Assembly (NCBI GenBank): GCA_003133665.1
Contig: PKYK01000030.1
Location: forward strand, 33,218-97,217
DNA from: Acidimicrobiaceae bacterium
GTDB taxonomy: Bacteria > Actinomycetota > Acidimicrobiia > Acidimicrobiales > RAAP-2
DNA: 64,000 nt
Direction of reading: 5' to 3'
The translations under genes were made by a program, and so were the position numbers. Positions 1-64,000 of this stretch are shown in pieces (the first letter of the stretch is position 1; each line of letters starts with the position of its first letter). The notes under the pieces were generated by a model that saw only the letters and a program-made list of their open reading frames with translations, was not told the DNA's origin and searched no databases.

Positions 1-531
1 ACTGCTCGGCCCTTCACCGGTCGCAACGCGATTCACCGCCTCGGCGCCCTGCTGGAGCGGGTGAGCAACTACCAACCGCGAGTCGTTGTCATCGATGGAG
101 TGCAGTTCGTCGAACAACTGCAGGCCGTGAGCGTCGAAGGGGGAGTCGCCGCGAACGTGGTGCCGGACAGCGCCCGTTGCACGTTGAACCACCGAGTGGC
201 CCCCGACCGATCACGTGACCAGGCGGTCGCCTGGTTGGAGGACTATCTGCGAGATTGCCTCGAGGTGGGTGACGTCATGGAAGTGGTCGACTGGGCGCCT
301 TCCGCGCCACCGCAGATGACGAATGAACGACTCATGACGTTGGCGCGCTACACCAATCAACCCGTCCGCGGAAAGGTCGGCTGGACCGACGTGGCGACGT
401 TCGCGGAACTGGGGATGCCCGCAACGAACTTCGGTGCCGGTGACCCGCTGCTGGCGCATCGTAGCGATGAGTTCGTGACGCTCCAGGAACTCGACGAGTA
501 CGCGCGAGTGCTCACCGAGTGGTTGCGTTAG
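1..531 (+). CDS. dapE: Succinyl-diaminopimelate desuccinylase-like M20 peptidase, 5'-truncated by window start
   Basis: Frame open from base 1 (TARPFTGRNAIHRLGALLERV...), GGVAANVVPDSARCTLNHR, GWTDVATFAELGMPATNFGAGDPLLAHRSDEFV typical of DapE. Confidence 0.85.
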   Translation, partial: TARPFTGRNAIHRLGALLERVSNYQPRVVVIDGVQFVEQLQAVSVEGGVAANVVPDSARCTLNHRVAPDRSRDQAVAWLEDYLRDCLEVGDVMEVVDWAPSAPPQMTNERLMTLARYTNQPVRGKVGWTDVATFAELGMPATNFGAGDPLLAHRSDEFVTLQELDEYARVLTEWLR

Positions 532-972
532 CGAGCGGCCAAAGCAACTCGAGCACCACCGATCCACGCCAAGGTTCTCACCCAGTGCCACAACTGCAGT
601 TTCGTGATGTCGTAATGTCGTGAACGTCATGGTGACGCTCCAGTCGTTGGTGGCGAGCAATGGCCCCGAAGAATGTGATCACTATGGCGATGAGGGCGGG
701 TGCGGCATGTACCAGGGCGATCTGCGATGCGGACCGTGCACGCTCCGCTACTGCGAGCCGATCGCCTGGACAAGCCACGCTGGGGCCACCGCAACGGCGA
801 TACCGCGCGCGTGAGCGTCATGGAACGAGCCCACTGACCAGAACCCACGAGATGGAACGAAGGGTAAATGACGAACGCAACGGTGACTCCGAGTCTGACC
901 AGATAGAAGTCGCTCGCCAAAAGGAGAAATCGAACGGCGGCCAGTTCAGGAGTTGCTGGCTACTTCGCGAGG

Positions 973-1596
973 CTAATAACTTCGGAGGACCGATATCACG
1001 CGACCGAAGATAGTGACGTCGTTTGCGCGAAACTCCATCGGCTCCATGTCGCTGTTCTCGGGTTTAAGAACGATCCGGGTTCCCTGGGGGAAGTAGCGCT
1101 TGACCGTGGCTTCGTCACCCGGTATTCCCGCGACCACGATCTCTCCCGTGTTCGCAGTACTCTGGCGCTGCACGACGACGTAGTCGCCGGGCAGAATCCC
1201 GGCTTCGATCATCGACTCGCCGCGGACCTGCAGGACGAAGCTGTCGCCGCGACCGGCGAACTGCTCGGGAATCGACATCAGTTCGTGGCTGCTCTCGGTT
1301 GCGAGCACGCCGGTACCGGCGGCCACGTCACCCACGAAGGGGATGTGGCGGATGTGCTGATCGGGCACGGGGTTGTCGACGTCAAGGCGGACGGTGAGCG
1401 TTCGTGGCTGCTGCGGGTTCTTCTCGATGAACCCCGCGTTCTTCAGCACTTCTATGTGATTGGCGACCGTCGCCGGGGACTTGAGCCCCACGTGATCGCC
1501 GATCTCGCGGATGGTCGGCGGGAAGTTTCGCTCACGCTGGCAGGTGATGATGAACTCCAAGATCTGACGGCGCATCGGGGTGAGTACCTCAGCCAT
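973..1596 (-). CDS. lexA: LexA SOS repressor
   Basis: N-terminal wHTH (QILEFI..RNFPPTIREIGDHVGLKSPATV), cleavage region VAAGTG, catalytic GESM and TVKRYF. Confidence 0.97.
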   Translation of the reverse strand: MAEVLTPMRRQILEFIITCQRERNFPPTIREIGDHVGLKSPATVANHIEVLKNAGFIEKNPQQPRTLTVRLDVDNPVPDQHIRHIPFVGDVAAGTGVLATESSHELMSIPEQFAGRGDSFVLQVRGESMIEAGILPGDYVVVQRQSTANTGEIVVAGIPGDEATVKRYFPQGTRIVLKPENSDMEPMEFRANDVTIFGRVISVLRSY

Positions 1597-1614
1597 GTGG
1601 ATCCCTTCCTAGGA

Positions 1615-1628
1615 CGAACAGTTGTTCG
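1615..1628. promoter_or_regulatory. LexA/SOS box upstream of lexA
   Basis: CGAACAGTTGTTCG, perfect CGAAC-N4-GTTCG, 19 bp from lexA start. Confidence 0.9.
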
Positions 1629-1879
1629 TAGGATAGCCCATCGCGATTGGTTAATCAAACACCTGTTCGCGTGGAATACGCAGCGCGTTGGTCGATTGTG
1701 CAGAGGACTCAGGGATTCGTAGGGGTGCGCTTCTAAGAATTCGATCGGACTGCTACTCTTCTCCGATGGCCAGAGTGGCCTGAACATCTCTCAACCAGGG
1801 GGATTCTTCGTGTCACGCAGGTGACGAGAAGGAGAGCTGGTTGGGGAGTGATCAACACAGTTACGGAAGGACGAGCTTC

Positions 1880-3085
1880 ATGAAGCTTAGTTTGAACAAG
1901 ACGGTGGTTGCGGTGGCTTCCAGTGCCCTGCTGTTGATGGCGGTACCGGTTGTCGGTCTTGCTTCGACTGCTGGTGCGAGCGGACCCACTTTCGACATCG
2001 GATACGAAGGGCCCCTTACCGGCTCGGCCGCGCAACTCGGAATCAACATGGAATACGGCGTGCAGTTGGCCCTCAGTCAGGCGAACGCCCTTGAGAACCT
2101 CCCCTTCACGGTGCACCTAGTCAACCTTGACGACCAAGGGTCGGGCACGCTGTCGCCCGCCCAGGCCCAGGCGGCCATCGCCGACCCCAACATGGTTGCG
2201 GTGGTCGGTCCTGCATTCTCCGGTGCAACTCGTGCCGCTGAGCCCTACTACTCCGCTGGCAACATGGCGACGGTAAGCCCGTCGGCGACCGCGGCTCCAC
2301 TGGCTTTCGGAACTAACAACAACTTCATGCGAGTTGTTGCCGGTGACGACGTCCAGGGTGCCGCTGACGCCAACTTTCTTGTCAAGAAGAAGCACTTCAA
2401 GAAGATCTACGTCGTGAACGACGCGTCGTTTTACGGTGCCGGTCTTGCCGCCGTCGCCGCTACCAAAGCCAAGGCTGACAAGGCCAAGGTCTTGACGGCC
2501 ACGTACAGCGAGAGCAGTTCGTGCGGTGGCACTGCATCGGTGTCGCAGTACACCGCCGCCGCAACTCAGATCAAGGCCTCCAAGGCAACCGCCGTGTTCT
2601 ACGGTGGCTACTACTGTGACCTCGGTCTGCTCATCGGTGCCCTGCACTCAGCTGGCTACAAGGGAGCGATCATGTCCGGTGACGGCGCGCTCGACCCCGC
2701 TCTGATCAAGGGCACGACGCCCCACAGCGCCGCGAATGGTGTCTACCTGAGCGTGGCCGGTGGCGGCAATGCCTTCTTGACCGGAAACCTCGCCAGTGAG
2801 TACCAGGCACAGAATGGTGCTCCGTCGGCCTCGACCGCGACTTACGCCGCGCAGGCTTACGACGCTACGAACATGATCATCGCAGCCATCAAGGCAGCTT
2901 ACGCTGGCGGAACTACGACGGCCTCGGCATTGCGCCCCGCGCTGATCACCGGCCTGCACGCGTTGACCTATGTCGGCGTTACTGGCAAGATCAAGTTCCA
3001 GCCGAACGGTAACCTGGTCCGTAGTTCTGTCGTTGACTTCTCACAGGTTGTCAAGGGCAAGATCAAGGCAATCGGTCACAGCTGA
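1880..3085 (+). CDS. Branched-chain amino-acid type ABC transporter substrate-binding protein
   Basis: Signal peptide MKLSLNKTVVAVASSALLLMAVPVVGLASTAGA; GYEGPLTGSAAQLGINMEYGVQLA; followed by LivH/M/G/F. Confidence 0.9.
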   Translation: MKLSLNKTVVAVASSALLLMAVPVVGLASTAGASGPTFDIGYEGPLTGSAAQLGINMEYGVQLALSQANALENLPFTVHLVNLDDQGSGTLSPAQAQAAIADPNMVAVVGPAFSGATRAAEPYYSAGNMATVSPSATAAPLAFGTNNNFMRVVAGDDVQGAADANFLVKKKHFKKIYVVNDASFYGAGLAAVAATKAKADKAKVLTATYSESSSCGGTASVSQYTAAATQIKASKATAVFYGGYYCDLGLLIGALHSAGYKGAIMSGDGALDPALIKGTTPHSAANGVYLSVAGGGNAFLTGNLASEYQAQNGAPSASTATYAAQAYDATNMIIAAIKAAYAGGTTTASALRPALITGLHALTYVGVTGKIKFQPNGNLVRSSVVDFSQVVKGKIKAIGHS

Positions 3086-3099
3086 TCTAAAGCGGTTTG

Positions 3100-3146
3100 C
3101 ATTGCACAAAGGCCGGGAGCGATTCGCTCCCGGCCTTTGTGCAATG
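3100..3146. terminator. Strong intercistronic hairpin between SBP and permease
   Basis: 21-bp perfect inverted repeat CATTGCACAAAGGCCGGGAGC / GCTCCCGGCCTTTGTGCAATG with 5-nt loop GATTC. Confidence 0.85.
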
Positions 3147-3186
3147 TCTAGGATGTTGCGAGTCACGAGAAGGCCGTAGGGGAGTT

Positions 3187-4140
3187 TTGATTTCATTTTT
3201 CACTTCGCACTTCGCTACCTTGCGCCTCGAGTTCTGGGCGCTGCTCGTGGGGGGCGTCGCGAACGGGTTGATCTACGCCATGGTGGCCATTGGCTACACG
3301 ATGGTCTATGGCGTGCTGCGCCTCATCAACTTCGCCCACTCAGAGATCTTCATGTCCGGGGGGTTCGGCGGCCTCTTTGTCTTGCGGGCACTCGTAGGCA
3401 ACTCAACCCCGAGTGGCATGTCGTCCTTCGTCCTCGTGATCGTTGGTATCGTGTCCGGCGCGCTGGTGGGGGCTATCTTGGCGGCCTTGCTCGAGCGAGT
3501 GGCGTACCGGCCGCTTCGGCGTCGAAACGCACCCAAGCTCGCGTACCTGATCAGCGCGATTGGTGCCTCCTACTTCCTCTTCAACATGGCCGGGAAGGAA
3601 TTCGGACGCTACAACTTGGCCGTTCCCCAGATCTTTAACGACCACCCGGTCTTCACCATCTACGGCGCCCCGGTGCAGTTGTACGCCATCATCGTCCTGA
3701 TCGCCGGGCTGATCATGCTCGTCGTGCTCGACCGGATTGTCGCCACCACCAGATTGGGTCGTAGCATCCGCGCGGTCGCCCAGGACGCAGAGACGGCGTC
3801 GCTCATGGGTGTGAACATCGACCGGACCATTGCGACAACGTTCATCCTTGGGGGCGCTCTGGGAGGCGCCGCGGGCTTCCTCTTCGGATTGGGGTCCGGT
3901 GTGGTATTCACGATGGGCTTTACGCCTGCGTTGAAGGCCTTCACGGCCGCTGTGCTCGGTGGAATAGGGAACCTGCGCGGCGCGGTCATCGGCGGCCTGC
4001 TGCTCGGCCTCGTCGAGAGTTTTTCAGTGGCCTTCGTGAACGGTGCGTACATTGACGTCGTGGCGTTCGTCATCCTCGTCCTCGTGCTGCTCGTTCGACC
4101 CACGGGAATCCTGGGAGAACGGCTGGGGAGGGCGGCCTGA
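3187..4140 (+). CDS. livH: Branched-chain amino-acid ABC permease LivH-like (TTG start)
   Basis: GGVANGLIYAMVAIGYTMVYGVLRLINFAHSEIFMSGGF; multiple TM segments. Confidence 0.9.
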   Translation: MISFFTSHFATLRLEFWALLVGGVANGLIYAMVAIGYTMVYGVLRLINFAHSEIFMSGGFGGLFVLRALVGNSTPSGMSSFVLVIVGIVSGALVGAILAALLERVAYRPLRRRNAPKLAYLISAIGASYFLFNMAGKEFGRYNLAVPQIFNDHPVFTIYGAPVQLYAIIVLIAGLIMLVVLDRIVATTRLGRSIRAVAQDAETASLMGVNIDRTIATTFILGGALGGAAGFLFGLGSGVVFTMGFTPALKAFTAAVLGGIGNLRGAVIGGLLLGLVESFSVAFVNGAYIDVVAFVILVLVLLVRPTGILGERLGRAA

Positions 4141-5483
4141 TGCGAAGGGTGTGGGACAACCCCTTGGTTCGCCGATTGATGGCTTCGATGGCCATCGCCG
4201 TCGTCGTCGCGGTAGTGACCGGACCACCGGGGAGCTCAGAGAAGCCGTCCGCGGGACTGTCCGGCTCATTCGCCGAGAAGTCCTCGTTCTTCGGGCTATT
4301 CCAGACTCGGCGCTTTGTCGTCTTCGTGGCCTTCGCGCTCCTGTTCTGGGGCGCCTGGTCACTGTGGTTGGCGTGGGGTGAAATGGTGAAGTTCAGGTCG
4401 ACGAAGTTGCTGCGCCGCCCGCGAGCGGTCACTGAGCGGCGCTCGATCCGCTGGAGCGCCGCGATCGTGCTCATCGTGATCGGATTCCTGCTGCCCACGT
4501 TCGTCCATGACCCCTTCTGGCAGACCGTGATGGTCGAACAGATTGCGATCTACGTCCTGCTGGCACTCGGACTCAATGTGGTTGTCGGATTCGCTGGACT
4601 CCTTGACCTTGGCTTCGTTGCCTTCTACGCCATTGGGGCGTATGCCACGGCGTGGGTCACTGGAGCGTTGCCTACCCCCGCTCCGTTCGGGGGTCCGATC
4701 AACCCCTTTTTCGCGATTCCGATTGCCATCGTCATGGTGATGCTCGCGGGCATCATCCTGGGTGCGCCGACACTGCGGCTTCGAGGCGACTACCTGGCGA
4801 TCGTCACGCTGGGGTTCGGCGAGATCATCGCGATCTTCGCCAACAACCTCTACGGCATTACCGGTGGAGCAACCGGCACCAATCAAATACCCCACTTCTC
4901 GATCCATTTGGGACCGGTGAAGTACCTGTGGGGGCTGGCCCCCGTGCCGTACTACTACCTGGCGCTCGGTTTCGTCGTCTTATTCCTTGTCGTCTTCTCT
5001 CTGCTAGAGCACTCGCGCGTCGGCCGGGCGTGGACGGCGATTCGCGAGGATGAGGTCGCGGCGGAGTCGATCGGGATCAACCCGCTGAAGTACAAGGTGA
5101 TGGCCTTTTCCATCGGTGCAGCGAGCTCTGGATTCGCCGGGGTCATGACGGCCGCCCAGACGAACTTCGTCTCTCCCACCTCGTTCGGGCTGCTTTTTTC
5201 GATCAACATTCTTGTCCTCGTGATCTTCGGTGGCATGGGATCCATCAAGGGCGTGCTGATCGGCGCAATAGCGATCCAGACGATGTCGATGTACCTGATT
5301 CACACTCCACCGGCCGGCTACCAGCCCCCCGATCTTTATATCTACTTGGGTGCCTTGCTCGTCGTGATGATGATCTTCCGCCCGGCAGGACTATTCCCCT
5401 CTCGTCGACGCAAGCGCGAGATCGGACTTGCCGAAGCTGGCGAAGGGCACATGGACGAGGTCCTGACCGGTGACGTGCCGTGA
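4140..5483 (+). CDS. livM: Branched-chain amino-acid ABC permease LivM-like
   Basis: ALGLNVVVGFAGLLDLGFVAFYAIGAY, RGDYLAIVTLGFGEI. Confidence 0.92.
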   Translation: MRRVWDNPLVRRLMASMAIAVVVAVVTGPPGSSEKPSAGLSGSFAEKSSFFGLFQTRRFVVFVAFALLFWGAWSLWLAWGEMVKFRSTKLLRRPRAVTERRSIRWSAAIVLIVIGFLLPTFVHDPFWQTVMVEQIAIYVLLALGLNVVVGFAGLLDLGFVAFYAIGAYATAWVTGALPTPAPFGGPINPFFAIPIAIVMVMLAGIILGAPTLRLRGDYLAIVTLGFGEIIAIFANNLYGITGGATGTNQIPHFSIHLGPVKYLWGLAPVPYYYLALGFVVLFLVVFSLLEHSRVGRAWTAIREDEVAAESIGINPLKYKVMAFSIGAASSGFAGVMTAAQTNFVSPTSFGLLFSINILVLVIFGGMGSIKGVLIGAIAIQTMSMYLIHTPPAGYQPPDLYIYLGALLVVMMIFRPAGLFPSRRRKREIGLAEAGEGHMDEVLTGDVP

Positions 5484-6289
5484 CCACTGACAACATCTTC
5501 GACGTGCGCAACGTCACGCTCCGCTTCGGTGGGGTGGTGTCTTTGAGCGATGTCAGCCTCCACCATCAGCGCGGCGAAATTCTGGCGGTGATCGGTCCCA
5601 ACGGGGCAGGCAAGACATCACTGTTCAACTCGCTGACAGGCGTCTACCAGCCTCAGGAAGGCGTCATCACGTTCACAGGTCGAGACGTCACGCCGATTTC
5701 GATCATCGGTCGAAAGGCCCACCGAGTGAGTTCGGCGGGCGTCGCGCGCACCTTTCAGGCATCGCGGATGTTCAGCGCCCTCACGACGTTCGAGAACGTG
5801 AAGATCGGCGCGGAGTCACACAAGGGCATCGGCGCGTTTGGCGCCATGGTGAAAGGTCCCCGCACCCGCCGCGGCGAAAGGGAGTCCGACCTCAAGACCA
5901 TTGAGCTACTCAACTTCGTCGGGCTGCGTGACAAGGCCAACACTGTGTCGGCGTCACTCTCCTACGGAGACCGTCGCCGTTTGGAGATCGCCCGCGGCCT
6001 CGCGACCAATCCTCAGGTTCTGCTGCTGGACGAGCCCGCCGCCGGTACGAATCCCGCGGAGAAGATCCAACTCACGGAGTTGATCCGCAAGGTTCGCGAC
6101 GAAATGGGCGTGTCGATTCTGCTGATCGAGCACGACATGAAGCTCGTGATGTCACTCGCGGAGCGGTTGTACGTGTTGAACTTCGGCAGCGTGATCGCCG
6201 AGGGGACTCCCGCGGAGATTCGAGCGAATACCTCGGTCGTCGAGGCGTACCTCGGTTCGAGCGAACACGAGCCAGAGGGGCTGATGTAA
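5480..6289 (+). CDS. livG: ABC ATPase LivG-like
   Basis: Walker A GPNGAGKTS, LSYGDRRRLEIARGLA, LLLDEPAAG; ATGA-type overlaps with neighbours. Confidence 0.93.
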   Translation: MTTDNIFDVRNVTLRFGGVVSLSDVSLHHQRGEILAVIGPNGAGKTSLFNSLTGVYQPQEGVITFTGRDVTPISIIGRKAHRVSSAGVARTFQASRMFSALTTFENVKIGAESHKGIGAFGAMVKGPRTRRGERESDLKTIELLNFVGLRDKANTVSASLSYGDRRRLEIARGLATNPQVLLLDEPAAGTNPAEKIQLTELIRKVRDEMGVSILLIEHDMKLVMSLAERLYVLNFGSVIAEGTPAEIRANTSVVEAYLGSSEHEPEGLM

Positions 6290-7002
6290 TGCTGCAGGTC
6301 AAGGACGCGGTTGTTCGCTACGGAGCCATCACCGCGCTGCACGGGATCTCCTTTGAGGTCCAACAGGGCGAAATCGTCACGCTACTCGGGGCGAACGGTG
6401 CCGGCAAGACGACGACGCTGCGGATGCTGTCGGGACTGCACGCACCGTCGGGTGGTCAGATCCTCTTCGAGGGTCAAGACGTGACCTTGACGAAGGCCCA
6501 CCAGTTCAGTGCCCTGGGTATCAGTCACGTTCCCGAGGGTCGTCGGATCTTCCCCCAGATGACGGTGGAGGAGAACCTCGAAATGGGGGCTTTCGTTCGC
6601 AGCGGCGGATTTGGTGATGACATCGAGAAGATGTACTCGATCTTTCCCATCTTGAAGGATCGACGCAAGCAGATGGGTGCGAACCTCTCCGGCGGGGAAC
6701 AGCAGATGCTGGCGATTGCGCGCGCGCTGATGGCCCGGCCACGGCTCCTGCTACTCGATGAACCTTCGATGGGACTTGCTCCAATGATCGTCGAGACGAT
6801 CTTCAAGATCATCGGCGATATCCGAGCTGAAGGAACGACGGTGTTTCTGGTCGAGCAGAACGCGGCGCAGGCGTTGCGCCTGGCCGACCGCGGCTACGTC
6901 ATGGAAAACGGGCGCATCGTCTTCACCGATACCGCGAAGAACCTGCTGCATGATGAGCGTGTCCGTGCGGTGTACCTTGGCGAATCGGTCGAAGGTTCCT
7001 GA
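6289..7002 (+). CDS. livF: ABC ATPase LivF-like
   Basis: Walker A GANGAGKTT, LSGGEQQMLAIARAL, LLLDEPSMGLAP. Confidence 0.93.
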   Translation: MLQVKDAVVRYGAITALHGISFEVQQGEIVTLLGANGAGKTTTLRMLSGLHAPSGGQILFEGQDVTLTKAHQFSALGISHVPEGRRIFPQMTVEENLEMGAFVRSGGFGDDIEKMYSIFPILKDRRKQMGANLSGGEQQMLAIARALMARPRLLLLDEPSMGLAPMIVETIFKIIGDIRAEGTTVFLVEQNAAQALRLADRGYVMENGRIVFTDTAKNLLHDERVRAVYLGESVEGS

Positions 7003-7008
7003 GCGAAC

Positions 7009-7500
7009 GTGGAGGGGATGCCGGACCTTCACCCCAGTGCCCAGCGAGTCGCGGATTCGCTGATCGCGCGCGGTGTCCGCGGTCCATTTCGCCAGTTCGA
7101 CGTCTCAACCAAGTCCTCGGCCGATGCGGCCGCCGCACTGGGCTGTGACGTGGGCCAAATAGCGAGTTGCCTCGTTTTCATGGTTGACGACGAGCCGGTC
7201 GTCGTCGTCAAGAGCGGGGCGTTGCGGGTCGACACCGCCAAGTTGCGCGAAGTCGCGAAGGGAACGGCCGTGCGTCAGGCGTCGCCCGGTGAGGTGCGCG
7301 CGGCGACCGGTCAACCCATTGGCGGTGTCTCACCGACGGGCTGGCCGAATTCACTGCGCGTCTTCATTGACGACTCGTTGGCCCAGTACGACCTGGTGTG
7401 GTCGGCGTGCGGTACGCCGAATGCGGCGTTCGCAACGACGTACGACGAGCTTCGCGATCTCACCGGCGCCATTCCGATCTCACTTCGTCCATCTTCCTAA
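7009..7500 (+). CDS. YbaK/EbsC family aminoacyl-tRNA deacylase-like protein
   Basis: SSADAAAALGCDVGQIASCLVFMVDDEPVVVVKSG, GEVRAATGQPIGGVSPTGW. Confidence 0.88.
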   Translation: MEGMPDLHPSAQRVADSLIARGVRGPFRQFDVSTKSSADAAAALGCDVGQIASCLVFMVDDEPVVVVKSGALRVDTAKLREVAKGTAVRQASPGEVRAATGQPIGGVSPTGWPNSLRVFIDDSLAQYDLVWSACGTPNAAFATTYDELRDLTGAIPISLRPSS

Positions 7501-7556
7501 TTTCCGTTCACGACGCGACGGATCACGACCGTTGCGTTGCCGGAAAAGGAGACCAG

Positions 7557-8291
7557 ATGGAGTATGAAGTAGGCGGCTACGAGCAAGGCCCGTGTTGGCG
7601 CGATGTGGCGGATGTGTTTGCCGCGGGAATCTCCAATGTGCTGCTCTACGGTCCGCCCGGCACCGGCAAGACCTTTGCGGCCCTTCGCTACGGCGTGGTC
7701 ACTGGACAGGCGGAACGTCTGGTCTGCACCGAGGACCTGACCACGGGAGAGATCACCGGAACGTGGATACCGGTGGGTGAGGGGCGTTGGGAATGGCGAG
7801 AGGGACCGGCCATTCGCTCGTGGCGCGGTGAGGGTGGGCTCGGCGGACGTTTGGTGATCGATGAGGTCGATCGCGCGTCGGGCGACGCCTTGAGCACGCT
7901 GCTCGCCATGACCGACTCACCCGAGTCGGCACGCTGGCGCAACCCCGAGAGCGGGGAATGGGTACGACCCGGGCCAGACTTCTCGGTCGTGATGACCACC
8001 AATCTGGAAGATCTTGACGATCTGCCTTCTGCGCTTCGCGATCGCTTCGCGGTGTGCATCCGCATTGACCGCCCGCATCCGTCCGCGGTGCAATCGCTCA
8101 GCAGCGACCTGCGTGCGCCGGCGCTCGCGGGCTCGCTCGGCGAGCCACAGCGCCGGGTGTCGCTACGCAGCTTCTACGCATTCGATCAGTTGCGGCGCGG
8201 GTGCGGTGCGCAGCGGGCGGCCCAGTTGGTATTTGGCGACGACAAGGCCACGGGGGTGTTGGACGCACTGTCGATTGGGGCACTGCGTTGA
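7557..8291 (+). CDS. MoxR-type AAA+ ATPase
   Basis: Walker A YGPPGTGKT, Walker B LVIDEVDRASGD, VVMTTNLEDLDDLPSALRDRF. Confidence 0.88.
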   Translation: MEYEVGGYEQGPCWRDVADVFAAGISNVLLYGPPGTGKTFAALRYGVVTGQAERLVCTEDLTTGEITGTWIPVGEGRWEWREGPAIRSWRGEGGLGGRLVIDEVDRASGDALSTLLAMTDSPESARWRNPESGEWVRPGPDFSVVMTTNLEDLDDLPSALRDRFAVCIRIDRPHPSAVQSLSSDLRAPALAGSLGEPQRRVSLRSFYAFDQLRRGCGAQRAAQLVFGDDKATGVLDALSIGALR

Positions 8292-9643
8292 AGAACGTTG
8301 CCATTTTCCCCGAACTCGTGACCGGTCGGGAGGATGACTTTGCGGCGCGAACCTGGCGAATTCACCAGGGCTCGACGCTTCGCGGCGAAGCGAGTTGCAA
8401 TCTCACGGAACGGATCCTGGAGGTTCCGTTCGGCCACGATTCCCGTTCCAGAGTCGTGCGCGCCCACGAACTGATGCACGCACGGGTGAGTCCCCACGGA
8501 CTCAGCTGGGAGACTCTCTTCGCCGACGTGTCACCGCGGGCGCTCGAGTGCGCCGAGGAGTATCGCGTGAATTCGCTCCTCGATCGACTGGGCTTCGACG
8601 TCGCACTGCTGCGCGACGGATCGGAGAAGAGCGGCGGTCGTCGCCTCGCCGAGGCGGGCGAGTGGGACCAGGCGGTGTGCTTTCTCCTGGCCGTGCTCGG
8701 CACCGGCTCCGAACGCGATTACTTGGCGGGGATCCGAGCGGGCAATCCGGCGTGGCTGCCCGGTCTTCGGGCGGTCCGCAAGCGAGCGGTTGCGTTGATG
8801 AGTCGTTACGCCACGGCGTCGATCGGGGCCACGCATCGTGACGACATGGGCGTGCCGATGGGCTACGCGCAGACCACCGTCGTGCTCGCGCGATTGCTCA
8901 CCCAGTCGATGGTGGCGCGAGTACCCGAGGATCCAGAAGCGTTGCGCCAGTTCCGTCGTTCCCTCGAACCTGGTGGCCGGCGGCCACCGACCGGCCGGTT
9001 TGCCGAGTTGTGCTTTGCCGAGCAGGGCGAGATGCGCCGGCGCCCCCGCGCCTCGGGAGTTCGCCACTCCCGGGCCTCCACCACGGGAACGGTCATGCGC
9101 TTTCCAGGCCGACTCCTCACCGATGAGCAGCAGCGAGCCTTCGGACGAACGGCGCACCATCACGGTGGGATCGTCATCATTGACCAGTCGGGCTCGATGG
9201 ATATCGACGAGTGCGATCTCGAAGCTCTGATGCGGCGGGCGCCAGATGCGTTGGTGGTGGGCTATAGCCATCGACCCGGTGATCGTGGCGTGACGGCGAA
9301 CGCCTGGGTGCTCGCCCAGCGCGGCAAGGTGGCGGCTTCGTGCCCGTCAGGCAACGTCGGCAACGGAGTGGACGGTCCGATGCTTCGATGGGCCGTCTCC
9401 CAGCGGACCCGAGGCGAGCCGATCGTCTGGGTCACCGATGGGCAAGTCACCGACTCCCACGACCACCCGGACGAAGACCTCACCGGTGAGTGTGCTCATC
9501 TCGTTTCGCGACACCGAATCCGTCTGGTTCGACAACTACCCGATGCGGCTGGGGCCCTGGCGGGTGGGCAATCTCTGTCCCCTCGCCAACAGGGCTCCTT
9601 CGGTCGGGTCGGGCGGAAATTGCTCGAAATCAAAGGCATTTAG
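8288..9643 (+). CDS. VWA-domain protein, partner of upstream MoxR ATPase (TTG start)
   Basis: MIDAS-like DQSGSMD, overlaps AAA gene by 4 nt. Confidence 0.7.
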   Translation: MKNVAIFPELVTGREDDFAARTWRIHQGSTLRGEASCNLTERILEVPFGHDSRSRVVRAHELMHARVSPHGLSWETLFADVSPRALECAEEYRVNSLLDRLGFDVALLRDGSEKSGGRRLAEAGEWDQAVCFLLAVLGTGSERDYLAGIRAGNPAWLPGLRAVRKRAVALMSRYATASIGATHRDDMGVPMGYAQTTVVLARLLTQSMVARVPEDPEALRQFRRSLEPGGRRPPTGRFAELCFAEQGEMRRRPRASGVRHSRASTTGTVMRFPGRLLTDEQQRAFGRTAHHHGGIVIIDQSGSMDIDECDLEALMRRAPDALVVGYSHRPGDRGVTANAWVLAQRGKVAASCPSGNVGNGVDGPMLRWAVSQRTRGEPIVWVTDGQVTDSHDHPDEDLTGECAHLVSRHRIRLVRQLPDAAGALAGGQSLSPRQQGSFGRVGRKLLEIKGI

Positions 9644-9676
9644 GGGCTCGCAAAACTCTGAAGGAAGGGCTTGCAA

Positions 9677-9690
9677 CGAACAACTGTTCG
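9677..9690. promoter_or_regulatory. SOS box 1 upstream of LysM gene
   Basis: CGAACAACTGTTCG. Confidence 0.88.
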
Positions 9691-9702
9691 CCTTATGATG
9701 TA

Positions 9703-9716
9703 CGAACAAGTGTTCG
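9703..9716. promoter_or_regulatory. SOS box 2 upstream of LysM gene
   Basis: CGAACAAGTGTTCG. Confidence 0.88.
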
Positions 9717-9736
9717 TAGCATGTGAGGAGTCCGAG

Positions 9737-10174
9737 ATGGCCGCAGTCCTGAGAGCAGAGACCGATCAGTTCCACGGGCTCGAGGCGCAACCGTTCCTGC
9801 ACCTGGTGTCGATTGATCCTCAACGTCGCCCGCTGCGTACCGGCCGCTCATTGGCCCAGCGACGGGCCGCCCGAGCCCGCATGATGCAACGACGACGCCG
9901 AACGCTGGTGGTGCTCTCCCTGGTCGCGGGACTCGTCGTGTTGTCGTGGCCGGGTCACGCCTTTGGGGGCGTCACCGGCGCGGGACTCTCGACTGATCTC
10001 GCCAACAGCTCGGTGCTGGCTTCGGGCATGGAGTACGTGGTTCAACCAGGAGACTCGATGCATTCAATCGCCGAACTGATGAATCCCGTCGCCCCGTCGA
10101 TTGCCCAATCTGATCTGGTGAGCGAGTTGGGTTCGTCGAACGTCGTGCCCGGCGAGCACATCCTAATTCCTTAG
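9737..10174 (+). CDS. Membrane-anchored LysM protein, probable SOS-induced cell-division suppressor
   Basis: TM segment TLVVLSLVAGLVVLSWPGHAF, LysM-like YVVQPGDSMHSIAELMNP..EHILIP; two SOS boxes; precedes nrdR. Confidence 0.75.
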   Translation: MAAVLRAETDQFHGLEAQPFLHLVSIDPQRRPLRTGRSLAQRRAARARMMQRRRRTLVVLSLVAGLVVLSWPGHAFGGVTGAGLSTDLANSSVLASGMEYVVQPGDSMHSIAELMNPVAPSIAQSDLVSELGSSNVVPGEHILIP

Positions 10175-10205
10175 AATCTCAGGTATTTAGGTGTATCGTG
10201 AAGTG

Positions 10206-10676
10206 ATGCGCTGTCCTTTCTGTGCGGCAGATGATGACCGCGTTGTCGATTCGCGCTTGGCGTCCGATGGCGTAGCGATACGACGACGCCGAGAGTGCGC
10301 GGCCTGCCTGCAGCGCTTCACCACCTTTGAGCGTATCGAGGAGATCGGCATCTACGTCATCAAGCGCTCGGGCGAGCGAGAGTTGTTCGACCGGGCCAAG
10401 ATTCTGAGCGGCGTGCGATCCGCGTGCAAGAACCGGCCGGTTGACGAAGAGGTCATGGAGTCGCTGGTGCTCGCGATTGACGAATCGATGCGTCTGTTGA
10501 ACCGCGACGTGACGAGCGAGGAAGTCGGGATGTCCACGCTCGAGGCGCTGCGGCTGGTCGATGACGTGGCCTACGTGCGCTTCGCGTCGGTGTACAAGGG
10601 CTTTGAGGGCACCGAGGACTTCGCTCGCGAGATCGGCATGCTCGTCAAGACCACCGCCCCTAAACTGCGCGGCTAA
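10206..10676 (+). CDS. nrdR: Transcriptional repressor NrdR
   Basis: MRCPFCAADDDRVVDSR..RRRRECAACLQRFTTFERIE, ATP-cone. Confidence 0.97.
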   Translation: MRCPFCAADDDRVVDSRLASDGVAIRRRRECAACLQRFTTFERIEEIGIYVIKRSGERELFDRAKILSGVRSACKNRPVDEEVMESLVLAIDESMRLLNRDVTSEEVGMSTLEALRLVDDVAYVRFASVYKGFEGTEDFAREIGMLVKTTAPKLRG

Positions 10677-10678
10677 CC

Positions 10679-11386
10679 ATGCGCGCTCTTCGACTGCAGC
10701 CCAGCTCGGCCATGGCCATCTACGCCCATCCCGACGACGCTGACGTCGCCGCTGGCGGGCTCTTGGCGCTCTGGGCCAGCGAAGGCTGCGCCGTGCACCT
10801 GGTGGTGGTCTGTGACGGGGCCAAGGGTTCGCACGTGCCCCGCGCGGACTCGACCTTGCTGCGCGACGCGCGCCGCGAGGAACAGCAGTTCGCCGCCGAC
10901 CTGCTGGGCGCCGCCACCGTGATCGGTCTCGATCGCCCCGACGGCGGCGTCGTCAACGACGAGGAACTGCGAGCGTTGTTGGTGGGGCTGGTGCGTCTGT
11001 ACCGTCCCGAAGTGGTGCTTGGTCCCGATCCCACCGCGACGTTCTTCGGTGGCGTGTACGTCAACCACCGCGATCACCGCGAGACCGGTTGGGCGTTGCT
11101 CGATGCGGTGGCCCCGGCGGCGGCGATGCCGCTCTACTTTCCCGAACAGGGCGAACCGCACCAGGTCCGTCATCTGCTCTTGAGCGGCACGCACGAGCCC
11201 GACGTCGTGGCGGACGTGTCGCGCACGATCGACACCAAGGTCAAGGCCGTCCTGGCGCACACCTCCCAGCTCGCGGGTGACGCCGAGGCCATTCGCGAAG
11301 TCGTCTACGAACGCGCCGAGCAGGCTGGACGTCCGGTCGGTGTCGCCTTCGGTGAGGCCTTTCGCAGCGTTGAACTCGCCTTCTGA
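10679..11386 (+). CDS. LmbE/PIG-L family N-acetylglucosaminyl deacetylase-like protein
   Basis: AIYAHPDDADVAAGGLLA, NHRDHRETGWALLDA. Confidence 0.9.
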   Translation: MRALRLQPSSAMAIYAHPDDADVAAGGLLALWASEGCAVHLVVVCDGAKGSHVPRADSTLLRDARREEQQFAADLLGAATVIGLDRPDGGVVNDEELRALLVGLVRLYRPEVVLGPDPTATFFGGVYVNHRDHRETGWALLDAVAPAAAMPLYFPEQGEPHQVRHLLLSGTHEPDVVADVSRTIDTKVKAVLAHTSQLAGDAEAIREVVYERAEQAGRPVGVAFGEAFRSVELAF

Positions 11387-12710
11387 AGCTCCCTCGGTCG
11401 ACGAGGCACCGATTCTCCACATCGACCTCGACGCCTTCTTCGCGTCGGTGGAGATACTCGACGACCCGTCCCTCGCCGGGCGACCGGTCGCGGTGGGCGG
11501 CGGAGGCGATCGTGGGGTCGTGGCGAGTGCCAGCTACGAGGCACGTCGATTTGGCGTGCGCAGCGCCATGCCGAGCGTGGTGGCGCGTCGGCTCTGCCCG
11601 GATCTGATCATGCTGCCCGGCCGCTTCGACCGCTACGAGGCCTACTCGCGGGAGTTTCACCGTGTGGTCCAGGACCTCACGCCGGACTTCGAGCCGCTCG
11701 GGCTGGACGAGGTGTTCGCGGACCTGCGCAGCCTGCGCCGTCTGCAGGTTCGCCCCGTGGCTGCGTCCGTGGCCCTTCGGGAACGAATCACGAACGAACT
11801 GGGTCTTCAGTGCGGGGTCGGGCTCGGACGGAACAAGCTCTTCGCGAAACTAGCCTCGAAGCGCTCGAAACCCCTGGTGGTCGACGGTCAACTCGTGGCG
11901 GGGCCCGGAGTGGTGTGGGTCAGTCCCGCCCTCGAGGCGCGGTGGCTCGAGGAACTGCCGGTGCGCGCCTTGTGGGGGGTCGGGCCAGCGACGGCGGCGA
12001 AACTGGAGAAACTCGGTCTCAACTGGGTGCGCGACCTCGCGCGCGTGGACGAGGCGACGCTCGCCGGCCACGTCGGCTCGGCCATGGCGGCCACGCTGGT
12101 CGCCTACTCCCACGGCGAGGATCGACGTGAGGTGGTGGTTGACCGCCGGGCGAAATCACTCGGACACGACCAGACGTTCGCCCGTTCGCTCCAGGGCCTC
12201 GGCGAAGTGGTGGAGGCGGCCCGGAGCCATGCGGCGGTGGTGGCCCGCGCGCTGCGCGGACACGACCGGGTGGCACGGACCATCTCCGTGGTGGTCAGAT
12301 TCGATGACCTGACGAGCGTCTCGCGCTCGCAGACGCTTTCCTTTGGCGTCGACGACGAGGTCGCCATCGCCGCTATCGCCGAGGCGCTGCTGGGCTCGAT
12401 TGAGATCCATCACGCGGTGCGCCTGCTCGGCATCCACGCCTCGTCCTTCCTCGAGCGCAGCCAGAATCAGATGCAGCTGACCTTCGGCCTGGACCCGGCC
12501 TCGCTCGATCCTCGCGAGCACGCGGTGCTGGTCTCCCACGATCGCCAGATCAGCCACGAGGCCTTGCGTGACGCCGTCGACGAGGTCCGCCAGCGTTTCG
12601 GTCGGGCCGCGGTTGGAACGGCGGGAGAACTGCGCGAGAGCGGCCTCGACATCGAGACCCAGCGCGGTCGACACGCCTTCGGGCCCGAGACCGGCCACGG
12701 CGGATCGTAA
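11370..12710 (+). CDS. dinB: DNA polymerase IV, Y family (probable TTG start)
   Basis: ILHIDLDAFFASVEILDDPSLAGRPVAVGG, EPLGLDEVFADL, GVGLGRNKLFAKLASKRSKP. Confidence 0.92.
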   Translation: MNSPSEAPSVDEAPILHIDLDAFFASVEILDDPSLAGRPVAVGGGGDRGVVASASYEARRFGVRSAMPSVVARRLCPDLIMLPGRFDRYEAYSREFHRVVQDLTPDFEPLGLDEVFADLRSLRRLQVRPVAASVALRERITNELGLQCGVGLGRNKLFAKLASKRSKPLVVDGQLVAGPGVVWVSPALEARWLEELPVRALWGVGPATAAKLEKLGLNWVRDLARVDEATLAGHVGSAMAATLVAYSHGEDRREVVVDRRAKSLGHDQTFARSLQGLGEVVEAARSHAAVVARALRGHDRVARTISVVVRFDDLTSVSRSQTLSFGVDDEVAIAAIAEALLGSIEIHHAVRLLGIHASSFLERSQNQMQLTFGLDPASLDPREHAVLVSHDRQISHEALRDAVDEVRQRFGRAAVGTAGELRESGLDIETQRGRHAFGPETGHGGS

Positions 12711-12728
12711 AGCCGCTCACCCGGGACG

Positions 12729-13766
12729 TCAGTGAACCGAGACCAGGGTGCCGATCATGGTGGAGGGCCAAATGGCCTTGGCTGAGTCGAAGGGCATCTC
12801 CACGCAGCCGAGACTCTGGGGCCAGCCGTAGGTGTAGCGGATGAAGCCGTGCAGGGCGTCGCCGCCGTTGAAGTACGAGACCCAGGGGATACCCGGGTCG
12901 CTGTAGTGCGAGCCGTCGGGGTTCGTGCCCGACATCGTCTGGGTCGTGTAGCGCAGATAGACCGGATAGGTGCCGAGCGCCGTCGGCGAGACCGAGATAC
13001 CGGTGTTCACGAGGGTGTGGAAAGTGGCCCTGCCGGCGACGTACAGCGTGAGGTGTTGGGGTGTCGCCTCGGCGACGTCGACGAAGCTGTACGGATTCGG
13101 GTCGACCTGGTCCTGTTGCGCGGCCCGTACGAGGTCGTTCCAGGTGGTGGGGTCGGCCACGCCCGTGGTGGGCAGTTGGTGGTTGTTCTGGAACGACATC
13201 AAGGCTCCGGTCAGGATGACGTTGCTCGCGCCCGGGCGCCACTGCGCGCTGAGCCGCGCGGGCAGGTTCGGGTAGGTCCACGAGAACGTGCCGCTCGTCG
13301 GCTGGGCGGGGTCGCTCTGGGGAATCGTCGGCGAGAACGTCAGCGGCAGGTACTTCAGCGTGGCGAGGAGCTGCTCTTCCCACAGCACGTTGGTCGCCAC
13401 GCTCGCGCTGAACGCGCGCACCCGGGTGAAGGTGCAACTCGTGGCGCAGCGTACCGACGTGGGTGCGTCGATGACGTAGCGAAGAAGAGGCTTCAGGTTT
13501 CCGGTGATGACGGCCTGCACGTCGCGGGGGCCGATCTGCTGCCACGCCGTCAGGAGGGCGGGTCGCACGGCCAGCCTCGGCATATCTCTGGCCTCTACGG
13601 GCACACTGAAATGGAGACGGACGACGGGCATCGTGGCGGTGATGGAAAGGTTCACCGAGCTGGAAACCGAAATCGCACTGGTGGCCTGAGCGCCCAGTGA
13701 CGGGACGAGTGTCGCCGCCACCAGACCGGCACTCAGTGCCGCAACGGAGCGAAGTCGGTGGTTCAC
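12729..13766 (-). CDS. Secreted YkuD-type L,D-transpeptidase-like protein (paralog A)
   Basis: Signal peptide; PTTWNDLVRAA; HGFIRYTYGWPQSLGCVEMPF. Confidence 0.8.
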   Translation of the reverse strand: MNHRLRSVAALSAGLVAATLVPSLGAQATSAISVSSSVNLSITATMPVVRLHFSVPVEARDMPRLAVRPALLTAWQQIGPRDVQAVITGNLKPLLRYVIDAPTSVRCATSCTFTRVRAFSASVATNVLWEEQLLATLKYLPLTFSPTIPQSDPAQPTSGTFSWTYPNLPARLSAQWRPGASNVILTGALMSFQNNHQLPTTGVADPTTWNDLVRAAQQDQVDPNPYSFVDVAEATPQHLTLYVAGRATFHTLVNTGISVSPTALGTYPVYLRYTTQTMSGTNPDGSHYSDPGIPWVSYFNGGDALHGFIRYTYGWPQSLGCVEMPFDSAKAIWPSTMIGTLVSVH

Positions 13767-13840
13767 GCCCCCAACGTTAATGCCCGGACTTGCTCGCCTT
13801 CATGCAGCGTAGGATGAAGGCGTCGTGACGAGGAGCCCAG

Positions 13841-14005
13841 GTGAGCCTAGTGAAGTCCGTTGTGGTGATTCTGTTGGCGGTCGCCCTGGTCGTCGTGGTG
13901 CTCTCGGTGGTCGGCTTCGTGGTGTCGACCCTCACCTTCATTATTGAGGTCGCCATCGTCCTCGGGCTCGGAGTGCTCGTCTGGCGCTACGTGTTTAAGC
14001 GCTGA
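13841..14005 (+). CDS. Small (54 aa) membrane protein, below ORF-track length cutoff
   Basis: GTG start, translation VSLVKSVVVILLAVALVVVVLSVVGFVVSTLTFIIEVAIVLGLGVLVWRYVFKR, two hydrophobic stretches. Confidence 0.6.
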   Translation: MSLVKSVVVILLAVALVVVVLSVVGFVVSTLTFIIEVAIVLGLGVLVWRYVFKR

Positions 14006-14040
14006 ATCGAGGAAACCGCCGGAGTAGGATGGATTCTTCG

Positions 14041-14111
14041 GGCGGCGTGGCCGAGTGGTTAGGCAGGGGCCTGCAAAGCCCCGTACTTGGGTTCGAATCC
14101 CAACGCCGCCT
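14041..14111 (+). tRNA. tRNA-Cys (GCA)
   Basis: Acceptor GGCGGCG/CGCCGCC, anticodon arm GGGGC-CTGCAAA-GCCCC, T-arm TTGGGTTCGAATCCCAA. Confidence 0.95.
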
Positions 14112-14390
14112 CCGGTGGTCGTTGGCGTTTCCAGGCACTTTCGAGGGTTGGTGCAGTTTGTCTCGTGCCGCTACAGCAGCGTTTGGACCACCGATTCGCG
14201 GACTCGCCGGCCTCGTGCGGACCTGGTCAGAGCCCTAGAACTCCACACCACACAGTCCCTATTGACTCAATAGGAGTACGCGGGGCGCCACGCTCGTCGT
14301 CGTGATGAGGAACTCATGGATCACACCGCGGCGACCGTTCAAACCTCGAGGCCTTTCGGCTTGAGCACTACCCCAGCATCCTCGGTACGT

Positions 14391-15266
14391 TCAACCGAGC
14401 AACTCCAGGTTGACCCAGATTGCCTCAACCGGAACGTCGCCGACATTGGTCAACCGGTGGGGGCGGCTTGAGTCAAACGAGATTGAATCACCAGCAGTGA
14501 GACGGTAGGTGTCGAATCCCAGCGTTATCTCGAGGGTTCCGTTGAGTATGAACCCGTACTCGGTGCCGACGTGCCGGATCAGTCGGCCCTCCATGGTGGA
14601 ACTTCCGCCGACGTCGTAGCGAACGAACATGAAATCGGTCTTCTCTTTCCGCGTCGCGGTCAGCGACTCCCAGGTGACCCCGGAATCGAGGACCAGAACC
14701 TTGCGTTCGTGTGGGTGCACGACCGGCGAAGAGGGCGTTGCCCCGCCTGCGTCGTGCGCAGCGGGTGACACTGCCGAATGACTGCCAAAGCTGGACACGG
14801 TACGCCACGAGTTGTTCGCCGCGTCTGTTCCCTCGTCAGGAGGCCCACTGGTGTCGGGCCCGCCGTGCGCTGCTTCACTTTCGAAGAGTTCGTCCGTGGC
14901 GATATCGAGTGCTGCGCAGATTGCGAACAGGGTCGCTACGGAGGGCTGCGCCTTGCCGGTCTCGAGCTGTGAGATGAACGAGGCGGAGACGTCCAAGTCT
15001 CTTGCGAATTGCCTAAGGGAAATGCCACGAGCCAGTCGTCGAGCACGCAGACGCGCGCCGACGAGGCCCGGTGCCACCGGGTTGCCGCTCGTGAGCTGCG
15101 GGCTCGCGGTTCGCGGCACCAACTGGCGACCTGCGGGCGTAGTGGAAGCATTGGAGGTTGTGGTGTTCCCCCGGTTGGGCGCTGCACCATTGGAAACCGG
15201 CATTGCCACCTCTCCCTGTCTTCGTAATGAATGTGATTCCGCCGACGTGAGTACGGCGCGCGGCAC
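14391..15266 (-). CDS. XRE-family regulator with C-terminal cupin domain (true start may be about 15203)
   Basis: GISLRQFARDLDVSASFISQLETGKAQPSVATLFAICAAL; cupin GTEYGFILNGTLEITLG..GDSISFDSSRPHRLTN. Confidence 0.9.
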   Translation of the reverse strand: MPRAVLTSAESHSLRRQGEVAMPVSNGAAPNRGNTTTSNASTTPAGRQLVPRTASPQLTSGNPVAPGLVGARLRARRLARGISLRQFARDLDVSASFISQLETGKAQPSVATLFAICAALDIATDELFESEAAHGGPDTSGPPDEGTDAANNSWRTVSSFGSHSAVSPAAHDAGGATPSSPVVHPHERKVLVLDSGVTWESLTATRKEKTDFMFVRYDVGGSSTMEGRLIRHVGTEYGFILNGTLEITLGFDTYRLTAGDSISFDSSRPHRLTNVGDVPVEAIWVNLELLG

Positions 15267-15303
15267 TGAAATGCAGTAATACTAACTGCCAAACAATAGA
15301 GAA

Positions 15304-16209
15304 CTAGTGTGGATGTTCCAGTTTTGCGGCCAAGTGTTCCCACTCACGGCTAAACCGGTAGGAATGGCGGGCCGGAGGTTGCGGAGCCTGCACTTCGATC
15401 CATCGAACGAGTCCCGATCCCCGGTTCTCGAAGCCGTGATCGGCACCCACGCCCGCCCAGAGGACGTCACCGGGGTGGAACACTAGGGAGTTGCCATCTA
15501 CCAACGCGTGGACCTCGCCCTCGACGAAGACGTAGGCCTCTTCGAACGGATGGTCGTGCGGATGGGCGATGGCCGTGGGTTGATAGTCGACGACGAACAT
15601 CGTGTGGAGTTGGGCGCCGCGCTGTTGGTCGATCAGCATCTTCACGCTGATGCCGCTGTAGGCGAGCAGGGCCGTGGCCATGCTGGGCGACACGGAGGGC
15701 GCATTGACGTCCGATCCGCCGGCCAGCTGGCGCAGGTCCATCGACTCCGAATCAAATCGAACGGCGTTCTGATTGCGCGGGTCGCGCATGTCGGGCAGCT
15801 CGGGACGGGATTCGACCAACGACTCGCTTGTGAAGAAGGTGTCCTGGCGTCGTCCGTCGTCGATCTCGGCCGGCGACGCCATCTGCAGCCACTTGACCGG
15901 TCCGTCAATCGACCTCAGCGAATAGGTGGTACCGACGGGGACGGCGATGCCGTGGTTGGCATCAAGCAACGTCGTCTGACCGAGCGTCGTGACGGCGAGA
16001 CTCCCGGCGAAGACGTAGATGCTGAACTCATACGAGTGAAGCGCCGGTTTCACGTAGCCGCCGGCGTCCAGGTGTCCCACGGACAGCGTCATGTGGGGCG
16101 AACCGGTCGCGCGGGCAATCAGGATCTGCTGCCGGTAACCAGACGAATGTCCCTCGTGCGTCGAGGGGGTCACTGCCTTGCTGTCATCAATCTTCGTTGC
16201 GTAATACAT
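15304..16209 (-). CDS. Bicupin protein
   Basis: Two cupin-like modules: HSYEFSIYVFAGSLAV and HPHDHPFEEAYVFVEGEVHALVDG. Confidence 0.82.
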   Translation of the reverse strand: MYYATKIDDSKAVTPSTHEGHSSGYRQQILIARATGSPHMTLSVGHLDAGGYVKPALHSYEFSIYVFAGSLAVTTLGQTTLLDANHGIAVPVGTTYSLRSIDGPVKWLQMASPAEIDDGRRQDTFFTSESLVESRPELPDMRDPRNQNAVRFDSESMDLRQLAGGSDVNAPSVSPSMATALLAYSGISVKMLIDQQRGAQLHTMFVVDYQPTAIAHPHDHPFEEAYVFVEGEVHALVDGNSLVFHPGDVLWAGVGADHGFENRGSGLVRWIEVQAPQPPARHSYRFSREWEHLAAKLEHPH

Positions 16210-16249
16210 GTTCTCTCCAGTCCAGGGATCGGATCATTCGCACCACTGC

Positions 16250-16963
16250 CTACTTGAGGAGCCAGCCACCGTCCAGGGCGAGGTTCACGCCGTTGACGCC
16301 CGAGTTTTCGAGCAGAAACTCGACCGAGTGCACGATTTCCCGCATCGTGACGAGGCGGCCGAGGGGTGTACGGGAGATAATCTGACTGTTGTCCTTGTTT
16401 TCCCAGTACGGGCTGTCGCCGATGATGCCCGGGTGGATCGCGTTGATACGCACCGGGGCAAGTTCGCACGCGAGGGAGTGGACCAGGCCGACCACGCCGC
16501 CGTTCACAGTCGAAACCGTCGTTGATCCAGGGTACGGACGCTCCAGCGCCAGACCTCCGAAGACGACGATTGAGGCGTTTGACGTAAAGCGACTTCGAAG
16601 GACGTGGATGGCTTCGGTGTAGCCCACGAGTTTGAGGGTGACCAGTCGAATGGCACCGGCGACGTTGTAGTCGGCGATCGTGTTCGAGTCGCGCTCAATG
16701 GCTGGAATGACCAGGTCGTCGACCTGGTCGATGCCGGCCAGCGACTCGGCGATGGTCTCGGGCATGGACAGGTCGACGGCGATGCCGACGGTGCCGAGAC
16801 CGATCTCTGCCGCCGCGCTCTGGGCGCTCTCCGTGGTGCGGCCGGAGAGATAGACCATCGCTCCCTTGGACGCCAACGTTTTGACGATCTCTCTGCCGAT
16901 TCCCTTGGTTCCGCCAAGTACCACCGCGGTGCGGCCCGTTCTCGTTGACAGTTGCTCTGACAC
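16250..16963 (-). CDS. Short-chain dehydrogenase/reductase
   Basis: VVLGGTKGIGREIV Rossmann motif, GVNLALDGGWLLK C-terminus. Confidence 0.85.
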   Translation of the reverse strand: MSEQLSTRTGRTAVVLGGTKGIGREIVKTLASKGAMVYLSGRTTESAQSAAAEIGLGTVGIAVDLSMPETIAESLAGIDQVDDLVIPAIERDSNTIADYNVAGAIRLVTLKLVGYTEAIHVLRSRFTSNASIVVFGGLALERPYPGSTTVSTVNGGVVGLVHSLACELAPVRINAIHPGIIGDSPYWENKDNSQIISRTPLGRLVTMREIVHSVEFLLENSGVNGVNLALDGGWLLK

Positions 16964-17195
16964 TGTTCCCCCTACTTCTGTTCAGTGGCATTAAACATAG
17001 CCGAATCTCTGCGGAGACGGTTGGACGAAGTACAAGACCCTGTCGAATCGGGCACCTCGCTCTTTCTTCCTGGCGGCAGTTGGGCCGGACCAGATGGTGC
17101 GCCGTTCTTCAGGGGGAATGTGGGCGGGTTTCGATGGCCTGTCGCTGGTCGGTGCCGTTCATCCGTCGCAAGGGGGGAGGTGTGTGAAGTAACTC

Positions 17196-17223
17196 TTGAC
17201 AGCAGTGAACACGGTGCTACGCT
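17196..17223 (+). promoter_or_regulatory. Promoter of amidohydrolase gene sharing CAGTGAACAC element
   Basis: TTGACA - 16 bp - TACGCT, spacer contains CAGTGAACAC. Confidence 0.55.
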
Positions 17224-17258
17224 CCTAGAACAATCGACGAATTGAATAGTGAGGTGTC

Positions 17259-18698
17259 ATGAACAAGCCCATTAGTTCGACTGGGGAGTCGCTGGAACAC
17301 GGTCGTTCGATCGTGTTCCGCAACGGTCTCGTCCTCACGATGGACAACACTCATCGCGTGCTGAAGGACTGCGACGTGCTCGTCGCGGGCGGCGTGATCA
17401 AAGAGATCGGCCAGGGCATCAAGGCTCCTGACGACGCACTCAACATCGACGCGCGGGGCGGGATCATCATGCCCGGTTTGATCGACACCCACCGGCACAT
17501 GTGGCAGACGGCAATGCGCGGCTACGGCGCGGACTGGACACTGTCGCAGTACTTCGTCTGGTACTACCTGGAGCACGGCCGGAACTTCCGCCCCCAGGAC
17601 ATCTACGCGGGCAACCTGCTCTCGGCTATCGAGGCGATCGACGCGGGCGTCACGACGTCAGTTGACTGGTCGCACGGCCTGCAGACCACCGAGCACGCTG
17701 ACGCGGCCGTCGACGCCCTGGAGGTGGTGCCGGGACGCTTCGTGCTGGCCTACGGCAACATCCAGCGTGGGCCGTGGGAATGGTCGGCCGAGAAGGAGTT
17801 CAAGGACTTCTACAGCCGTCGCATCGACGGCAAGGGCGACATGCTCGGCTTCCAGATGGCCTTTGACGTGACCGGAGATCCGGAGTTCCCCGAGCGCGCC
17901 GCATTCGAGGTCGCTCGCGAATTGGGCGTGGGGGTCACGACGCACTGCGGTGTGCGCGGGGCGACCGGCGACGACAGCATCCGTCTGATGCACGACAGTG
18001 GTTTCATGGGCCCTGACACGATCTTCGTCCACGCGTCGACGCTGTCCGACGACTCTTACCACCGGATCGCCGCCTGCGGCGGGTCCGCGTCGATCTCGAC
18101 CGAGAGTGAGCAGAGCGCCGGACAGGGCTACCCCTCGTCATGGAAGCTCCGCCAGTTCGACATTCCGATCTCGATCTCCCAGGACACCTCCGTGTGGTGG
18201 AGTGCCGACCTCTTCACCGCGATGCGCACGACGCTCGGTGCAGACCGCTCGCGCCAGCACCTTGAGGCTCATCTGAAGGACGAGACGGTCACGCACCTTG
18301 ACCTGCGTTGTGAGGAAGTCGTCGACTGGGCGACCCGGGGCGGTAGTAAGGCACTGGGGCTGGACAGCAAGATCGGCAGCATTGAAGTGGGCAAGAAGGC
18401 CGACATCGTGCTCGTCAAGAACGACGAGTCGCCGGTGATGTTCCCCCTCCTCAATCCCTACGGCCACGTGACCATGCAGGCGCAGCGCGCCGACGTCCAC
18501 ACCGTGGTGATCGACGGCAACATCCTCAAGCACGAGCACAAGTTGATCAACATCGACCTGGCGCGGGCGAAGTCCGCGGTCGAGGAGACCGTGGCCTTCC
18601 TGGCGGACACCATCGGGGAAGAGGCCTGGAACGCGGGCATGAACCCCGAGGTGCCCGAGAAGAGCAAGAAGGAAAACCCGTACCAGTACACGAAGTAG
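17259..18698 (+). CDS. Amidohydrolase (TrzA/AtzA/cytosine-deaminase-like)
   Basis: IIMPGLIDTHRHMWQ, GVTTSVDWSH, ATRGGSKALGLDSKIGSIEVGKKADIVLV. Confidence 0.9.
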   Translation: MNKPISSTGESLEHGRSIVFRNGLVLTMDNTHRVLKDCDVLVAGGVIKEIGQGIKAPDDALNIDARGGIIMPGLIDTHRHMWQTAMRGYGADWTLSQYFVWYYLEHGRNFRPQDIYAGNLLSAIEAIDAGVTTSVDWSHGLQTTEHADAAVDALEVVPGRFVLAYGNIQRGPWEWSAEKEFKDFYSRRIDGKGDMLGFQMAFDVTGDPEFPERAAFEVARELGVGVTTHCGVRGATGDDSIRLMHDSGFMGPDTIFVHASTLSDDSYHRIAACGGSASISTESEQSAGQGYPSSWKLRQFDIPISISQDTSVWWSADLFTAMRTTLGADRSRQHLEAHLKDETVTHLDLRCEEVVDWATRGGSKALGLDSKIGSIEVGKKADIVLVKNDESPVMFPLLNPYGHVTMQAQRADVHTVVIDGNILKHEHKLINIDLARAKSAVEETVAFLADTIGEEAWNAGMNPEVPEKSKKENPYQYTK

Positions 18699-18726
18699 CG
18701 CCGCCGCTCAGCTGAGCGGGCGTTCG

Positions 18727-18756
18727 GGATGCCGGCCGCGAGAGCGGCCGGCATCC
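18727..18756. terminator. Terminator-like hairpin after amidohydrolase gene
   Basis: GGATGCCGGCCGC-GAGA-GCGGCCGGCATCC, 13-bp perfect stem. Confidence 0.75.
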
Positions 18757-18792
18757 TCGCGTTCGGGGCGCTGCTGGGGTGTTCGATATGAC

Positions 18793-18821
18793 TTGACACG
18801 TTCAGTGAACACCGCTAATGT
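18793..18821 (+). promoter_or_regulatory. Promoter of ABC cluster with palindromic operator in spacer
   Basis: TTGACA - 17 bp containing GTTCAGTGAAC - TAATGT. Confidence 0.65.
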
Positions 18822-18911
18822 CGTCCCCGTTGGCCGTGACACGGCCCCCGAAGGGGGCGGCGGCCAGCGGCGGTCGTACGAGTGGTGCGTCCGAAAACAA
18901 GGGGGGAATCA

Positions 18912-19922
18912 ATGGTGAAAACCAGGATGCGTTGGCTCGTTAGTGTGGCCGTTGGGGCCATGCTGCTGTCCACGGCGCTGACGGGCTTCGGGGTGGCGGC
19001 GCAGGCCGCGGCCAAGCACAAGACCTACAAGGTGGCGTACCTGTCGTACGCCTTGGCGAACAGCTACGACGCTCCGATGCTGGCGGCCGCCAAGGCAGTC
19101 GCCGGGGCCAGCGGGGTCAAGGTCGTCGTGTTCGACGCGCAGAACTCCTACACCACGCAGGTGTCGCAGCTGCAGGACGTCATCAACTCAGGCCAGTATC
19201 AAGGCGTCATCGTCCAGCCGATCTACGGCGCTGCCCTGATCCCGACGGTCAAGCGGGCCATCAAGAAGGGGATCAAAGTCGTCAACATCGACCAGATCCT
19301 TGGGGCGAAGTACACCACCGACCAGATCCAGGTGCCGGGACTCTCGGGCAACGTGGTCTTCTTCCCGTCGAAGATCGGAACGCAGTTGGCCACGCTGACT
19401 AACAAGGCGTGCGCGGGAGCCAATCCGTGCAAGATTGGCCTGGTCCACAACTTCAAGGGCTACGAGCCGGACGCGGCCATCACGGCGGCCTTCACCTCGC
19501 AGATTGGCACGTACCCGAGTGACTCGATCGTTGCCGAGGCCGACGGTCTGTACCAGGTCGCGGCAGCTCTGACCCAGGTGCAGGACATGCTGGTTGCACA
19601 CTCTGACCTGAACGTGATCGTCGGGTCGGACCAGGACTGCGAGGGGGCCCAGTCGGCCCTGACCGCGGCCAAGAACACGACGGTGAAGCTGGTGTGCTAC
19701 GGAGCTAGCGCGGCCGGTCTTGCAGCCATCAAGAGTGGCGCGTGGTTCGCCGACGTGGCCCAGGCGCCGGCGACGGAGGGCCAGGTGGGGATGAGCATGG
19801 TCATCAAGGCCATGAAGACCGGCAAGAAGAGTGGTTCGAAGAACCCGGTCGCGGCCCTGCCGAACAACGGGATCCTCCTCCAGTCCAACGTCGGCAAGTT
19901 CACCGCCGAGTGGCCGGGCTGA
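18912..19922 (+). CDS. Sugar-type ABC transporter periplasmic binding protein
   Basis: Signal peptide, VIVQPIYGAALIPTVKRAIKKGIKVVNID. Confidence 0.88.
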   Translation: MVKTRMRWLVSVAVGAMLLSTALTGFGVAAQAAAKHKTYKVAYLSYALANSYDAPMLAAAKAVAGASGVKVVVFDAQNSYTTQVSQLQDVINSGQYQGVIVQPIYGAALIPTVKRAIKKGIKVVNIDQILGAKYTTDQIQVPGLSGNVVFFPSKIGTQLATLTNKACAGANPCKIGLVHNFKGYEPDAAITAAFTSQIGTYPSDSIVAEADGLYQVAAALTQVQDMLVAHSDLNVIVGSDQDCEGAQSALTAAKNTTVKLVCYGASAAGLAAIKSGAWFADVAQAPATEGQVGMSMVIKAMKTGKKSGSKNPVAALPNNGILLQSNVGKFTAEWPG

Positions 19923-19980
19923 TCCCCGCGACACGAGGCACTGAAGAAGTCTTGTACGGACAAGGTGGTTCTGACTCAAC

Positions 19981-21537
19981 ATGTCTGTAGGGAACTCTGA
20001 GGAGCATCCCCCCCGGACCGCAGGCACTCCCGGCGACGACCTGGTCGTCGCCGGGGTGTCCAAGCGGTACGGGGGCGTCCCTGCCCTAAGCGATGTCTCG
20101 GTGACCATCGAGGCGGGCAAGGTCCACGCGCTGGTCGGCGAGAACGGCGCGGGCAAGTCGACGCTGGGCAAGATCATCTCCGGCGTGATCCAGCCCGATG
20201 AGGGGATACTGACCCTCGGCGGGCGGCCCCTCGTCCTGCGCTCGCCGCGTGAAGCGCTGGCGCACGGCATCGTCACCATCGCCCAGGAGCTCGCCATCGT
20301 CCCCGGTCTCACGGTGGCGGAGAATGTCTACCTCGGCTCGGAGGTCGCCACCGCCGGCTTCGTGCGCCGACGCGAGCTGCGGCGCCGGTTCCGTGAGCTG
20401 GCCGGCCGCGTGGGGTTCGATCTCTCCGCCGACGTCATCGCCGGGAACCTCTCCACCGCTGATCAACAGAAGGTGGAGATCATGCGGGCGCTGTCGCGCA
20501 ACGCGTCGATCGTGGTGATGGACGAGCCGTCGGCGGCGCTCTCCAGTCAGGAGACGGCGGCGCTCCACGAGATCATCCGCTCGCTGTCCCGCCAGGGCAC
20601 CGCGGTGGTGCTCATCTCGCACTTCCTCTCCGAGGTGCTGTCCCTCTCCGACAGGATCACGATCCTGCGCGACGGTCACCTCATCCGCACCGTCGAGGCC
20701 GCGGGCGCCACCGAGGAGTCGCTGATCGAGGGGATGCTTGGACGATCGCTGTCCGCGGCGTTCCCGGAGAAGGCGCTTGGCGAACCGGACGCGCCGGTGG
20801 TCCTCGAAGTCGACCACCTGAGGGCGCCGGGCGTGGCGGACTGCTCCTTCGCCCTGCGCCGGGGGGAGATCCTCGGGATTGCCGGACTGGTGGGCGCGGG
20901 CCGGTCGGAGCTTGCCCGGGCCATCTTTCGCGACGCCAAGGTCTCCGCGGGGACCGTGCGACTCGGCGGTGTCGAGCTCGCCGGGCACAGCCCGCACCGC
21001 TCAATCCATCGTGGTCTCGTCCTCATCCCCGAGTCGCGCAAGGAGATGGGCCTGCTCATGGGCCGCTCCGTAAGAGAGAACATCTCGCTCTCGCGACTCG
21101 ACCTCGTGAGCCGGCTGGGCTGGATCGCGGCCCGCAGGGAGCGCCGCGCGGTGTCCCAACTCATGCAGAAGACCACCGTCAAGGCGGCCAGCATGGCGCT
21201 GCCGGCGACGATGCTGTCGGGCGGCAATCAGCAGAAGCTGCTCTTCGCCCGTTCCGTGATGTGTTCGCCCTCGGTGCTGATCGCCGACGAGCCGACGCGA
21301 GGCGTCGACGTCGGCTCGAAACGGGCGATCTACGACCTTCTGAGGGAGATGGCCGAGGACGGGATGGGGATCATCGTGATCTCTTCGGAGCTTGAGGAGG
21401 TCTTGGGGCTCGCCCACCGCGTCCTCGTGATGCGCCACGGACGCATCAGCGCAGAGCTCACCGGCGAGAACATGAGCCAGCAGGCCGTGCTCGCGGCCGC
21501 CTTCGCCGAGACGGCGCCACCTAAGGAGACCAGATGA
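19981..21537 (+). CDS. Sugar-type ABC transporter dual ATPase (RbsA/MglA-like)
   Basis: GENGAGKSTLGKIISGV, second half LSGGNQQKLLFARSV..LIADEPTRGVDVGSK. Confidence 0.93.
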   Translation: MSVGNSEEHPPRTAGTPGDDLVVAGVSKRYGGVPALSDVSVTIEAGKVHALVGENGAGKSTLGKIISGVIQPDEGILTLGGRPLVLRSPREALAHGIVTIAQELAIVPGLTVAENVYLGSEVATAGFVRRRELRRRFRELAGRVGFDLSADVIAGNLSTADQQKVEIMRALSRNASIVVMDEPSAALSSQETAALHEIIRSLSRQGTAVVLISHFLSEVLSLSDRITILRDGHLIRTVEAAGATEESLIEGMLGRSLSAAFPEKALGEPDAPVVLEVDHLRAPGVADCSFALRRGEILGIAGLVGAGRSELARAIFRDAKVSAGTVRLGGVELAGHSPHRSIHRGLVLIPESRKEMGLLMGRSVRENISLSRLDLVSRLGWIAARRERRAVSQLMQKTTVKAASMALPATMLSGGNQQKLLFARSVMCSPSVLIADEPTRGVDVGSKRAIYDLLREMAEDGMGIIVISSELEEVLGLAHRVLVMRHGRISAELTGENMSQQAVLAAAFAETAPPKETR

Positions 21538-22550
21538 ACAATCAGATCGCTGAACACCAGGACCGGCTCGAGGAGGCGGACACCGCGCCCGCCGGATTCC
21601 GTGTGGGCACCGCGAGGCTACTGCGTTCGTGGCGCACGGCCGGGATCCTCATCCCCTTTCTCATCCTGTTCGCGGTCCTCTCGATCACGAGCCAGCCGTT
21701 CCTTCACACCTCGAACCTCATCAACATCCTTGACCAGCAGGCCGCGACCCTTTGCATCGCCGCCGCGGGGACCCTGGTGCTGGTCGCCGGCGGGATCGAC
21801 CTCTCCGTCGGGGCGACCTATGGACTCTCCACCGTCGTAGCGGGTGAGATCGCCGCACACCACTCGCCCGCGCTCGCCATCGCCGCGGCCGTGCTCGTGG
21901 GATTGACCGTCGGCCTGATCAACGGACTCATCGTCACGGTCTTCCGGATCAATCCGTTGATCACCACCTTGGCGATGTCGTTCGTCATCGGCGGCGCGGC
22001 CGTCAAGGTGACCAGCGGGAACCTCATCGTCCTCTCGGCAAACTCCGGGTTCTACAAGTTCGCCAATGCGCAGTTCCTCACGGTCCCCAGTGCGGTGTGG
22101 ATGACCATCCTCTTCGTCGTGGTGTTGGGCCTCCTGCTGTCGCGCACCACGTTCGGCCGGTACATCGTGGCGTCGGGGGGCAACGCCGAGGCCGCGCGCC
22201 TGGCGGGGGTGCGGGTGAACCTGATCAAGGTCGTGGCCTTCACGTTGAGCGGTGGCGCGGCGGGGCTCGGCGGGGTGATTGACATCTCCCGCCTGCTCAG
22301 CGCCCAGGCGGGGAGTGGCGGCAACGCCCTCGCCTTCACAGTCCTCGCGGGCATCGTGGTGGGCGGCACCTCGATCGCCGGTGGCGAAGGGTCGGTCTGG
22401 CGCACCGGTATCGGTGTGCTTTTCATCGCGCTGATCGGCAATGGCTTCAACCTGCTCGGGGTCGACCCGCTCTACCAGCAAATCGTCCTCGGGGTGATTC
22501 TGCTGCTCGCGGTGGGCCTCGACGCCTGGGCCCGTCAGCGTCGGCGCTAG
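21534..22550 (+). CDS. Sugar-type ABC transporter permease (RbsC-like)
   Basis: VAGGIDLSVGATYGLSTVV, GGNAEAARLAGVRV, GGEGSVWRTGIG. Confidence 0.92.
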   Translation: MNNQIAEHQDRLEEADTAPAGFRVGTARLLRSWRTAGILIPFLILFAVLSITSQPFLHTSNLINILDQQAATLCIAAAGTLVLVAGGIDLSVGATYGLSTVVAGEIAAHHSPALAIAAAVLVGLTVGLINGLIVTVFRINPLITTLAMSFVIGGAAVKVTSGNLIVLSANSGFYKFANAQFLTVPSAVWMTILFVVVLGLLLSRTTFGRYIVASGGNAEAARLAGVRVNLIKVVAFTLSGGAAGLGGVIDISRLLSAQAGSGGNALAFTVLAGIVVGGTSIAGGEGSVWRTGIGVLFIALIGNGFNLLGVDPLYQQIVLGVILLLAVGLDAWARQRRR

Positions 22551-22586
22551 GGCCCGCGAGAGTCGAATTCGAAACTAGGAGAAACT

Positions 22587-23939
22587 ATGGGAATCCACAC
22601 ACACGGAAGCAACTCGGTCGACTGGGAGAGCCGCGTCGACATGCCACGCCTGCGAGAGGAGCGCCTCGCCAAGCTGCAGGCGGAGCTTGAGCGCTCCGAC
22701 CTCGGGGCACTGCTGACCTTCGACTTCCACAACATCCGCTACATGACCGGCACCCACATCGGCACGTGGGCCATGGACAAGCTCATCCGCTTCGCACTGC
22801 TGCCGCGCGGGGGCAAGCCGATCGTGTGGGACTTCGGCTCGGCCGCCAAGCACCACCAGCTCTACAACCCGTGGCTTAGCGGTGCCCAGATCCTGCCCGA
22901 CGGCACGGAGGTCCCGTACGAGGGTGCGCGCGCCGGCATCTCGACGCTGCGCGGCGCCATCCCCCCGGGCGCCGACCGGGCGGGCACGGTCGCGGCGAAG
23001 ATCAAGGAGGTTCTGCACCAGTTCGGGCTCCAGAACGAGCCCGTCGGCGTCGACATCGTGGAGATGCCGGTCCTCGCGGCCTTCGCCAAGGAGGGCATCA
23101 CCCTCGTCGACGGCCAGCAGGTCTTCCTGGAGGCTCGACGCATCAAGACGGTCGACGAGATCGGACTGCTCACCCACGCGGCGTCGATGGTCGACGCCGC
23201 CTACGAGGAGTTGTACACGTTCCTTCGACCGGGCGTGAAGGAGAACGAGTGCGTCGGACTGGTCAACAAGACCCTGTACGACCTGGGTTCCGAGCACGTC
23301 GAGGGCGTCAACGCCATTTCCGGCGAGCGGTGCTCACCGCACCCCCACGTCTACAGCGACCGGCTGATCCGTCCCGGCGATCCGGCGTTCTTCGACATCC
23401 TTCACAGTTACAACGGCTACCGGACCTGCTACTACCGGACCTTCGCGGTCGGCAGTGCCTCGGTCGCCCAACGCGACGCGTACACCAAGTGCCGCGAGTT
23501 GATCGACACCGCCATTGCGCTGGTGAAGCCCGGAGCGACCACGGCCGACATCGTCTCTGTTTGGCCCACGGCGCAAGAGTTCGGCTTCCCGAGCGAGGAG
23601 GCGGCCTTCGGTCTGCAGTACGGACACGGGATCGGCCTGTCGATCTGGGAACGACCGATCTTCAGTCGAATGATCTCCCTCGATCACCCTGAAGTGCTCG
23701 AAGAGGGCATGGTGTTCGCTCTCGAGACCTACTGGCCCGCCAAGGACGGATGGTCGGCCGCTCGAATCGAGGAAGAGTTGGTGGTGACCGCCACGGGGTG
23801 TGAGGTGATCACGAAGTTCCCGGCCGAAGAACTTCTTGTTGCGGGTAAGAGGTACTACGCAGCGGGGGGAGAATTCATGGGGCTTAGGGAATCGCAGTCG
23901 AACCTGAACACGTCGTGGGGGCAAGGTAAGTCGAAGTAG
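22587..23939 (+). CDS. M24 (creatinase/prolidase-fold) family enzyme
   Basis: LLTFDFHNIRYMTGT, GEVxxPHPHVYSD-like metal region, GHGIGLSIWERP, FALETYWP..ARIEEELVVT. Confidence 0.88.
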   Translation: MGIHTHGSNSVDWESRVDMPRLREERLAKLQAELERSDLGALLTFDFHNIRYMTGTHIGTWAMDKLIRFALLPRGGKPIVWDFGSAAKHHQLYNPWLSGAQILPDGTEVPYEGARAGISTLRGAIPPGADRAGTVAAKIKEVLHQFGLQNEPVGVDIVEMPVLAAFAKEGITLVDGQQVFLEARRIKTVDEIGLLTHAASMVDAAYEELYTFLRPGVKENECVGLVNKTLYDLGSEHVEGVNAISGERCSPHPHVYSDRLIRPGDPAFFDILHSYNGYRTCYYRTFAVGSASVAQRDAYTKCRELIDTAIALVKPGATTADIVSVWPTAQEFGFPSEEAAFGLQYGHGIGLSIWERPIFSRMISLDHPEVLEEGMVFALETYWPAKDGWSAARIEEELVVTATGCEVITKFPAEELLVAGKRYYAAGGEFMGLRESQSNLNTSWGQGKSK

Positions 23940-24250
23940 TCCCATTCGGTTGAAATGCCATGGATGATGCGTATAGGTAGGTGTCGGCGAGGAAAGGTTG
24001 CAGATATGGCCGATCTCGTTGACGCCATCCGACAGACGGCGCCATCAACGAGATCCCAACGCGTGTGACGACTTTCAATTGGCGGTGTCCCATGCTGCCA
24101 GCTATTGGTGACCCGCACTCGGCTATGGCGAACTCCAGGGCGGTCGGGCTGCGGGCCAACTGAGGACATCAGTGTTCCGAACGTCGCGACCAATCCAAGT
24201 TGTGCTTCAGCCCGTGGCGAATTGCGCGCTCCAGAAACGTGGAGACTGAG

Positions 24251-25513
24251 GTGGTGGGACAGGCGCTCAGTAGGGACTCTCGATTGCTGGTGGCGGGTCA
24301 GGCAGTGCGTGGGCTCGGTTACGGCTTCACGGCGGTGGTGCTCGGTTCGTTGCTGGCGACCAGGGGAGTGAGCCCGATGCGGGCGGGAGTACTGCTCGCG
24401 GCACTGATCGCTGGAAGCGCGGCGGCGTCGCTCGTAGTGGGCGCGTTCGGTGACCGCTTCGGTCGTCGACGCGCGTACGGGCTGTTCTTCGCGGGGATCG
24501 GGTTGGCGGGTGCGGTCGTGGCGACGAATCCACCGATGTGGGTCCTGTTCGTCGTGGCGTTGACCGGCACCTTGTCCACCGACGTGGTTGACAACGGGGC
24601 GGCGACCACACTGGAGCAGGTGATGTTGGCGGTCGAGGACGCGGGCACGAGTCGGGTCTACGGGTGGTACAACGCCGCGGGTGGCGCGTTCGGCGCCATC
24701 GGCGCCCTAGGCGCCGTGGTCGCGGGAGCGCGAAGCACGGGCGCCGACGTGCACGCGTGGCTGTTCGCGGCACTGGTACCGGTCGGCCTGATCGGCGTGG
24801 TCTGCGCGATGGGCCTCACGCCGGCAGTCGAAGCGAGCGGGGAGACCCCCGGCGGTGACGGGACCGCAACGACGGGACGGGCCAGACTGGGAACCTCGCG
24901 CAAGGTGGTGCACCACCTCGCGGCGTTGTTCTCGGTGGACGCGGCCGGCGGTGGCTTGGTGACGACGGGCTTCCTCTCGTACTACCTGAGCACCCGTTAC
25001 GGCGTGTCCCTCGCCACTCTCGGATGGCTCTTCTTCGCCGTGTCGGCCCTCCAGGCGGTGTCGGTGCTCGTGGCACCCCTCCTCGCGCGGCGCTACGGGC
25101 TGATCCCCACCATGGTGGGGACCCACCTGCCCAGCAACGTACTCTTAGCGTTCATGGCGTTCGCACCCACGTTCTGGCTGGCGGTCGTGTTGTTGTTGGT
25201 CCGCACCAGCCTGTCGCAGATGGACGTGCCGACCCGCCAGGCCCTGGTGATGAAGGTCACGACGCCACCCGAGCGCACGGCCGCCGCCGCGGCCACCAAC
25301 GCGGCGCGCTATTCAGTGCGGCCGGTTGCCCCGCTGCTGGGCGGCGTCCTTCAGTCGGTCAGCATGGGGGCACCCTTGCTCGTGGCGGGACTGGTGAAAG
25401 GTAGCTACGACGTCGCACTGTGGAGGTGGGCACGCCGTTCGTCAGCCACCGGGGAGAGCGCCCGGTCGAGTTCGCCGCGCCATTCAAAGGGGACCGGCGA
25501 GGAACGACCATGA
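24251..25513 (+). CDS. MFS transporter
   Basis: GDRFGRRRAYGLFFAGIGLAGA and repeated hydrophobic segments; start uncertain (24200-24254). Confidence 0.82.
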   Translation: MVGQALSRDSRLLVAGQAVRGLGYGFTAVVLGSLLATRGVSPMRAGVLLAALIAGSAAASLVVGAFGDRFGRRRAYGLFFAGIGLAGAVVATNPPMWVLFVVALTGTLSTDVVDNGAATTLEQVMLAVEDAGTSRVYGWYNAAGGAFGAIGALGAVVAGARSTGADVHAWLFAALVPVGLIGVVCAMGLTPAVEASGETPGGDGTATTGRARLGTSRKVVHHLAALFSVDAAGGGLVTTGFLSYYLSTRYGVSLATLGWLFFAVSALQAVSVLVAPLLARRYGLIPTMVGTHLPSNVLLAFMAFAPTFWLAVVLLLVRTSLSQMDVPTRQALVMKVTTPPERTAAAAATNAARYSVRPVAPLLGGVLQSVSMGAPLLVAGLVKGSYDVALWRWARRSSATGESARSSSPRHSKGTGEERP

Positions 25514-25971
25514 AGTGGGTGACCAGAGAGCGGCCGAAGACCGACCGGATCGCCTGTCCGTGGCTCATTCGTCGGTTCATCGATCCCGAGGCTGAGTTCG
25601 TCTTCGTGCCGAAGGACCAAGTGCTCGCGGTCGCCGGGAAGATTGGTGGTCACTCGTTCGATTCCCCGGGCGCCGAGTACACGCACACGCTCGGTAGCGA
25701 CGGTGCCGAGCGGTGCACCTTCGAGACCCTGATCGTCGAGTACGGCCTCGGCGACGACCGCGCGCTCGTTCGTCTGGCGAAGATCGTTCATGCGGCCGAC
25801 GTCAGCGCCGACGTGGACACCGACCCGGCGGGGCACGGGCTGCTGGCCATCGGCATCGGCGGCCTGCAGATCGAAGCTGACGACCACCGATTGCTCGAGA
25901 GGGCCTCCTTCGTCTACGACGCTCTCTACGGGTGGTGTGAAGACGCGATGCGACGAACCCCTCCGCGTTGA
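25510..25971 (+). CDS. ChrB C-terminal-domain (chromate resistance-associated) protein
   Basis: MKWVTRERPKTDRIACPWLIRRFIDPEAEFVFVP..GAEYTH; ATGA overlap with MFS gene. Confidence 0.85.
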   Translation: MKWVTRERPKTDRIACPWLIRRFIDPEAEFVFVPKDQVLAVAGKIGGHSFDSPGAEYTHTLGSDGAERCTFETLIVEYGLGDDRALVRLAKIVHAADVSADVDTDPAGHGLLAIGIGGLQIEADDHRLLERASFVYDALYGWCEDAMRRTPPR

Positions 25972-26194
25972 CCCGGGGTTCGCGCCCGGAGAGGTTCGCC
26001 GGCGCAGTCGGCAGATATCGGTGGTGACGGACCGGGGTCAGCCGCCGCTCGGCGATGCGTCAATCTGGGCATCATTGAGGCAGCGAATTGCACCGTCCAT
26101 CCCTCTGGTATGACATCGCGGTCCCTCGGAGGCATGGATTGTTGTGCGCTCGCGAAGTGGGTCCATGCCCACGAGGTCTCGTAGGTTAGGGGTC

Positions 26195-28615
26195 GTGCCA
26201 GAAAGTGAAGCGCCTGACGAAGGAACGAGGCCGGTCGTGAAGCCGGCACCCGCTCTCGCGCGGGAGCTGGAGGTGGGCGGATTGACACCTCAGGAAGTCG
26301 AAGAGCGTGTTCTCGCCGGGCTCGTGAATACTGCTCCGAAGTCGCCAGGTCGTTCTCTCGGTCAGATTGTGCGCGCTAACACCCTGACACGTTTCAACGC
26401 GATCCTTGGTTCGCTCTTCGTCGTGGTCGCAATTGTCGGGCCTGTCCAGGATGGCTTGTTCGGCCTGGTCCTCGTCGCCAACACCGCGATCGGTATCACG
26501 CAGGAATTCAGAGCCAAGTTGACTCTGGACCGCTTGGCCATCCTCAGCGCCCCAATAGCGCACGCACTGCGCCGCGCTGCTTCCGGTGCGACGAGTGCGT
26601 CCGATATTGCCGTTGGCGACGTGGTGATCGATGATGCTCTCGAGCTGCGGCCCGGCGATCAGATACCGGTCGACGCCGTCGTGCTGCAGTCATTTGACCT
26701 CGAGGTTGACGAATCCCTATTGAGTGGCGAGCCCGACGCCGTCGCAAAGGCAGTCGGTGACCCCGTGATGTCGGGAAGCTTCGTCGTCGCGGGAAGTGCG
26801 CTAGCGCGCGCCACCGCGGTGGGGGCGGGCTCGTACGCGATGCGCCTTCAAGCCGAGGCCACGCGATTCAGCCTGCTGCGCTCCCAGCTCCAGTCGGGCA
26901 CGAACTCGATTCTCCGGATGGTGACGTGGGTGATGGTCCCCGTCGGAGCAGCTCTCATCGCGAGTCAGTTACTTCGCAGCCACCAATCGTTTCGTGACGC
27001 AGTCCGCGGATCCGTCGCCGGAGTCGGCGCCATGGTTCCCGAGGGCCTCGTCCTCCTGACCTCGATTGCGTTCGCCGTCGGCGCGATCCGCCTGGCGCGT
27101 CAGCGGGTACTGGTGCAGGAGCTGGCGGCCATCGAAGGCCTGGCGCGCACCGACGTCCTCTGCATCGACAAGACGGGAACCTTGACCGCGGGGGGCGCGA
27201 CCTTCGAGCGCATCATCCTCGCCTCGGGCCACGAAGAGAGCGTCGTGAGCGGTACCCTGGCCGCTCTGTGCGCGGCGGACCCGGCGCCGAACGCGACGAT
27301 GCAGGCGCTCGCTCGCGGACTCGGCGACTCGCAGGACTGGGACGTCGTCAACCGGATTGCGTTCTCCTCGGATCGCAAGTGGAGCGCCGCAAACTTCAAG
27401 GATCACGGATCGTGGGTCCTCGGCGCACCCGACATGATCGCGGATCGACTGCCCGATGAACTTGAGGGTGAACGTCGTCGCCACGAGGCCGCGGGACATC
27501 GGGTCCTTCTTCTCGCGCGAAGCGACGAAGCGGTGCACGTGGACGACGTCCTCGCCAACCTGGTGCCTGCGGCATTGGTCGTGTTCTCGGAGAGGTTGCG
27601 CGCCGAGGCCGCCTCGACCATTGCGTTTCTCATGGCCCAGGGGATATTGGTGGTGGTGCTGTCGGGCGACGCGCCCGGGACCGTCGCGGCAATCGCCTCG
27701 AAGGTCGGCATTGCCATCGACGGCGAACCGTGTGACGCGTCTGAACTCGCGGCGGGCGACGCGTCGATGGCGTCAGCGCTGCGCTCGGCGAACATCTTCG
27801 GTCGGGTGCGCCCGGACCAGAAGGTCGAAGCAGTTCGGGCACTCCAGGCGCAAGGTCACGTCGTCGCAATGATCGGCGATGGTGTCAATGACGTGCAGGC
27901 GTTGAAGCAGTCCGACCTGGGCATCGCGATGGGGTCGGGAAGTCAGTCGAGCAGGTCCGTTGCGCGCATGGTGCTCCTCGACGATTCGTTTGCGGCGGTT
28001 CCCCATGTGCTCGCTGAAGGTCGCCGGGTGGTCGCCAACATCGAGCGGGTGGCGAACCTCTTCGTCACGAAGACGGTCTACGCCGCGCTCCTGGCCGTCG
28101 CGGTGGTCGCTCTCGGCATTCCGTATCCGTTCTTCCCGCGGCACCTCACCATCGTGAGCACGCTCACCATCGGTGTGCCCGGGTTCTTTCTCGCCTTGGC
28201 GAAAAGTGCACCTCGAGCCACTCCCGGCTTCGCCGCGAAAGTGCTGGCGTTCACTGTTCCCGTGGGCACCATCACAGCAGCCGCGACGTTGAGTGTCTAC
28301 GAACTGGCCCGGATGTCGTCAACGATGACGGGCAATCAACAACGCACCGTGGCAATGCTGGAACTGTGCATCGTGGCCCTCGTTGTGCTTTTGCTCGTGG
28401 CGCGACCACTGAACTCTGCGAGGGTCACGCTGATGGCGTCAATGACCGTTGGACTCGGGGTCACATTGGTTCTGCCGTGGTCGCGACGTATCTTCGCGCT
28501 ACAACTTCCAGACCGAGTCATGACGCTGGTCGTCGTCGCGGTGGCTTCTGTCGCAGTTGCTCTTCTGCTCGTCGCCCAGGCCAAGTGGACCGAAGAATGG
28601 GGTCCGGTCAGGTAG
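26195..28615 (+). CDS. P-type ATPase, CtpE-like
   Basis: DKTGTLT, DESLLSGEPDAVAK, MIGDGVNDVQALK; start GTG 26195 probable. Confidence 0.9.
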   Translation: MPESEAPDEGTRPVVKPAPALARELEVGGLTPQEVEERVLAGLVNTAPKSPGRSLGQIVRANTLTRFNAILGSLFVVVAIVGPVQDGLFGLVLVANTAIGITQEFRAKLTLDRLAILSAPIAHALRRAASGATSASDIAVGDVVIDDALELRPGDQIPVDAVVLQSFDLEVDESLLSGEPDAVAKAVGDPVMSGSFVVAGSALARATAVGAGSYAMRLQAEATRFSLLRSQLQSGTNSILRMVTWVMVPVGAALIASQLLRSHQSFRDAVRGSVAGVGAMVPEGLVLLTSIAFAVGAIRLARQRVLVQELAAIEGLARTDVLCIDKTGTLTAGGATFERIILASGHEESVVSGTLAALCAADPAPNATMQALARGLGDSQDWDVVNRIAFSSDRKWSAANFKDHGSWVLGAPDMIADRLPDELEGERRRHEAAGHRVLLLARSDEAVHVDDVLANLVPAALVVFSERLRAEAASTIAFLMAQGILVVVLSGDAPGTVAAIASKVGIAIDGEPCDASELAAGDASMASALRSANIFGRVRPDQKVEAVRALQAQGHVVAMIGDGVNDVQALKQSDLGIAMGSGSQSSRSVARMVLLDDSFAAVPHVLAEGRRVVANIERVANLFVTKTVYAALLAVAVVALGIPYPFFPRHLTIVSTLTIGVPGFFLALAKSAPRATPGFAAKVLAFTVPVGTITAAATLSVYELARMSSTMTGNQQRTVAMLELCIVALVVLLLVARPLNSARVTLMASMTVGLGVTLVLPWSRRIFALQLPDRVMTLVVVAVASVAVALLLVAQAKWTEEWGPVR

Positions 28616-28776
28616 CCATCGACTGACTACGCGATGGATTGAGGATTCCCGGCCGCCGAATGGTGCCCGTTTGAGTTGATCGCGAGCGGTTCATTACGGG
28701 CATGACAGCGCATTTGGGATCTGCAGCAAAGCAGGCAATGTGGGCTGTGAAAGGCGAATCGATCAGGCCGGTGGAG

Positions 28777-29826
28777 TCACTGAACAGTGACCAGCGTTCC
28801 GATCGGTGTGTGGGGCCACAGAATCGCGGCGTGGGTGAAGGGCATCTCCACGCAACCAAGACTCTGAGGCCAGCCGTAGCTGTAGCGGATGAAGCCGTGC
28901 AGGGCGTCGCCGCCGTTGAAGTACGAGACCCATGGGATACCCGGATCGCTGTAGTGCGATCCGTTGGGGTTGGTGCCAGACATTGTTTGGGTGGTGAAGC
29001 GCAGGTACACCGGGTACGTGCCATTGTCGGTGGGCATGACGGGAATGCCGGTGTTCACGTAGGAGATGAAGGTGACCCTCCCGTTTTGGTAGAGCTTCAG
29101 AGTCTCGGGAAGACTCTTCTTCACGTAGACAACGTTGTAGCTCATCGGATCAACTTGGTGTTTTCTGGCTGCGGCGACGAGCACGTCCCAGGTCGTCGTG
29201 TCCATCGCCCCCGTCGTCGCAAGATTGTGGACGGACTGGAAGCGCATCAGAGCACCTCGAAGAATCACGTTGTTTGTTCCCACGCTCCATTGTTCCCTGA
29301 GGGCGGCTGGCAATGACCGGAATCGCCACGCGAACGACCCCCTTTGCAGTTTCGTCAGGTTCGGGACCGTCATCGTGGTCGTTGGTGCCAATGAAGTCGT
29401 CGTCGTAGACGTTGTCGACGTTGATGTTGACGTTGACGACGGAATCGTTGTCGTTGTCGTTGTCGTCGATGTCGTCGATGATGTAGTCGTTGTCGCCCTC
29501 ACCGAAGCCTTGAATGACAGGGGCAGGTATCGAAGCGCCGCGAGTATCTGGTCCTCCAGTTTGATGGAGAAGGCGACCTTCGGTATCCGGCTCGATCCGG
29601 AGCGGATCGAACATTCGCTGCGACAGCCAATGACCCCTGGAATTCGCAGTGCGTGCGGCTTCGATGGGAGCGAGTTTGACGAACGGGCAGTCGCTAACCT
29701 CTGAGCGACATCGATGACGATGGAATTTCGGCCGGCCGCGTTCGCGACCGGAGCGAAGGCCAGTAGTCCGGCCACGATCGTGCCCGCCGCCACCGTAGAG
29801 AACGTCCCGCGCTGATTCAACTTCAT
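28777..29826 (-). CDS. Secreted YkuD-type L,D-transpeptidase-like protein with Thr/Ser-rich linker (paralog B)
   Basis: Signal peptide; Thr-rich linker; HGFIRYSYGWPQSLGCVEMPF. Confidence 0.8.
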   Translation of the reverse strand: MKLNQRGTFSTVAAGTIVAGLLAFAPVANAAGRNSIVIDVAQRLATARSSNSLPSKPHALRIPGVIGCRSECSIRSGSSRIPKVAFSIKLEDQILAALRYLPLSFKASVRATTTTSSTTSTTTTTTTIPSSTSTSTSTTSTTTTSLAPTTTMTVPNLTKLQRGSFAWRFRSLPAALREQWSVGTNNVILRGALMRFQSVHNLATTGAMDTTTWDVLVAAARKHQVDPMSYNVVYVKKSLPETLKLYQNGRVTFISYVNTGIPVMPTDNGTYPVYLRFTTQTMSGTNPNGSHYSDPGIPWVSYFNGGDALHGFIRYSYGWPQSLGCVEMPFTHAAILWPHTPIGTLVTVQ

Positions 29827-30180
29827 TGGCCAAGGATACTGGGCAATAGATGTTTACTGATCCGCGGCGGGCGTCCAAGAGGGACGTCAGAACCTGAAGC
29901 GAGGGGTCGGGGAAGTGGGAGTGTCATTGGGGCCGGCGTCGTCGAATCCGTCGTCAACCATCTGGGTAGGGGTGACCTGGAGGGGCGCCACGACGCTGAA
30001 TTCGACAATCGGTGATCTGAGCGACGGCCCGTGGAAAGTGGTGCGGTTCAAGCGCCGACTCCCATTGACCGACGTCAAGACCCAGCCGGTTGCGTGTCGC
30101 TGAACGGTTGGGCCAGCTCGTGCGGGCATAACCTCTGGTTAGCGGTTCTTTCAGGTTGAGTCTTTCGCAGAGGCCTCTCC

Positions 30181-31386
30181 GTGCCAGAATCGTCCTACGA
30201 CAATCAGCAAAGTACGCCGATGAAGACTCTCTCGAAATACCATTTACACCCAGGTCCGCTACGCGTGGTCTCCTTGAGCGGTGTCCTCGCCGGACTCCTC
30301 TTGGTCATAACCCCCACCATCGCCACGTCGTCTCCGTCGTCGTCAACGACGACGTCAGCAGTTCCTCCCACCTCATCGACCACCACCACGATCCCGTCGT
30401 CGACCACCACCACCACGATCCCGTCGTCGACCACCACCACCACGGTCCCGTCGTCGACCACCACCACCACGATCCCGACAACCACCACGACGACAACCAT
30501 CCCGGGGCGATCCGATTTGCCGTGGCCGAGGCAAGGAAGCGCCGCCGTCGCTATTCCTCAACTCTCGGTCGCGGCCTCCTCGCAACCACAGTTGCGCCGG
30601 CCGATCGCCAGTCTCACCAAGATGATGACGACGTGGGTCGTGCTGCATCGACTTCCCCTGACCTACGCCCAACGCGGTCCGTGTCTCATCGTCACCGCGA
30701 ACGACGTCGCGCTCTACGACCATGACGTAGCGTCCGGCCAGTCCAACGTCAAGATTGTTCAGGGCATGACGCTGTGCGAAGGTGTCCTCTTGCGCGGACT
30801 GTTGGTCCATTCGGCTGGCGACTACGCCCAACTGCTGGCTTCGTTGATGGGTCTCAATGAGTCGCAGTTCGTCGCCATCATGAACCGCGACGCAGCTGCC
30901 CTGGGGCTGCGTCACACGCACTACGCCGACTACACGGGGATCTCGCCCGGCAACGTCTCGACCGCGCTCGAGCAGGCCATCCTCGCCGTAGACCTGATGG
31001 CCAACGAGCCGATCGTGCGGAGCATTGTCGCCCTCACCCAAGTGGCCCTGCCGGTGGCTGGCGTGGTCACGTCCTATACGCCGGACATCGGCCAATACGG
31101 TGTGATAGGAGTGAAGTCCGGATTCACCAATCCCGCCGGAGGCTGTGACGTCATGGCCATCAACGTCACCATCAACAACACGGTCATCACCACGTACGCC
31201 GTCGTGTTGGGCCAGCACGGTGCGAATCCGCTGGCGCTGGCCGGTCAGGCCGCCCTGACGCTCTCACGCAGGCTTCGTTCGTCGCTCCGGGTCGTTGCCA
31301 CCCCGTCGGGTAGGAGCGTCACGTGGGCTGGCTGGCGCGGCGATCTCGCAACCCCGTCGACGCCCGCCATCGCGAAAGCTCCATGA
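30181..31386 (+). CDS. D-alanyl-D-alanine carboxypeptidase family (PBP5-like) with Thr/Ser/Pro repeat linker
   Basis: SLTKMMT (SxxK), GVKSGFTNPAGGCDV (KTG equivalent KSG). Confidence 0.82.
   Translation: MPESSYDNQQSTPMKTLSKYHLHPGPLRVVSLSGVLAGLLLVITPTIATSSPSSSTTTSAVPPTSSTTTTIPSSTTTTTIPSSTTTTTVPSSTTTTTIPTTTTTTTIPGRSDLPWPRQGSAAVAIPQLSVAASSQPQLRRPIASLTKMMTTWVVLHRLPLTYAQRGPCLIVTANDVALYDHDVASGQSNVKIVQGMTLCEGVLLRGLLVHSAGDYAQLLASLMGLNESQFVAIMNRDAAALGLRHTHYADYTGISPGNVSTALEQAILAVDLMANEPIVRSIVALTQVALPVAGVVTSYTPDIGQYGVIGVKSGFTNPAGGCDVMAINVTINNTVITTYAVVLGQHGANPLALAGQAALTLSRRLRSSLRVVATPSGRSVTWAGWRGDLATPSTPAIAKAP
30380..30500 (+). repeat. 27-bp tandem repeat encoding (I/V)PSSTTTTT linker
   Basis: ATCCCGTCGTCGACCACCACCACCACG repeated about 4 times within the carboxypeptidase CDS. 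Confidence 0.9.
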
Positions 31387-31479
31387 AGTCGTTGGCATTG
31401 GGCCGCCAGCGCCTACGAACGAGAGCCGCGGGCGATCATTCCGGGCTTGGCTGACGATCCGTTCCGGTAAAGGCCTCAG

Positions 31480-32511
31480 CTAGCGGTAGTGACGGCGGCG
31501 CTTGCGGGTATTGGTGAGCACCGAAGGTGCCCACCCGGCGTCCTCGGAGTTTACATTCGTTCCCGGCGCCACAATCTGGTCGATGCGGTCGAGCACCTCA
31601 GGCTCCAGGCGGACTGCCGGTGCGGTCAGTTGGGATTCCAGTTGCTCCATGGTGCGAGGTCCGATGATGGCGGCACTGATCGCGGGGTGTTCGAGGACGA
31701 AGGCCAGGGCCAGTTCGATCAGGCTCAGGCCGGCATCGTCGGCCACGCTCGCCAGTTGCGTGACGGCTTCGAGTTTGCGCTGGTTGCCCGGCAAACTGAG
31801 GTCGTAACGAGCGGGAATCCGCGCGGCGCGACGGCTGACGTTCTCCTTGCCTGCGCCGAATCTTCCCGACAGCCAACCACCGGCCAGCGGGCTCCATGGA
31901 ATGACGCCCATCCCGTAGGACTGGGCGACCGGCAGCACGTCACGCTCAATTCCCCGCACCAGGATTGAGTAGGGAGGCTGTTCGGTTCTGAATCGCTCGC
32001 GCCCGCGTCGCTCGGCGACCCATTGGGCTTCGACGATCTGCTCGGCGGGAAACGTCGAACTGCCAAAGGCGCGTATCTTGCCCGCGTGGACGAGGTCGCT
32101 CAACGCCCCGAGCGTCTCGTCGATGTCGGTTGACTCGTCGGGTCGATGAATCTGGTAGAGGTCGATGTAGTCAACGCCGAGTCGGCGCAGGCTGTTCTCG
32201 CACCCGGCGATGATCCAGCGGCGCGAGTTCCCTTGCGCGTTGGGATCATCGCCCATGTTGCCGTGAACTTTCGTCGCCAGCACCACGCGCGAGCGATCGA
32301 TCGTCGCCAGGGCCTTGCCGACGATGACTTCGGACTCGCCCTGGGAGTAGACGTCCGCGGTGTCGATGAAGTTGATTCCGGCGTCGAGGGCACGATGGAT
32401 GATGCGGACCGAGTCATCGTGGTCCGGATTGCCCCAGGCCCCAAACATCATCGCGCCCAGGCAGAGCGGGCTTACTTTGATACCGGTGCGACCAAGAGTG
32501 TGAAGATCCAT
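31480..32511 (-). CDS. Aldo/keto reductase
   Basis: MDLHTLGRTGIKVSPLCLGAMMFG, GINFIDTADVYSQGESE, YIDLYQIHRPD. Confidence 0.95.
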   Translation of the reverse strand: MDLHTLGRTGIKVSPLCLGAMMFGAWGNPDHDDSVRIIHRALDAGINFIDTADVYSQGESEVIVGKALATIDRSRVVLATKVHGNMGDDPNAQGNSRRWIIAGCENSLRRLGVDYIDLYQIHRPDESTDIDETLGALSDLVHAGKIRAFGSSTFPAEQIVEAQWVAERRGRERFRTEQPPYSILVRGIERDVLPVAQSYGMGVIPWSPLAGGWLSGRFGAGKENVSRRAARIPARYDLSLPGNQRKLEAVTQLASVADDAGLSLIELALAFVLEHPAISAAIIGPRTMEQLESQLTAPAVRLEPEVLDRIDQIVAPGTNVNSEDAGWAPSVLTNTRKRRRHYR

Positions 32512-32660
32512 GGGGCAACCTTATGACCCTTTAGCGCCGATTGCCCATGAGATTCTCAAGGCGCTCTTCCCGTTCTCGGAGATCGACCAGTGACGGCCGA
32601 TGGCCATTCTCCGCACCTTCGACCTCCATGGGAGTGGAGGGCGGCGACAGTCGTTCGGCG

Positions 32661-33461
32661 TCAGACGCCGAGGCTTCCCCGAGCTGCCTTCTCGAAGAGG
32701 CGAAAGGGCAAGAGTCTCTTCCCGATGAGGCCGAAACGCTCGTCAAACTTGCCCACCGACACCCGCCGGGGGGCTCGTCGAGCGTCTAGAACGCGCTCGA
32801 CCAACTGGGCGACGTCCTCGGGGGTGGCGCCGTATTCCTCGCCGCGCTCCATCTTGGCGATGGCCTTCTCGCGGGCACCGGCGTAGGGGTCATCGGGAGG
32901 GACGGACACGGTGCGTCGGTTGATCGTGAAGTCCGTCTTGAAGTTCCCGGGCTCTACGAGCGTGACCTGGACATTGAAGGGCTCGACCTCGTACGCCAGT
33001 GACTCACCGTATCCTTCGAGGGCGAACTTGCTGGCGCTGTAGAACGATTGGAAGGGGATGCCGATAACGCCCCCGATCGAACTCACCAGGACAATGCGGC
33101 CACCCCTCTCTTGTCGTAGTGCCGGCAGCGTCGCGTTCACGACGCGAACGGCGCCCCAGAAATTGGTCTCCATCTGGGCTTGGGCATCGGCAATCGGCGT
33201 CTGCTCCGCCGACCCGGCGAGTCCCCACCCGGCGCACGCCAGCAGTGCGTCGATCTGGCCGTGCTCGGAGAGGACATCTCCGACGCCCTGGTTCACCGAG
33301 GCCTCGTTGTCGACGTCCATGGTCAATCCTCGCCACGAGCCGCTCGAGGTGCCGCGGCGACTCGCGCCGATGACGGTCCAGCCGGACTGCTGAAGCCGGT
33401 CGGCGCACGCGCGACCCAGCCCAGCCGACGCGCCAGTTACCAGGATCACTTTCTTGCTCAT
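32661..33461 (-). CDS. Short-chain dehydrogenase/reductase
   Basis: MSKKVILVTGASAGLGRACADRLQ, YSASKFALEGYGESLAYE. Confidence 0.92.
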   Translation of the reverse strand: MSKKVILVTGASAGLGRACADRLQQSGWTVIGASRRGTSSGSWRGLTMDVDNEASVNQGVGDVLSEHGQIDALLACAGWGLAGSAEQTPIADAQAQMETNFWGAVRVVNATLPALRQERGGRIVLVSSIGGVIGIPFQSFYSASKFALEGYGESLAYEVEPFNVQVTLVEPGNFKTDFTINRRTVSVPPDDPYAGAREKAIAKMERGEEYGATPEDVAQLVERVLDARRAPRRVSVGKFDERFGLIGKRLLPFRLFEKAARGSLGV

Positions 33462-33646
33462 GACGCCAACTCTTACCCATCGGTGCCGAGGCGTCAAGAC
33501 GTAGAAGGTCCGGCGACTGCTGGGACCAGTTCGTCTGGAGAGTCGTGCGCATCGATTCGGGTCGGCCAGCGGACTTTCGAATGAAGTGCGGTATTTTGTT
33601 AGGCGATGGCGTCGCACATGTCACAAGAGGCTGCAAAGGTAGATCC

Positions 33647-34309
33647 GTGGTGAAGAAGATTCTCCAAGTGCCCGAACTGATGGTGGGCTTTGACACGGAA
33701 ACCACCGGCCTCGACGTCGCCTCGGAGCAGGCGATATCGTACGGATTCTGCGTCTACCGCTTTGGTCGTCCGGTTCGCAGCGAACATTTCTACGTGGTAC
33801 CGGACCGACCCATTGCGCCAGCGGCACGAAGGGTCCACGGCCTCTCGGTTGAGGACATAGAGGCAAGACGGTCGACTGAAGAGGTCCTCTCGGTTGAGGC
33901 CGGTCTGACTCGCGCGGTGAAGTTTCTGCGCGAGTATCACCAATTGGGCGCATACTTCGTGGGCGCAAACGTCGTGCGATTTGACTTGGAGATGCTGCGT
34001 CGCAGCGCCCAATCAGTACTCGGGAACTCTCTCAGCGGTAGAGATTTCGACATTTCACTGTTGCGGACAATCGACGTCATTGAACACGATCTCGTCATTG
34101 AGCCGAGCCGCGAACTTCGTCCGCGGCGAGGGCTGGAGTTCCTCTGTGCCCACTACGGCGTCGAGCCGGGCAAGCATCACGCGCTCAATGACGCTCGTGC
34201 CACCGTGGAGGTGTTCATCGAGCAAGTGATTCGCAACAACGCCGGGCAGATGGCCTTGGACCTGATGACATGCGTGGCCGAACTCGACGAATCGATCGAA
34301 ACGCGCTAG
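33647..34309 (+). CDS. DnaQ-like 3'-5' exonuclease
   Basis: GFDTETTGLDV (Exo I), FVGANVVRFDLEML (Exo II), HHALNDARATVEVF (Exo III). Confidence 0.9.
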   Translation: MVKKILQVPELMVGFDTETTGLDVASEQAISYGFCVYRFGRPVRSEHFYVVPDRPIAPAARRVHGLSVEDIEARRSTEEVLSVEAGLTRAVKFLREYHQLGAYFVGANVVRFDLEMLRRSAQSVLGNSLSGRDFDISLLRTIDVIEHDLVIEPSRELRPRRGLEFLCAHYGVEPGKHHALNDARATVEVFIEQVIRNNAGQMALDLMTCVAELDESIETR

Positions 34310-34365
34310 AGAACCGAGTTCGAGGTTTTCTACTTTCTCGTTGGGTGGTAAGGTGGCACCCTTAG

Positions 34366-34439
34366 GGGCCGTTGGCGCAGTCTGGTAGCGCACTTGCATG
34401 ACACGCAAGGGGTCACAGGTTCAAGTCCTGTACGGCCCA
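34366..34439 (+). tRNA. tRNA-Val (GAC)
   Basis: Acceptor GGGCCGT/ACGGCCC, anticodon arm CTTGC-ATGACAC-GCAAG, T-arm ACAGGTTCAAGTCCTGT. Confidence 0.95.
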
Positions 34440-34802
34440 CTATTGTCCGAGATACTCGGCGTCTCGATGTCGGCCCACTGCTATTTTTAAAGGGTTTTCG
34501 TGGCATGGTCGCGTCCAATCCCCGTCAGATACTCGAGTATCTTGGACGATTCGTCGAATAACTCGGACGATTGCCGGTGCACCGCACTGGCTGCACCGCT
34601 CTGCACACCCTTCTCCTCGCGTGCTCGTTGGTTCCCGGACCCGGGCATGGGGCGGACCCGGCCGTGCAGCCCCGGTGCGTGATGGTGCAACTCTCCCAAG
34701 CCTGAACCCGTCGCGCCGTAAAACACGGCGACTGTCCCTCGTGGCAAATCGGCACCGTACTCCCTGGCTCGGCGATCGTCGCCGCGCCAAGGAGGAACTG
34801 AC

Positions 34803-35159
34803 ATGACTGAGACTCTGTATCTCACCCGACAGGAGGCGGCGGAGGTCTGCGGATGCTCGGTCGACACGCTGCGCCGTGACGAACGAGCGGGCCGGCTGCC
34901 CAATCGTCGTGCGCGCGCCGACGGCGTCGTCGAGATCGCCACCGCGGACCTCGTAGCGTGTGGTCGCCTCGACCCGTTCGGTGCTACCGCGCCGTTGCAC
35001 GACATCGCTACGAAGGGCCGAACGGAGCGCGAACTCGCCGACGCCCGACACTGGCTCGCGGTGAAAGACGTGCAGATCGACGCGTTCGGTCTTCGCGCCA
35101 AGTCCGCAGACGAGGAGATCGCCTTTCTTCGCAGCATCCTTAGACAGCGGGCCAGCTGA
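34803..35159 (+). CDS. Excisionase/MerR-like HTH protein
   Basis: LYLTRQEAAEVCGCSVDTLRRDERAGRLPNRR; stop overlaps integrase start. Confidence 0.75.
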   Translation: MTETLYLTRQEAAEVCGCSVDTLRRDERAGRLPNRRARADGVVEIATADLVACGRLDPFGATAPLHDIATKGRTERELADARHWLAVKDVQIDAFGLRAKSADEEIAFLRSILRQRAS

Positions 35160-37129
35160 TGGGAAAGCCCCGCACTGGATCAGTGCTCCCGCGTGGCGAC
35201 CTCTGGCGCGCCAGTGTGCCTCGCCTCGACGATCCGAAGAGGCGCCTGGAGACGACCTTCGCGATAGAAGCCGACGGCTGGGCTTGGGTGAGGGACCAGC
35301 TGGAGCGGCTCGCTCGAGGGCTCGCACCCGTCCTGCCCGTGCGTGAGACGGTGGCGATTACCGGCGACGTCGAGGTGACCCAAACGTCCTTCGCCGCCGT
35401 CGGCTGGGCCTGGTACCGCGAGCGCTACGAAGAACTCGAGCGTGCCGGCGCCGATCGAGCCTCCGATATCTATCGCGACGTGAAGTTGCACCTCGTTCCC
35501 GCCTTCGCAGATCTCTTCGAGTGCGACCTGAAGAAGGGGCGCCAGCGGATCGTCGACTGGCTGCGAGCCATGTCGGGTAGGAAGCCCCTCACTCCGGACT
35601 CGCCGTACGTGCCGGACGCAAAAGGCTACGCGCAGTCGACGGTCACCGGGATGCTGTGGATCATGCGCGAGATCATCGCTCACGCTGGCAGCGTGGGGAT
35701 TGACGTACCCGACTTCATAGCGGGCAAGACGATTGTCGCGCTCGAACCCGTGGGCCGCACCGGTCGAAAGGCGGTCCTCGTCACGCTCGGCGAAACCGCT
35801 CGTCTGGCGTCGCATCTGCAGATCATCCATCAGTACGTCCTGTGGACCCTTCGACTCACGGGCATGCGGATCTCCGAGGCCTACGGAGTGATCGTGAAGA
35901 ACTTCTTCGTCGACGAGGACGGCGACGGCTTCATCCTCGCCCGTGACCAAGGCGGCAAGGCCTTCGGTCAGCGCGAGAACGACGGAACGACAACGACGGT
36001 CCACCACAAGGAGGGGGGCAAGACCGACGCGGCCTACCGGCTCATCGCCCTGCCGAGGCCACTGACCGAGATGGTCCAGGTGATCATCGCCACCTACCAC
36101 ACCGACGCCGACGGGCGCATTGACGTCGACGCCCGGCTCGTGCCCACGATTCGTTCTAGCAAAGGCGGACAGGACGGCTTTCGCAGCGCGCTGAAGACTG
36201 CCGCCCAGGAGATTGGTGCCTTCACCGACGACGAGGAACTCGAGATGATGGTGGTGTGCCACGACCTGCGCAAGTCCTACGCCACTGACCTGGCGTGGAA
36301 CGACGAGATCAGTGGACTGCTCGCTCGACGCATCCTGGGACATCGGGCCGGTTCGGACGTCTTCGACCTCGTTTACACGCTCGACACGCGACTGAAGAAG
36401 TACCTGGCGCCGGTGGCGCGGGCGCTAGAGGCCGACCTCGCCGATGCCGCAATCGCCACACTCATGGTGGCGTGCGCGCTCCGTCCCCTCTACGGCACGT
36501 CCCAGGAGCCCGAGGTGATCGGCGCGATCAACAGCCGACTCGAAGCGGCCGGTTGGCAGGTGGAAGCGGACGAGAGCAACATCAACATCGCTCAGGTCGC
36601 CGCACTGCTCGGATTGACCGAGAAGGCGGCGCGCCATCTGATGGGTGACACGATTCCCGGCGTCAAGACCTCGAAGGGTTGGCGGGTCGATATCGACGAC
36701 GTCCTGGCCTATCGCGATCGCTTCGAGGGGAAGTGGCTACTCCGCGAAGTGGCCAGTGACATCGGCGTCTCGTACCAGGAGGTGTACCGCATGCTCGGGT
36801 TCCTCGAGATCACTCCCGCTCGCGATTCGTACGACGATCGCGTGCTGGTCTTGTCCAGTGAGCAGGCGGAGCAGGTCGTCGAGGAGTTCGCGCGAATTGC
36901 GGCGTTGGAGCAGCGCGCCGTCAAACGGGGCCGTGCGGCCGAGATCCTCGGAGTGACGGCCTCTACCGTCGGGCATCTCTTTGACCGGGGCCAAATCGTC
37001 GGGGATCCCCAGACGGACGCGAGCGGGGCGATGTACTTCACTCTCGATTCAATCGGACGCGAGCTTTCGAAGCGTCAGCGCCGAGGCCGGCGTCCACGCC
37101 CGCGGGGCAACTCGAAGGAGTCGGTCTAG
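35159..37129 (+). CDS. Tyrosine integrase with HTH-rich C-terminal extension
   Basis: RLTGMRISEA, CHDLRKSYATDL, RRILGHRAGSDVFDLVYTL; C-terminus with three HTH-like modules; beside tRNA-Val. Confidence 0.88.
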   Translation: MGKPRTGSVLPRGDLWRASVPRLDDPKRRLETTFAIEADGWAWVRDQLERLARGLAPVLPVRETVAITGDVEVTQTSFAAVGWAWYRERYEELERAGADRASDIYRDVKLHLVPAFADLFECDLKKGRQRIVDWLRAMSGRKPLTPDSPYVPDAKGYAQSTVTGMLWIMREIIAHAGSVGIDVPDFIAGKTIVALEPVGRTGRKAVLVTLGETARLASHLQIIHQYVLWTLRLTGMRISEAYGVIVKNFFVDEDGDGFILARDQGGKAFGQRENDGTTTTVHHKEGGKTDAAYRLIALPRPLTEMVQVIIATYHTDADGRIDVDARLVPTIRSSKGGQDGFRSALKTAAQEIGAFTDDEELEMMVVCHDLRKSYATDLAWNDEISGLLARRILGHRAGSDVFDLVYTLDTRLKKYLAPVARALEADLADAAIATLMVACALRPLYGTSQEPEVIGAINSRLEAAGWQVEADESNINIAQVAALLGLTEKAARHLMGDTIPGVKTSKGWRVDIDDVLAYRDRFEGKWLLREVASDIGVSYQEVYRMLGFLEITPARDSYDDRVLVLSSEQAEQVVEEFARIAALEQRAVKRGRAAEILGVTASTVGHLFDRGQIVGDPQTDASGAMYFTLDSIGRELSKRQRRGRRPRPRGNSKESV

Positions 37130-37336
37130 GCCGTCGATACCTACTCACATGAACGCCGTGTCGATCGCGTCACGTGTGACGGGCCCAATCGCTAGGGGAG
37201 AACGCGCATCGAGAACAGTCACACGGAGTTGCCGACGCTTCACTTGTAGCGTTGACCAGAAATCTCGTTCGGCAGCCCCGTGAGAAGCGGACCCCTTGCC
37301 TCTTGACGAACGTGTCTCATATTGATAGCGACAGCG

Positions 37337-37366
37337 GCGGAGGGGTGGCACAAGCCACCCCTCCGC
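37337..37366. terminator. Perfect 13-bp hairpin between integrase and convergent small ORF
   Basis: GCGGAGGGGTGGC-ACAA-GCCACCCCTCCGC. Confidence 0.65.
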
Positions 37367-37417
37367 CCAACATCGTCACGAGCAATTGCCCTAGTGGGTC
37401 AAGACCCACGTCGACGC

Positions 37418-37687
37418 TCAATATGCTCCGCCATAGTGCTTCTCAGCTCCGTTGGAGCAGGCGAACCCAAGGGGGTCTTGGGCCTTCCAGTAATCGAAGT
37501 CATCCTTGGTCATGAACTCCTCCGCGAGGTGAAGTGCTTGATTGCCCTCCTCGGCTGTCATCAAGTACGCGTAGTCATACGAATGCTCAAGGAGTGCCTC
37601 ATGCTCGTCGTCATCGCGCGACCTCATTGCTTTGCCGTACGCCATCGCCATCATTAGCTGATTTTCTGTTGCATTGTTCTTGTCCAT
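37418..37687 (-). CDS. Hypothetical 89-aa acidic protein
   Basis: Plausible composition, AAAGGA-like RBS upstream of ATG, terminator-like hairpin downstream. Confidence 0.55.
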   Translation of the reverse strand: MDKNNATENQLMMAMAYGKAMRSRDDDEHEALLEHSYDYAYLMTAEEGNQALHLAEEFMTKDDFDYWKAQDPLGFACSNGAEKHYGGAY

Positions 37688-38498
37688 CGGGATGTCCTTT
37701 CAGTCAGACGGGCCTTGTTGCCCGCCCGATCAGCGAGACGAGTACGGTTGCCCGACCCACTGATGTCCTTTACGGTCCGCCTCTTGGCCATTTGTCGCGA
37801 GAAACTTTCTAAGAATTACATAAGAGCCCATTCATTCGACCAAAACCCTTCTGAGTTATGACCAAAGTTGCCGAATTACCCAGTCCCAGGTAGTTGTCAT
37901 GAATTCAATTGTCCTGACCCGAGCGTTCCTTGCAATCGGGGCATTTCCACTCTTGTTACGAAGATCATCGCTCACGCGGGCAGCGGGGGACAGTTAAGAA
38001 GCGACTGCACGAAACTGAGCCACTCGTCACAGTGACGGCGAGTGACATGACCAAAGAAGCCCTCCTCAAACCCACAAGAATGTGGCGTCCATTGAATCGC
38101 AAGATTCTCGTCAAAGGAAGACACATCTCCGATTTTCGCCGTCTCATTCGGCTCGAAGCTCGTGCCGCTCTTCAATCAGTGGCCAACTTTCGATGTCGAG
38201 ACCACTGTGGTGAGCGAGTTCGCACAGTTGAATCAGTTGAACCGCTGGGCACGACTGCTTGCAAGAGGTTTCGTTGCGATCATCGCGCTGACCAGTTGAG
38301 CTCACCCCCTGACGGCGCCTTTCCCTCGCTAGCTGTGGAGATGTCGCTGCCGCGATTCGCTGAGTCCAGCAGTCGCCAAATGAGAAGGGAGGCCGTGCTG
38401 CCCAAGTCGTGAATGGAACACGCAGTAGTTGAATCGATGTCCAGATGTCCAGATGTCCATGAGATGTGGTCGAGATGTACCAACCCTGAAAGGGAATC

Positions 38499-38816
38499 AT
38501 GACGCACGAATTGGAAGTCCATCAGACGCAGCAACGCATCAAGGTCTACAGAACAGTTACCGAACTTCTCGAAGCGGTGTTCGCACTACCCAGCTGGTTC
38601 GACATCGAGCAGTGGGATCGAGAGACCGTGAATCTCGAAGTCACGAGGTGCCAACGGGCAGTGAGCGCCGTCACGACAAGTATCCACGAACTCGAATCAG
38701 CGGGCGGTCTCAACGAAGCCTCCCGATCAGCGCGTAATTACGCTCTCGAGTCGCGCGACTGGTCCCAGCGTGAAGTCGACTTTGTCCAGGCCGAGCTCTA
38801 CGCCTTTGCGAACTGA
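38499..38816 (+). CDS. Hypothetical protein, first gene of three-gene cassette
   Basis: 105 aa, AAAGGGA RBS, followed 5 nt later by next gene. Confidence 0.6.
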   Translation: MTHELEVHQTQQRIKVYRTVTELLEAVFALPSWFDIEQWDRETVNLEVTRCQRAVSAVTTSIHELESAGGLNEASRSARNYALESRDWSQREVDFVQAELYAFAN

Positions 38817-38821
38817 ACATC

Positions 38822-39253
38822 ATGACAGTCAACCACTATGGAAGTGATCGAGCAGTCGACGACACTCACGTCGATCGGAGAAGTCGGCGAGAGGGTCTGC
38901 GCCGTGCAGTCGATCAATTGCAGCGAGAACGAGCAGCGTTGCCCCTGGGGAGCGGAGTTGATCGGAGTTCTAGCGCCGAGACGCTTGCAGCGTTAATCGG
39001 GTGTCAGCACACGCTGAGCGACGTCCTCAGGCTCGTCGTCAAAATTGGCGCACGTCCCGATCTCCGCCGGACCGATGTCCTCGCCTTTGACGAGGCTCTC
39101 TACGTGTGCATCGACGTGCATCTTCACCTGGACGACCTGTACGGCGATCTGCTGCATCGCGTCGGTCCAACAGTGTTAACGAGCGCGCTCGAGAATCTCG
39201 TGCTTGACGGCGCAGTGCCGGCGGGGACCAACGGCGTGAAGGAGGAGAGTTGA
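38822..39253 (+). CDS. Hypothetical protein, second gene of cassette
   Basis: 143 aa, codon use and spacing consistent with operon. Confidence 0.6.
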   Translation: MTVNHYGSDRAVDDTHVDRRSRREGLRRAVDQLQRERAALPLGSGVDRSSSAETLAALIGCQHTLSDVLRLVVKIGARPDLRRTDVLAFDEALYVCIDVHLHLDDLYGDLLHRVGPTVLTSALENLVLDGAVPAGTNGVKEES

Positions 39254-39567
39254 ACCGACCGTCGGCGGAGGAGATGACGCTATCCACCGTACTCAATCGG
39301 CTGATTGGTGAGATGAACTGCGAGGTGATGCTGTTGCCCGATCGACGAGAGACGAGTGACTGCGCGCCAGCGGAAGTTGCCGATGCCGTCGTGGAGTGCC
39401 AGTCGGCGATGATCGCTGCGTTGCGGTGCGCGCTCGATCTCCAGACTCTTGGGCAACTCGACGTGTACTCGAGAGCCTGGATTCGTGACGCACAGGAGTC
39501 GTGTGACCGAGCCCTTGAGAGGGTGCAGCATGTCTACGGCGTACCAAGTCAGGTTGCCACGACGTAG
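39250..39567 (+). CDS. Hypothetical protein, third gene of cassette (TTG start, 4-nt overlap)
   Basis: 105 aa, overlaps stop of preceding gene. Confidence 0.55.
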   Translation: MNRPSAEEMTLSTVLNRLIGEMNCEVMLLPDRRETSDCAPAEVADAVVECQSAMIAALRCALDLQTLGQLDVYSRAWIRDAQESCDRALERVQHVYGVPSQVATT

Positions 39568-39727
39568 CGGCCGAGAGGGCCCGCCGTACCGCACACTCGG
39601 TCGCGGCGCTGGGCGTCTCGACGTCGTTCAACTTGGCGTGACGGGTGCATTACTCCGGAGACGCAATAGTTGCGACCGCTATCGTCCTGTTCAGCGGTTG
39701 GCCCTGTGGGGTTGGCGAGATCGGTTC

Positions 39728-41563
39728 TCAACTGGCCGCGGTCTTGCGCCCTGTCGCCCAAGGCGCCGGGAGTTCCACGCCGAGTCTGAGCGCCTCCGCC
39801 CTCAAGCGGGTGTAGTTCTTCTGAGCGGGGCTGAGACCCAGCGCGACCAGGACTCTCATCTGTGATCTCTCCGTCCTGATCACCGAGCGCAGATCGTCAT
39901 CATTGAGTTCGTCCCACTTACCGACTTGCCTGTTGGAGTTTCGTACTTGCACGATGGGGCGCGGCGCAGGGCGCTCTGGTAGCCCTTCGCCGGCGCGGAG
40001 TTGCGCGTTCTCCAGTTCGAGTGCCTCGCACTGCGCGCCGAGAGCGGCGTTTTGCTCGCTCAAGAACAGCAACCGTCCGCCCACGGGTGCCGAGTCGGTC
40101 TGGTCGATGCCCAACTCTGCGGCACGCGTCTGATCGACGAGTCTCGCCGCCTCGGCCAACTGTTCCCGGGCGGGCCGGTTGTAGTGCTTCATCAGCGTGT
40201 CGAGGTCATTCCAGCGGCCCATCTTGAGGACTGTGGTTGCGGGTACACCGGCGTCCAGGTGCTGGACGGCTCCGGTGGAACGGTACGCACGGTGCGTGAT
40301 AGCGAACCCGATATCACCGAGTCCGGCGGCCCGCTGGCTTTTCGAGCACACGGTTTTGGAGTAGTGATCTGGAGTACACAGGGAGTAGGGGATGAGCGGA
40401 GCGTTGTTCGCGTAACCACACTTCGAGTGGGGGTTGTTCCTTCGAACACCGCGCCAAATGCGTTCACCCTTCGTGCACGCGTCGCACTCTGGCGACGGTG
40501 ACATGTGGTTGCGCAGGTGATTGTTGAGCACCTTGACCGTGGCGGCACCGAGGGCAATCGGCTCACTCAGACTCTTTTCAGTCTTGCCCCACGGCACGAA
40601 GCACTTGCCGCTAGCGCTCCAAACTCGTGACAGTTGAAACGTCACGGTGTCGGGGTCATCGCTTGGATCCTCTGGCGGAACCGGGAAGTCCTGTATCCAC
40701 AGCCCCCACATCTCGCTTCGCCGAAGCATGCCGTCGGTCGAGACTGAGGGAACCACCTTCAGTTCCTCGGGATGCGCTCGGGTCAACAGGTCCATCTGGG
40801 AGTGGGCGAGGCTGACGCGCAGATCGTCGTTCGTCTCCGGCTCCTCCCAGTGTCCGTAAGAAATGTTGGCGAAAGGGTTTTCGGTGATGACCTTCGCGCG
40901 TAGCGCCGCGTTGAACGCGGCGTTTATCTTCGAGAAGTAACGCTCGACCGAGTGACGTTGCTTTAATCCCGCGGGGTGGTGAAGCACACATGGCTTCTTG
41001 TTGAAGGTGGGCCGGTCGACCCGCAGGTCGAAGGCGGCAATGTTCTGCGGCGGGCTCAACTGCGACGCCAGTTCGGCGCACGCCTGGCACCGCAGGACGC
41101 GACTGCAGACGTTACTGGCGTCATCTACCGTCACCTGATCCAACGGGATGTTGCCGATGAGATCGAATGCTCCATGGAGGCGGAACATGCTCTCGAACTG
41201 ATTTTCGTTTGTCCTTCCCATGGTCTTGCCGAAGAGGAAGAAGCGGCCGCGGACACCCTTGGCGGGATTACCGATCCAGTCGCGCAACGTCGGTGCCGTA
41301 CTCTTGGGGGCCGAGATTTCGGGCGCGGCCGTGGGGCCCGCCGGCGCCAAGAACGTTCCCGGCGGCGTCGGATCCACTCCCGCATTCCAGCAGAGCAGGA
41401 CGTGGGCTTTGAACAGTTCGAGGTTGGTCTTGCTGATAGGCCAATCGCCCCCGGGCCCCTTACGGGCAATCTCCTTGGCGCCCGGTCGGGGCCGCCACGC
41501 GTAGAGGACGAAGCCGTTTGTGAGCTTGCGCTTGACTCGGGCCGGGACGGGGTTACGACTCAT
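39728..41563 (-). CDS. Second tyrosine recombinase/integrase-like protein
   Basis: ITHRAYRSTGAVQHLDAGVPATTVLKMGRWNDLDTLMKHYNRP; ATG at 41563. Confidence 0.8.
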   Translation of the reverse strand: MSRNPVPARVKRKLTNGFVLYAWRPRPGAKEIARKGPGGDWPISKTNLELFKAHVLLCWNAGVDPTPPGTFLAPAGPTAAPEISAPKSTAPTLRDWIGNPAKGVRGRFFLFGKTMGRTNENQFESMFRLHGAFDLIGNIPLDQVTVDDASNVCSRVLRCQACAELASQLSPPQNIAAFDLRVDRPTFNKKPCVLHHPAGLKQRHSVERYFSKINAAFNAALRAKVITENPFANISYGHWEEPETNDDLRVSLAHSQMDLLTRAHPEELKVVPSVSTDGMLRRSEMWGLWIQDFPVPPEDPSDDPDTVTFQLSRVWSASGKCFVPWGKTEKSLSEPIALGAATVKVLNNHLRNHMSPSPECDACTKGERIWRGVRRNNPHSKCGYANNAPLIPYSLCTPDHYSKTVCSKSQRAAGLGDIGFAITHRAYRSTGAVQHLDAGVPATTVLKMGRWNDLDTLMKHYNRPAREQLAEAARLVDQTRAAELGIDQTDSAPVGGRLLFLSEQNAALGAQCEALELENAQLRAGEGLPERPAPRPIVQVRNSNRQVGKWDELNDDDLRSVIRTERSQMRVLVALGLSPAQKNYTRLRAEALRLGVELPAPWATGRKTAAS

Positions 41564-41909
41564 GTGCGTCACCCCCACCACTTCGCGACAGGCTCTCCAC
41601 CATTGCCGTAAGACGGTCGATGGTCTGCGCCTGGATCTCCACGGTGCGCGCCAAGCTCTCGAGCGAGCGCTCCAGCGCATCGGTCGACCTGACCTCTGGT
41701 GCAACGAGGAGGCCGGCCAGCTTCTTGCGGGCGAGCCCCGAGGCGACAACGTCCTCCCAGGAGATGAGCCAGCGTCCGTCGGCTCGTCCATCCTCGCGTT
41801 TGGCGTCGGGGAACCGGCCGGCGTCGAGGTAGCGCCGGGCCGTCACCTTGGAGGTGCCCGTCCGTTTCGCCACTTCGACCAGCGTCAGGTAGTCGCTCAC
41901 GTTGGTCAT
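41553..41909 (-). CDS. Excisionase/MerR-like HTH protein, overlaps second integrase
   Basis: YLTLVEVAKRTGTSKVTARRYLDAGRFPDAKRE. Confidence 0.78.
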   Translation of the reverse strand: MTNVSDYLTLVEVAKRTGTSKVTARRYLDAGRFPDAKREDGRADGRWLISWEDVVASGLARKKLAGLLVAPEVRSTDALERSLESLARTVEIQAQTIDRLTAMVESLSRSGGGDAHES

Positions 41910-41953
41910 GATGCCGCTTTGGTCCCGCTGTGCACTCGCTCTCTCCCGTTCTG

Positions 41954-42166
41954 AAACGGACCAAGTGGTCCGTTTTCGCCCCGATCTGGGCCGTCTCTAA
42001 CGGCCAGCACCACGATTCAGGGCTAAATCAAGGCACTTTCGAAGCATTCTTCCTATCGATTTCCGCGACTTCTGCATGGCATGCAAACACTCACAGGTCA
42101 AAACTCCTGATAAACAGCCATCTGTATCAGGGTGATACCGCTTTGGTCCGTTTATCCGGTCCGTTT
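41954..42166. promoter_or_regulatory. Cluster of GGTCCGTTT iterons upstream of xis-int module 2
   Basis: AAACGGACCA-AG-TGGTCCGTTT at 41954-41975; TGGTCCGTTT 42144-42153; CGGTCCGTTT 42157-42166. Confidence 0.7.
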
Positions 42167-43236
42167 TTGCTGAGACAGGCCCGGCCGCCCTCACCTGGAC
42201 CCGTCAACTCCCCGCGCACCTGGCCTCGAGGGCCTTGGGCGAGGAGTTGACAGGCACCCGTGGAGGACGTCTGGACCTATAACTGACTCAGCATGGCTGA
42301 CTGTCCTGTGTTCAATGCGGTGCGCAATGAGCTGAAGAGGAAATCGATCAATGGATGGCGCTAATCCATTCGAGGGTAAGACGTAGGGAGCGGAGGTGGT
42401 CGATTGCCTTCTCAGGGAGGTCCTACAAGGACCAGACGTGCGCGCAGTGCGGTCCCGTCGAGTCTTGAGTCGAGCGGATCTGTGTCTCGTCGGCGAGGAG
42501 AGGGATATACGCCTTCACAAGGTCTTTCACTCCCGGTATCCGATTTTTCTAATAGGGAATGATTGACACGGATTTTGCGTTTCAAACGTATAAAGACCTT
42601 CCTGGTCGAGCGCAGCGAGCACCAGCCGGGTGTACACCTCGGCCTGAGTGGTGCGTCGCTGCGCTTCGTCGGTGACAAGTCCCCGCCGTGGTCTTCGCAG
42701 TGCTCGATTCCCACCGCGTCTCGATGACCCGGATTCGTGCGGCGTCAGCCGCGGCAGCGCGTAGCGCTGCACCAACCACAGTTAGGTCACTAGTCGATGC
42801 TGTCCGCACGAGTGTCGAACGCTCCGACCATCGTCGAGAGCTAATCACTTTCTGCGTGGAAGGGGATCGGCTAAGGGACGCGGGCGTCAGTTGGTCGCAG
42901 TGATCGGTCGCGTCCAAGCTCACCGAACTAGACAGAGCAACTACCAGCAAATATCTCTGCGACTCGCTGGCCCCAGATAGCGAGAGATGGCGGCCCCCTC
43001 GGGACCGCTTGACTCGACGGTGATGCTCTCATACGTGAACTTGACGCGGACGGGGTGGGGACCGTTGGGCAATCGCGTAGTCATGGCTGAGTATGTTGAA
43101 ATGTCTGACTCCAATGAGCGACCTTCGCGCCGCAGAGGTTTCTCATGTACGAGCGAGACCTCTTCGCAACCTTTGAGGTGGCGCGCACAGAGCGAGAGGT
43201 TGAAGAATTTGGCGACCGAGTCACAGTTCAATGAGA

Positions 43237-43509
43237 TCAACGTAGATTTTCGACGGCTTCAGCAATCACTCTCGCAACAGATCCATGTCCAGGAAAACCC
43301 CCGCAGAGTTCGATGATCGATATGCCATTGGCTATCTCCACGGTGGCCATCTCCGTTGCCGAGAGGCCGCAGCTCTCGAGGGCCAACCAATCTACGTCTG
43401 CACCACTGGACCACGGAACGAAGCCACTCACGACTCGGCGAGCCAACAGCTCGGTAAGGATCTTGATCGTCAGCGGGTAGTCGTCTGCATGTAGGTGTTC
43501 AGTCGTCAT
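43237..43509 (-). CDS. Hypothetical 90-aa protein
   Basis: MTTEHLHADDYPLTIKILTELLARR..., RBS-like AGGGAGA upstream of ATG 43509. Confidence 0.55.
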   Translation of the reverse strand: MTTEHLHADDYPLTIKILTELLARRVVSGFVPWSSGADVDWLALESCGLSATEMATVEIANGISIIELCGGFPGHGSVARVIAEAVENLR

Positions 43510-43678
43510 AGCATTCTCCCTAAAAGCGTTGAAGTTGTCATAACGGTCCGCCGCCGGTGCTAGATGGCAATCGTCGTGCGCTCCTACAGTGCGGGCTCGG
43601 ACGGCGTGCGCACACGCCAGCTTTGGGCACGAGAGAGCGCTGAGTGCGACGGGGGCGGTTCGCTTGGGTGTGGCACCA

Positions 43679-43701
43679 CGGTTCGCATCCAGTAGACGGG
43701 G
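43679..43701. repeat. 23-bp direct repeat, copy 1
   Basis: CGGTTCGCATCCAGTAGACGGGG, identical copy at 46366. Confidence 0.9.
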
Positions 43702-44055
43702 CGGGCAGAGGGGTGGCTTACTGAGTCGGCAACCTTCGACACGTCCCAGAAGGTGCTCGGTGTCTTCTGGGGAGCCAGAACGATAAATGCGACGATTGCC
43801 GCGGGCACTTCCTGAGGCACAGTACGTGGAGCAGGGCAAGACCGGTGCAAATCGCACGAGCGCACCCCATAGAGGGTGTCAGGAAATTGACCTGCGTCAG
43901 GGAGAGGGTATCGACATGTTGTGTGAAGGCAGTCCAGAGGCGAGGCCGCTAGCGCGGGTCCGTTCGACAAGATCAATTTTTCGGCTGGCCACAAGGTCAT
44001 CGCCACGAGCAAAGGGCCGACGACGTGTCGCGTCCTACAAAGCGAGGTCACAATC

Positions 44056-44364
44056 ATGACCTGCGGTTCATTGCAGGACTTCGAAGAGCCGTCCTCACTG
44101 ACTGAAGAGTTTCCAGTCCTCGAAAACCTTCGACTAGTGGCAGTGGCCGCCGACGAAGTTCGCCGCGTTGCTGGAATTGTCTACGAGAACAAGCGGCGCG
44201 CCGCCCGTGGTCGTAACAGCAACTGCCCAGACGATGATTGCGTCAGTTGCCTGGCTGACGACGATGAATACCAGGCTGCTTGGGACGCCGCCGAAAGGGC
44301 CCAGGATAGTTTTGTAGAGACTGCGCGAATACTCGATGGGCATGACGTTCGGCGCGGAGGTTGA
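44056..44364 (+). CDS. Hypothetical protein
   Basis: 102 aa, acidic, plausible composition. Confidence 0.45.
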   Translation: MTCGSLQDFEEPSSLTEEFPVLENLRLVAVAADEVRRVAGIVYENKRRAARGRNSNCPDDDCVSCLADDDEYQAAWDAAERAQDSFVETARILDGHDVRRGG

Positions 44365-44606
44365 CTCACCCGAAGGGGTTGCCGCGACCGCGTGCTCACA
44401 CGATCGGCCCGAAGAGCGGTTCAGCGCGCTGGCGGGGAAATCCCTAACTGTTCTCGGCCACGTTCTGCGCTTCCTTGATCATGGCGGGGCAGTGCACCAT
44501 TCGCATGGCGACATCGAGGCCCTTGGAGATTACCGACTTGGTGCGTTGTTCCCGTCTTGGTCAGCAATTAATCGGACTGAATGGGAACTGGTTTAGGCTG
44601 CACAGG

Positions 44607-45347
44607 ATGGCCCCAAAAGGTAGTCGCCAGGAACCCCACCCGCACCATCCGTATTGGACGGCGTTGATGAGTGTTTCGATTGGTCTTGCGGCACTTTTGG
44701 GTCTTGCTACGGGACTAGCGAAGCCCTCTGTGGGGAAGTTCTACTTTTACACCTACCCCACGACAATCGGAGCTTACATATGTCTTGGATTTGCCCTCGT
44801 AGGGTTCATTGGGATGATCCGGGGGTCAGAGTTCCCGTTGGCTCGGAAGGGGACAACAGAACAGGAACCACACGTGTCCGCATCCGTCTTATCGAATGGC
44901 CAACTTGGTCACTCCAAGGGCCTGTCGCACATCTATAAGTACCCCGAAGTGCCATATGACTCGCAAAGTGATATTGAGCAGGCACTGGATGCGGCCAATT
45001 CAATACTGCGACCCCCTCGTCCCGCTGACCAAGTTCCTGATTTCACGGAACAATGGGCCGAGCGTCAAAGAATTTTCGACTCCTGTTCCAACAAGTCGGA
45101 GGATCCAATCGCTGTCAACAAATGGGTCCAGGATGTATATGAGAAGTTGTTCACGTGGAGCCCGGCGAAAGCGCTCAAGTTCCGCCCAGACAGCGTTCCG
45201 GTTTCAGGGCCCAAGTTCCTAGAACGACCGCTCCTCTCCCCAGCGGTATCGTCGCTGATCGGCGGGATGACAATCGATGAAAGTAAGCGCCGTCTCAAGG
45301 AGTACGGGGAACGCCTTGCGGCCATTCTGGATAATGACGGTGCGTAA
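44607..45347 (+). CDS. Hypothetical membrane protein (two N-terminal TM segments)
   Basis: ALMSVSIGLAALLGLATGLA and TIGAYICLGFALVGFIGMI, soluble C-terminal half. Confidence 0.7.
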   Translation: MAPKGSRQEPHPHHPYWTALMSVSIGLAALLGLATGLAKPSVGKFYFYTYPTTIGAYICLGFALVGFIGMIRGSEFPLARKGTTEQEPHVSASVLSNGQLGHSKGLSHIYKYPEVPYDSQSDIEQALDAANSILRPPRPADQVPDFTEQWAERQRIFDSCSNKSEDPIAVNKWVQDVYEKLFTWSPAKALKFRPDSVPVSGPKFLERPLLSPAVSSLIGGMTIDESKRRLKEYGERLAAILDNDGA

Positions 45348-45477
45348 GTTGACCAAGTACCCTTTTGCCAGCGCACGCAGCGCCATTGATTTCAATGACC
45401 ACAATCCCGCAGGCTTGCGCTAAATTGTCAATCGCCAGTGTGCTGGCTGAGTACTGCAAGGTCGTCCGCGGTGACGT

Positions 45478-46113
45478 CTACCAGGCAAGTAGTGGCGCGA
45501 CAGGTCCAGGCGCGAAGCCGGCGCGGATCACTTCAACGGTCGGCTTCGGTGTCAGGACTTCGACTTCGCCTTCGGGTCGCGACTCTTTGACGCCATACCC
45601 GTGGCTCGTCCACGGGTAGACACACCAGTGTTCCTGCCGCTTCGGGTATTCGTATCGGAAAAGGAGCAGCGGATCAGATCGGCCGATCTCGCGAATCATT
45701 ACGCCTGCGGGGAGTTCAGCTGCGTCGGCGCGAAAGGTGATCTGCTTCTTTTCCTGAACGCGGTGCGCATTCAACTCGACGTCGATCTGGGGTGCCGTAG
45801 CTTCGTCAACGTCGTAGACCTTGTTCCAAGCCTTGACGAACTGATTGAATCGCACCTTGTTGCATTGGCCACACGGACGGTGCCCCGCGGCAAGGGCCGT
45901 GGCCTCGTCAAGGAAGAACAGGTCAGTGAATTTCCCCGGGGTCATGAACTCTCTTGGGTCGCTCAACGCCGAGGTGACGCAGTAGAGCCAGTCATTGCCA
46001 TCGGCGTATCGGACAATGCGATTACCGTCATGCAAGGTCCCACGGTTCCCGACCAAGGTGAACGGTGCGGTCTCGCGCCTGATGGCCGAGGTCGGGTCGA
46101 CGATGTTCAACAA
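45478..46113 (-). CDS. Hypothetical protein with HRPCxxC motif and YPW..GYGV C-terminal module (start uncertain)
   Basis: FLDEATALAAGHRPCGQCNKVRFNQFVKAW; C-terminus shared with 60103 ORF. Confidence 0.65.
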   Translation of the reverse strand: MLNIVDPTSAIRRETAPFTLVGNRGTLHDGNRIVRYADGNDWLYCVTSALSDPREFMTPGKFTDLFFLDEATALAAGHRPCGQCNKVRFNQFVKAWNKVYDVDEATAPQIDVELNAHRVQEKKQITFRADAAELPAGVMIREIGRSDPLLLFRYEYPKRQEHWCVYPWTSHGYGVKESRPEGEVEVLTPKPTVEVIRAGFAPGPVAPLLAW

Positions 46114-46130
46114 CGTGGCTCCTTTGGTCG

Positions 46131-46337
46131 CTATGCGCTTGGGGCGCAGTGGCCACACGGCGTGGCTTGATACTTCGACGAGCTCGCCGCTTCGCCGAAT
46201 CGCTCGAACGGCCCGAGCCACTGTCCCGCATGGCTGTGATCCGTCGCGTGGGTCCCCACGCCATCGTTGCAGTGCGAGCAGTTCGCATGGTGAACCCGTG
46301 CGTAACGATGCACCCAATTTTCATACGTCCAAAACAT
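46131..46337 (-). CDS. Small Cys/His-rich protein, 68 aa
   Basis: MFWTYENWVHRYARVHHANCSHCNDGVGTH...WLGPFERFGEA, HxxxCxxC. Confidence 0.6.
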   Translation of the reverse strand: MFWTYENWVHRYARVHHANCSHCNDGVGTHATDHSHAGQWLGPFERFGEAASSSKYQATPCGHCAPSA

Positions 46338-46365
46338 GGCCTAACCCTACGCGACCAAGCGCCCC

Positions 46366-46388
46366 GGTTCGCATCCAGTAGACGGGGT
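46366..46388. repeat. 23-bp direct repeat, copy 2
   Basis: CGGTTCGCATCCAGTAGACGGGG. Confidence 0.9.
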
Positions 46389-46571
46389 CGGCAGATGGGG
46401 GTGGGTAGAAGAGGTGCCCAAGTTATCCCTGCGCTTGTGAACTTTTCGTCGACGCCTCATCTTGAACTGGAACCAGAGTTAGCGTTTTCGTGTCGTCACT
46501 GCCCGGGTGCGGATTATCGTCGTGATTGCACTACTCGATAACCCCGGGCAGATTGAGACAGGACCTTCCGT

Positions 46572-48638
46572 ATGGAGTTAGAACTCATAGGAATCACACT
46601 CCAGGGGCCGCCCCCGATCGGGAGGGTGCATCTTCGATTCGAATCTGGGCTGTCGGTCCTTTATGGACTGAACGGTGCTGGTAAGTCCTCGGTTCTCAAT
46701 GCCATGCGAGCGGCGCTCACTGGTATTCGGGGCGAGAGTCTTTCAGCATTACACGTTCGGTATTCGGATCCAATGAGCCCTATCGATCTTGGCGAGGATG
46801 ATTCATCGCCGAGTGCGCTACTAGCAAGGAGTCTTGAACAGTGGTTGAGATTGAATCGAGCGGATTTCTCACCGTCAAAGGTGACGGCCGAATCTGGAAT
46901 CTCGGCACTGGTCTCGGAGATTCTCATCGAGGCAGAGAATCTTGAGTACGAGAAGTCGACTCCTGGGATTGTTCACGAAGTATCGCGACAAGGTGTGTTC
47001 ACATTGCTCCCGACTGGCGTCACCGTGCCGGAGTGGTCGCTGTTTATCTCAGGCGTCATAGATGAGACAACGCCGGTCCTTCGAGAGTGCGTGGAATTGG
47101 AGAGGCGCCGTGCCGATTGGAAGACTGAGAATCTCGAAAAGAAGGCCGCAGGGGTGTTTGAGGATCAAAGTGCGCTGCAAGAAGCACTCGATTCGGCCCC
47201 ACCGTGGCACAGTGCATTCCCAATGCTCTCATCCTGGGTTGACGCAGACGGGTACCCATGGAGACCGGGCGATCCACCGTGGGTGCCCTGCGCGATCGAG
47301 CCATGTGACGTGTTCCGTCCTGGCCGACGCTTCATTGAAGACCTCAATGCGATGTCGGACTCCCAACTCATTGAACGAACCGCGAACCTGGTTGGAGGAC
47401 CGGTCATCATCGTTAATGAGCATGGGAATATTGGAATAGCCGAAAGTGCCGAGCGATTCTTGACACGACTCTCGTTAGAGGCGACGGAGATCATTTCGCT
47501 ATTGCTTGCGGACGCCCCAGTCCTGAAGTGCGAGTTTCGTGATCCAGAAGATTGGGTTCGCCACCGTCCTCTCCAATGGATGGCGTTTGACCGACCATCG
47601 CTTCGTTGGGTACTTATGGATCAACTGAGCGACTCGCAGCGACGTTGGGCGATCTTTGCGATCTCTCTCGCGCTACTCGGCCCCTCCTATGGCGACGAAG
47701 CCGACTGGGATGCGGGGCACGCGGGTGACGGCCGCGTACTTCTTCTCGATGAACCCGAACGCGGCCTACATGCAAGAGCCCAACGACAACTCGCACAAGG
47801 ACTCGCGAAGTTGAGTTCAAGTTCATCATGGACGATCATCGCTGCGACGCACTCTTCAGCATTCTTGGATAATCCAGGCGCCGACCTTTTTCATGTTTCG
47901 CGAGACGGCGGTGAAACGCAGGTTGTTGGAATGACAACCTCCATCAGAAAGGTGATGGAAGACAGCCAGTTAGGGATTGAGCCATCCGAGATGCTTCAAA
48001 TGGTCCGAGCGTTCTTAGTGGTTGAAGGCGTTCACGATCAAGTGGTAATCGAAGGACTGTTGGGTGACGAGTTAGACGATGCAAGGGTGCGAGTGGTCCC
48101 AATGGGCGGAACCCATGCACTCAACTCGGTGGTCGACGCTCAGTTGATGTTCGACTACACGAGCGCGGTCGTGGTAATTGCACTCGACCGACTCCGGCTC
48201 CAACGAGTCGAGTTGAATTGGAACGAGACTAGAGATCTCGTGCGTCAAGGGCAAGTTCGCGGCGCCTACAAGTCGCTCAAAACATTCAAGGAGAGAAGCC
48301 AATCGTCCGAGGAGGAGTTTCTCTACGAATTCTTGGAGTTGGCGATTAGGAAAGGCAAAACTGATCGAGTCGAGGTGTTCGGTTTTGCCAAGCCCGACAT
48401 CCTCCAGTACCTCGATGCCCAAGAGTTCGTCGAGGGCGAGGAATCGTGGGACGCTCTTGTTCGAGATTGGAATCATCGCGGAAACTTCAAGGAGTATCTA
48501 ATATCACGCGGCGCAAGAATCAACTCAAAGTCCATCGCCGGAATGGTTGAACGGATGAACCGGATACCCGTTGAGTTCATCGAACTGTTGCATGTATGCA
48601 GAGGTGCCGCCTCGGGCCCTTATTCTTCGCACGTGTAG
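46572..48638 (+). CDS. AAA ATPase with OLD-like organization
   Basis: Walker A GLNGAGKSS, LLLDEPERGLH, ATHSSAFLD; C-terminal TOPRIM-like AFLVVEGVHDQVVIEGLLG. Confidence 0.82.
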   Translation: MELELIGITLQGPPPIGRVHLRFESGLSVLYGLNGAGKSSVLNAMRAALTGIRGESLSALHVRYSDPMSPIDLGEDDSSPSALLARSLEQWLRLNRADFSPSKVTAESGISALVSEILIEAENLEYEKSTPGIVHEVSRQGVFTLLPTGVTVPEWSLFISGVIDETTPVLRECVELERRRADWKTENLEKKAAGVFEDQSALQEALDSAPPWHSAFPMLSSWVDADGYPWRPGDPPWVPCAIEPCDVFRPGRRFIEDLNAMSDSQLIERTANLVGGPVIIVNEHGNIGIAESAERFLTRLSLEATEIISLLLADAPVLKCEFRDPEDWVRHRPLQWMAFDRPSLRWVLMDQLSDSQRRWAIFAISLALLGPSYGDEADWDAGHAGDGRVLLLDEPERGLHARAQRQLAQGLAKLSSSSSWTIIAATHSSAFLDNPGADLFHVSRDGGETQVVGMTTSIRKVMEDSQLGIEPSEMLQMVRAFLVVEGVHDQVVIEGLLGDELDDARVRVVPMGGTHALNSVVDAQLMFDYTSAVVVIALDRLRLQRVELNWNETRDLVRQGQVRGAYKSLKTFKERSQSSEEEFLYEFLELAIRKGKTDRVEVFGFAKPDILQYLDAQEFVEGEESWDALVRDWNHRGNFKEYLISRGARINSKSIAGMVERMNRIPVEFIELLHVCRGAASGPYSSHV

Positions 48639-48764
48639 AACCTCGTTTCTCACAGGAATAGGCGGTGCAGATCTTGGCATGGGTAGCGACTCCCGTAAGC
48701 GCCCACCCTTCTTGCGCTCTGCAATCTATTTCAGATCGCGCGCATAACTAAGCCACGGGGTAGG

Positions 48765-50147
48765 TCAAGCTGATTCGATCCTCAGGTCTAGTTCTTGAAC
48801 GTCGGCAATGCTAATTTCTTGCAGCCAAGGATCTGGGCTATCCCCCCGCTCGAGTACCCCCAGCAGGTCCGGGTTGATTCGAGCAATATGTTCGCGATCC
48901 CGTTCAATGTGCTTTCGGAGGACCAACCAAACTGCCCCGATTGAAACGCCGTTTCCAAGTTGACGGAATGACAGTGCATCGGTTTGCCCAGACATCTCAA
49001 ACCAGTCGGGCAGTCCTTGCAGTCGTTTCGCTTCCGCCACACTCAGTTTTCGTTGTCTTGATCCGATAATGCTCTTCTGGGTTATTGCAACGAGCGCAGG
49101 CAGGTAAGTAGCCCTTTTTGCACGTATTCCCGACGGTCGAAAGTGCATTACGCACTCTTTCAGCGTCTTCGCGCCTTGGGCCTGCCATTCGAGTTTTTGC
49201 CTGGAGTTTGGAAACTGCCACACTTGGTGCCTCTTTCTCCACGGAGTAATGAACTCACGGTATTCGAGAAAGAAGGCTCTGTTCTTGTCGATGAAGTCCA
49301 GTTTCCAACTAGGGACGTTTTCTCGGTCCACGTATGGTTCCCTTACGGTCCAGTACTGAGCCCAGAGTGGAAACCCGGGGAGCGCCCGCCCGCCCCTTAT
49401 TTCCCTCATGCCAACTACAAACTCATTCCATGCATCAATCCATACCAACTCGTTTGCGCTTAGAGAAGAATTGGGTACATGCGTACGGCGCGGGTGGAGG
49501 AGGTGCCGATCGAGGTCCCACTGCTGCGGGTCCCACCCGGCTCTAGACGCAATCATCCGTAAATCCTTCATCGTCACCGCAGGCCTGATACTCGTCGACG
49601 ACTGAGCCACTTCCGGTCCAACGTAGGTTCCCGTGATGAACACTCGTTCTCGATTCTGGGGCCGGCCGCCATGGCTCGGCGGCAATGCGTGAGGAGAAAC
49701 GATGGAAGGCTCGGTCGAGACGAGATAGCCGAGTTCGCGTAGGGTTTGCACGATAACTCGCATCTCATTGACGTGCCGGGGACCAGCAAGATTTCGAACA
49801 TTCTCGAGTATGACGATCGTTGGCCTCTTAGCCTTCAGAACATTCGCGATGTTGTAGAACAACGTTCCTCGCGCTTCGTCCATCCCCTTCTGAGCACCAG
49901 ATTTTGAGAACGGCTGGCACGGAAATCCAGCAGTCAAAACATCGTGATCGGGAACGTCAACCCGTAGGTCGTTGGCAATCCGAGTTATGTCACCCAGGGG
50001 GTCAATGCCCCAGTTCCTTTCGTATACCCGAGCCGCGGCCGGGTCGATTTCGATGGCCATCACGCAGCGGCCCCCCGAAGCGCTCAAGGCTCCGTGGAAT
50101 CCTCCGATCCCGGCGAAGAGGTCTACGAATCTGAAGGGCTGTTCCAC
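48765..50147 (-). CDS. DNA (cytosine-5-)-methyltransferase
   Basis: FVDLFAGIGGFHGAL, TAGFPCQPFSKSG, VILENVRNL, RQLGNGVSIGAVWLV. Confidence 0.96.
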   Translation of the reverse strand: MEQPFRFVDLFAGIGGFHGALSASGGRCVMAIEIDPAAARVYERNWGIDPLGDITRIANDLRVDVPDHDVLTAGFPCQPFSKSGAQKGMDEARGTLFYNIANVLKAKRPTIVILENVRNLAGPRHVNEMRVIVQTLRELGYLVSTEPSIVSPHALPPSHGGRPQNRERVFITGTYVGPEVAQSSTSIRPAVTMKDLRMIASRAGWDPQQWDLDRHLLHPRRTHVPNSSLSANELVWIDAWNEFVVGMREIRGGRALPGFPLWAQYWTVREPYVDRENVPSWKLDFIDKNRAFFLEYREFITPWRKRHQVWQFPNSRQKLEWQAQGAKTLKECVMHFRPSGIRAKRATYLPALVAITQKSIIGSRQRKLSVAEAKRLQGLPDWFEMSGQTDALSFRQLGNGVSIGAVWLVLRKHIERDREHIARINPDLLGVLERGDSPDPWLQEISIADVQELDLRIESA

Positions 50148-50246
50148 ATTGTCAAGTTACCGCCCCCGTGTCACCTGTTATGGGAGGCACACAATGCCGG
50201 CTAGAAAGTTTCCTTGATACAGCCCGGGGATATATTTGGGCTTCAT

Positions 50247-51503
50247 ATGAGCGACAAGAAGAGCATTGAGAATCTGGCGAGCCTTCTTGTCTCGTATCTC
50301 ATCGCGAATCCAGGGAGTTCGGCGAAGAAGGCCGCTAAGTCCCTTGATGCAGAAAAGAAACAAGTCAACGCGATCCTGTATGGCAGGAAGTCCGTGTTCA
50401 CACCAGGGGAGGGCTCGCCACCGCTGTGGTCTGTTGCGACAGTGAAACGCACTACCGATTCGGAGTTCCGCGCCACGTCGTCCAAGACTGATCTCAAGGA
50501 GGCGGTGGTTCGTCAAAGCGAGAGGCCGTTGAATGCTGCATTGGGAGGTCAATCAGACGATCAAATGACACTCAACGGCGAGGACTCACCTGAGGGGGAG
50601 GCCGCGCTCGCGAAGGCGGAAGAGTTCCAGAGCGCTGGCCGCTTTCAGGAGGCGTTGGAGCAGTACCGACTTGCTTCAAGGCTGTTCCTAAACCGCGGTG
50701 GGAGTACGGCGGAAGAAGATGGCGACCAAGGGCCGGTGAGAATCGACGGTCAACCCAAGATTCCATGGGCCGTTGCCAATGGCTCTGGCGAGGGTGAGCG
50801 GAGAGCAGAACAATACCTTGGGCCAAATCAAGGTGCACCAACAAGGCGGACGCCCTCTCTTCAAAAGGAGATCGAGGGGTTCGTATCGCAGTTTCCCGGA
50901 ATCTCCTACGGCGAGTTGGCACTATTGATTGGAAGATCCGAAGACGAAGTTCGAAACGCAGCCAAGAAGGTCAGGTACTTGATCATCGATGACCTAGAGG
51001 GTGACGACGCTGACGAGCCGTCCGTCAATGAACGAAATCGGGAGTTGCTGGACGTAATTAGAAATGCTGGAACCATGGAGTTTCCCCTCTCGACTGATGG
51101 CTACGACGAACTGCTGAGGAGAGGCTTCATCAAGGGTGTGACCTCGGTACGGATCGGTCAAATATTTGGTAGTTGGCGCCGAGCCTGTGAAATCGCCGGA
51201 GTGGAGGCGCCAAAGGCGTTGCGCTCGAGTTACGAGTCGAAATGGACAGACCAGGAGTTGGCCGAGGCGGTCGCTCGGTTTCTCGCGGTCAGCGAATACC
51301 GGGGCGCACATCACCGATACGACGAGTGGAGAAGGGATACTGGGAGCGACGACGACACACCATCTTCGGGGACCTTGCGGAATAGGCTCGGGCCGAGTTG
51401 GAAGGCGGTGAGGCGGCGGGGGCTTGATATCCTGCGTGAACGTTGGCTAACCGCCGAGGAACGTTGGCTTGTCGATGGAGAAGCGGAAAGAGGCCTTGGG
51501 TGA
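50247..51503 (+). CDS. N-terminal wHTH protein with TPR-like and homing-endonuclease-associated repeat-like segments
   Basis: LVSYLIANPGSSAKKAAKSLDAEKKQVNAILYG; WTDQELAEAVARFLAV..DEWRRDTG..SSGTLRNRLGPSWKAVRRRG. Confidence 0.72.
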   Translation: MSDKKSIENLASLLVSYLIANPGSSAKKAAKSLDAEKKQVNAILYGRKSVFTPGEGSPPLWSVATVKRTTDSEFRATSSKTDLKEAVVRQSERPLNAALGGQSDDQMTLNGEDSPEGEAALAKAEEFQSAGRFQEALEQYRLASRLFLNRGGSTAEEDGDQGPVRIDGQPKIPWAVANGSGEGERRAEQYLGPNQGAPTRRTPSLQKEIEGFVSQFPGISYGELALLIGRSEDEVRNAAKKVRYLIIDDLEGDDADEPSVNERNRELLDVIRNAGTMEFPLSTDGYDELLRRGFIKGVTSVRIGQIFGSWRRACEIAGVEAPKALRSSYESKWTDQELAEAVARFLAVSEYRGAHHRYDEWRRDTGSDDDTPSSGTLRNRLGPSWKAVRRRGLDILRERWLTAEERWLVDGEAERGLG

Positions 51504-53587
51504 CTAGTCAAGTCGAGCAGGACCTTCTCAACGGTCAACTCGAAGCGGAAATCGGCACTGAAAGTTCGGCCAAGTTGTGGGGAATGGTCTCGGTGACGCT
51601 GAACAAGATAGATGCGATCGGACCCGATGATCATCCCACCGGTCTCGTCCTCGGCTACGTGCAGTCGGGCAAGACGACCGCGATGATGGCCCTCATGGCA
51701 GCGGCAGTCGACCGGGGCTACACGGTAATAGTCGCGTTCCTCGGTTCGACGAACCTCCTCCTACAGCAGAACTCCGATCGAATCACTAAGAAGCTGGGAA
51801 TCGATACGCGGAGTGACTATCGCTGGGTGGAACTTAGCAACCCAAAGGGGCTCGCAGCGGCGACTGAGATTTCTGGATGGCTCAAGAAGGGTCGAGTGAT
51901 ATTCATACCGGTCTTGAAGCACGCCGGTCGAATCACCGACGTTGCGGAGACGTTGAGTCGTGTATCTGAGATCGCATCGACGAGGGTTCTGGTGATCGAC
52001 GACGAAGCGGACCAAGCCTCACTGAATACGTTGGTCCGATCCGGATCGGAGAGTCGGGTCTATGGTGCCATCGACCAGTTGAGAACCAAACTGCCGAATC
52101 ACGCGTTGATCCAATTCACGGCGACTCCGTTCGCGCCCCTTCTACTCGAGTCCGACGACCCGCTGTTTCCCAGATTCGTCGAATTCCTCGAGCCCGGGTC
52201 TGGTTACACGGGAGGCCGCGAATTCTTCATAGAGAAGTCCGATATGGTCGTTCGCTATATTTCGGCGGCTGACGAGCAGGCGCCGAAGAAGCTTCCAATC
52301 GAACTTCCCGGCAGCCTCGAGCGCGCGCTATGGAATTTCGTGATTGGCTCAGCAGTGCTGAGCACGACCATCAAGGACTCAACCCCGGTAAGCATGTTGA
52401 TCCACCCAAGTCCGCGGAAGGACGTTCAAGAGAGATACAACTTCCTCTTGATTCGAAAACTCGCCCACATGGCGAGGGACGCGTCGCTGGCGACCTCGGC
52501 AGATGACCTGCCCGAGGTCGCGAAGAGCGAATTGAGCCGTTTGGAAGCTTCAGGAATTCCCCAGTTGGCCAGTGGCGACCTGATCGCCCAGATCCGATAC
52601 GTTTTGAGCGAGCTGAAGATATGGCTGCTGAATTCGGCCACTGCGGCGAAGAAAGTCGACTGGAACGTCTCGCCCTTCCACATTCTCGTCGGCGGAAACA
52701 AGTTGGATCGCGGGTTTACAGTCGAAGGCTTGACAGTCACTTACATGAATCGGCCGTCCAGCGACCAGATCGACACAATCGAGCAGAGGGCACGAGCCTT
52801 TGGGTATCGATCCGAGTTCCTCCCCTTCTGTCAGTTCTTCGCATCTGCGAGGACGGTCAAGATGCTGCGGGATATCGTCCTCACCGAGTACGACCTGCGC
52901 GCTCGACTGCTCGACGCAGTCGCGGCAGGACGGTCGTTGGATCAATGGGCTCGGGAGATCGGGTTTCTCATCCCGGTGGGGTCGAAGCCAACCCGCGACA
53001 TCGTCGTCAGGGAACTCGCCGAGTCGCAATCAGGCTGGTACCAACATCGTCGCCCCTCGTTCGAAACGGAGACCATCGAGAAGAATTGGAGGCTGAGCGA
53101 AGGGTTGGGACTATTCGACGCCCCACTCAAGGACTTTGGCCGTCTCGCCTTCAGGGAGTTGACGATTCCAACCGATGATGCGGCAGCGTTCCTTCGCCAG
53201 TGGGGGTTCCTCTCAGGTGCAAACTCATGGCCCGCTGCTGACATCGTCCATCATTTCGAGAGGCAAGCGCAGTTCCAGGAGGAGGTCTCGGTGATCTTGA
53301 TGGAACAGGATGCTGGCACCGCGGACGCCCATCCACGAATTCGACAGTGGCGAGATGACATTGGCTTTGTCAACCTATTCCAAGGGCGTGACACGAAGAG
53401 CGAACTCGGCAAGCCGTTCTATCCCGGTGACGCATATCTGACCGAGATAGCGGAAGACGCATCAAGGCTCCTCATCCAAGTCCACCGAGTAGTTCGCCGT
53501 GACGAAAATGATGATCCAAGGTTGTTGACTCCGGCAATCTTCTTAGGCGACCGCCAACTAGCAAGAAGGAAGTCAAATGAGCACTGA
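51500..53587 (+). CDS. Z1-domain SF2-like ATPase/helicase
   Basis: GYVQSGKTTAMMAL, VLVIDDEADQAS, IQFTATPFAPLL, GGNKLDRGFTVEGLTVTYMNR, QRARAFGYR; GTGA overlap with upstream gene. Confidence 0.88.
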   Translation: MTSQVEQDLLNGQLEAEIGTESSAKLWGMVSVTLNKIDAIGPDDHPTGLVLGYVQSGKTTAMMALMAAAVDRGYTVIVAFLGSTNLLLQQNSDRITKKLGIDTRSDYRWVELSNPKGLAAATEISGWLKKGRVIFIPVLKHAGRITDVAETLSRVSEIASTRVLVIDDEADQASLNTLVRSGSESRVYGAIDQLRTKLPNHALIQFTATPFAPLLLESDDPLFPRFVEFLEPGSGYTGGREFFIEKSDMVVRYISAADEQAPKKLPIELPGSLERALWNFVIGSAVLSTTIKDSTPVSMLIHPSPRKDVQERYNFLLIRKLAHMARDASLATSADDLPEVAKSELSRLEASGIPQLASGDLIAQIRYVLSELKIWLLNSATAAKKVDWNVSPFHILVGGNKLDRGFTVEGLTVTYMNRPSSDQIDTIEQRARAFGYRSEFLPFCQFFASARTVKMLRDIVLTEYDLRARLLDAVAAGRSLDQWAREIGFLIPVGSKPTRDIVVRELAESQSGWYQHRRPSFETETIEKNWRLSEGLGLFDAPLKDFGRLAFRELTIPTDDAAAFLRQWGFLSGANSWPAADIVHHFERQAQFQEEVSVILMEQDAGTADAHPRIRQWRDDIGFVNLFQGRDTKSELGKPFYPGDAYLTEIAEDASRLLIQVHRVVRRDENDDPRLLTPAIFLGDRQLARRKSNEH

Positions 53588-54662
53588 GAACGCAATTCAG
53601 GGACTAGGCGAGGCCAGATCGATTGCTCTCGCCAACCTTCTGCTGGACGATATGAACCCCCGCTTGCCACCGAGCCAGCAAGGGCTATCCCAAATCGATC
53701 TTGCGGTAGTCCTGGAGATGGGCTTCGACGCGTTTACCGTGGCGGAATCGATAGCCCGTTTCGGCTTCTTCTCGAGCGAGCCGTTGATAGCGATCCCAGC
53801 GAAGGAGGAAGGAAAATTCATCGTGGTCGAGGGCAATCGTCGTCTGACGGCATTGCTCGGGCTCACCCATGAAGACATGCGTTCAGAGTTCGCTACTCCC
53901 GAGCGGTGGGAGGAACTCGCCGTCGAATCCGAGATCACGAGTGAGACGAGAGTCCCAGTCGTGATCGCAACGTCCAGGGAGGCCTGCACCCCGGTCATCG
54001 GGTACCGCCACATCTCGGGGATTCTCCAATGGTCGCCGTTTGCCCAGGCTCGCTATGTTGCGGTGCTCGTAGACAACGAGCACAGGTCGTATCAAGAGGT
54101 AGCCCAACTGATTGGGAAGGACAAGTCAGCGGTTGCCGCTCTCTACAGAGACCAGGCGATCGCCGACCAGGCGATCCGCATGGGAATCGACACTGGGGGG
54201 TTGGAGAGCGCCTTCTCGCTGCTGCAGGTGGCGATGTCGAGCACCAAGATCAGAGATTTCGTCGGTGCTCCGCTCGGTGCGCGGACCGTTCCCGGAACGG
54301 ACCCGATACCGCGGGAGAAGGTGGATGAACTCGGGGAGGTGCTCGGATACGTCTTTGGCAGTGGGGACCGAGAACCGGTCATCAATGATTCACGTCAGAT
54401 CTCACAACTAGGAAACATCATTGCCGAGCCAGCAGGACTGAAGGCCCTTCGTGACGGAGAGACGTTAGAAGTCGCCAAGCAGAAGATCACCGACACGGGA
54501 GTTGACCCAAGAGAGCGATTGAAGAGGCGACTGACAACCGCCAAGAATGCCTTGCTCTTTGCAGTCGAGGACATTGGCCCGTTCTACGACGACGAGGAGA
54601 TCTTGGAACTCGTCGCAGAAGTCTCGTCCGCTGTTCGCGAACTTGAGCAACAGGAGTCTTGA
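53577..54662 (+). CDS. ParB/sulfiredoxin-like domain protein
   Basis: FIVVEGNRRLTALLGL, HRSYQEVAQLIGKDKSAVAALYRDQ; overlaps Z1 gene. Confidence 0.75.
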   Translation: MSTENAIQGLGEARSIALANLLLDDMNPRLPPSQQGLSQIDLAVVLEMGFDAFTVAESIARFGFFSSEPLIAIPAKEEGKFIVVEGNRRLTALLGLTHEDMRSEFATPERWEELAVESEITSETRVPVVIATSREACTPVIGYRHISGILQWSPFAQARYVAVLVDNEHRSYQEVAQLIGKDKSAVAALYRDQAIADQAIRMGIDTGGLESAFSLLQVAMSSTKIRDFVGAPLGARTVPGTDPIPREKVDELGEVLGYVFGSGDREPVINDSRQISQLGNIIAEPAGLKALRDGETLEVAKQKITDTGVDPRERLKRRLTTAKNALLFAVEDIGPFYDDEEILELVAEVSSAVRELEQQES

Positions 54663-54668
54663 CTCGCA

Positions 54669-55532
54669 ATGGCAACCTCCGACGAGTTGGCCGACACTGT
54701 CGAAATGGCACTGCTTTCCATTGAGGAGCGAGCGGCGGGGACCGGTCGAATCGAAGGCCTGCTCGAGAGGGTGACGAGCGGAGAGCGGCCGCGGCTCGAT
54801 TTGGCAATCCGAACAATGCGACGACGCCAAACACTCCTTGGTGACGCGTACCCATTCGACGTGCAGGACGTTGCCATCAGACGTGATGACGCCTGGCCTG
54901 CGCTGGCGTACTCGTGGCTGCTCGCGATGTCGCCATCGGGCCTCTCTCGCGAACTGATGAACCTCGACGACATTTCGGTCGCTGCAGTGAAATTCGAAAG
55001 AGTCGTCGTCGAGGCAGTGCAAAGGTACTTGGGTGATGGTGCGAAGGCAGTGCGCTTTGCATGGCCATCTGACAGTGGGCGGCCCCAAGAGTTCCCTGAG
55101 GCCATCAACTGGCTCGCTGGGCTGATGGGCGTGAGATTGGGCGGGGGATACCGTCAACCACGGAGGAAGGACGGTGGGGTCGATGTAATTGGCTGGCGAC
55201 CTTTTCGCGATGGCAAGTCAGCATTTCCGATCGTGTTAGTCCAATGCACCATCCAAGCCGATTTGGTGTCGAAGTCTCTAGACGTCGATATACGAAACTG
55301 GTCATCCTGGTTGGAATTGGTGCACGATCCGGGCACGATTCTGACTGCGCCGCAAGTGGTCCCAGGAAACACCGAAATCTGGAACGAACTCGCGTTGAAG
55401 AATTTGGTGTTCGATCGCCTTCGTCTCGTAGAACTCTTGGGCCGTTATTCTTCATCAGTCCTTCAAGATGAAATGTCGGCATGGCTGCTAGCAATCGTTC
55501 ACAAGGTTCGCGCTCGAATCGAGTCGACGTGA
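54669..55532 (+). CDS. Putative restriction endonuclease, PD-(D/E)XK-like
   Basis: RKDGGVDVIGWRPFRDGKSAFPIVLVQCT; operon position. Confidence 0.6.
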   Translation: MATSDELADTVEMALLSIEERAAGTGRIEGLLERVTSGERPRLDLAIRTMRRRQTLLGDAYPFDVQDVAIRRDDAWPALAYSWLLAMSPSGLSRELMNLDDISVAAVKFERVVVEAVQRYLGDGAKAVRFAWPSDSGRPQEFPEAINWLAGLMGVRLGGGYRQPRRKDGGVDVIGWRPFRDGKSAFPIVLVQCTIQADLVSKSLDVDIRNWSSWLELVHDPGTILTAPQVVPGNTEIWNELALKNLVFDRLRLVELLGRYSSSVLQDEMSAWLLAIVHKVRARIEST

Positions 55533-55807
55533 ACAAGGAGGAGATCAACGATCTCATTGCCGAGAAGGTTGGATTCCGCGCGCCAAGAATGTCCACTGGG
55601 TCAACCGAATCACGAGACCTATTTATAAGGGTGAACGCGTACCTCGGGCTCGGATTGCCACCTACGCTGACCAAGCCGGACATGGCCAGAGCCATCGTTG
55701 AAGCAAGCGGCGCCACTTGGGGTCCAGATTGTGAGTCGCGTGGTGGAACCGTCACAAGAATTGGCCTCTTGAAGGTACTCGAGGCCGTTGAATTCTTCCT
55801 CGCTTGA
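55529..55807 (+). CDS. Small hypothetical protein completing the Z1 operon (GTG start)
   Basis: GTGA overlap with upstream stop; 92 aa. Confidence 0.55.
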   Translation: MNKEEINDLIAEKVGFRAPRMSTGSTESRDLFIRVNAYLGLGLPPTLTKPDMARAIVEASGATWGPDCESRGGTVTRIGLLKVLEAVEFFLA

Positions 55808-56026
55808 TGCCGCGAAAGAAATTCTATGCGATCCAAGTAATTGAGAGTGTCCGTGGTGGCTATTGACATCGATTGCGCAGACTAGAGGATTTGTGGCTGT
55901 AGGGCACTGCGCGGATCCCCGTGAACTGAGTCAGCTGGCTTAGAAAACGGTGTCCGACCTCACCCATCGACGTCAGCCACGCTCGGCTTGCATTACGCCT
56001 TGGGAACATCGATGTGATCGGCATAT

Positions 56027-57949
56027 ATGAGTACCATTCACAGAGTGCTGGCCTACTTAGCCTCAAAGTCCGATTTCCTGGAGCAGGCTCCAGACATTGA
56101 AGACCGGATCAGAGATGCGGTGAAGCGCGGCCTCGGCTTGACGGTACCAATCGGATCTCCCGAGTATCAGTCGTGGCATAACTCACTCGGAAACGCCATG
56201 TTCCATGTGATCAACAGTGAAGAGATCCCTGATGACGCCGGAGTTGCGGTTGAGTATCGAATCAATGGCCGTCGTCAGCGGATTGATTTCATCATTGCCG
56301 GCAGAAACCATCTTGGTGAAAAGAACGTTGTCATTGTCGAATTGAAGCAGTGGACAAGAGTTGAACATTCTGATCTCCGTGATCACGTGAGAACCGCCGT
56401 CGGCGGAGGAATCCGTGATCAAACGCATCCTTCGTATCAAGCCTGGTCATACGCGAGACAGATGATGGACTTCTATGAGGTGGTTCAAACTGAAGGCATT
56501 GGCGTGCGACCCTGCGCCTACATTCATAACTGCGATGACCGGTCGGTTCTACAGGCAAATGACCAGTATGAGAATGTTGCGAAGGCTCCGCTCTTCTTGA
56601 AGGGAGAGCACCTCAAACTTCGCCAACACATCGTCGACCACATTGCCGAAGGTCCTGGCGTCGCCATGTTGAAGCAGATTGACGAAAGCCGCATGAGACC
56701 AGGTAAGCAACTCGTTGAAGCGCTGAGTTCAATGATGAAGGGCAACGACGAGTTTGCCTTGGTCGATGACCAGAAGTCAGTCCTAGAGAGCATCCTCGAT
56801 ATTGAGAGGAAGACCCTGCACGGAGATAAGTCGACGATCATCGTGAGGGGAGGACCTGGGACCGGGAAGTCTCTCATTGCGGTGAATGGACTCGTTCGCC
56901 TCTCGAAGGAGGACAAGAACGTCCGCTACGTATCGAAGAATGCAGCCCCTCGACGTGTCTACGAAGCAAAGCTCAAAGGCTCGATGAGGACCGCCGAGAT
57001 CACCGAACTGTTCGTCAGTTCGGATGCGTTTCGCGACGTCTCAGACGTTGCTTACGACGTTTTGCTGGTTGACGAGGCGCATCGATTGACGGAAAAGGGC
57101 GGCCTCTACGGGAACCTCGGCGAGAACCAGATCGCGGAAGTCATCAACTGCGCGAGGGTCGCCGTCTTCTTCATTGATGAGGATCAGAAGGTCACGTGGC
57201 GTGACATCGGAGACGTCGCTGAGATTGAGCGCTGGGCTCAAGCGTCCGGATCCGCGATTCACCACATGGACCTCTTTGCACAGTTCCGCTGCGCTGGCTC
57301 GGACGAGTACCTTCGCTGGCTGGACTACTTGCTTGGGATCAGCGAGCAACCGTCGGTCGGACTGCGGTACACGAACTATGACTTCCAGGTTGCCGATACT
57401 CCCTCGAGACTTCGTGATCTCATCTTCGACAAGAACATGGGCAATAATCGCTCCCGCCTTGTTGCAGGCTATTGCTGGAATTGGGTCAGCAAGAAGGATC
57501 CACGAGCAAAGGACATCATCTTCGAGGGCACCGACTTCGCAATGAAATGGAATCTGGCGTCAGACGGAAGTACGTGGATGATTGCTCCCAAGTCGGTGAA
57601 CGAGGTTGGGTGCATTCACACCTGCCAAGGACTGGAATGTGACTACATTGGGGTAATCATCGGGGCAGACTTGATTTGCAGAAACGGGGCACTGGTCACG
57701 GATCCCTTTGCGCGAGCACGTACCGATCAGTCTTTGAAGGGTTTCAAGACCGCTTTCAAGGAAGACCCTGACCGCGCCCTTGCCCGAGCCGACATACTGA
57801 TTCGAAATACGTACCGTACCCTCATGTCCCGTGGCATGAACGGCTGCTACGTCTACTCAACCGATCCGGAAACGCAGCGATATTTTCAGAACCTATTGAG
57901 TTCTGGAGAAGACGATGCAAACGTGAATTCGAAGGGGAGAGAGCCATGA
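56027..57949 (+). CDS. DUF2075-like helicase with N-terminal PD-(D/E)XK/NERD-like nuclease domain
   Basis: RRQRIDFIIAG..NVVIVELKQW; IIVRGGPGTGKSLIAV; VLLVDEAHRLTEKG; GLECDYIGVIIG. Confidence 0.82.
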   Translation: MSTIHRVLAYLASKSDFLEQAPDIEDRIRDAVKRGLGLTVPIGSPEYQSWHNSLGNAMFHVINSEEIPDDAGVAVEYRINGRRQRIDFIIAGRNHLGEKNVVIVELKQWTRVEHSDLRDHVRTAVGGGIRDQTHPSYQAWSYARQMMDFYEVVQTEGIGVRPCAYIHNCDDRSVLQANDQYENVAKAPLFLKGEHLKLRQHIVDHIAEGPGVAMLKQIDESRMRPGKQLVEALSSMMKGNDEFALVDDQKSVLESILDIERKTLHGDKSTIIVRGGPGTGKSLIAVNGLVRLSKEDKNVRYVSKNAAPRRVYEAKLKGSMRTAEITELFVSSDAFRDVSDVAYDVLLVDEAHRLTEKGGLYGNLGENQIAEVINCARVAVFFIDEDQKVTWRDIGDVAEIERWAQASGSAIHHMDLFAQFRCAGSDEYLRWLDYLLGISEQPSVGLRYTNYDFQVADTPSRLRDLIFDKNMGNNRSRLVAGYCWNWVSKKDPRAKDIIFEGTDFAMKWNLASDGSTWMIAPKSVNEVGCIHTCQGLECDYIGVIIGADLICRNGALVTDPFARARTDQSLKGFKTAFKEDPDRALARADILIRNTYRTLMSRGMNGCYVYSTDPETQRYFQNLLSSGEDDANVNSKGREP

Positions 57950-58278
57950 GCATCCTGGATGAACTTCGCAGTGAAACCCGAGAGTTCGCGGCGGTAAGAA
58001 ACTGGTTTCAGTACCACACGCCGAAGAATCTGGCGATGGCCATCGCTGGCGAGGCTGGAGAGTTAGTTGCAGAGTTTCAGTGGCTGACGCCTGAAGAATC
58101 TGATCCTGGGTTGATGACAGTGGAACAACGATCTGCGATTAAGAGTGAGATGGCTGACGTCTTCATTTACTTGATGAGACTCAGTGATGTACTTGATGTG
58201 GACTTGGCCGTGGTGGCAAGAGAGAAGTTGAAGATTAACGAGACTCGTTTCCCCGAACCTGGAACCGAACCCAACTAG
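57946..58278 (+). CDS. MazG-like nucleotide pyrophosphohydrolase
   Basis: AGEAGELVAEFQW..SEMADVFIYLMRLSD (ExxE..ExxD); ATGA overlap with helicase gene. Confidence 0.9.
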   Translation: MSILDELRSETREFAAVRNWFQYHTPKNLAMAIAGEAGELVAEFQWLTPEESDPGLMTVEQRSAIKSEMADVFIYLMRLSDVLDVDLAVVAREKLKINETRFPEPGTEPN

Positions 58279-58455
58279 TGCAGTTGGTGAATCGCGACGG
58301 GATTGTCGGAGCCTCCGGAATACCTGGCCGATTCAAAGTGGGTCAGAGTTCAAGACTGATCTCGTACTTCGCAAGAGGGCAACGAAACTCTAGAGCAGGG
58401 CCAATGGGGCACGAATGGCCTGTGCGTCGACAGAGTTAGCCGTTACGCTCGGCTA

Positions 58456-59439
58456 ATGGAAGAAAGCGTGAGCCCGATGGGGCGACTGGTATTCGGCTCC
58501 CTACGTGAAGCTTGGAAAGGCGAGGCAGCTGACTTCACTCCGCTTCTCGCTCAACAAGTCGACGATATTGGAAATGCAATTGGAGTTGAACTTGCTTCGA
58601 TTGGAAGCGTCGAAGTTTCGGCTGCGGGTGGTCGACGCATTGACATTCTCGCAGATGGTGCCAACGGAGCCAATTTTGTAATTGAGAATCAATACGGAGT
58701 ACTTAATCATGATCATCTGACGCGGGGATTGGCCTACGCCGTGGCATCGCATTCACGCGGTTTGATTGTGATCGCCGAGGAACATCGTGACGAATTTAGA
58801 GCTGTTGCGCACTATCTCAACGAGCTTCGTGACAATGATCCCGAACGGGGTGTTGCGGTCTGGCTCGTCGAAGCGAAGGCCGTCCGTATCGGAAAGAGTC
58901 CTTGGGCTCCACTGTTTCAACCCGTCGTCTCGCCCAATTCATTTACCGCTGCAGTGGAACTTGCGCAGTCATCCAGTCGCAGACGGCTCGCGCGAGGAGA
59001 TTTTGAGGCGGAGTTCAAATCGGGAGATGACCTGATGATTGCGCGAGAGATTCTTGACTGGTGGAACGGGCCGGACCGCCGTTATCGCATTATGGCGAGC
59101 CCAGTACAGGCAGTTCTCGAGTCGCGTGGTCCAGGCATCAGTGGCTGGCGCACCGTGATCGGTTTCTACCCGAGTGGGCAAGTGGCTGTTCCGTTCGGTG
59201 CGTATAGTGGGCTCAATACGGGTATTGGAGTAGATGCCCTCGGCACAGACGAGTTTCGCACCAAAGCCAATGCGCTCTTCGGCTTTAACGGGACCGAAGT
59301 ACAGGCTAGAACTCCTCCAGGGTGGCTCACGATTGAGCGGTCCTATGGCTTGAAGGCATTTTGTTCTGAGGTCGCAGACGCATACCTCGAAGCGAAGACT
59401 GAACTTAGGGTTGACTCTCAGCAAGATGCTTCGACTTGA
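58456..59439 (+). CDS. PD-(D/E)XK-like protein (ENQ variant)
   Basis: GRRIDILADGANGANFVIENQYGVLNHDHLTRGLAYA. Confidence 0.7.
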   Translation: MEESVSPMGRLVFGSLREAWKGEAADFTPLLAQQVDDIGNAIGVELASIGSVEVSAAGGRRIDILADGANGANFVIENQYGVLNHDHLTRGLAYAVASHSRGLIVIAEEHRDEFRAVAHYLNELRDNDPERGVAVWLVEAKAVRIGKSPWAPLFQPVVSPNSFTAAVELAQSSSRRRLARGDFEAEFKSGDDLMIAREILDWWNGPDRRYRIMASPVQAVLESRGPGISGWRTVIGFYPSGQVAVPFGAYSGLNTGIGVDALGTDEFRTKANALFGFNGTEVQARTPPGWLTIERSYGLKAFCSEVADAYLEAKTELRVDSQQDAST

Positions 59440-59525
59440 GAGTCGATCGGGGCTGCTGAAGGTTTTGGTCCGATCTTGACAGGTGAAACGCTATTAGTTC
59501 CAATCTTCTCAGTACAATCTGGCCA

Positions 59526-59861
59526 GTGGAGCACACCTATATCGAAGTCCCGGGTCCCGACGCTCGGTGGTGGACTGAAATCAATGAATTCGCTCTCACT
59601 TACAACGCCTATAACCGAAACGGTGACTTCGACTTCGTGGCGGGAATCGACATGCGTGTACGGCAGCGATGGGACCATGACGCAACTCTCCCCAATGATC
59701 TCGAGATCTGCCGAACCACTCTGTTCTTTGAACAGCGGCGCTTTCGACACCTCGACGCTGAACCCGTTGGTGACGATGATCGCTTTGTTCGAGCAATCCT
59801 CGGACGAATCCGTGATCTCAGTGGTGGTCAAGTCCTCGGCCCTGCAGACGAGTTGCCGTAA
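59526..59861 (+). CDS. Hypothetical protein, GTG start
   Basis: 111 aa, protein-like composition; preferred over antisense ORF. Confidence 0.5.
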   Translation: MEHTYIEVPGPDARWWTEINEFALTYNAYNRNGDFDFVAGIDMRVRQRWDHDATLPNDLEICRTTLFFEQRRFRHLDAEPVGDDDRFVRAILGRIRDLSGGQVLGPADELP

Positions 59862-60102
59862 GCCGATAAATCAACCCAAGTGGTCGACGCTCATCGGTTC
59901 AAACTGGCGTCTGGCATGGAAATCCCAATTCATAGGTGAAGGCACGAACGGCGAGCCGTCTGAATGAACCTTCGATCGAGGGATTATGAGTGCAGGTCGG
60001 CATGAAGCCAAGTATTTGAAATCCGAACATTCTCGAGGGGGGTCTCTTGCGAAAACTGCATTGGGTCTTGATGACCGCAGCGGGAGTTTCAGCGTGATGG
60101 GC

Positions 60103-60546
60103 TCACCACGCTAGGAGTGGTTCATTCGGGCCAACGGTGAAACCCCCGGTCATGACTGAGACTGTATGGCGTGGGGTGAGTACTTCGACCGTGCCCTTTG
60201 GCCGTACCCTCCGAACCCCATATCCCTGTGGGGTCCAGGGGTAGGAAAAATCGTTCCTGATTAATAGTGATCCCGACGAATGTGGATCTCGAATCATGGC
60301 TGCCCCCAAGGTAGACCGTTGCCGTGTTCGCCGTGACCTCGCCACGATAACGCCCGAAAGGTTGGCGCATTGCTGGTTTGCGCCGTTCAGGTTGGCGCCA
60401 GAGAGGTTTGCGCCAGAGAGGTTTGCATTAGCTGGCACTGGGAATCCCAAATTGGGTGTTACATCGTGGGCGTAGGATTTGCCAATGGCACTTCCATCTG
60501 CATACTTGACCAGTACGAAGAATACGCCCGCGATATTCCAGGGCAT
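60103..60546 (-). pseudogene. Decayed pentapeptide-repeat ORF joined to a C-terminal module like that of the 45478 gene
   Basis: ANLSGANLSGANLNGANQQCANLSG then frameshift-like break, YPWTPQGYGVRRVRPKGTVEVLTPRHTVSVMTGGFTVGPNEPLLAW. Confidence 0.55.
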
Positions 60547-60547
60547 C

Positions 60548-61090
60548 CAAATGGCTCAGGCCCCTCAGCGATTTACGCAACGTTTCCTGGAAGGACTCGG
60601 ATTTCCAAGCGCTAATGACAGGGCAATGATTAATGTCCTAAAGGCGCTTCGATTCTTGGACGACACGGGAGTTCCTCTTAAGCGCTATCACGAGTACCTG
60701 GATCAAACCCAGTCTGCGGGTATCATCGCAGAGGCAGTGAGGGACGCTTACGCCGATTTGTTCAGAGTCAATACTCGCGCCTACGAAATGTCGATCCAAG
60801 AAATTAAGAACAAGATGAAGACACTGTCAGAAGGGCAGTTCTCTGATCGAGTTCTCTTGGCGATGGCAACGACCTTTGCGGCGTTGGCCAAACTTGGTGA
60901 TTTCACTGAGAGCGCCAAGGCTGCAGTGTCGGCCTTAGAAAGCCAAGAGCAAGAATCTGCGATTTCAAGTACTCCGCAGCCGCTGAAGATTCGCGGACTT
61001 GTATACAACATCAATCTTCATCTACCCGAGTCCAGAGATCCCGCCGTGTACGACGCGCTCTTCAGAAGCCTTAGAGAGCACCTCACCTGA
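60548..61090 (+). CDS. DUF5343-like protein
   Basis: FLEGLGFPSANDRAMINVLKALRFLDDTGVPLKRYHEYL..AGIIAEAVRDAYADLF; TGATG overlap with next gene. Confidence 0.75.
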   Translation, partial: QMAQAPQRFTQRFLEGLGFPSANDRAMINVLKALRFLDDTGVPLKRYHEYLDQTQSAGIIAEAVRDAYADLFRVNTRAYEMSIQEIKNKMKTLSEGQFSDRVLLAMATTFAALAKLGDFTESAKAAVSALESQEQESAISSTPQPLKIRGLVYNINLHLPESRDPAVYDALFRSLREHLT

Positions 61091-61671
61091 TGAATCAGGC
61101 TGGGCAACTCTACGAGTTTGTCTATCGCGGCCAATTGGCAGATGCGGCGCTAGACATCGCGGGACGACCATCGAGGTACTCATCCGACGTTGACCTCGAA
61201 GAAGTCACCGAGACCTTATCGGTCGATCTGTTCGATCCCGAATTAATGGAACCTGCTCGCCGCATGGCAATCGTGTATCAAGTAATCGCGGCTTTCGAAA
61301 ACGGAGTAAGAGAATTCGTACTGAAGGTCCTTGTGGAAGCGCACGGCGACGAGTGGTGGGAAAGAGGCGTCTCAGAGAAGATTCGTAAGTTCGCTGACAG
61401 CCGACGAAATGACGAAGAGAAGAATCGTTGGCACGGGACTCGCAGCGACGGGCTATTGGGTTACACCGAACTTGGTCACCTTGTCGACATAATGCGAAAC
61501 AACTGGGAGTGCTTCGAACCTTATGTGACAAGGATTGACTGGGCTGCGTCCATATTCGCTGGCATTGAAAGATCCAGAAACGTGATCATGCATAGCGGAG
61601 TTCTGGCAATTGAAGACGTAGAGAGATTAGGAATCTACGTCCGAGACTGGATAAAGCAAGTCGGACTCTAG
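61090..61671 (+). CDS. Swt1-type HEPN domain protein
   Basis: VYQVIAAFENGVREFVLKVL; SRNVIMHSG matching HEPN RNxxxH. Confidence 0.78.
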   Translation: MNQAGQLYEFVYRGQLADAALDIAGRPSRYSSDVDLEEVTETLSVDLFDPELMEPARRMAIVYQVIAAFENGVREFVLKVLVEAHGDEWWERGVSEKIRKFADSRRNDEEKNRWHGTRSDGLLGYTELGHLVDIMRNNWECFEPYVTRIDWAASIFAGIERSRNVIMHSGVLAIEDVERLGIYVRDWIKQVGL

Positions 61672-62095
61672 TTTCTCCAACTGCTGAGTCTCCAGTCGTA
61701 GATTGTGTGAGTCCCCGAGTTCAAGGGGTGCTCGCTGATGCGAACCCGCACCCAGCGCTGCGCCTCATCGGATCCTGAGTTTTGCAGAGGGACGTCATCC
61801 ACTCCCGCGCCTGGGGCGTCCGGCTATCTGCCAGAAATTGCACCGAGGCGCGGTCCTGCCGACGCGTCGCACCGGGCGAGTAGATTTCCGGCGTGAACGA
61901 ATGCCGGCGCCCAACTCGTTGGAAGGAACCTCGCGCGATGAACGAATGCGCCAATTTTGGATTTGCGACATCGGCGGGAAGCGTCGACCTGTGCAGTCGG
62001 GTGTGCACTCGGGGTGTGCAGAGTTTGCGACCAGGGTTTTTACGGAGAAGAAGGTCCATTGGATGCGGATACCAAGTTGGTACGGCCCACCATCA

Positions 62096-62118
62096 AAAGC
62101 CTTGTATTGCAAGGCTTT
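62096..62118. terminator. 9-bp hairpin
   Basis: AAAGCCTTG-TATTG-CAAGGCTTT. Confidence 0.5.
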
Positions 62119-62427
62119 CCGAGAAGTGTGCCAAGAACTTCGTAGATAGAAACTCGACAGTCAGCAATTACTTCAGCAAAGATTCTCGGGAGGCAAGATC
62201 GTCTGGTTGGTCACGTCAGGCCCCCTCACCCAGTCATTTATGCGAGTCCTGGACGAGTTGCCAGAATTCTGATTGAAGCGTCCGAATCTCACCGTCCACA
62301 TAAGATGCCGGTGTTCGCACACATCTCGATCGTGTTGCAATTTGTTTTGCGACTGCACACCTAAACCAATAGCTATGGATTTAGGCGTGCACCGCAACGG
62401 TCGCGCCAACTAGTACTTTTAGCGCAG

Positions 62428-62652
62428 CTAGTTAGGATTGCGCTGAAGGAGCATGGAAGCGCGAATCTGACTGTCCAAGAAGGACGTAGTTTCGGCAAGA
62501 GTGAACCCGCGACCAAAGGGGAACTGCCAGACCTCAGGTTGAGCAAATACGCCCGCCAGTTCGTAGAGATCATTCGGTTCGAAGCGCCGTAGGTCTAGGC
62601 GCGCGGTAACCACGTCAGGCAGAGGCCCTTTGATCTCCGGAACCAGATTGGA
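62428..62652 (-). pseudogene. Truncated GNAT acetyltransferase fragment
   Basis: LPDVVTARLDLRRFEPNDLYELAGVFAQPEVWQFPFGRGFTLAETTSFLD then stop; no C-terminal GNAT half found. Confidence 0.55.
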
Positions 62653-62742
62653 TGTCATCAGTGACAATTCTGACTCTCGGCTGAAGTGTAGGACCGGATG
62701 CTGCAACGAAACGCAAGGAGCCGGTTGGAGGCCAGCCATCGA

Positions 62743-63558
62743 TCAAGCATTCGAGAAGACAGCCCATCCAGTGTCGTGAAAGAAAGTTGCGGCGTATTGA
62801 TAATCACCACGGATCACCCAGAAAGCGTCTAGACCATCCGGCATTGTTAGAGGCAAGTTGGGGACTTCGAAATCCCATTTGGCACCAAGGCCATAAAGTG
62901 CAAAGCGAACGCCGGTGTCCATGGGAGATTCAGCAATCAAAGCTAAGTGTGCGATCCGGTTCAGGGCTGTCGCCCTCTTGACAAGGTGTTCGAGCTTTGA
63001 GGACCCTCCAGATTTCGAGGCAGCGCTCGAGAATCGGTCGATATAGTCCTGCGCGTAAGCGGCAATTGAGTTGGGGCTGGTGTCAATGAAGGTACTTCCC
63101 CGTCCGCTGACCTCGTTAGTCGCATAGAGAAGATGATCCTTGTCAGTTCCGATCTTTTGAATTGCATTGATATGGAAGTCCTTGAATTGGTAATCGAAAG
63201 CCAGCGCTTGGTTCTCAACCAACGTTCGCCTTGCTACGAAGAAGTCGTCGATTAGCTCTTGACCCACCTGGAGAAAGCGTTGAATCTTAGACGCTGGCGC
63301 CAGAAGCGCGACCCAACTTCCCGCCCCGGGCCGCAGCGCTATCTCACTTCCCTGCTTCTCGGCGATTGCCGCAGCTCGCATCAACTGTTCAGGTACGTCT
63401 CGCGTAACTTCCACCTGAACTTCACGACCGCCAGCGAGCACAATGTAGCCATCCGACTTTGAACTGTCACCGCCAGTCCATTCACTTGATTCTCCGCCGA
63501 GTGCTTCGCGAATGAGACTGATCGCTCTCGTTTCGGACGAAGAATCACCATTGGCCAT
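62743..63558 (-). CDS. Hypothetical protein
   Basis: 271 aa, SDGYIVLAGGREVQVEVTRDV; protein-like composition. Confidence 0.65.
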   Translation of the reverse strand: MANGDSSSETRAISLIREALGGESSEWTGGDSSKSDGYIVLAGGREVQVEVTRDVPEQLMRAAAIAEKQGSEIALRPGAGSWVALLAPASKIQRFLQVGQELIDDFFVARRTLVENQALAFDYQFKDFHINAIQKIGTDKDHLLYATNEVSGRGSTFIDTSPNSIAAYAQDYIDRFSSAASKSGGSSKLEHLVKRATALNRIAHLALIAESPMDTGVRFALYGLGAKWDFEVPNLPLTMPDGLDAFWVIRGDYQYAATFFHDTGWAVFSNA

Positions 63559-63896
63559 ATTTCAATTCTCTCAGGATGAGGTGACCTTGAACGCCACCTT
63601 GAAAGGGTGGAGGTCCTTTCTAACTTGAAGGAGCAAAAGCACTGATCAATTGGTATTTCTGTTGACCAGTTCCTAATTCTTCTTGGTCGCGAACACTCCA
63701 CGGGCACTAAGGACTCGAAATCTTCACGTCAAGGAGTCAACCAATCCGAGGACATACTCTTTAGATCATGGGCGACCCTCTTTCCGACAGTGTTCGATAC
63801 CGGTGCTCGAGTTGTGGCGTTGAGTATGAAGGGGACTGCTGAAGGTTCGGTTGACATCTAACTTGTGAGGATTCACCTCACGGAAAGATGGCACCA

Positions 63897-64000
63897 ATGG
63901 CGAGAGCCTATCCACCTGAGTTCCGCAACGACGTCGTGGCGGTCGCTCGAAAACACGAGGCACCGATCAGCCAGATCGCGAAGGACTTCGGCATCTCCGA
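63897..64000 (+). mobile_element. IS3-family OrfA-like transposase, truncated by window end
   Basis: MARAYPPEFRNDVVAVARKHEAPISQIAKDFGIS. Confidence 0.8.

Follow-up and report, generated by a model that had tools for sequence, protein, structure and literature searches.

A DUF5343–Swt1-type HEPN gene pair in an Acidimicrobiaceae defence island, and DUF5343 relatives that adjoin other effectors

The gene pair and its surroundings

The window analysed here is a stretch of 64,000 nucleotides (64 kb) from an Acidimicrobiaceae bacterium, in which two small adjoining genes on the forward strand form the subject of this work (Table 1). Gene A encodes a DUF5343 protein and gene B a Swt1-like HEPN protein, which is a putative RNase effector. 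Both names had been given in the initial annotation and proved correct: gene A matches Pfam DUF5343 (PF17278) at 8.5e-35 and the PADLOC profile PDC-M34A at 3.4e-65, both on a truncated frame, and gene B matches Pfam HEPN_Swt1 (PF18731) at 1.8e-09 (38.3 bits, above the curated cut-off of 27.5) and PDC-M34B at 5.2e-74 over residues 1-192.

Table 1. Features of the 64-kb window, with positions counted from its first nucleotide
Feature	Position	Strand	Basis or remark
tRNA-Val	34366-34440		island apparently starts near here
Integrase-like gene	35159-37129		weak Pfam match
Integrase-like gene	39728-41791		by eye
OLD-like ATPase	46572-48638		island gene
Cytosine methyltransferase-like ORF	48765-50147	-	by eye
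Z1 helicase	51443-53587		island gene
ParB-like protein	53577-54662		island gene; resembles PD-Lambda-5_A
287-aa protein, flanked by the ParB-like and SLFN helicase genes	54669-55532		no Pfam or PADLOC match
SLFN-group-3 (Schlafen) helicase	56027-57949		island gene
MazG-like protein	57946-58278		island gene
Gene matching PADLOC candidate PDC-S11	58456-59439		1.3e-35 over first ~180 residues
Two-gene cassette common to window and L002	60299..61713	+	blastn, ~90% DNA identity
Gene A, DUF5343 protein, 201 aa	60485..61090	+	Pfam, PDC-M34A profile, AF2 model
Conserved C-terminal tail of gene A, 32 residues (169-200), IRGLVYNINLHLPESRDPAVYDALFRSLREHLT	60989..61087	+	identity, reciprocal profiles
TGATG stop/start overlap of genes A and B	61088..61092	+	sequence; geometry in relatives
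Gene B, Swt1-like HEPN, putative RNase effector, 193 aa	61090..61671	+	Pfam, PDC-M34B
HEPN motif SRNVIMH, residues 162-168 (R163, H168)	61573..61593	+	alignment of 10 proteins

The start of gene A had been placed at 60548 and is here moved to 60485, as reading from 60548/60551 truncates the gene. An in-frame ATG lies at 60485, the PDC-M34A profile alignment reaches its first position there (1-207), and relatives of gene A share an N-terminal M(A/S)LP.AYLTS in sequence comparison; we therefore take gene A to be 201 aa long. The TGATG overlap described earlier is present, with the TGA stop of gene A at 61088-61090 and its last base serving as the first base of the gene B ATG (61090). A minus-strand frame (60103-60546) overlaps the start of gene A. 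By eye, it contains pentapeptide-like ANLSG repeats, and its C-terminus (..GYGV..RP.G.VEVLTP..) is like that of the minus-strand frame 45478-46317, which suggests a partial duplicate.

The gene A protein is laid out as a helical core (residues 1-143), a disordered linker (~144-168) and the conserved tail. In the AF2 model the core is confident, with most 10-residue blocks >90, and the helix at 186-200 is weakly modelled. Since this fold has no significant match in PDB or BFVD, we infer the role of gene A from its context.

The HEPN motif (RNxxxH) had also been pointed out in gene B, and its R/H pair is indeed invariant in relatives. R163 and H168 are kept in 10/10 aligned gene B proteins with identities ranging from 25 to 97%, the residue after the motif R being N, G or H; further invariant positions are E70, R74, W89, W90 and RDW 185-187. 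Gene B thereby carries the conserved R-x4-6-H motif of the Swt1-like HEPN family. Its AF2 model is all-helical with a moderate pLDDT of 71 and gave no PDB match at E<=0.001, so that the HEPN fold is assigned from sequence; a PDB sequence search found nothing. Pfam gave no match in the 193 aa to the PIN nuclease domain, which is N-terminal in eukaryotic Swt1 proper. Bacterial HEPNs of the Swt1 family that are active have been predicted to act as RNases in defence (PMC3710099), and both the R/H conservation and what is known of active HEPN domains (PMC3710099) support an RNase role for gene B. The motif has been lost from some HEPN families, whose function is taken to be binding only (PMC3710099), and gene B could accordingly be imagined as an RNA-binding or nucleotide-accepting HEPN, e.g. 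a target or regulator, rather than an RNase; we hold this to be highly improbable, since R163 and H168 occur in every one of the ten aligned proteins and most other positions vary.

The island around the pair seems to start near the tRNA-Val and integrase-like genes, and to its right the contig end coincides with the window end. The neighbours of relatives include methyltransferases (G147, G728), Mrr-type nucleases (G927, G996), HEPN-RES (G927), NOV_C/EVE (G226), an integrase (G964) and a serine recombinase (G619). The association with defence suggested in the initial annotation is supported by the island context, the PADLOC candidate assignment and these defence and mobility neighbours.

Linkage, selection and the shared cassette

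Gene A is located immediately upstream of a Swt1-type HEPN gene in 10 genomes, i.e. the window's own, G416, G619, G842, G927, G166, G727 and G888, together with two genomes that hold broken copies, G601 (in-frame TAG in A) and G996 (contig 26, frameshifts). The linkage, whose absence the initial annotation had counted among the observations against its reading, thus recurs across divergent genomes. The spacing of the intact Swt1-HEPN pairs ranges from an 8-nt overlap to a 17-nt gap, and DUF5343 is present in roughly 1.5-3% of genomes in several draws of Actinomycetota. The broken copies, at L040 and L045 (in-frame TAG in A; frameshifts in both genes), may reflect either decay or assembly error.

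The closest comparison comes from L002, a 16.6-kb locus from a same-genus genome, whose gene products are 95% and 97% identical to those of the window pair. The dN/dS values against it are 0.087 for gene A and 0.061 for gene B, and both genes are under purifying selection. With curated family matches, recurrence in divergent genomes and dN/dS of 0.06-0.09, the pair does not consist of chance ORFs. One counter-example to the linkage is a gene B relative on a cyanobacterial plasmid that has no DUF5343 gene directly upstream, so gene B may not always need gene A; apart from this one distant HEPN, no relatives of the pair were found on phages, plasmids or viral contigs. Weak matches in genus g52 (E 4e-5 to 7e-4, in larger proteins) were set aside as probably another HEPN group.

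Between the window (64 kb) and L002 (16.6 kb), blastn found no match other than the shared block of ~1.4 kb, which holds the two genes; the flanks differ, and SIR2-HerA lies near the pair in L002. Because the similarity is confined to 60299-61713 and the flanks are unrelated, the simplest reading is that A and B travel as a block with no third gene needed, and they are probably a complete mobile unit. No repeats of at least 14 bp were found around the cassette, and promoter-like sites near it do not exceed chance expectation. When 52-64 kb were scanned against Rfam (cmscan, E<=5), no abiF motif appeared; the sole match, a CRISPR repeat model below the gathering score, was rejected as an RNA associated with the pair.

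The comparison with L002 also bears on the idea that gene A binds to foreign nucleic acid as its target and directs or tethers the HEPN so that phage transcripts are cut without cell killing. In line with this idea, restriction-modification genes are found alongside Swt1-family HEPNs (PMC3710099), and a methyltransferase-like ORF and a Z1 helicase are present in the island. However, the L002 pair has neither of the two, and Pfam and the fold search recognised no nucleic-acid-binding fold in gene A. We regard such guiding as improbable.

Other effectors and the conserved tail of DUF5343 proteins

DUF5343 genes also precede genes other than Swt1-type HEPNs. First, the DUF5343 genes of G147 and G226 overlap a different gene by 17 and 26 nt, respectively, with start codons of our choice. 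The products of these two genes are 49% identical to each other and have no meaningful similarity to gene B; from their RNECAH motif they are read as putative HEPN proteins, with weak Pfam matches (DUF4145 at 3.1e-4 in G226, below the cut-off). Second, G728 has a Ymh-type protein (PF09509, 1.5e-32) as the neighbour, with PD-Lambda-3_B and the Aga_HEPN associated with argonaute among its relatives. Third, the neighbour in G964 is a SEFIR/TIR protein (PF08357, 2.9e-06). On contig 130 of G996 the neighbouring protein is unclassified and has no Pfam match. Next to the DUF5343 genes of G239, G875 and G886 we recognised no effector in the stretches that were read, two of which are short. With these relatives, the gene A family reaches effectors that the M34B profiles do not cover, in a small sample of four to five non-Swt1 DUF5343 loci from one phylum. 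At L049, an unclassified protein without a Pfam match is encoded downstream of a DUF5343 gene (312-1286, minus strand); its EHHDRFF recalls phospholipase-D-like nucleases, and it is possibly a further effector.

These partners bear on whether the pair is an ordinary type II toxin-antitoxin system that stabilises a mobile island, with DUF5343 as plain antitoxin, the HEPN as toxin and no dedicated phage sensing. Genes A and B are small, co-oriented and overlapping, as is typical of type II systems, and the antitoxin would come first; the adjoining tRNA-Val and integrase-like genes give a mobile context, and the pair is shared as a compact two-gene block. A transducer fits better, however, with relatives of gene A that pair with several unrelated effectors including SEFIR/TIR, and Pfam recognised in gene A no DNA-binding domain for the usual autoregulation. 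The plain toxin-antitoxin reading keeps some weight since antitoxins can be promiscuous (PMC10440598), and we consider it rather unlikely. Because relatives of gene A sit with unrelated effectors, we lean towards gene A as a sensor or adaptor that transduces a signal, rather than an antitoxin.

The tail is better conserved than the core of these proteins. Mean pairwise identity is 52.9% in the tail, 38.6% in the core and 19.8% in the linker, the length of which is variable, and this conservation of the tail is opposite to the expectation for a disordered end. Among 5206 frames, a profile built from the tails of Swt1-HEPN partners matches both tails of the RNECAH partners (5e-06 to 8e-06), and a profile from non-Swt1 partner tails matches the Swt1 partners (5e-08 to 3e-03), these E-values describing their own frame set, which was drawn from loci selected by their DUF5343 or tail matches. 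The tails of the Ymh and SEFIR partners are borderline (0.006-0.007) when omitted from the model. In three solo DUF5343 proteins, which have no recognised effector neighbour, the tail was not detected by the tail profiles. Our guess is that the tail docks effectors.

We also considered the tail as a generic module of other defence proteins, for instance DUF499 ATPases, which may have a similar tail. This was not supported, as the significant matches in 159 genomes were solely DUF5343 proteins; of two weaker matches that we read, one resembles a sigma factor and the other a spurious frame.

We tentatively propose that DUF5343 may be a general immune signalling hub, in which a sensor core and a linker-borne docking tail would serve interchangeable effectors, namely Swt1-type and Ymh-type HEPNs, a second HEPN family with RNxxxH, SEFIR/TIR proteins and perhaps more. 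In this scheme, the window pair would represent the Swt1-HEPN version.

Proposed mode of action and comparison with known systems

We think it fairly probable that the pair is an infection-triggered RNase defence module, in which gene B cuts RNA and gene A holds gene B and then releases or activates it. For this module we infer binding, inhibition, a trigger, RNase activity and an abortive outcome as follows. Gene A would be made by coupled translation just before gene B, and would bind the gene B protein and keep it inactive. Gene B would be the RNA-cutting effector, with R163 and H168 in its active site. The core of gene A (1-143) is the likely sensing part, and contact to the effector is probably made by the flexible linker with the conserved tail (169-200). 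On phage infection, gene A would perceive either the phage or what it does to the cell, and would release or activate gene B, which may then cleave cellular RNA and lead to growth stop or cell death before phage release.

If true, this would give an unpublished database candidate a testable mechanism, with RNA-cutting residues, a restraining part and a docking part. Moreover, the DUF5343 family would become a marker in the search for further effectors, as any gene behind a DUF5343 gene with a tail could be suspected of encoding one.

Several known systems resemble the pair. MNT-HEPN (MntA-HepT) is a toxin-antitoxin system with a nucleotidyltransferase partner; it likewise consists of two small adjacent genes with the HEPN as presumed toxin, whereas the partner here is DUF5343, and Pfam gave no nucleotidyltransferase match in the neighbouring genes scanned. 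AbiF/AbiD (Abi_2), a toxin with an RNA antitoxin, belongs to a related HEPN group and is a single HEPN effector (PMC12373285, PMC12165695); AbiF, a structural relative, is toxic on expression and kept in check by an RNA (PMC12373285). In contrast, gene B is presumed to be restrained by a protein partner, and 52-64 kb of the window holds no recognised abiF RNA motif. Gene B shares the HEPN_Swt1 match and the conserved R-x4-H with the Swt1-like HEPN family, which includes the HEPN-DUF499 protein Ava_2192 (PMC3710099), but it is stand-alone, with a separate DUF5343 partner and no fused PIN or DUF499 ATPase.

As judged from sequence profiles, the window pair is a member of the existing PADLOC candidate system PDC-M34: its A and B profiles match the two genes along almost their whole length, and the pair itself presents no difference. 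The PADLOC PDC systems are described as unpublished candidates of Payne et al. 2021 (PMC11811056), and in the open-access papers searched we found no papers naming DUF5343, PDC-M34 or HEPN_Swt1 and no experiments on DUF5343 or PDC-M34. As far as the tools used here show, the partner exchange and the conserved tail of DUF5343 have not been described previously. The window pair is an ordinary member of PDC-M34, and the interchangeable effectors are the interesting part.
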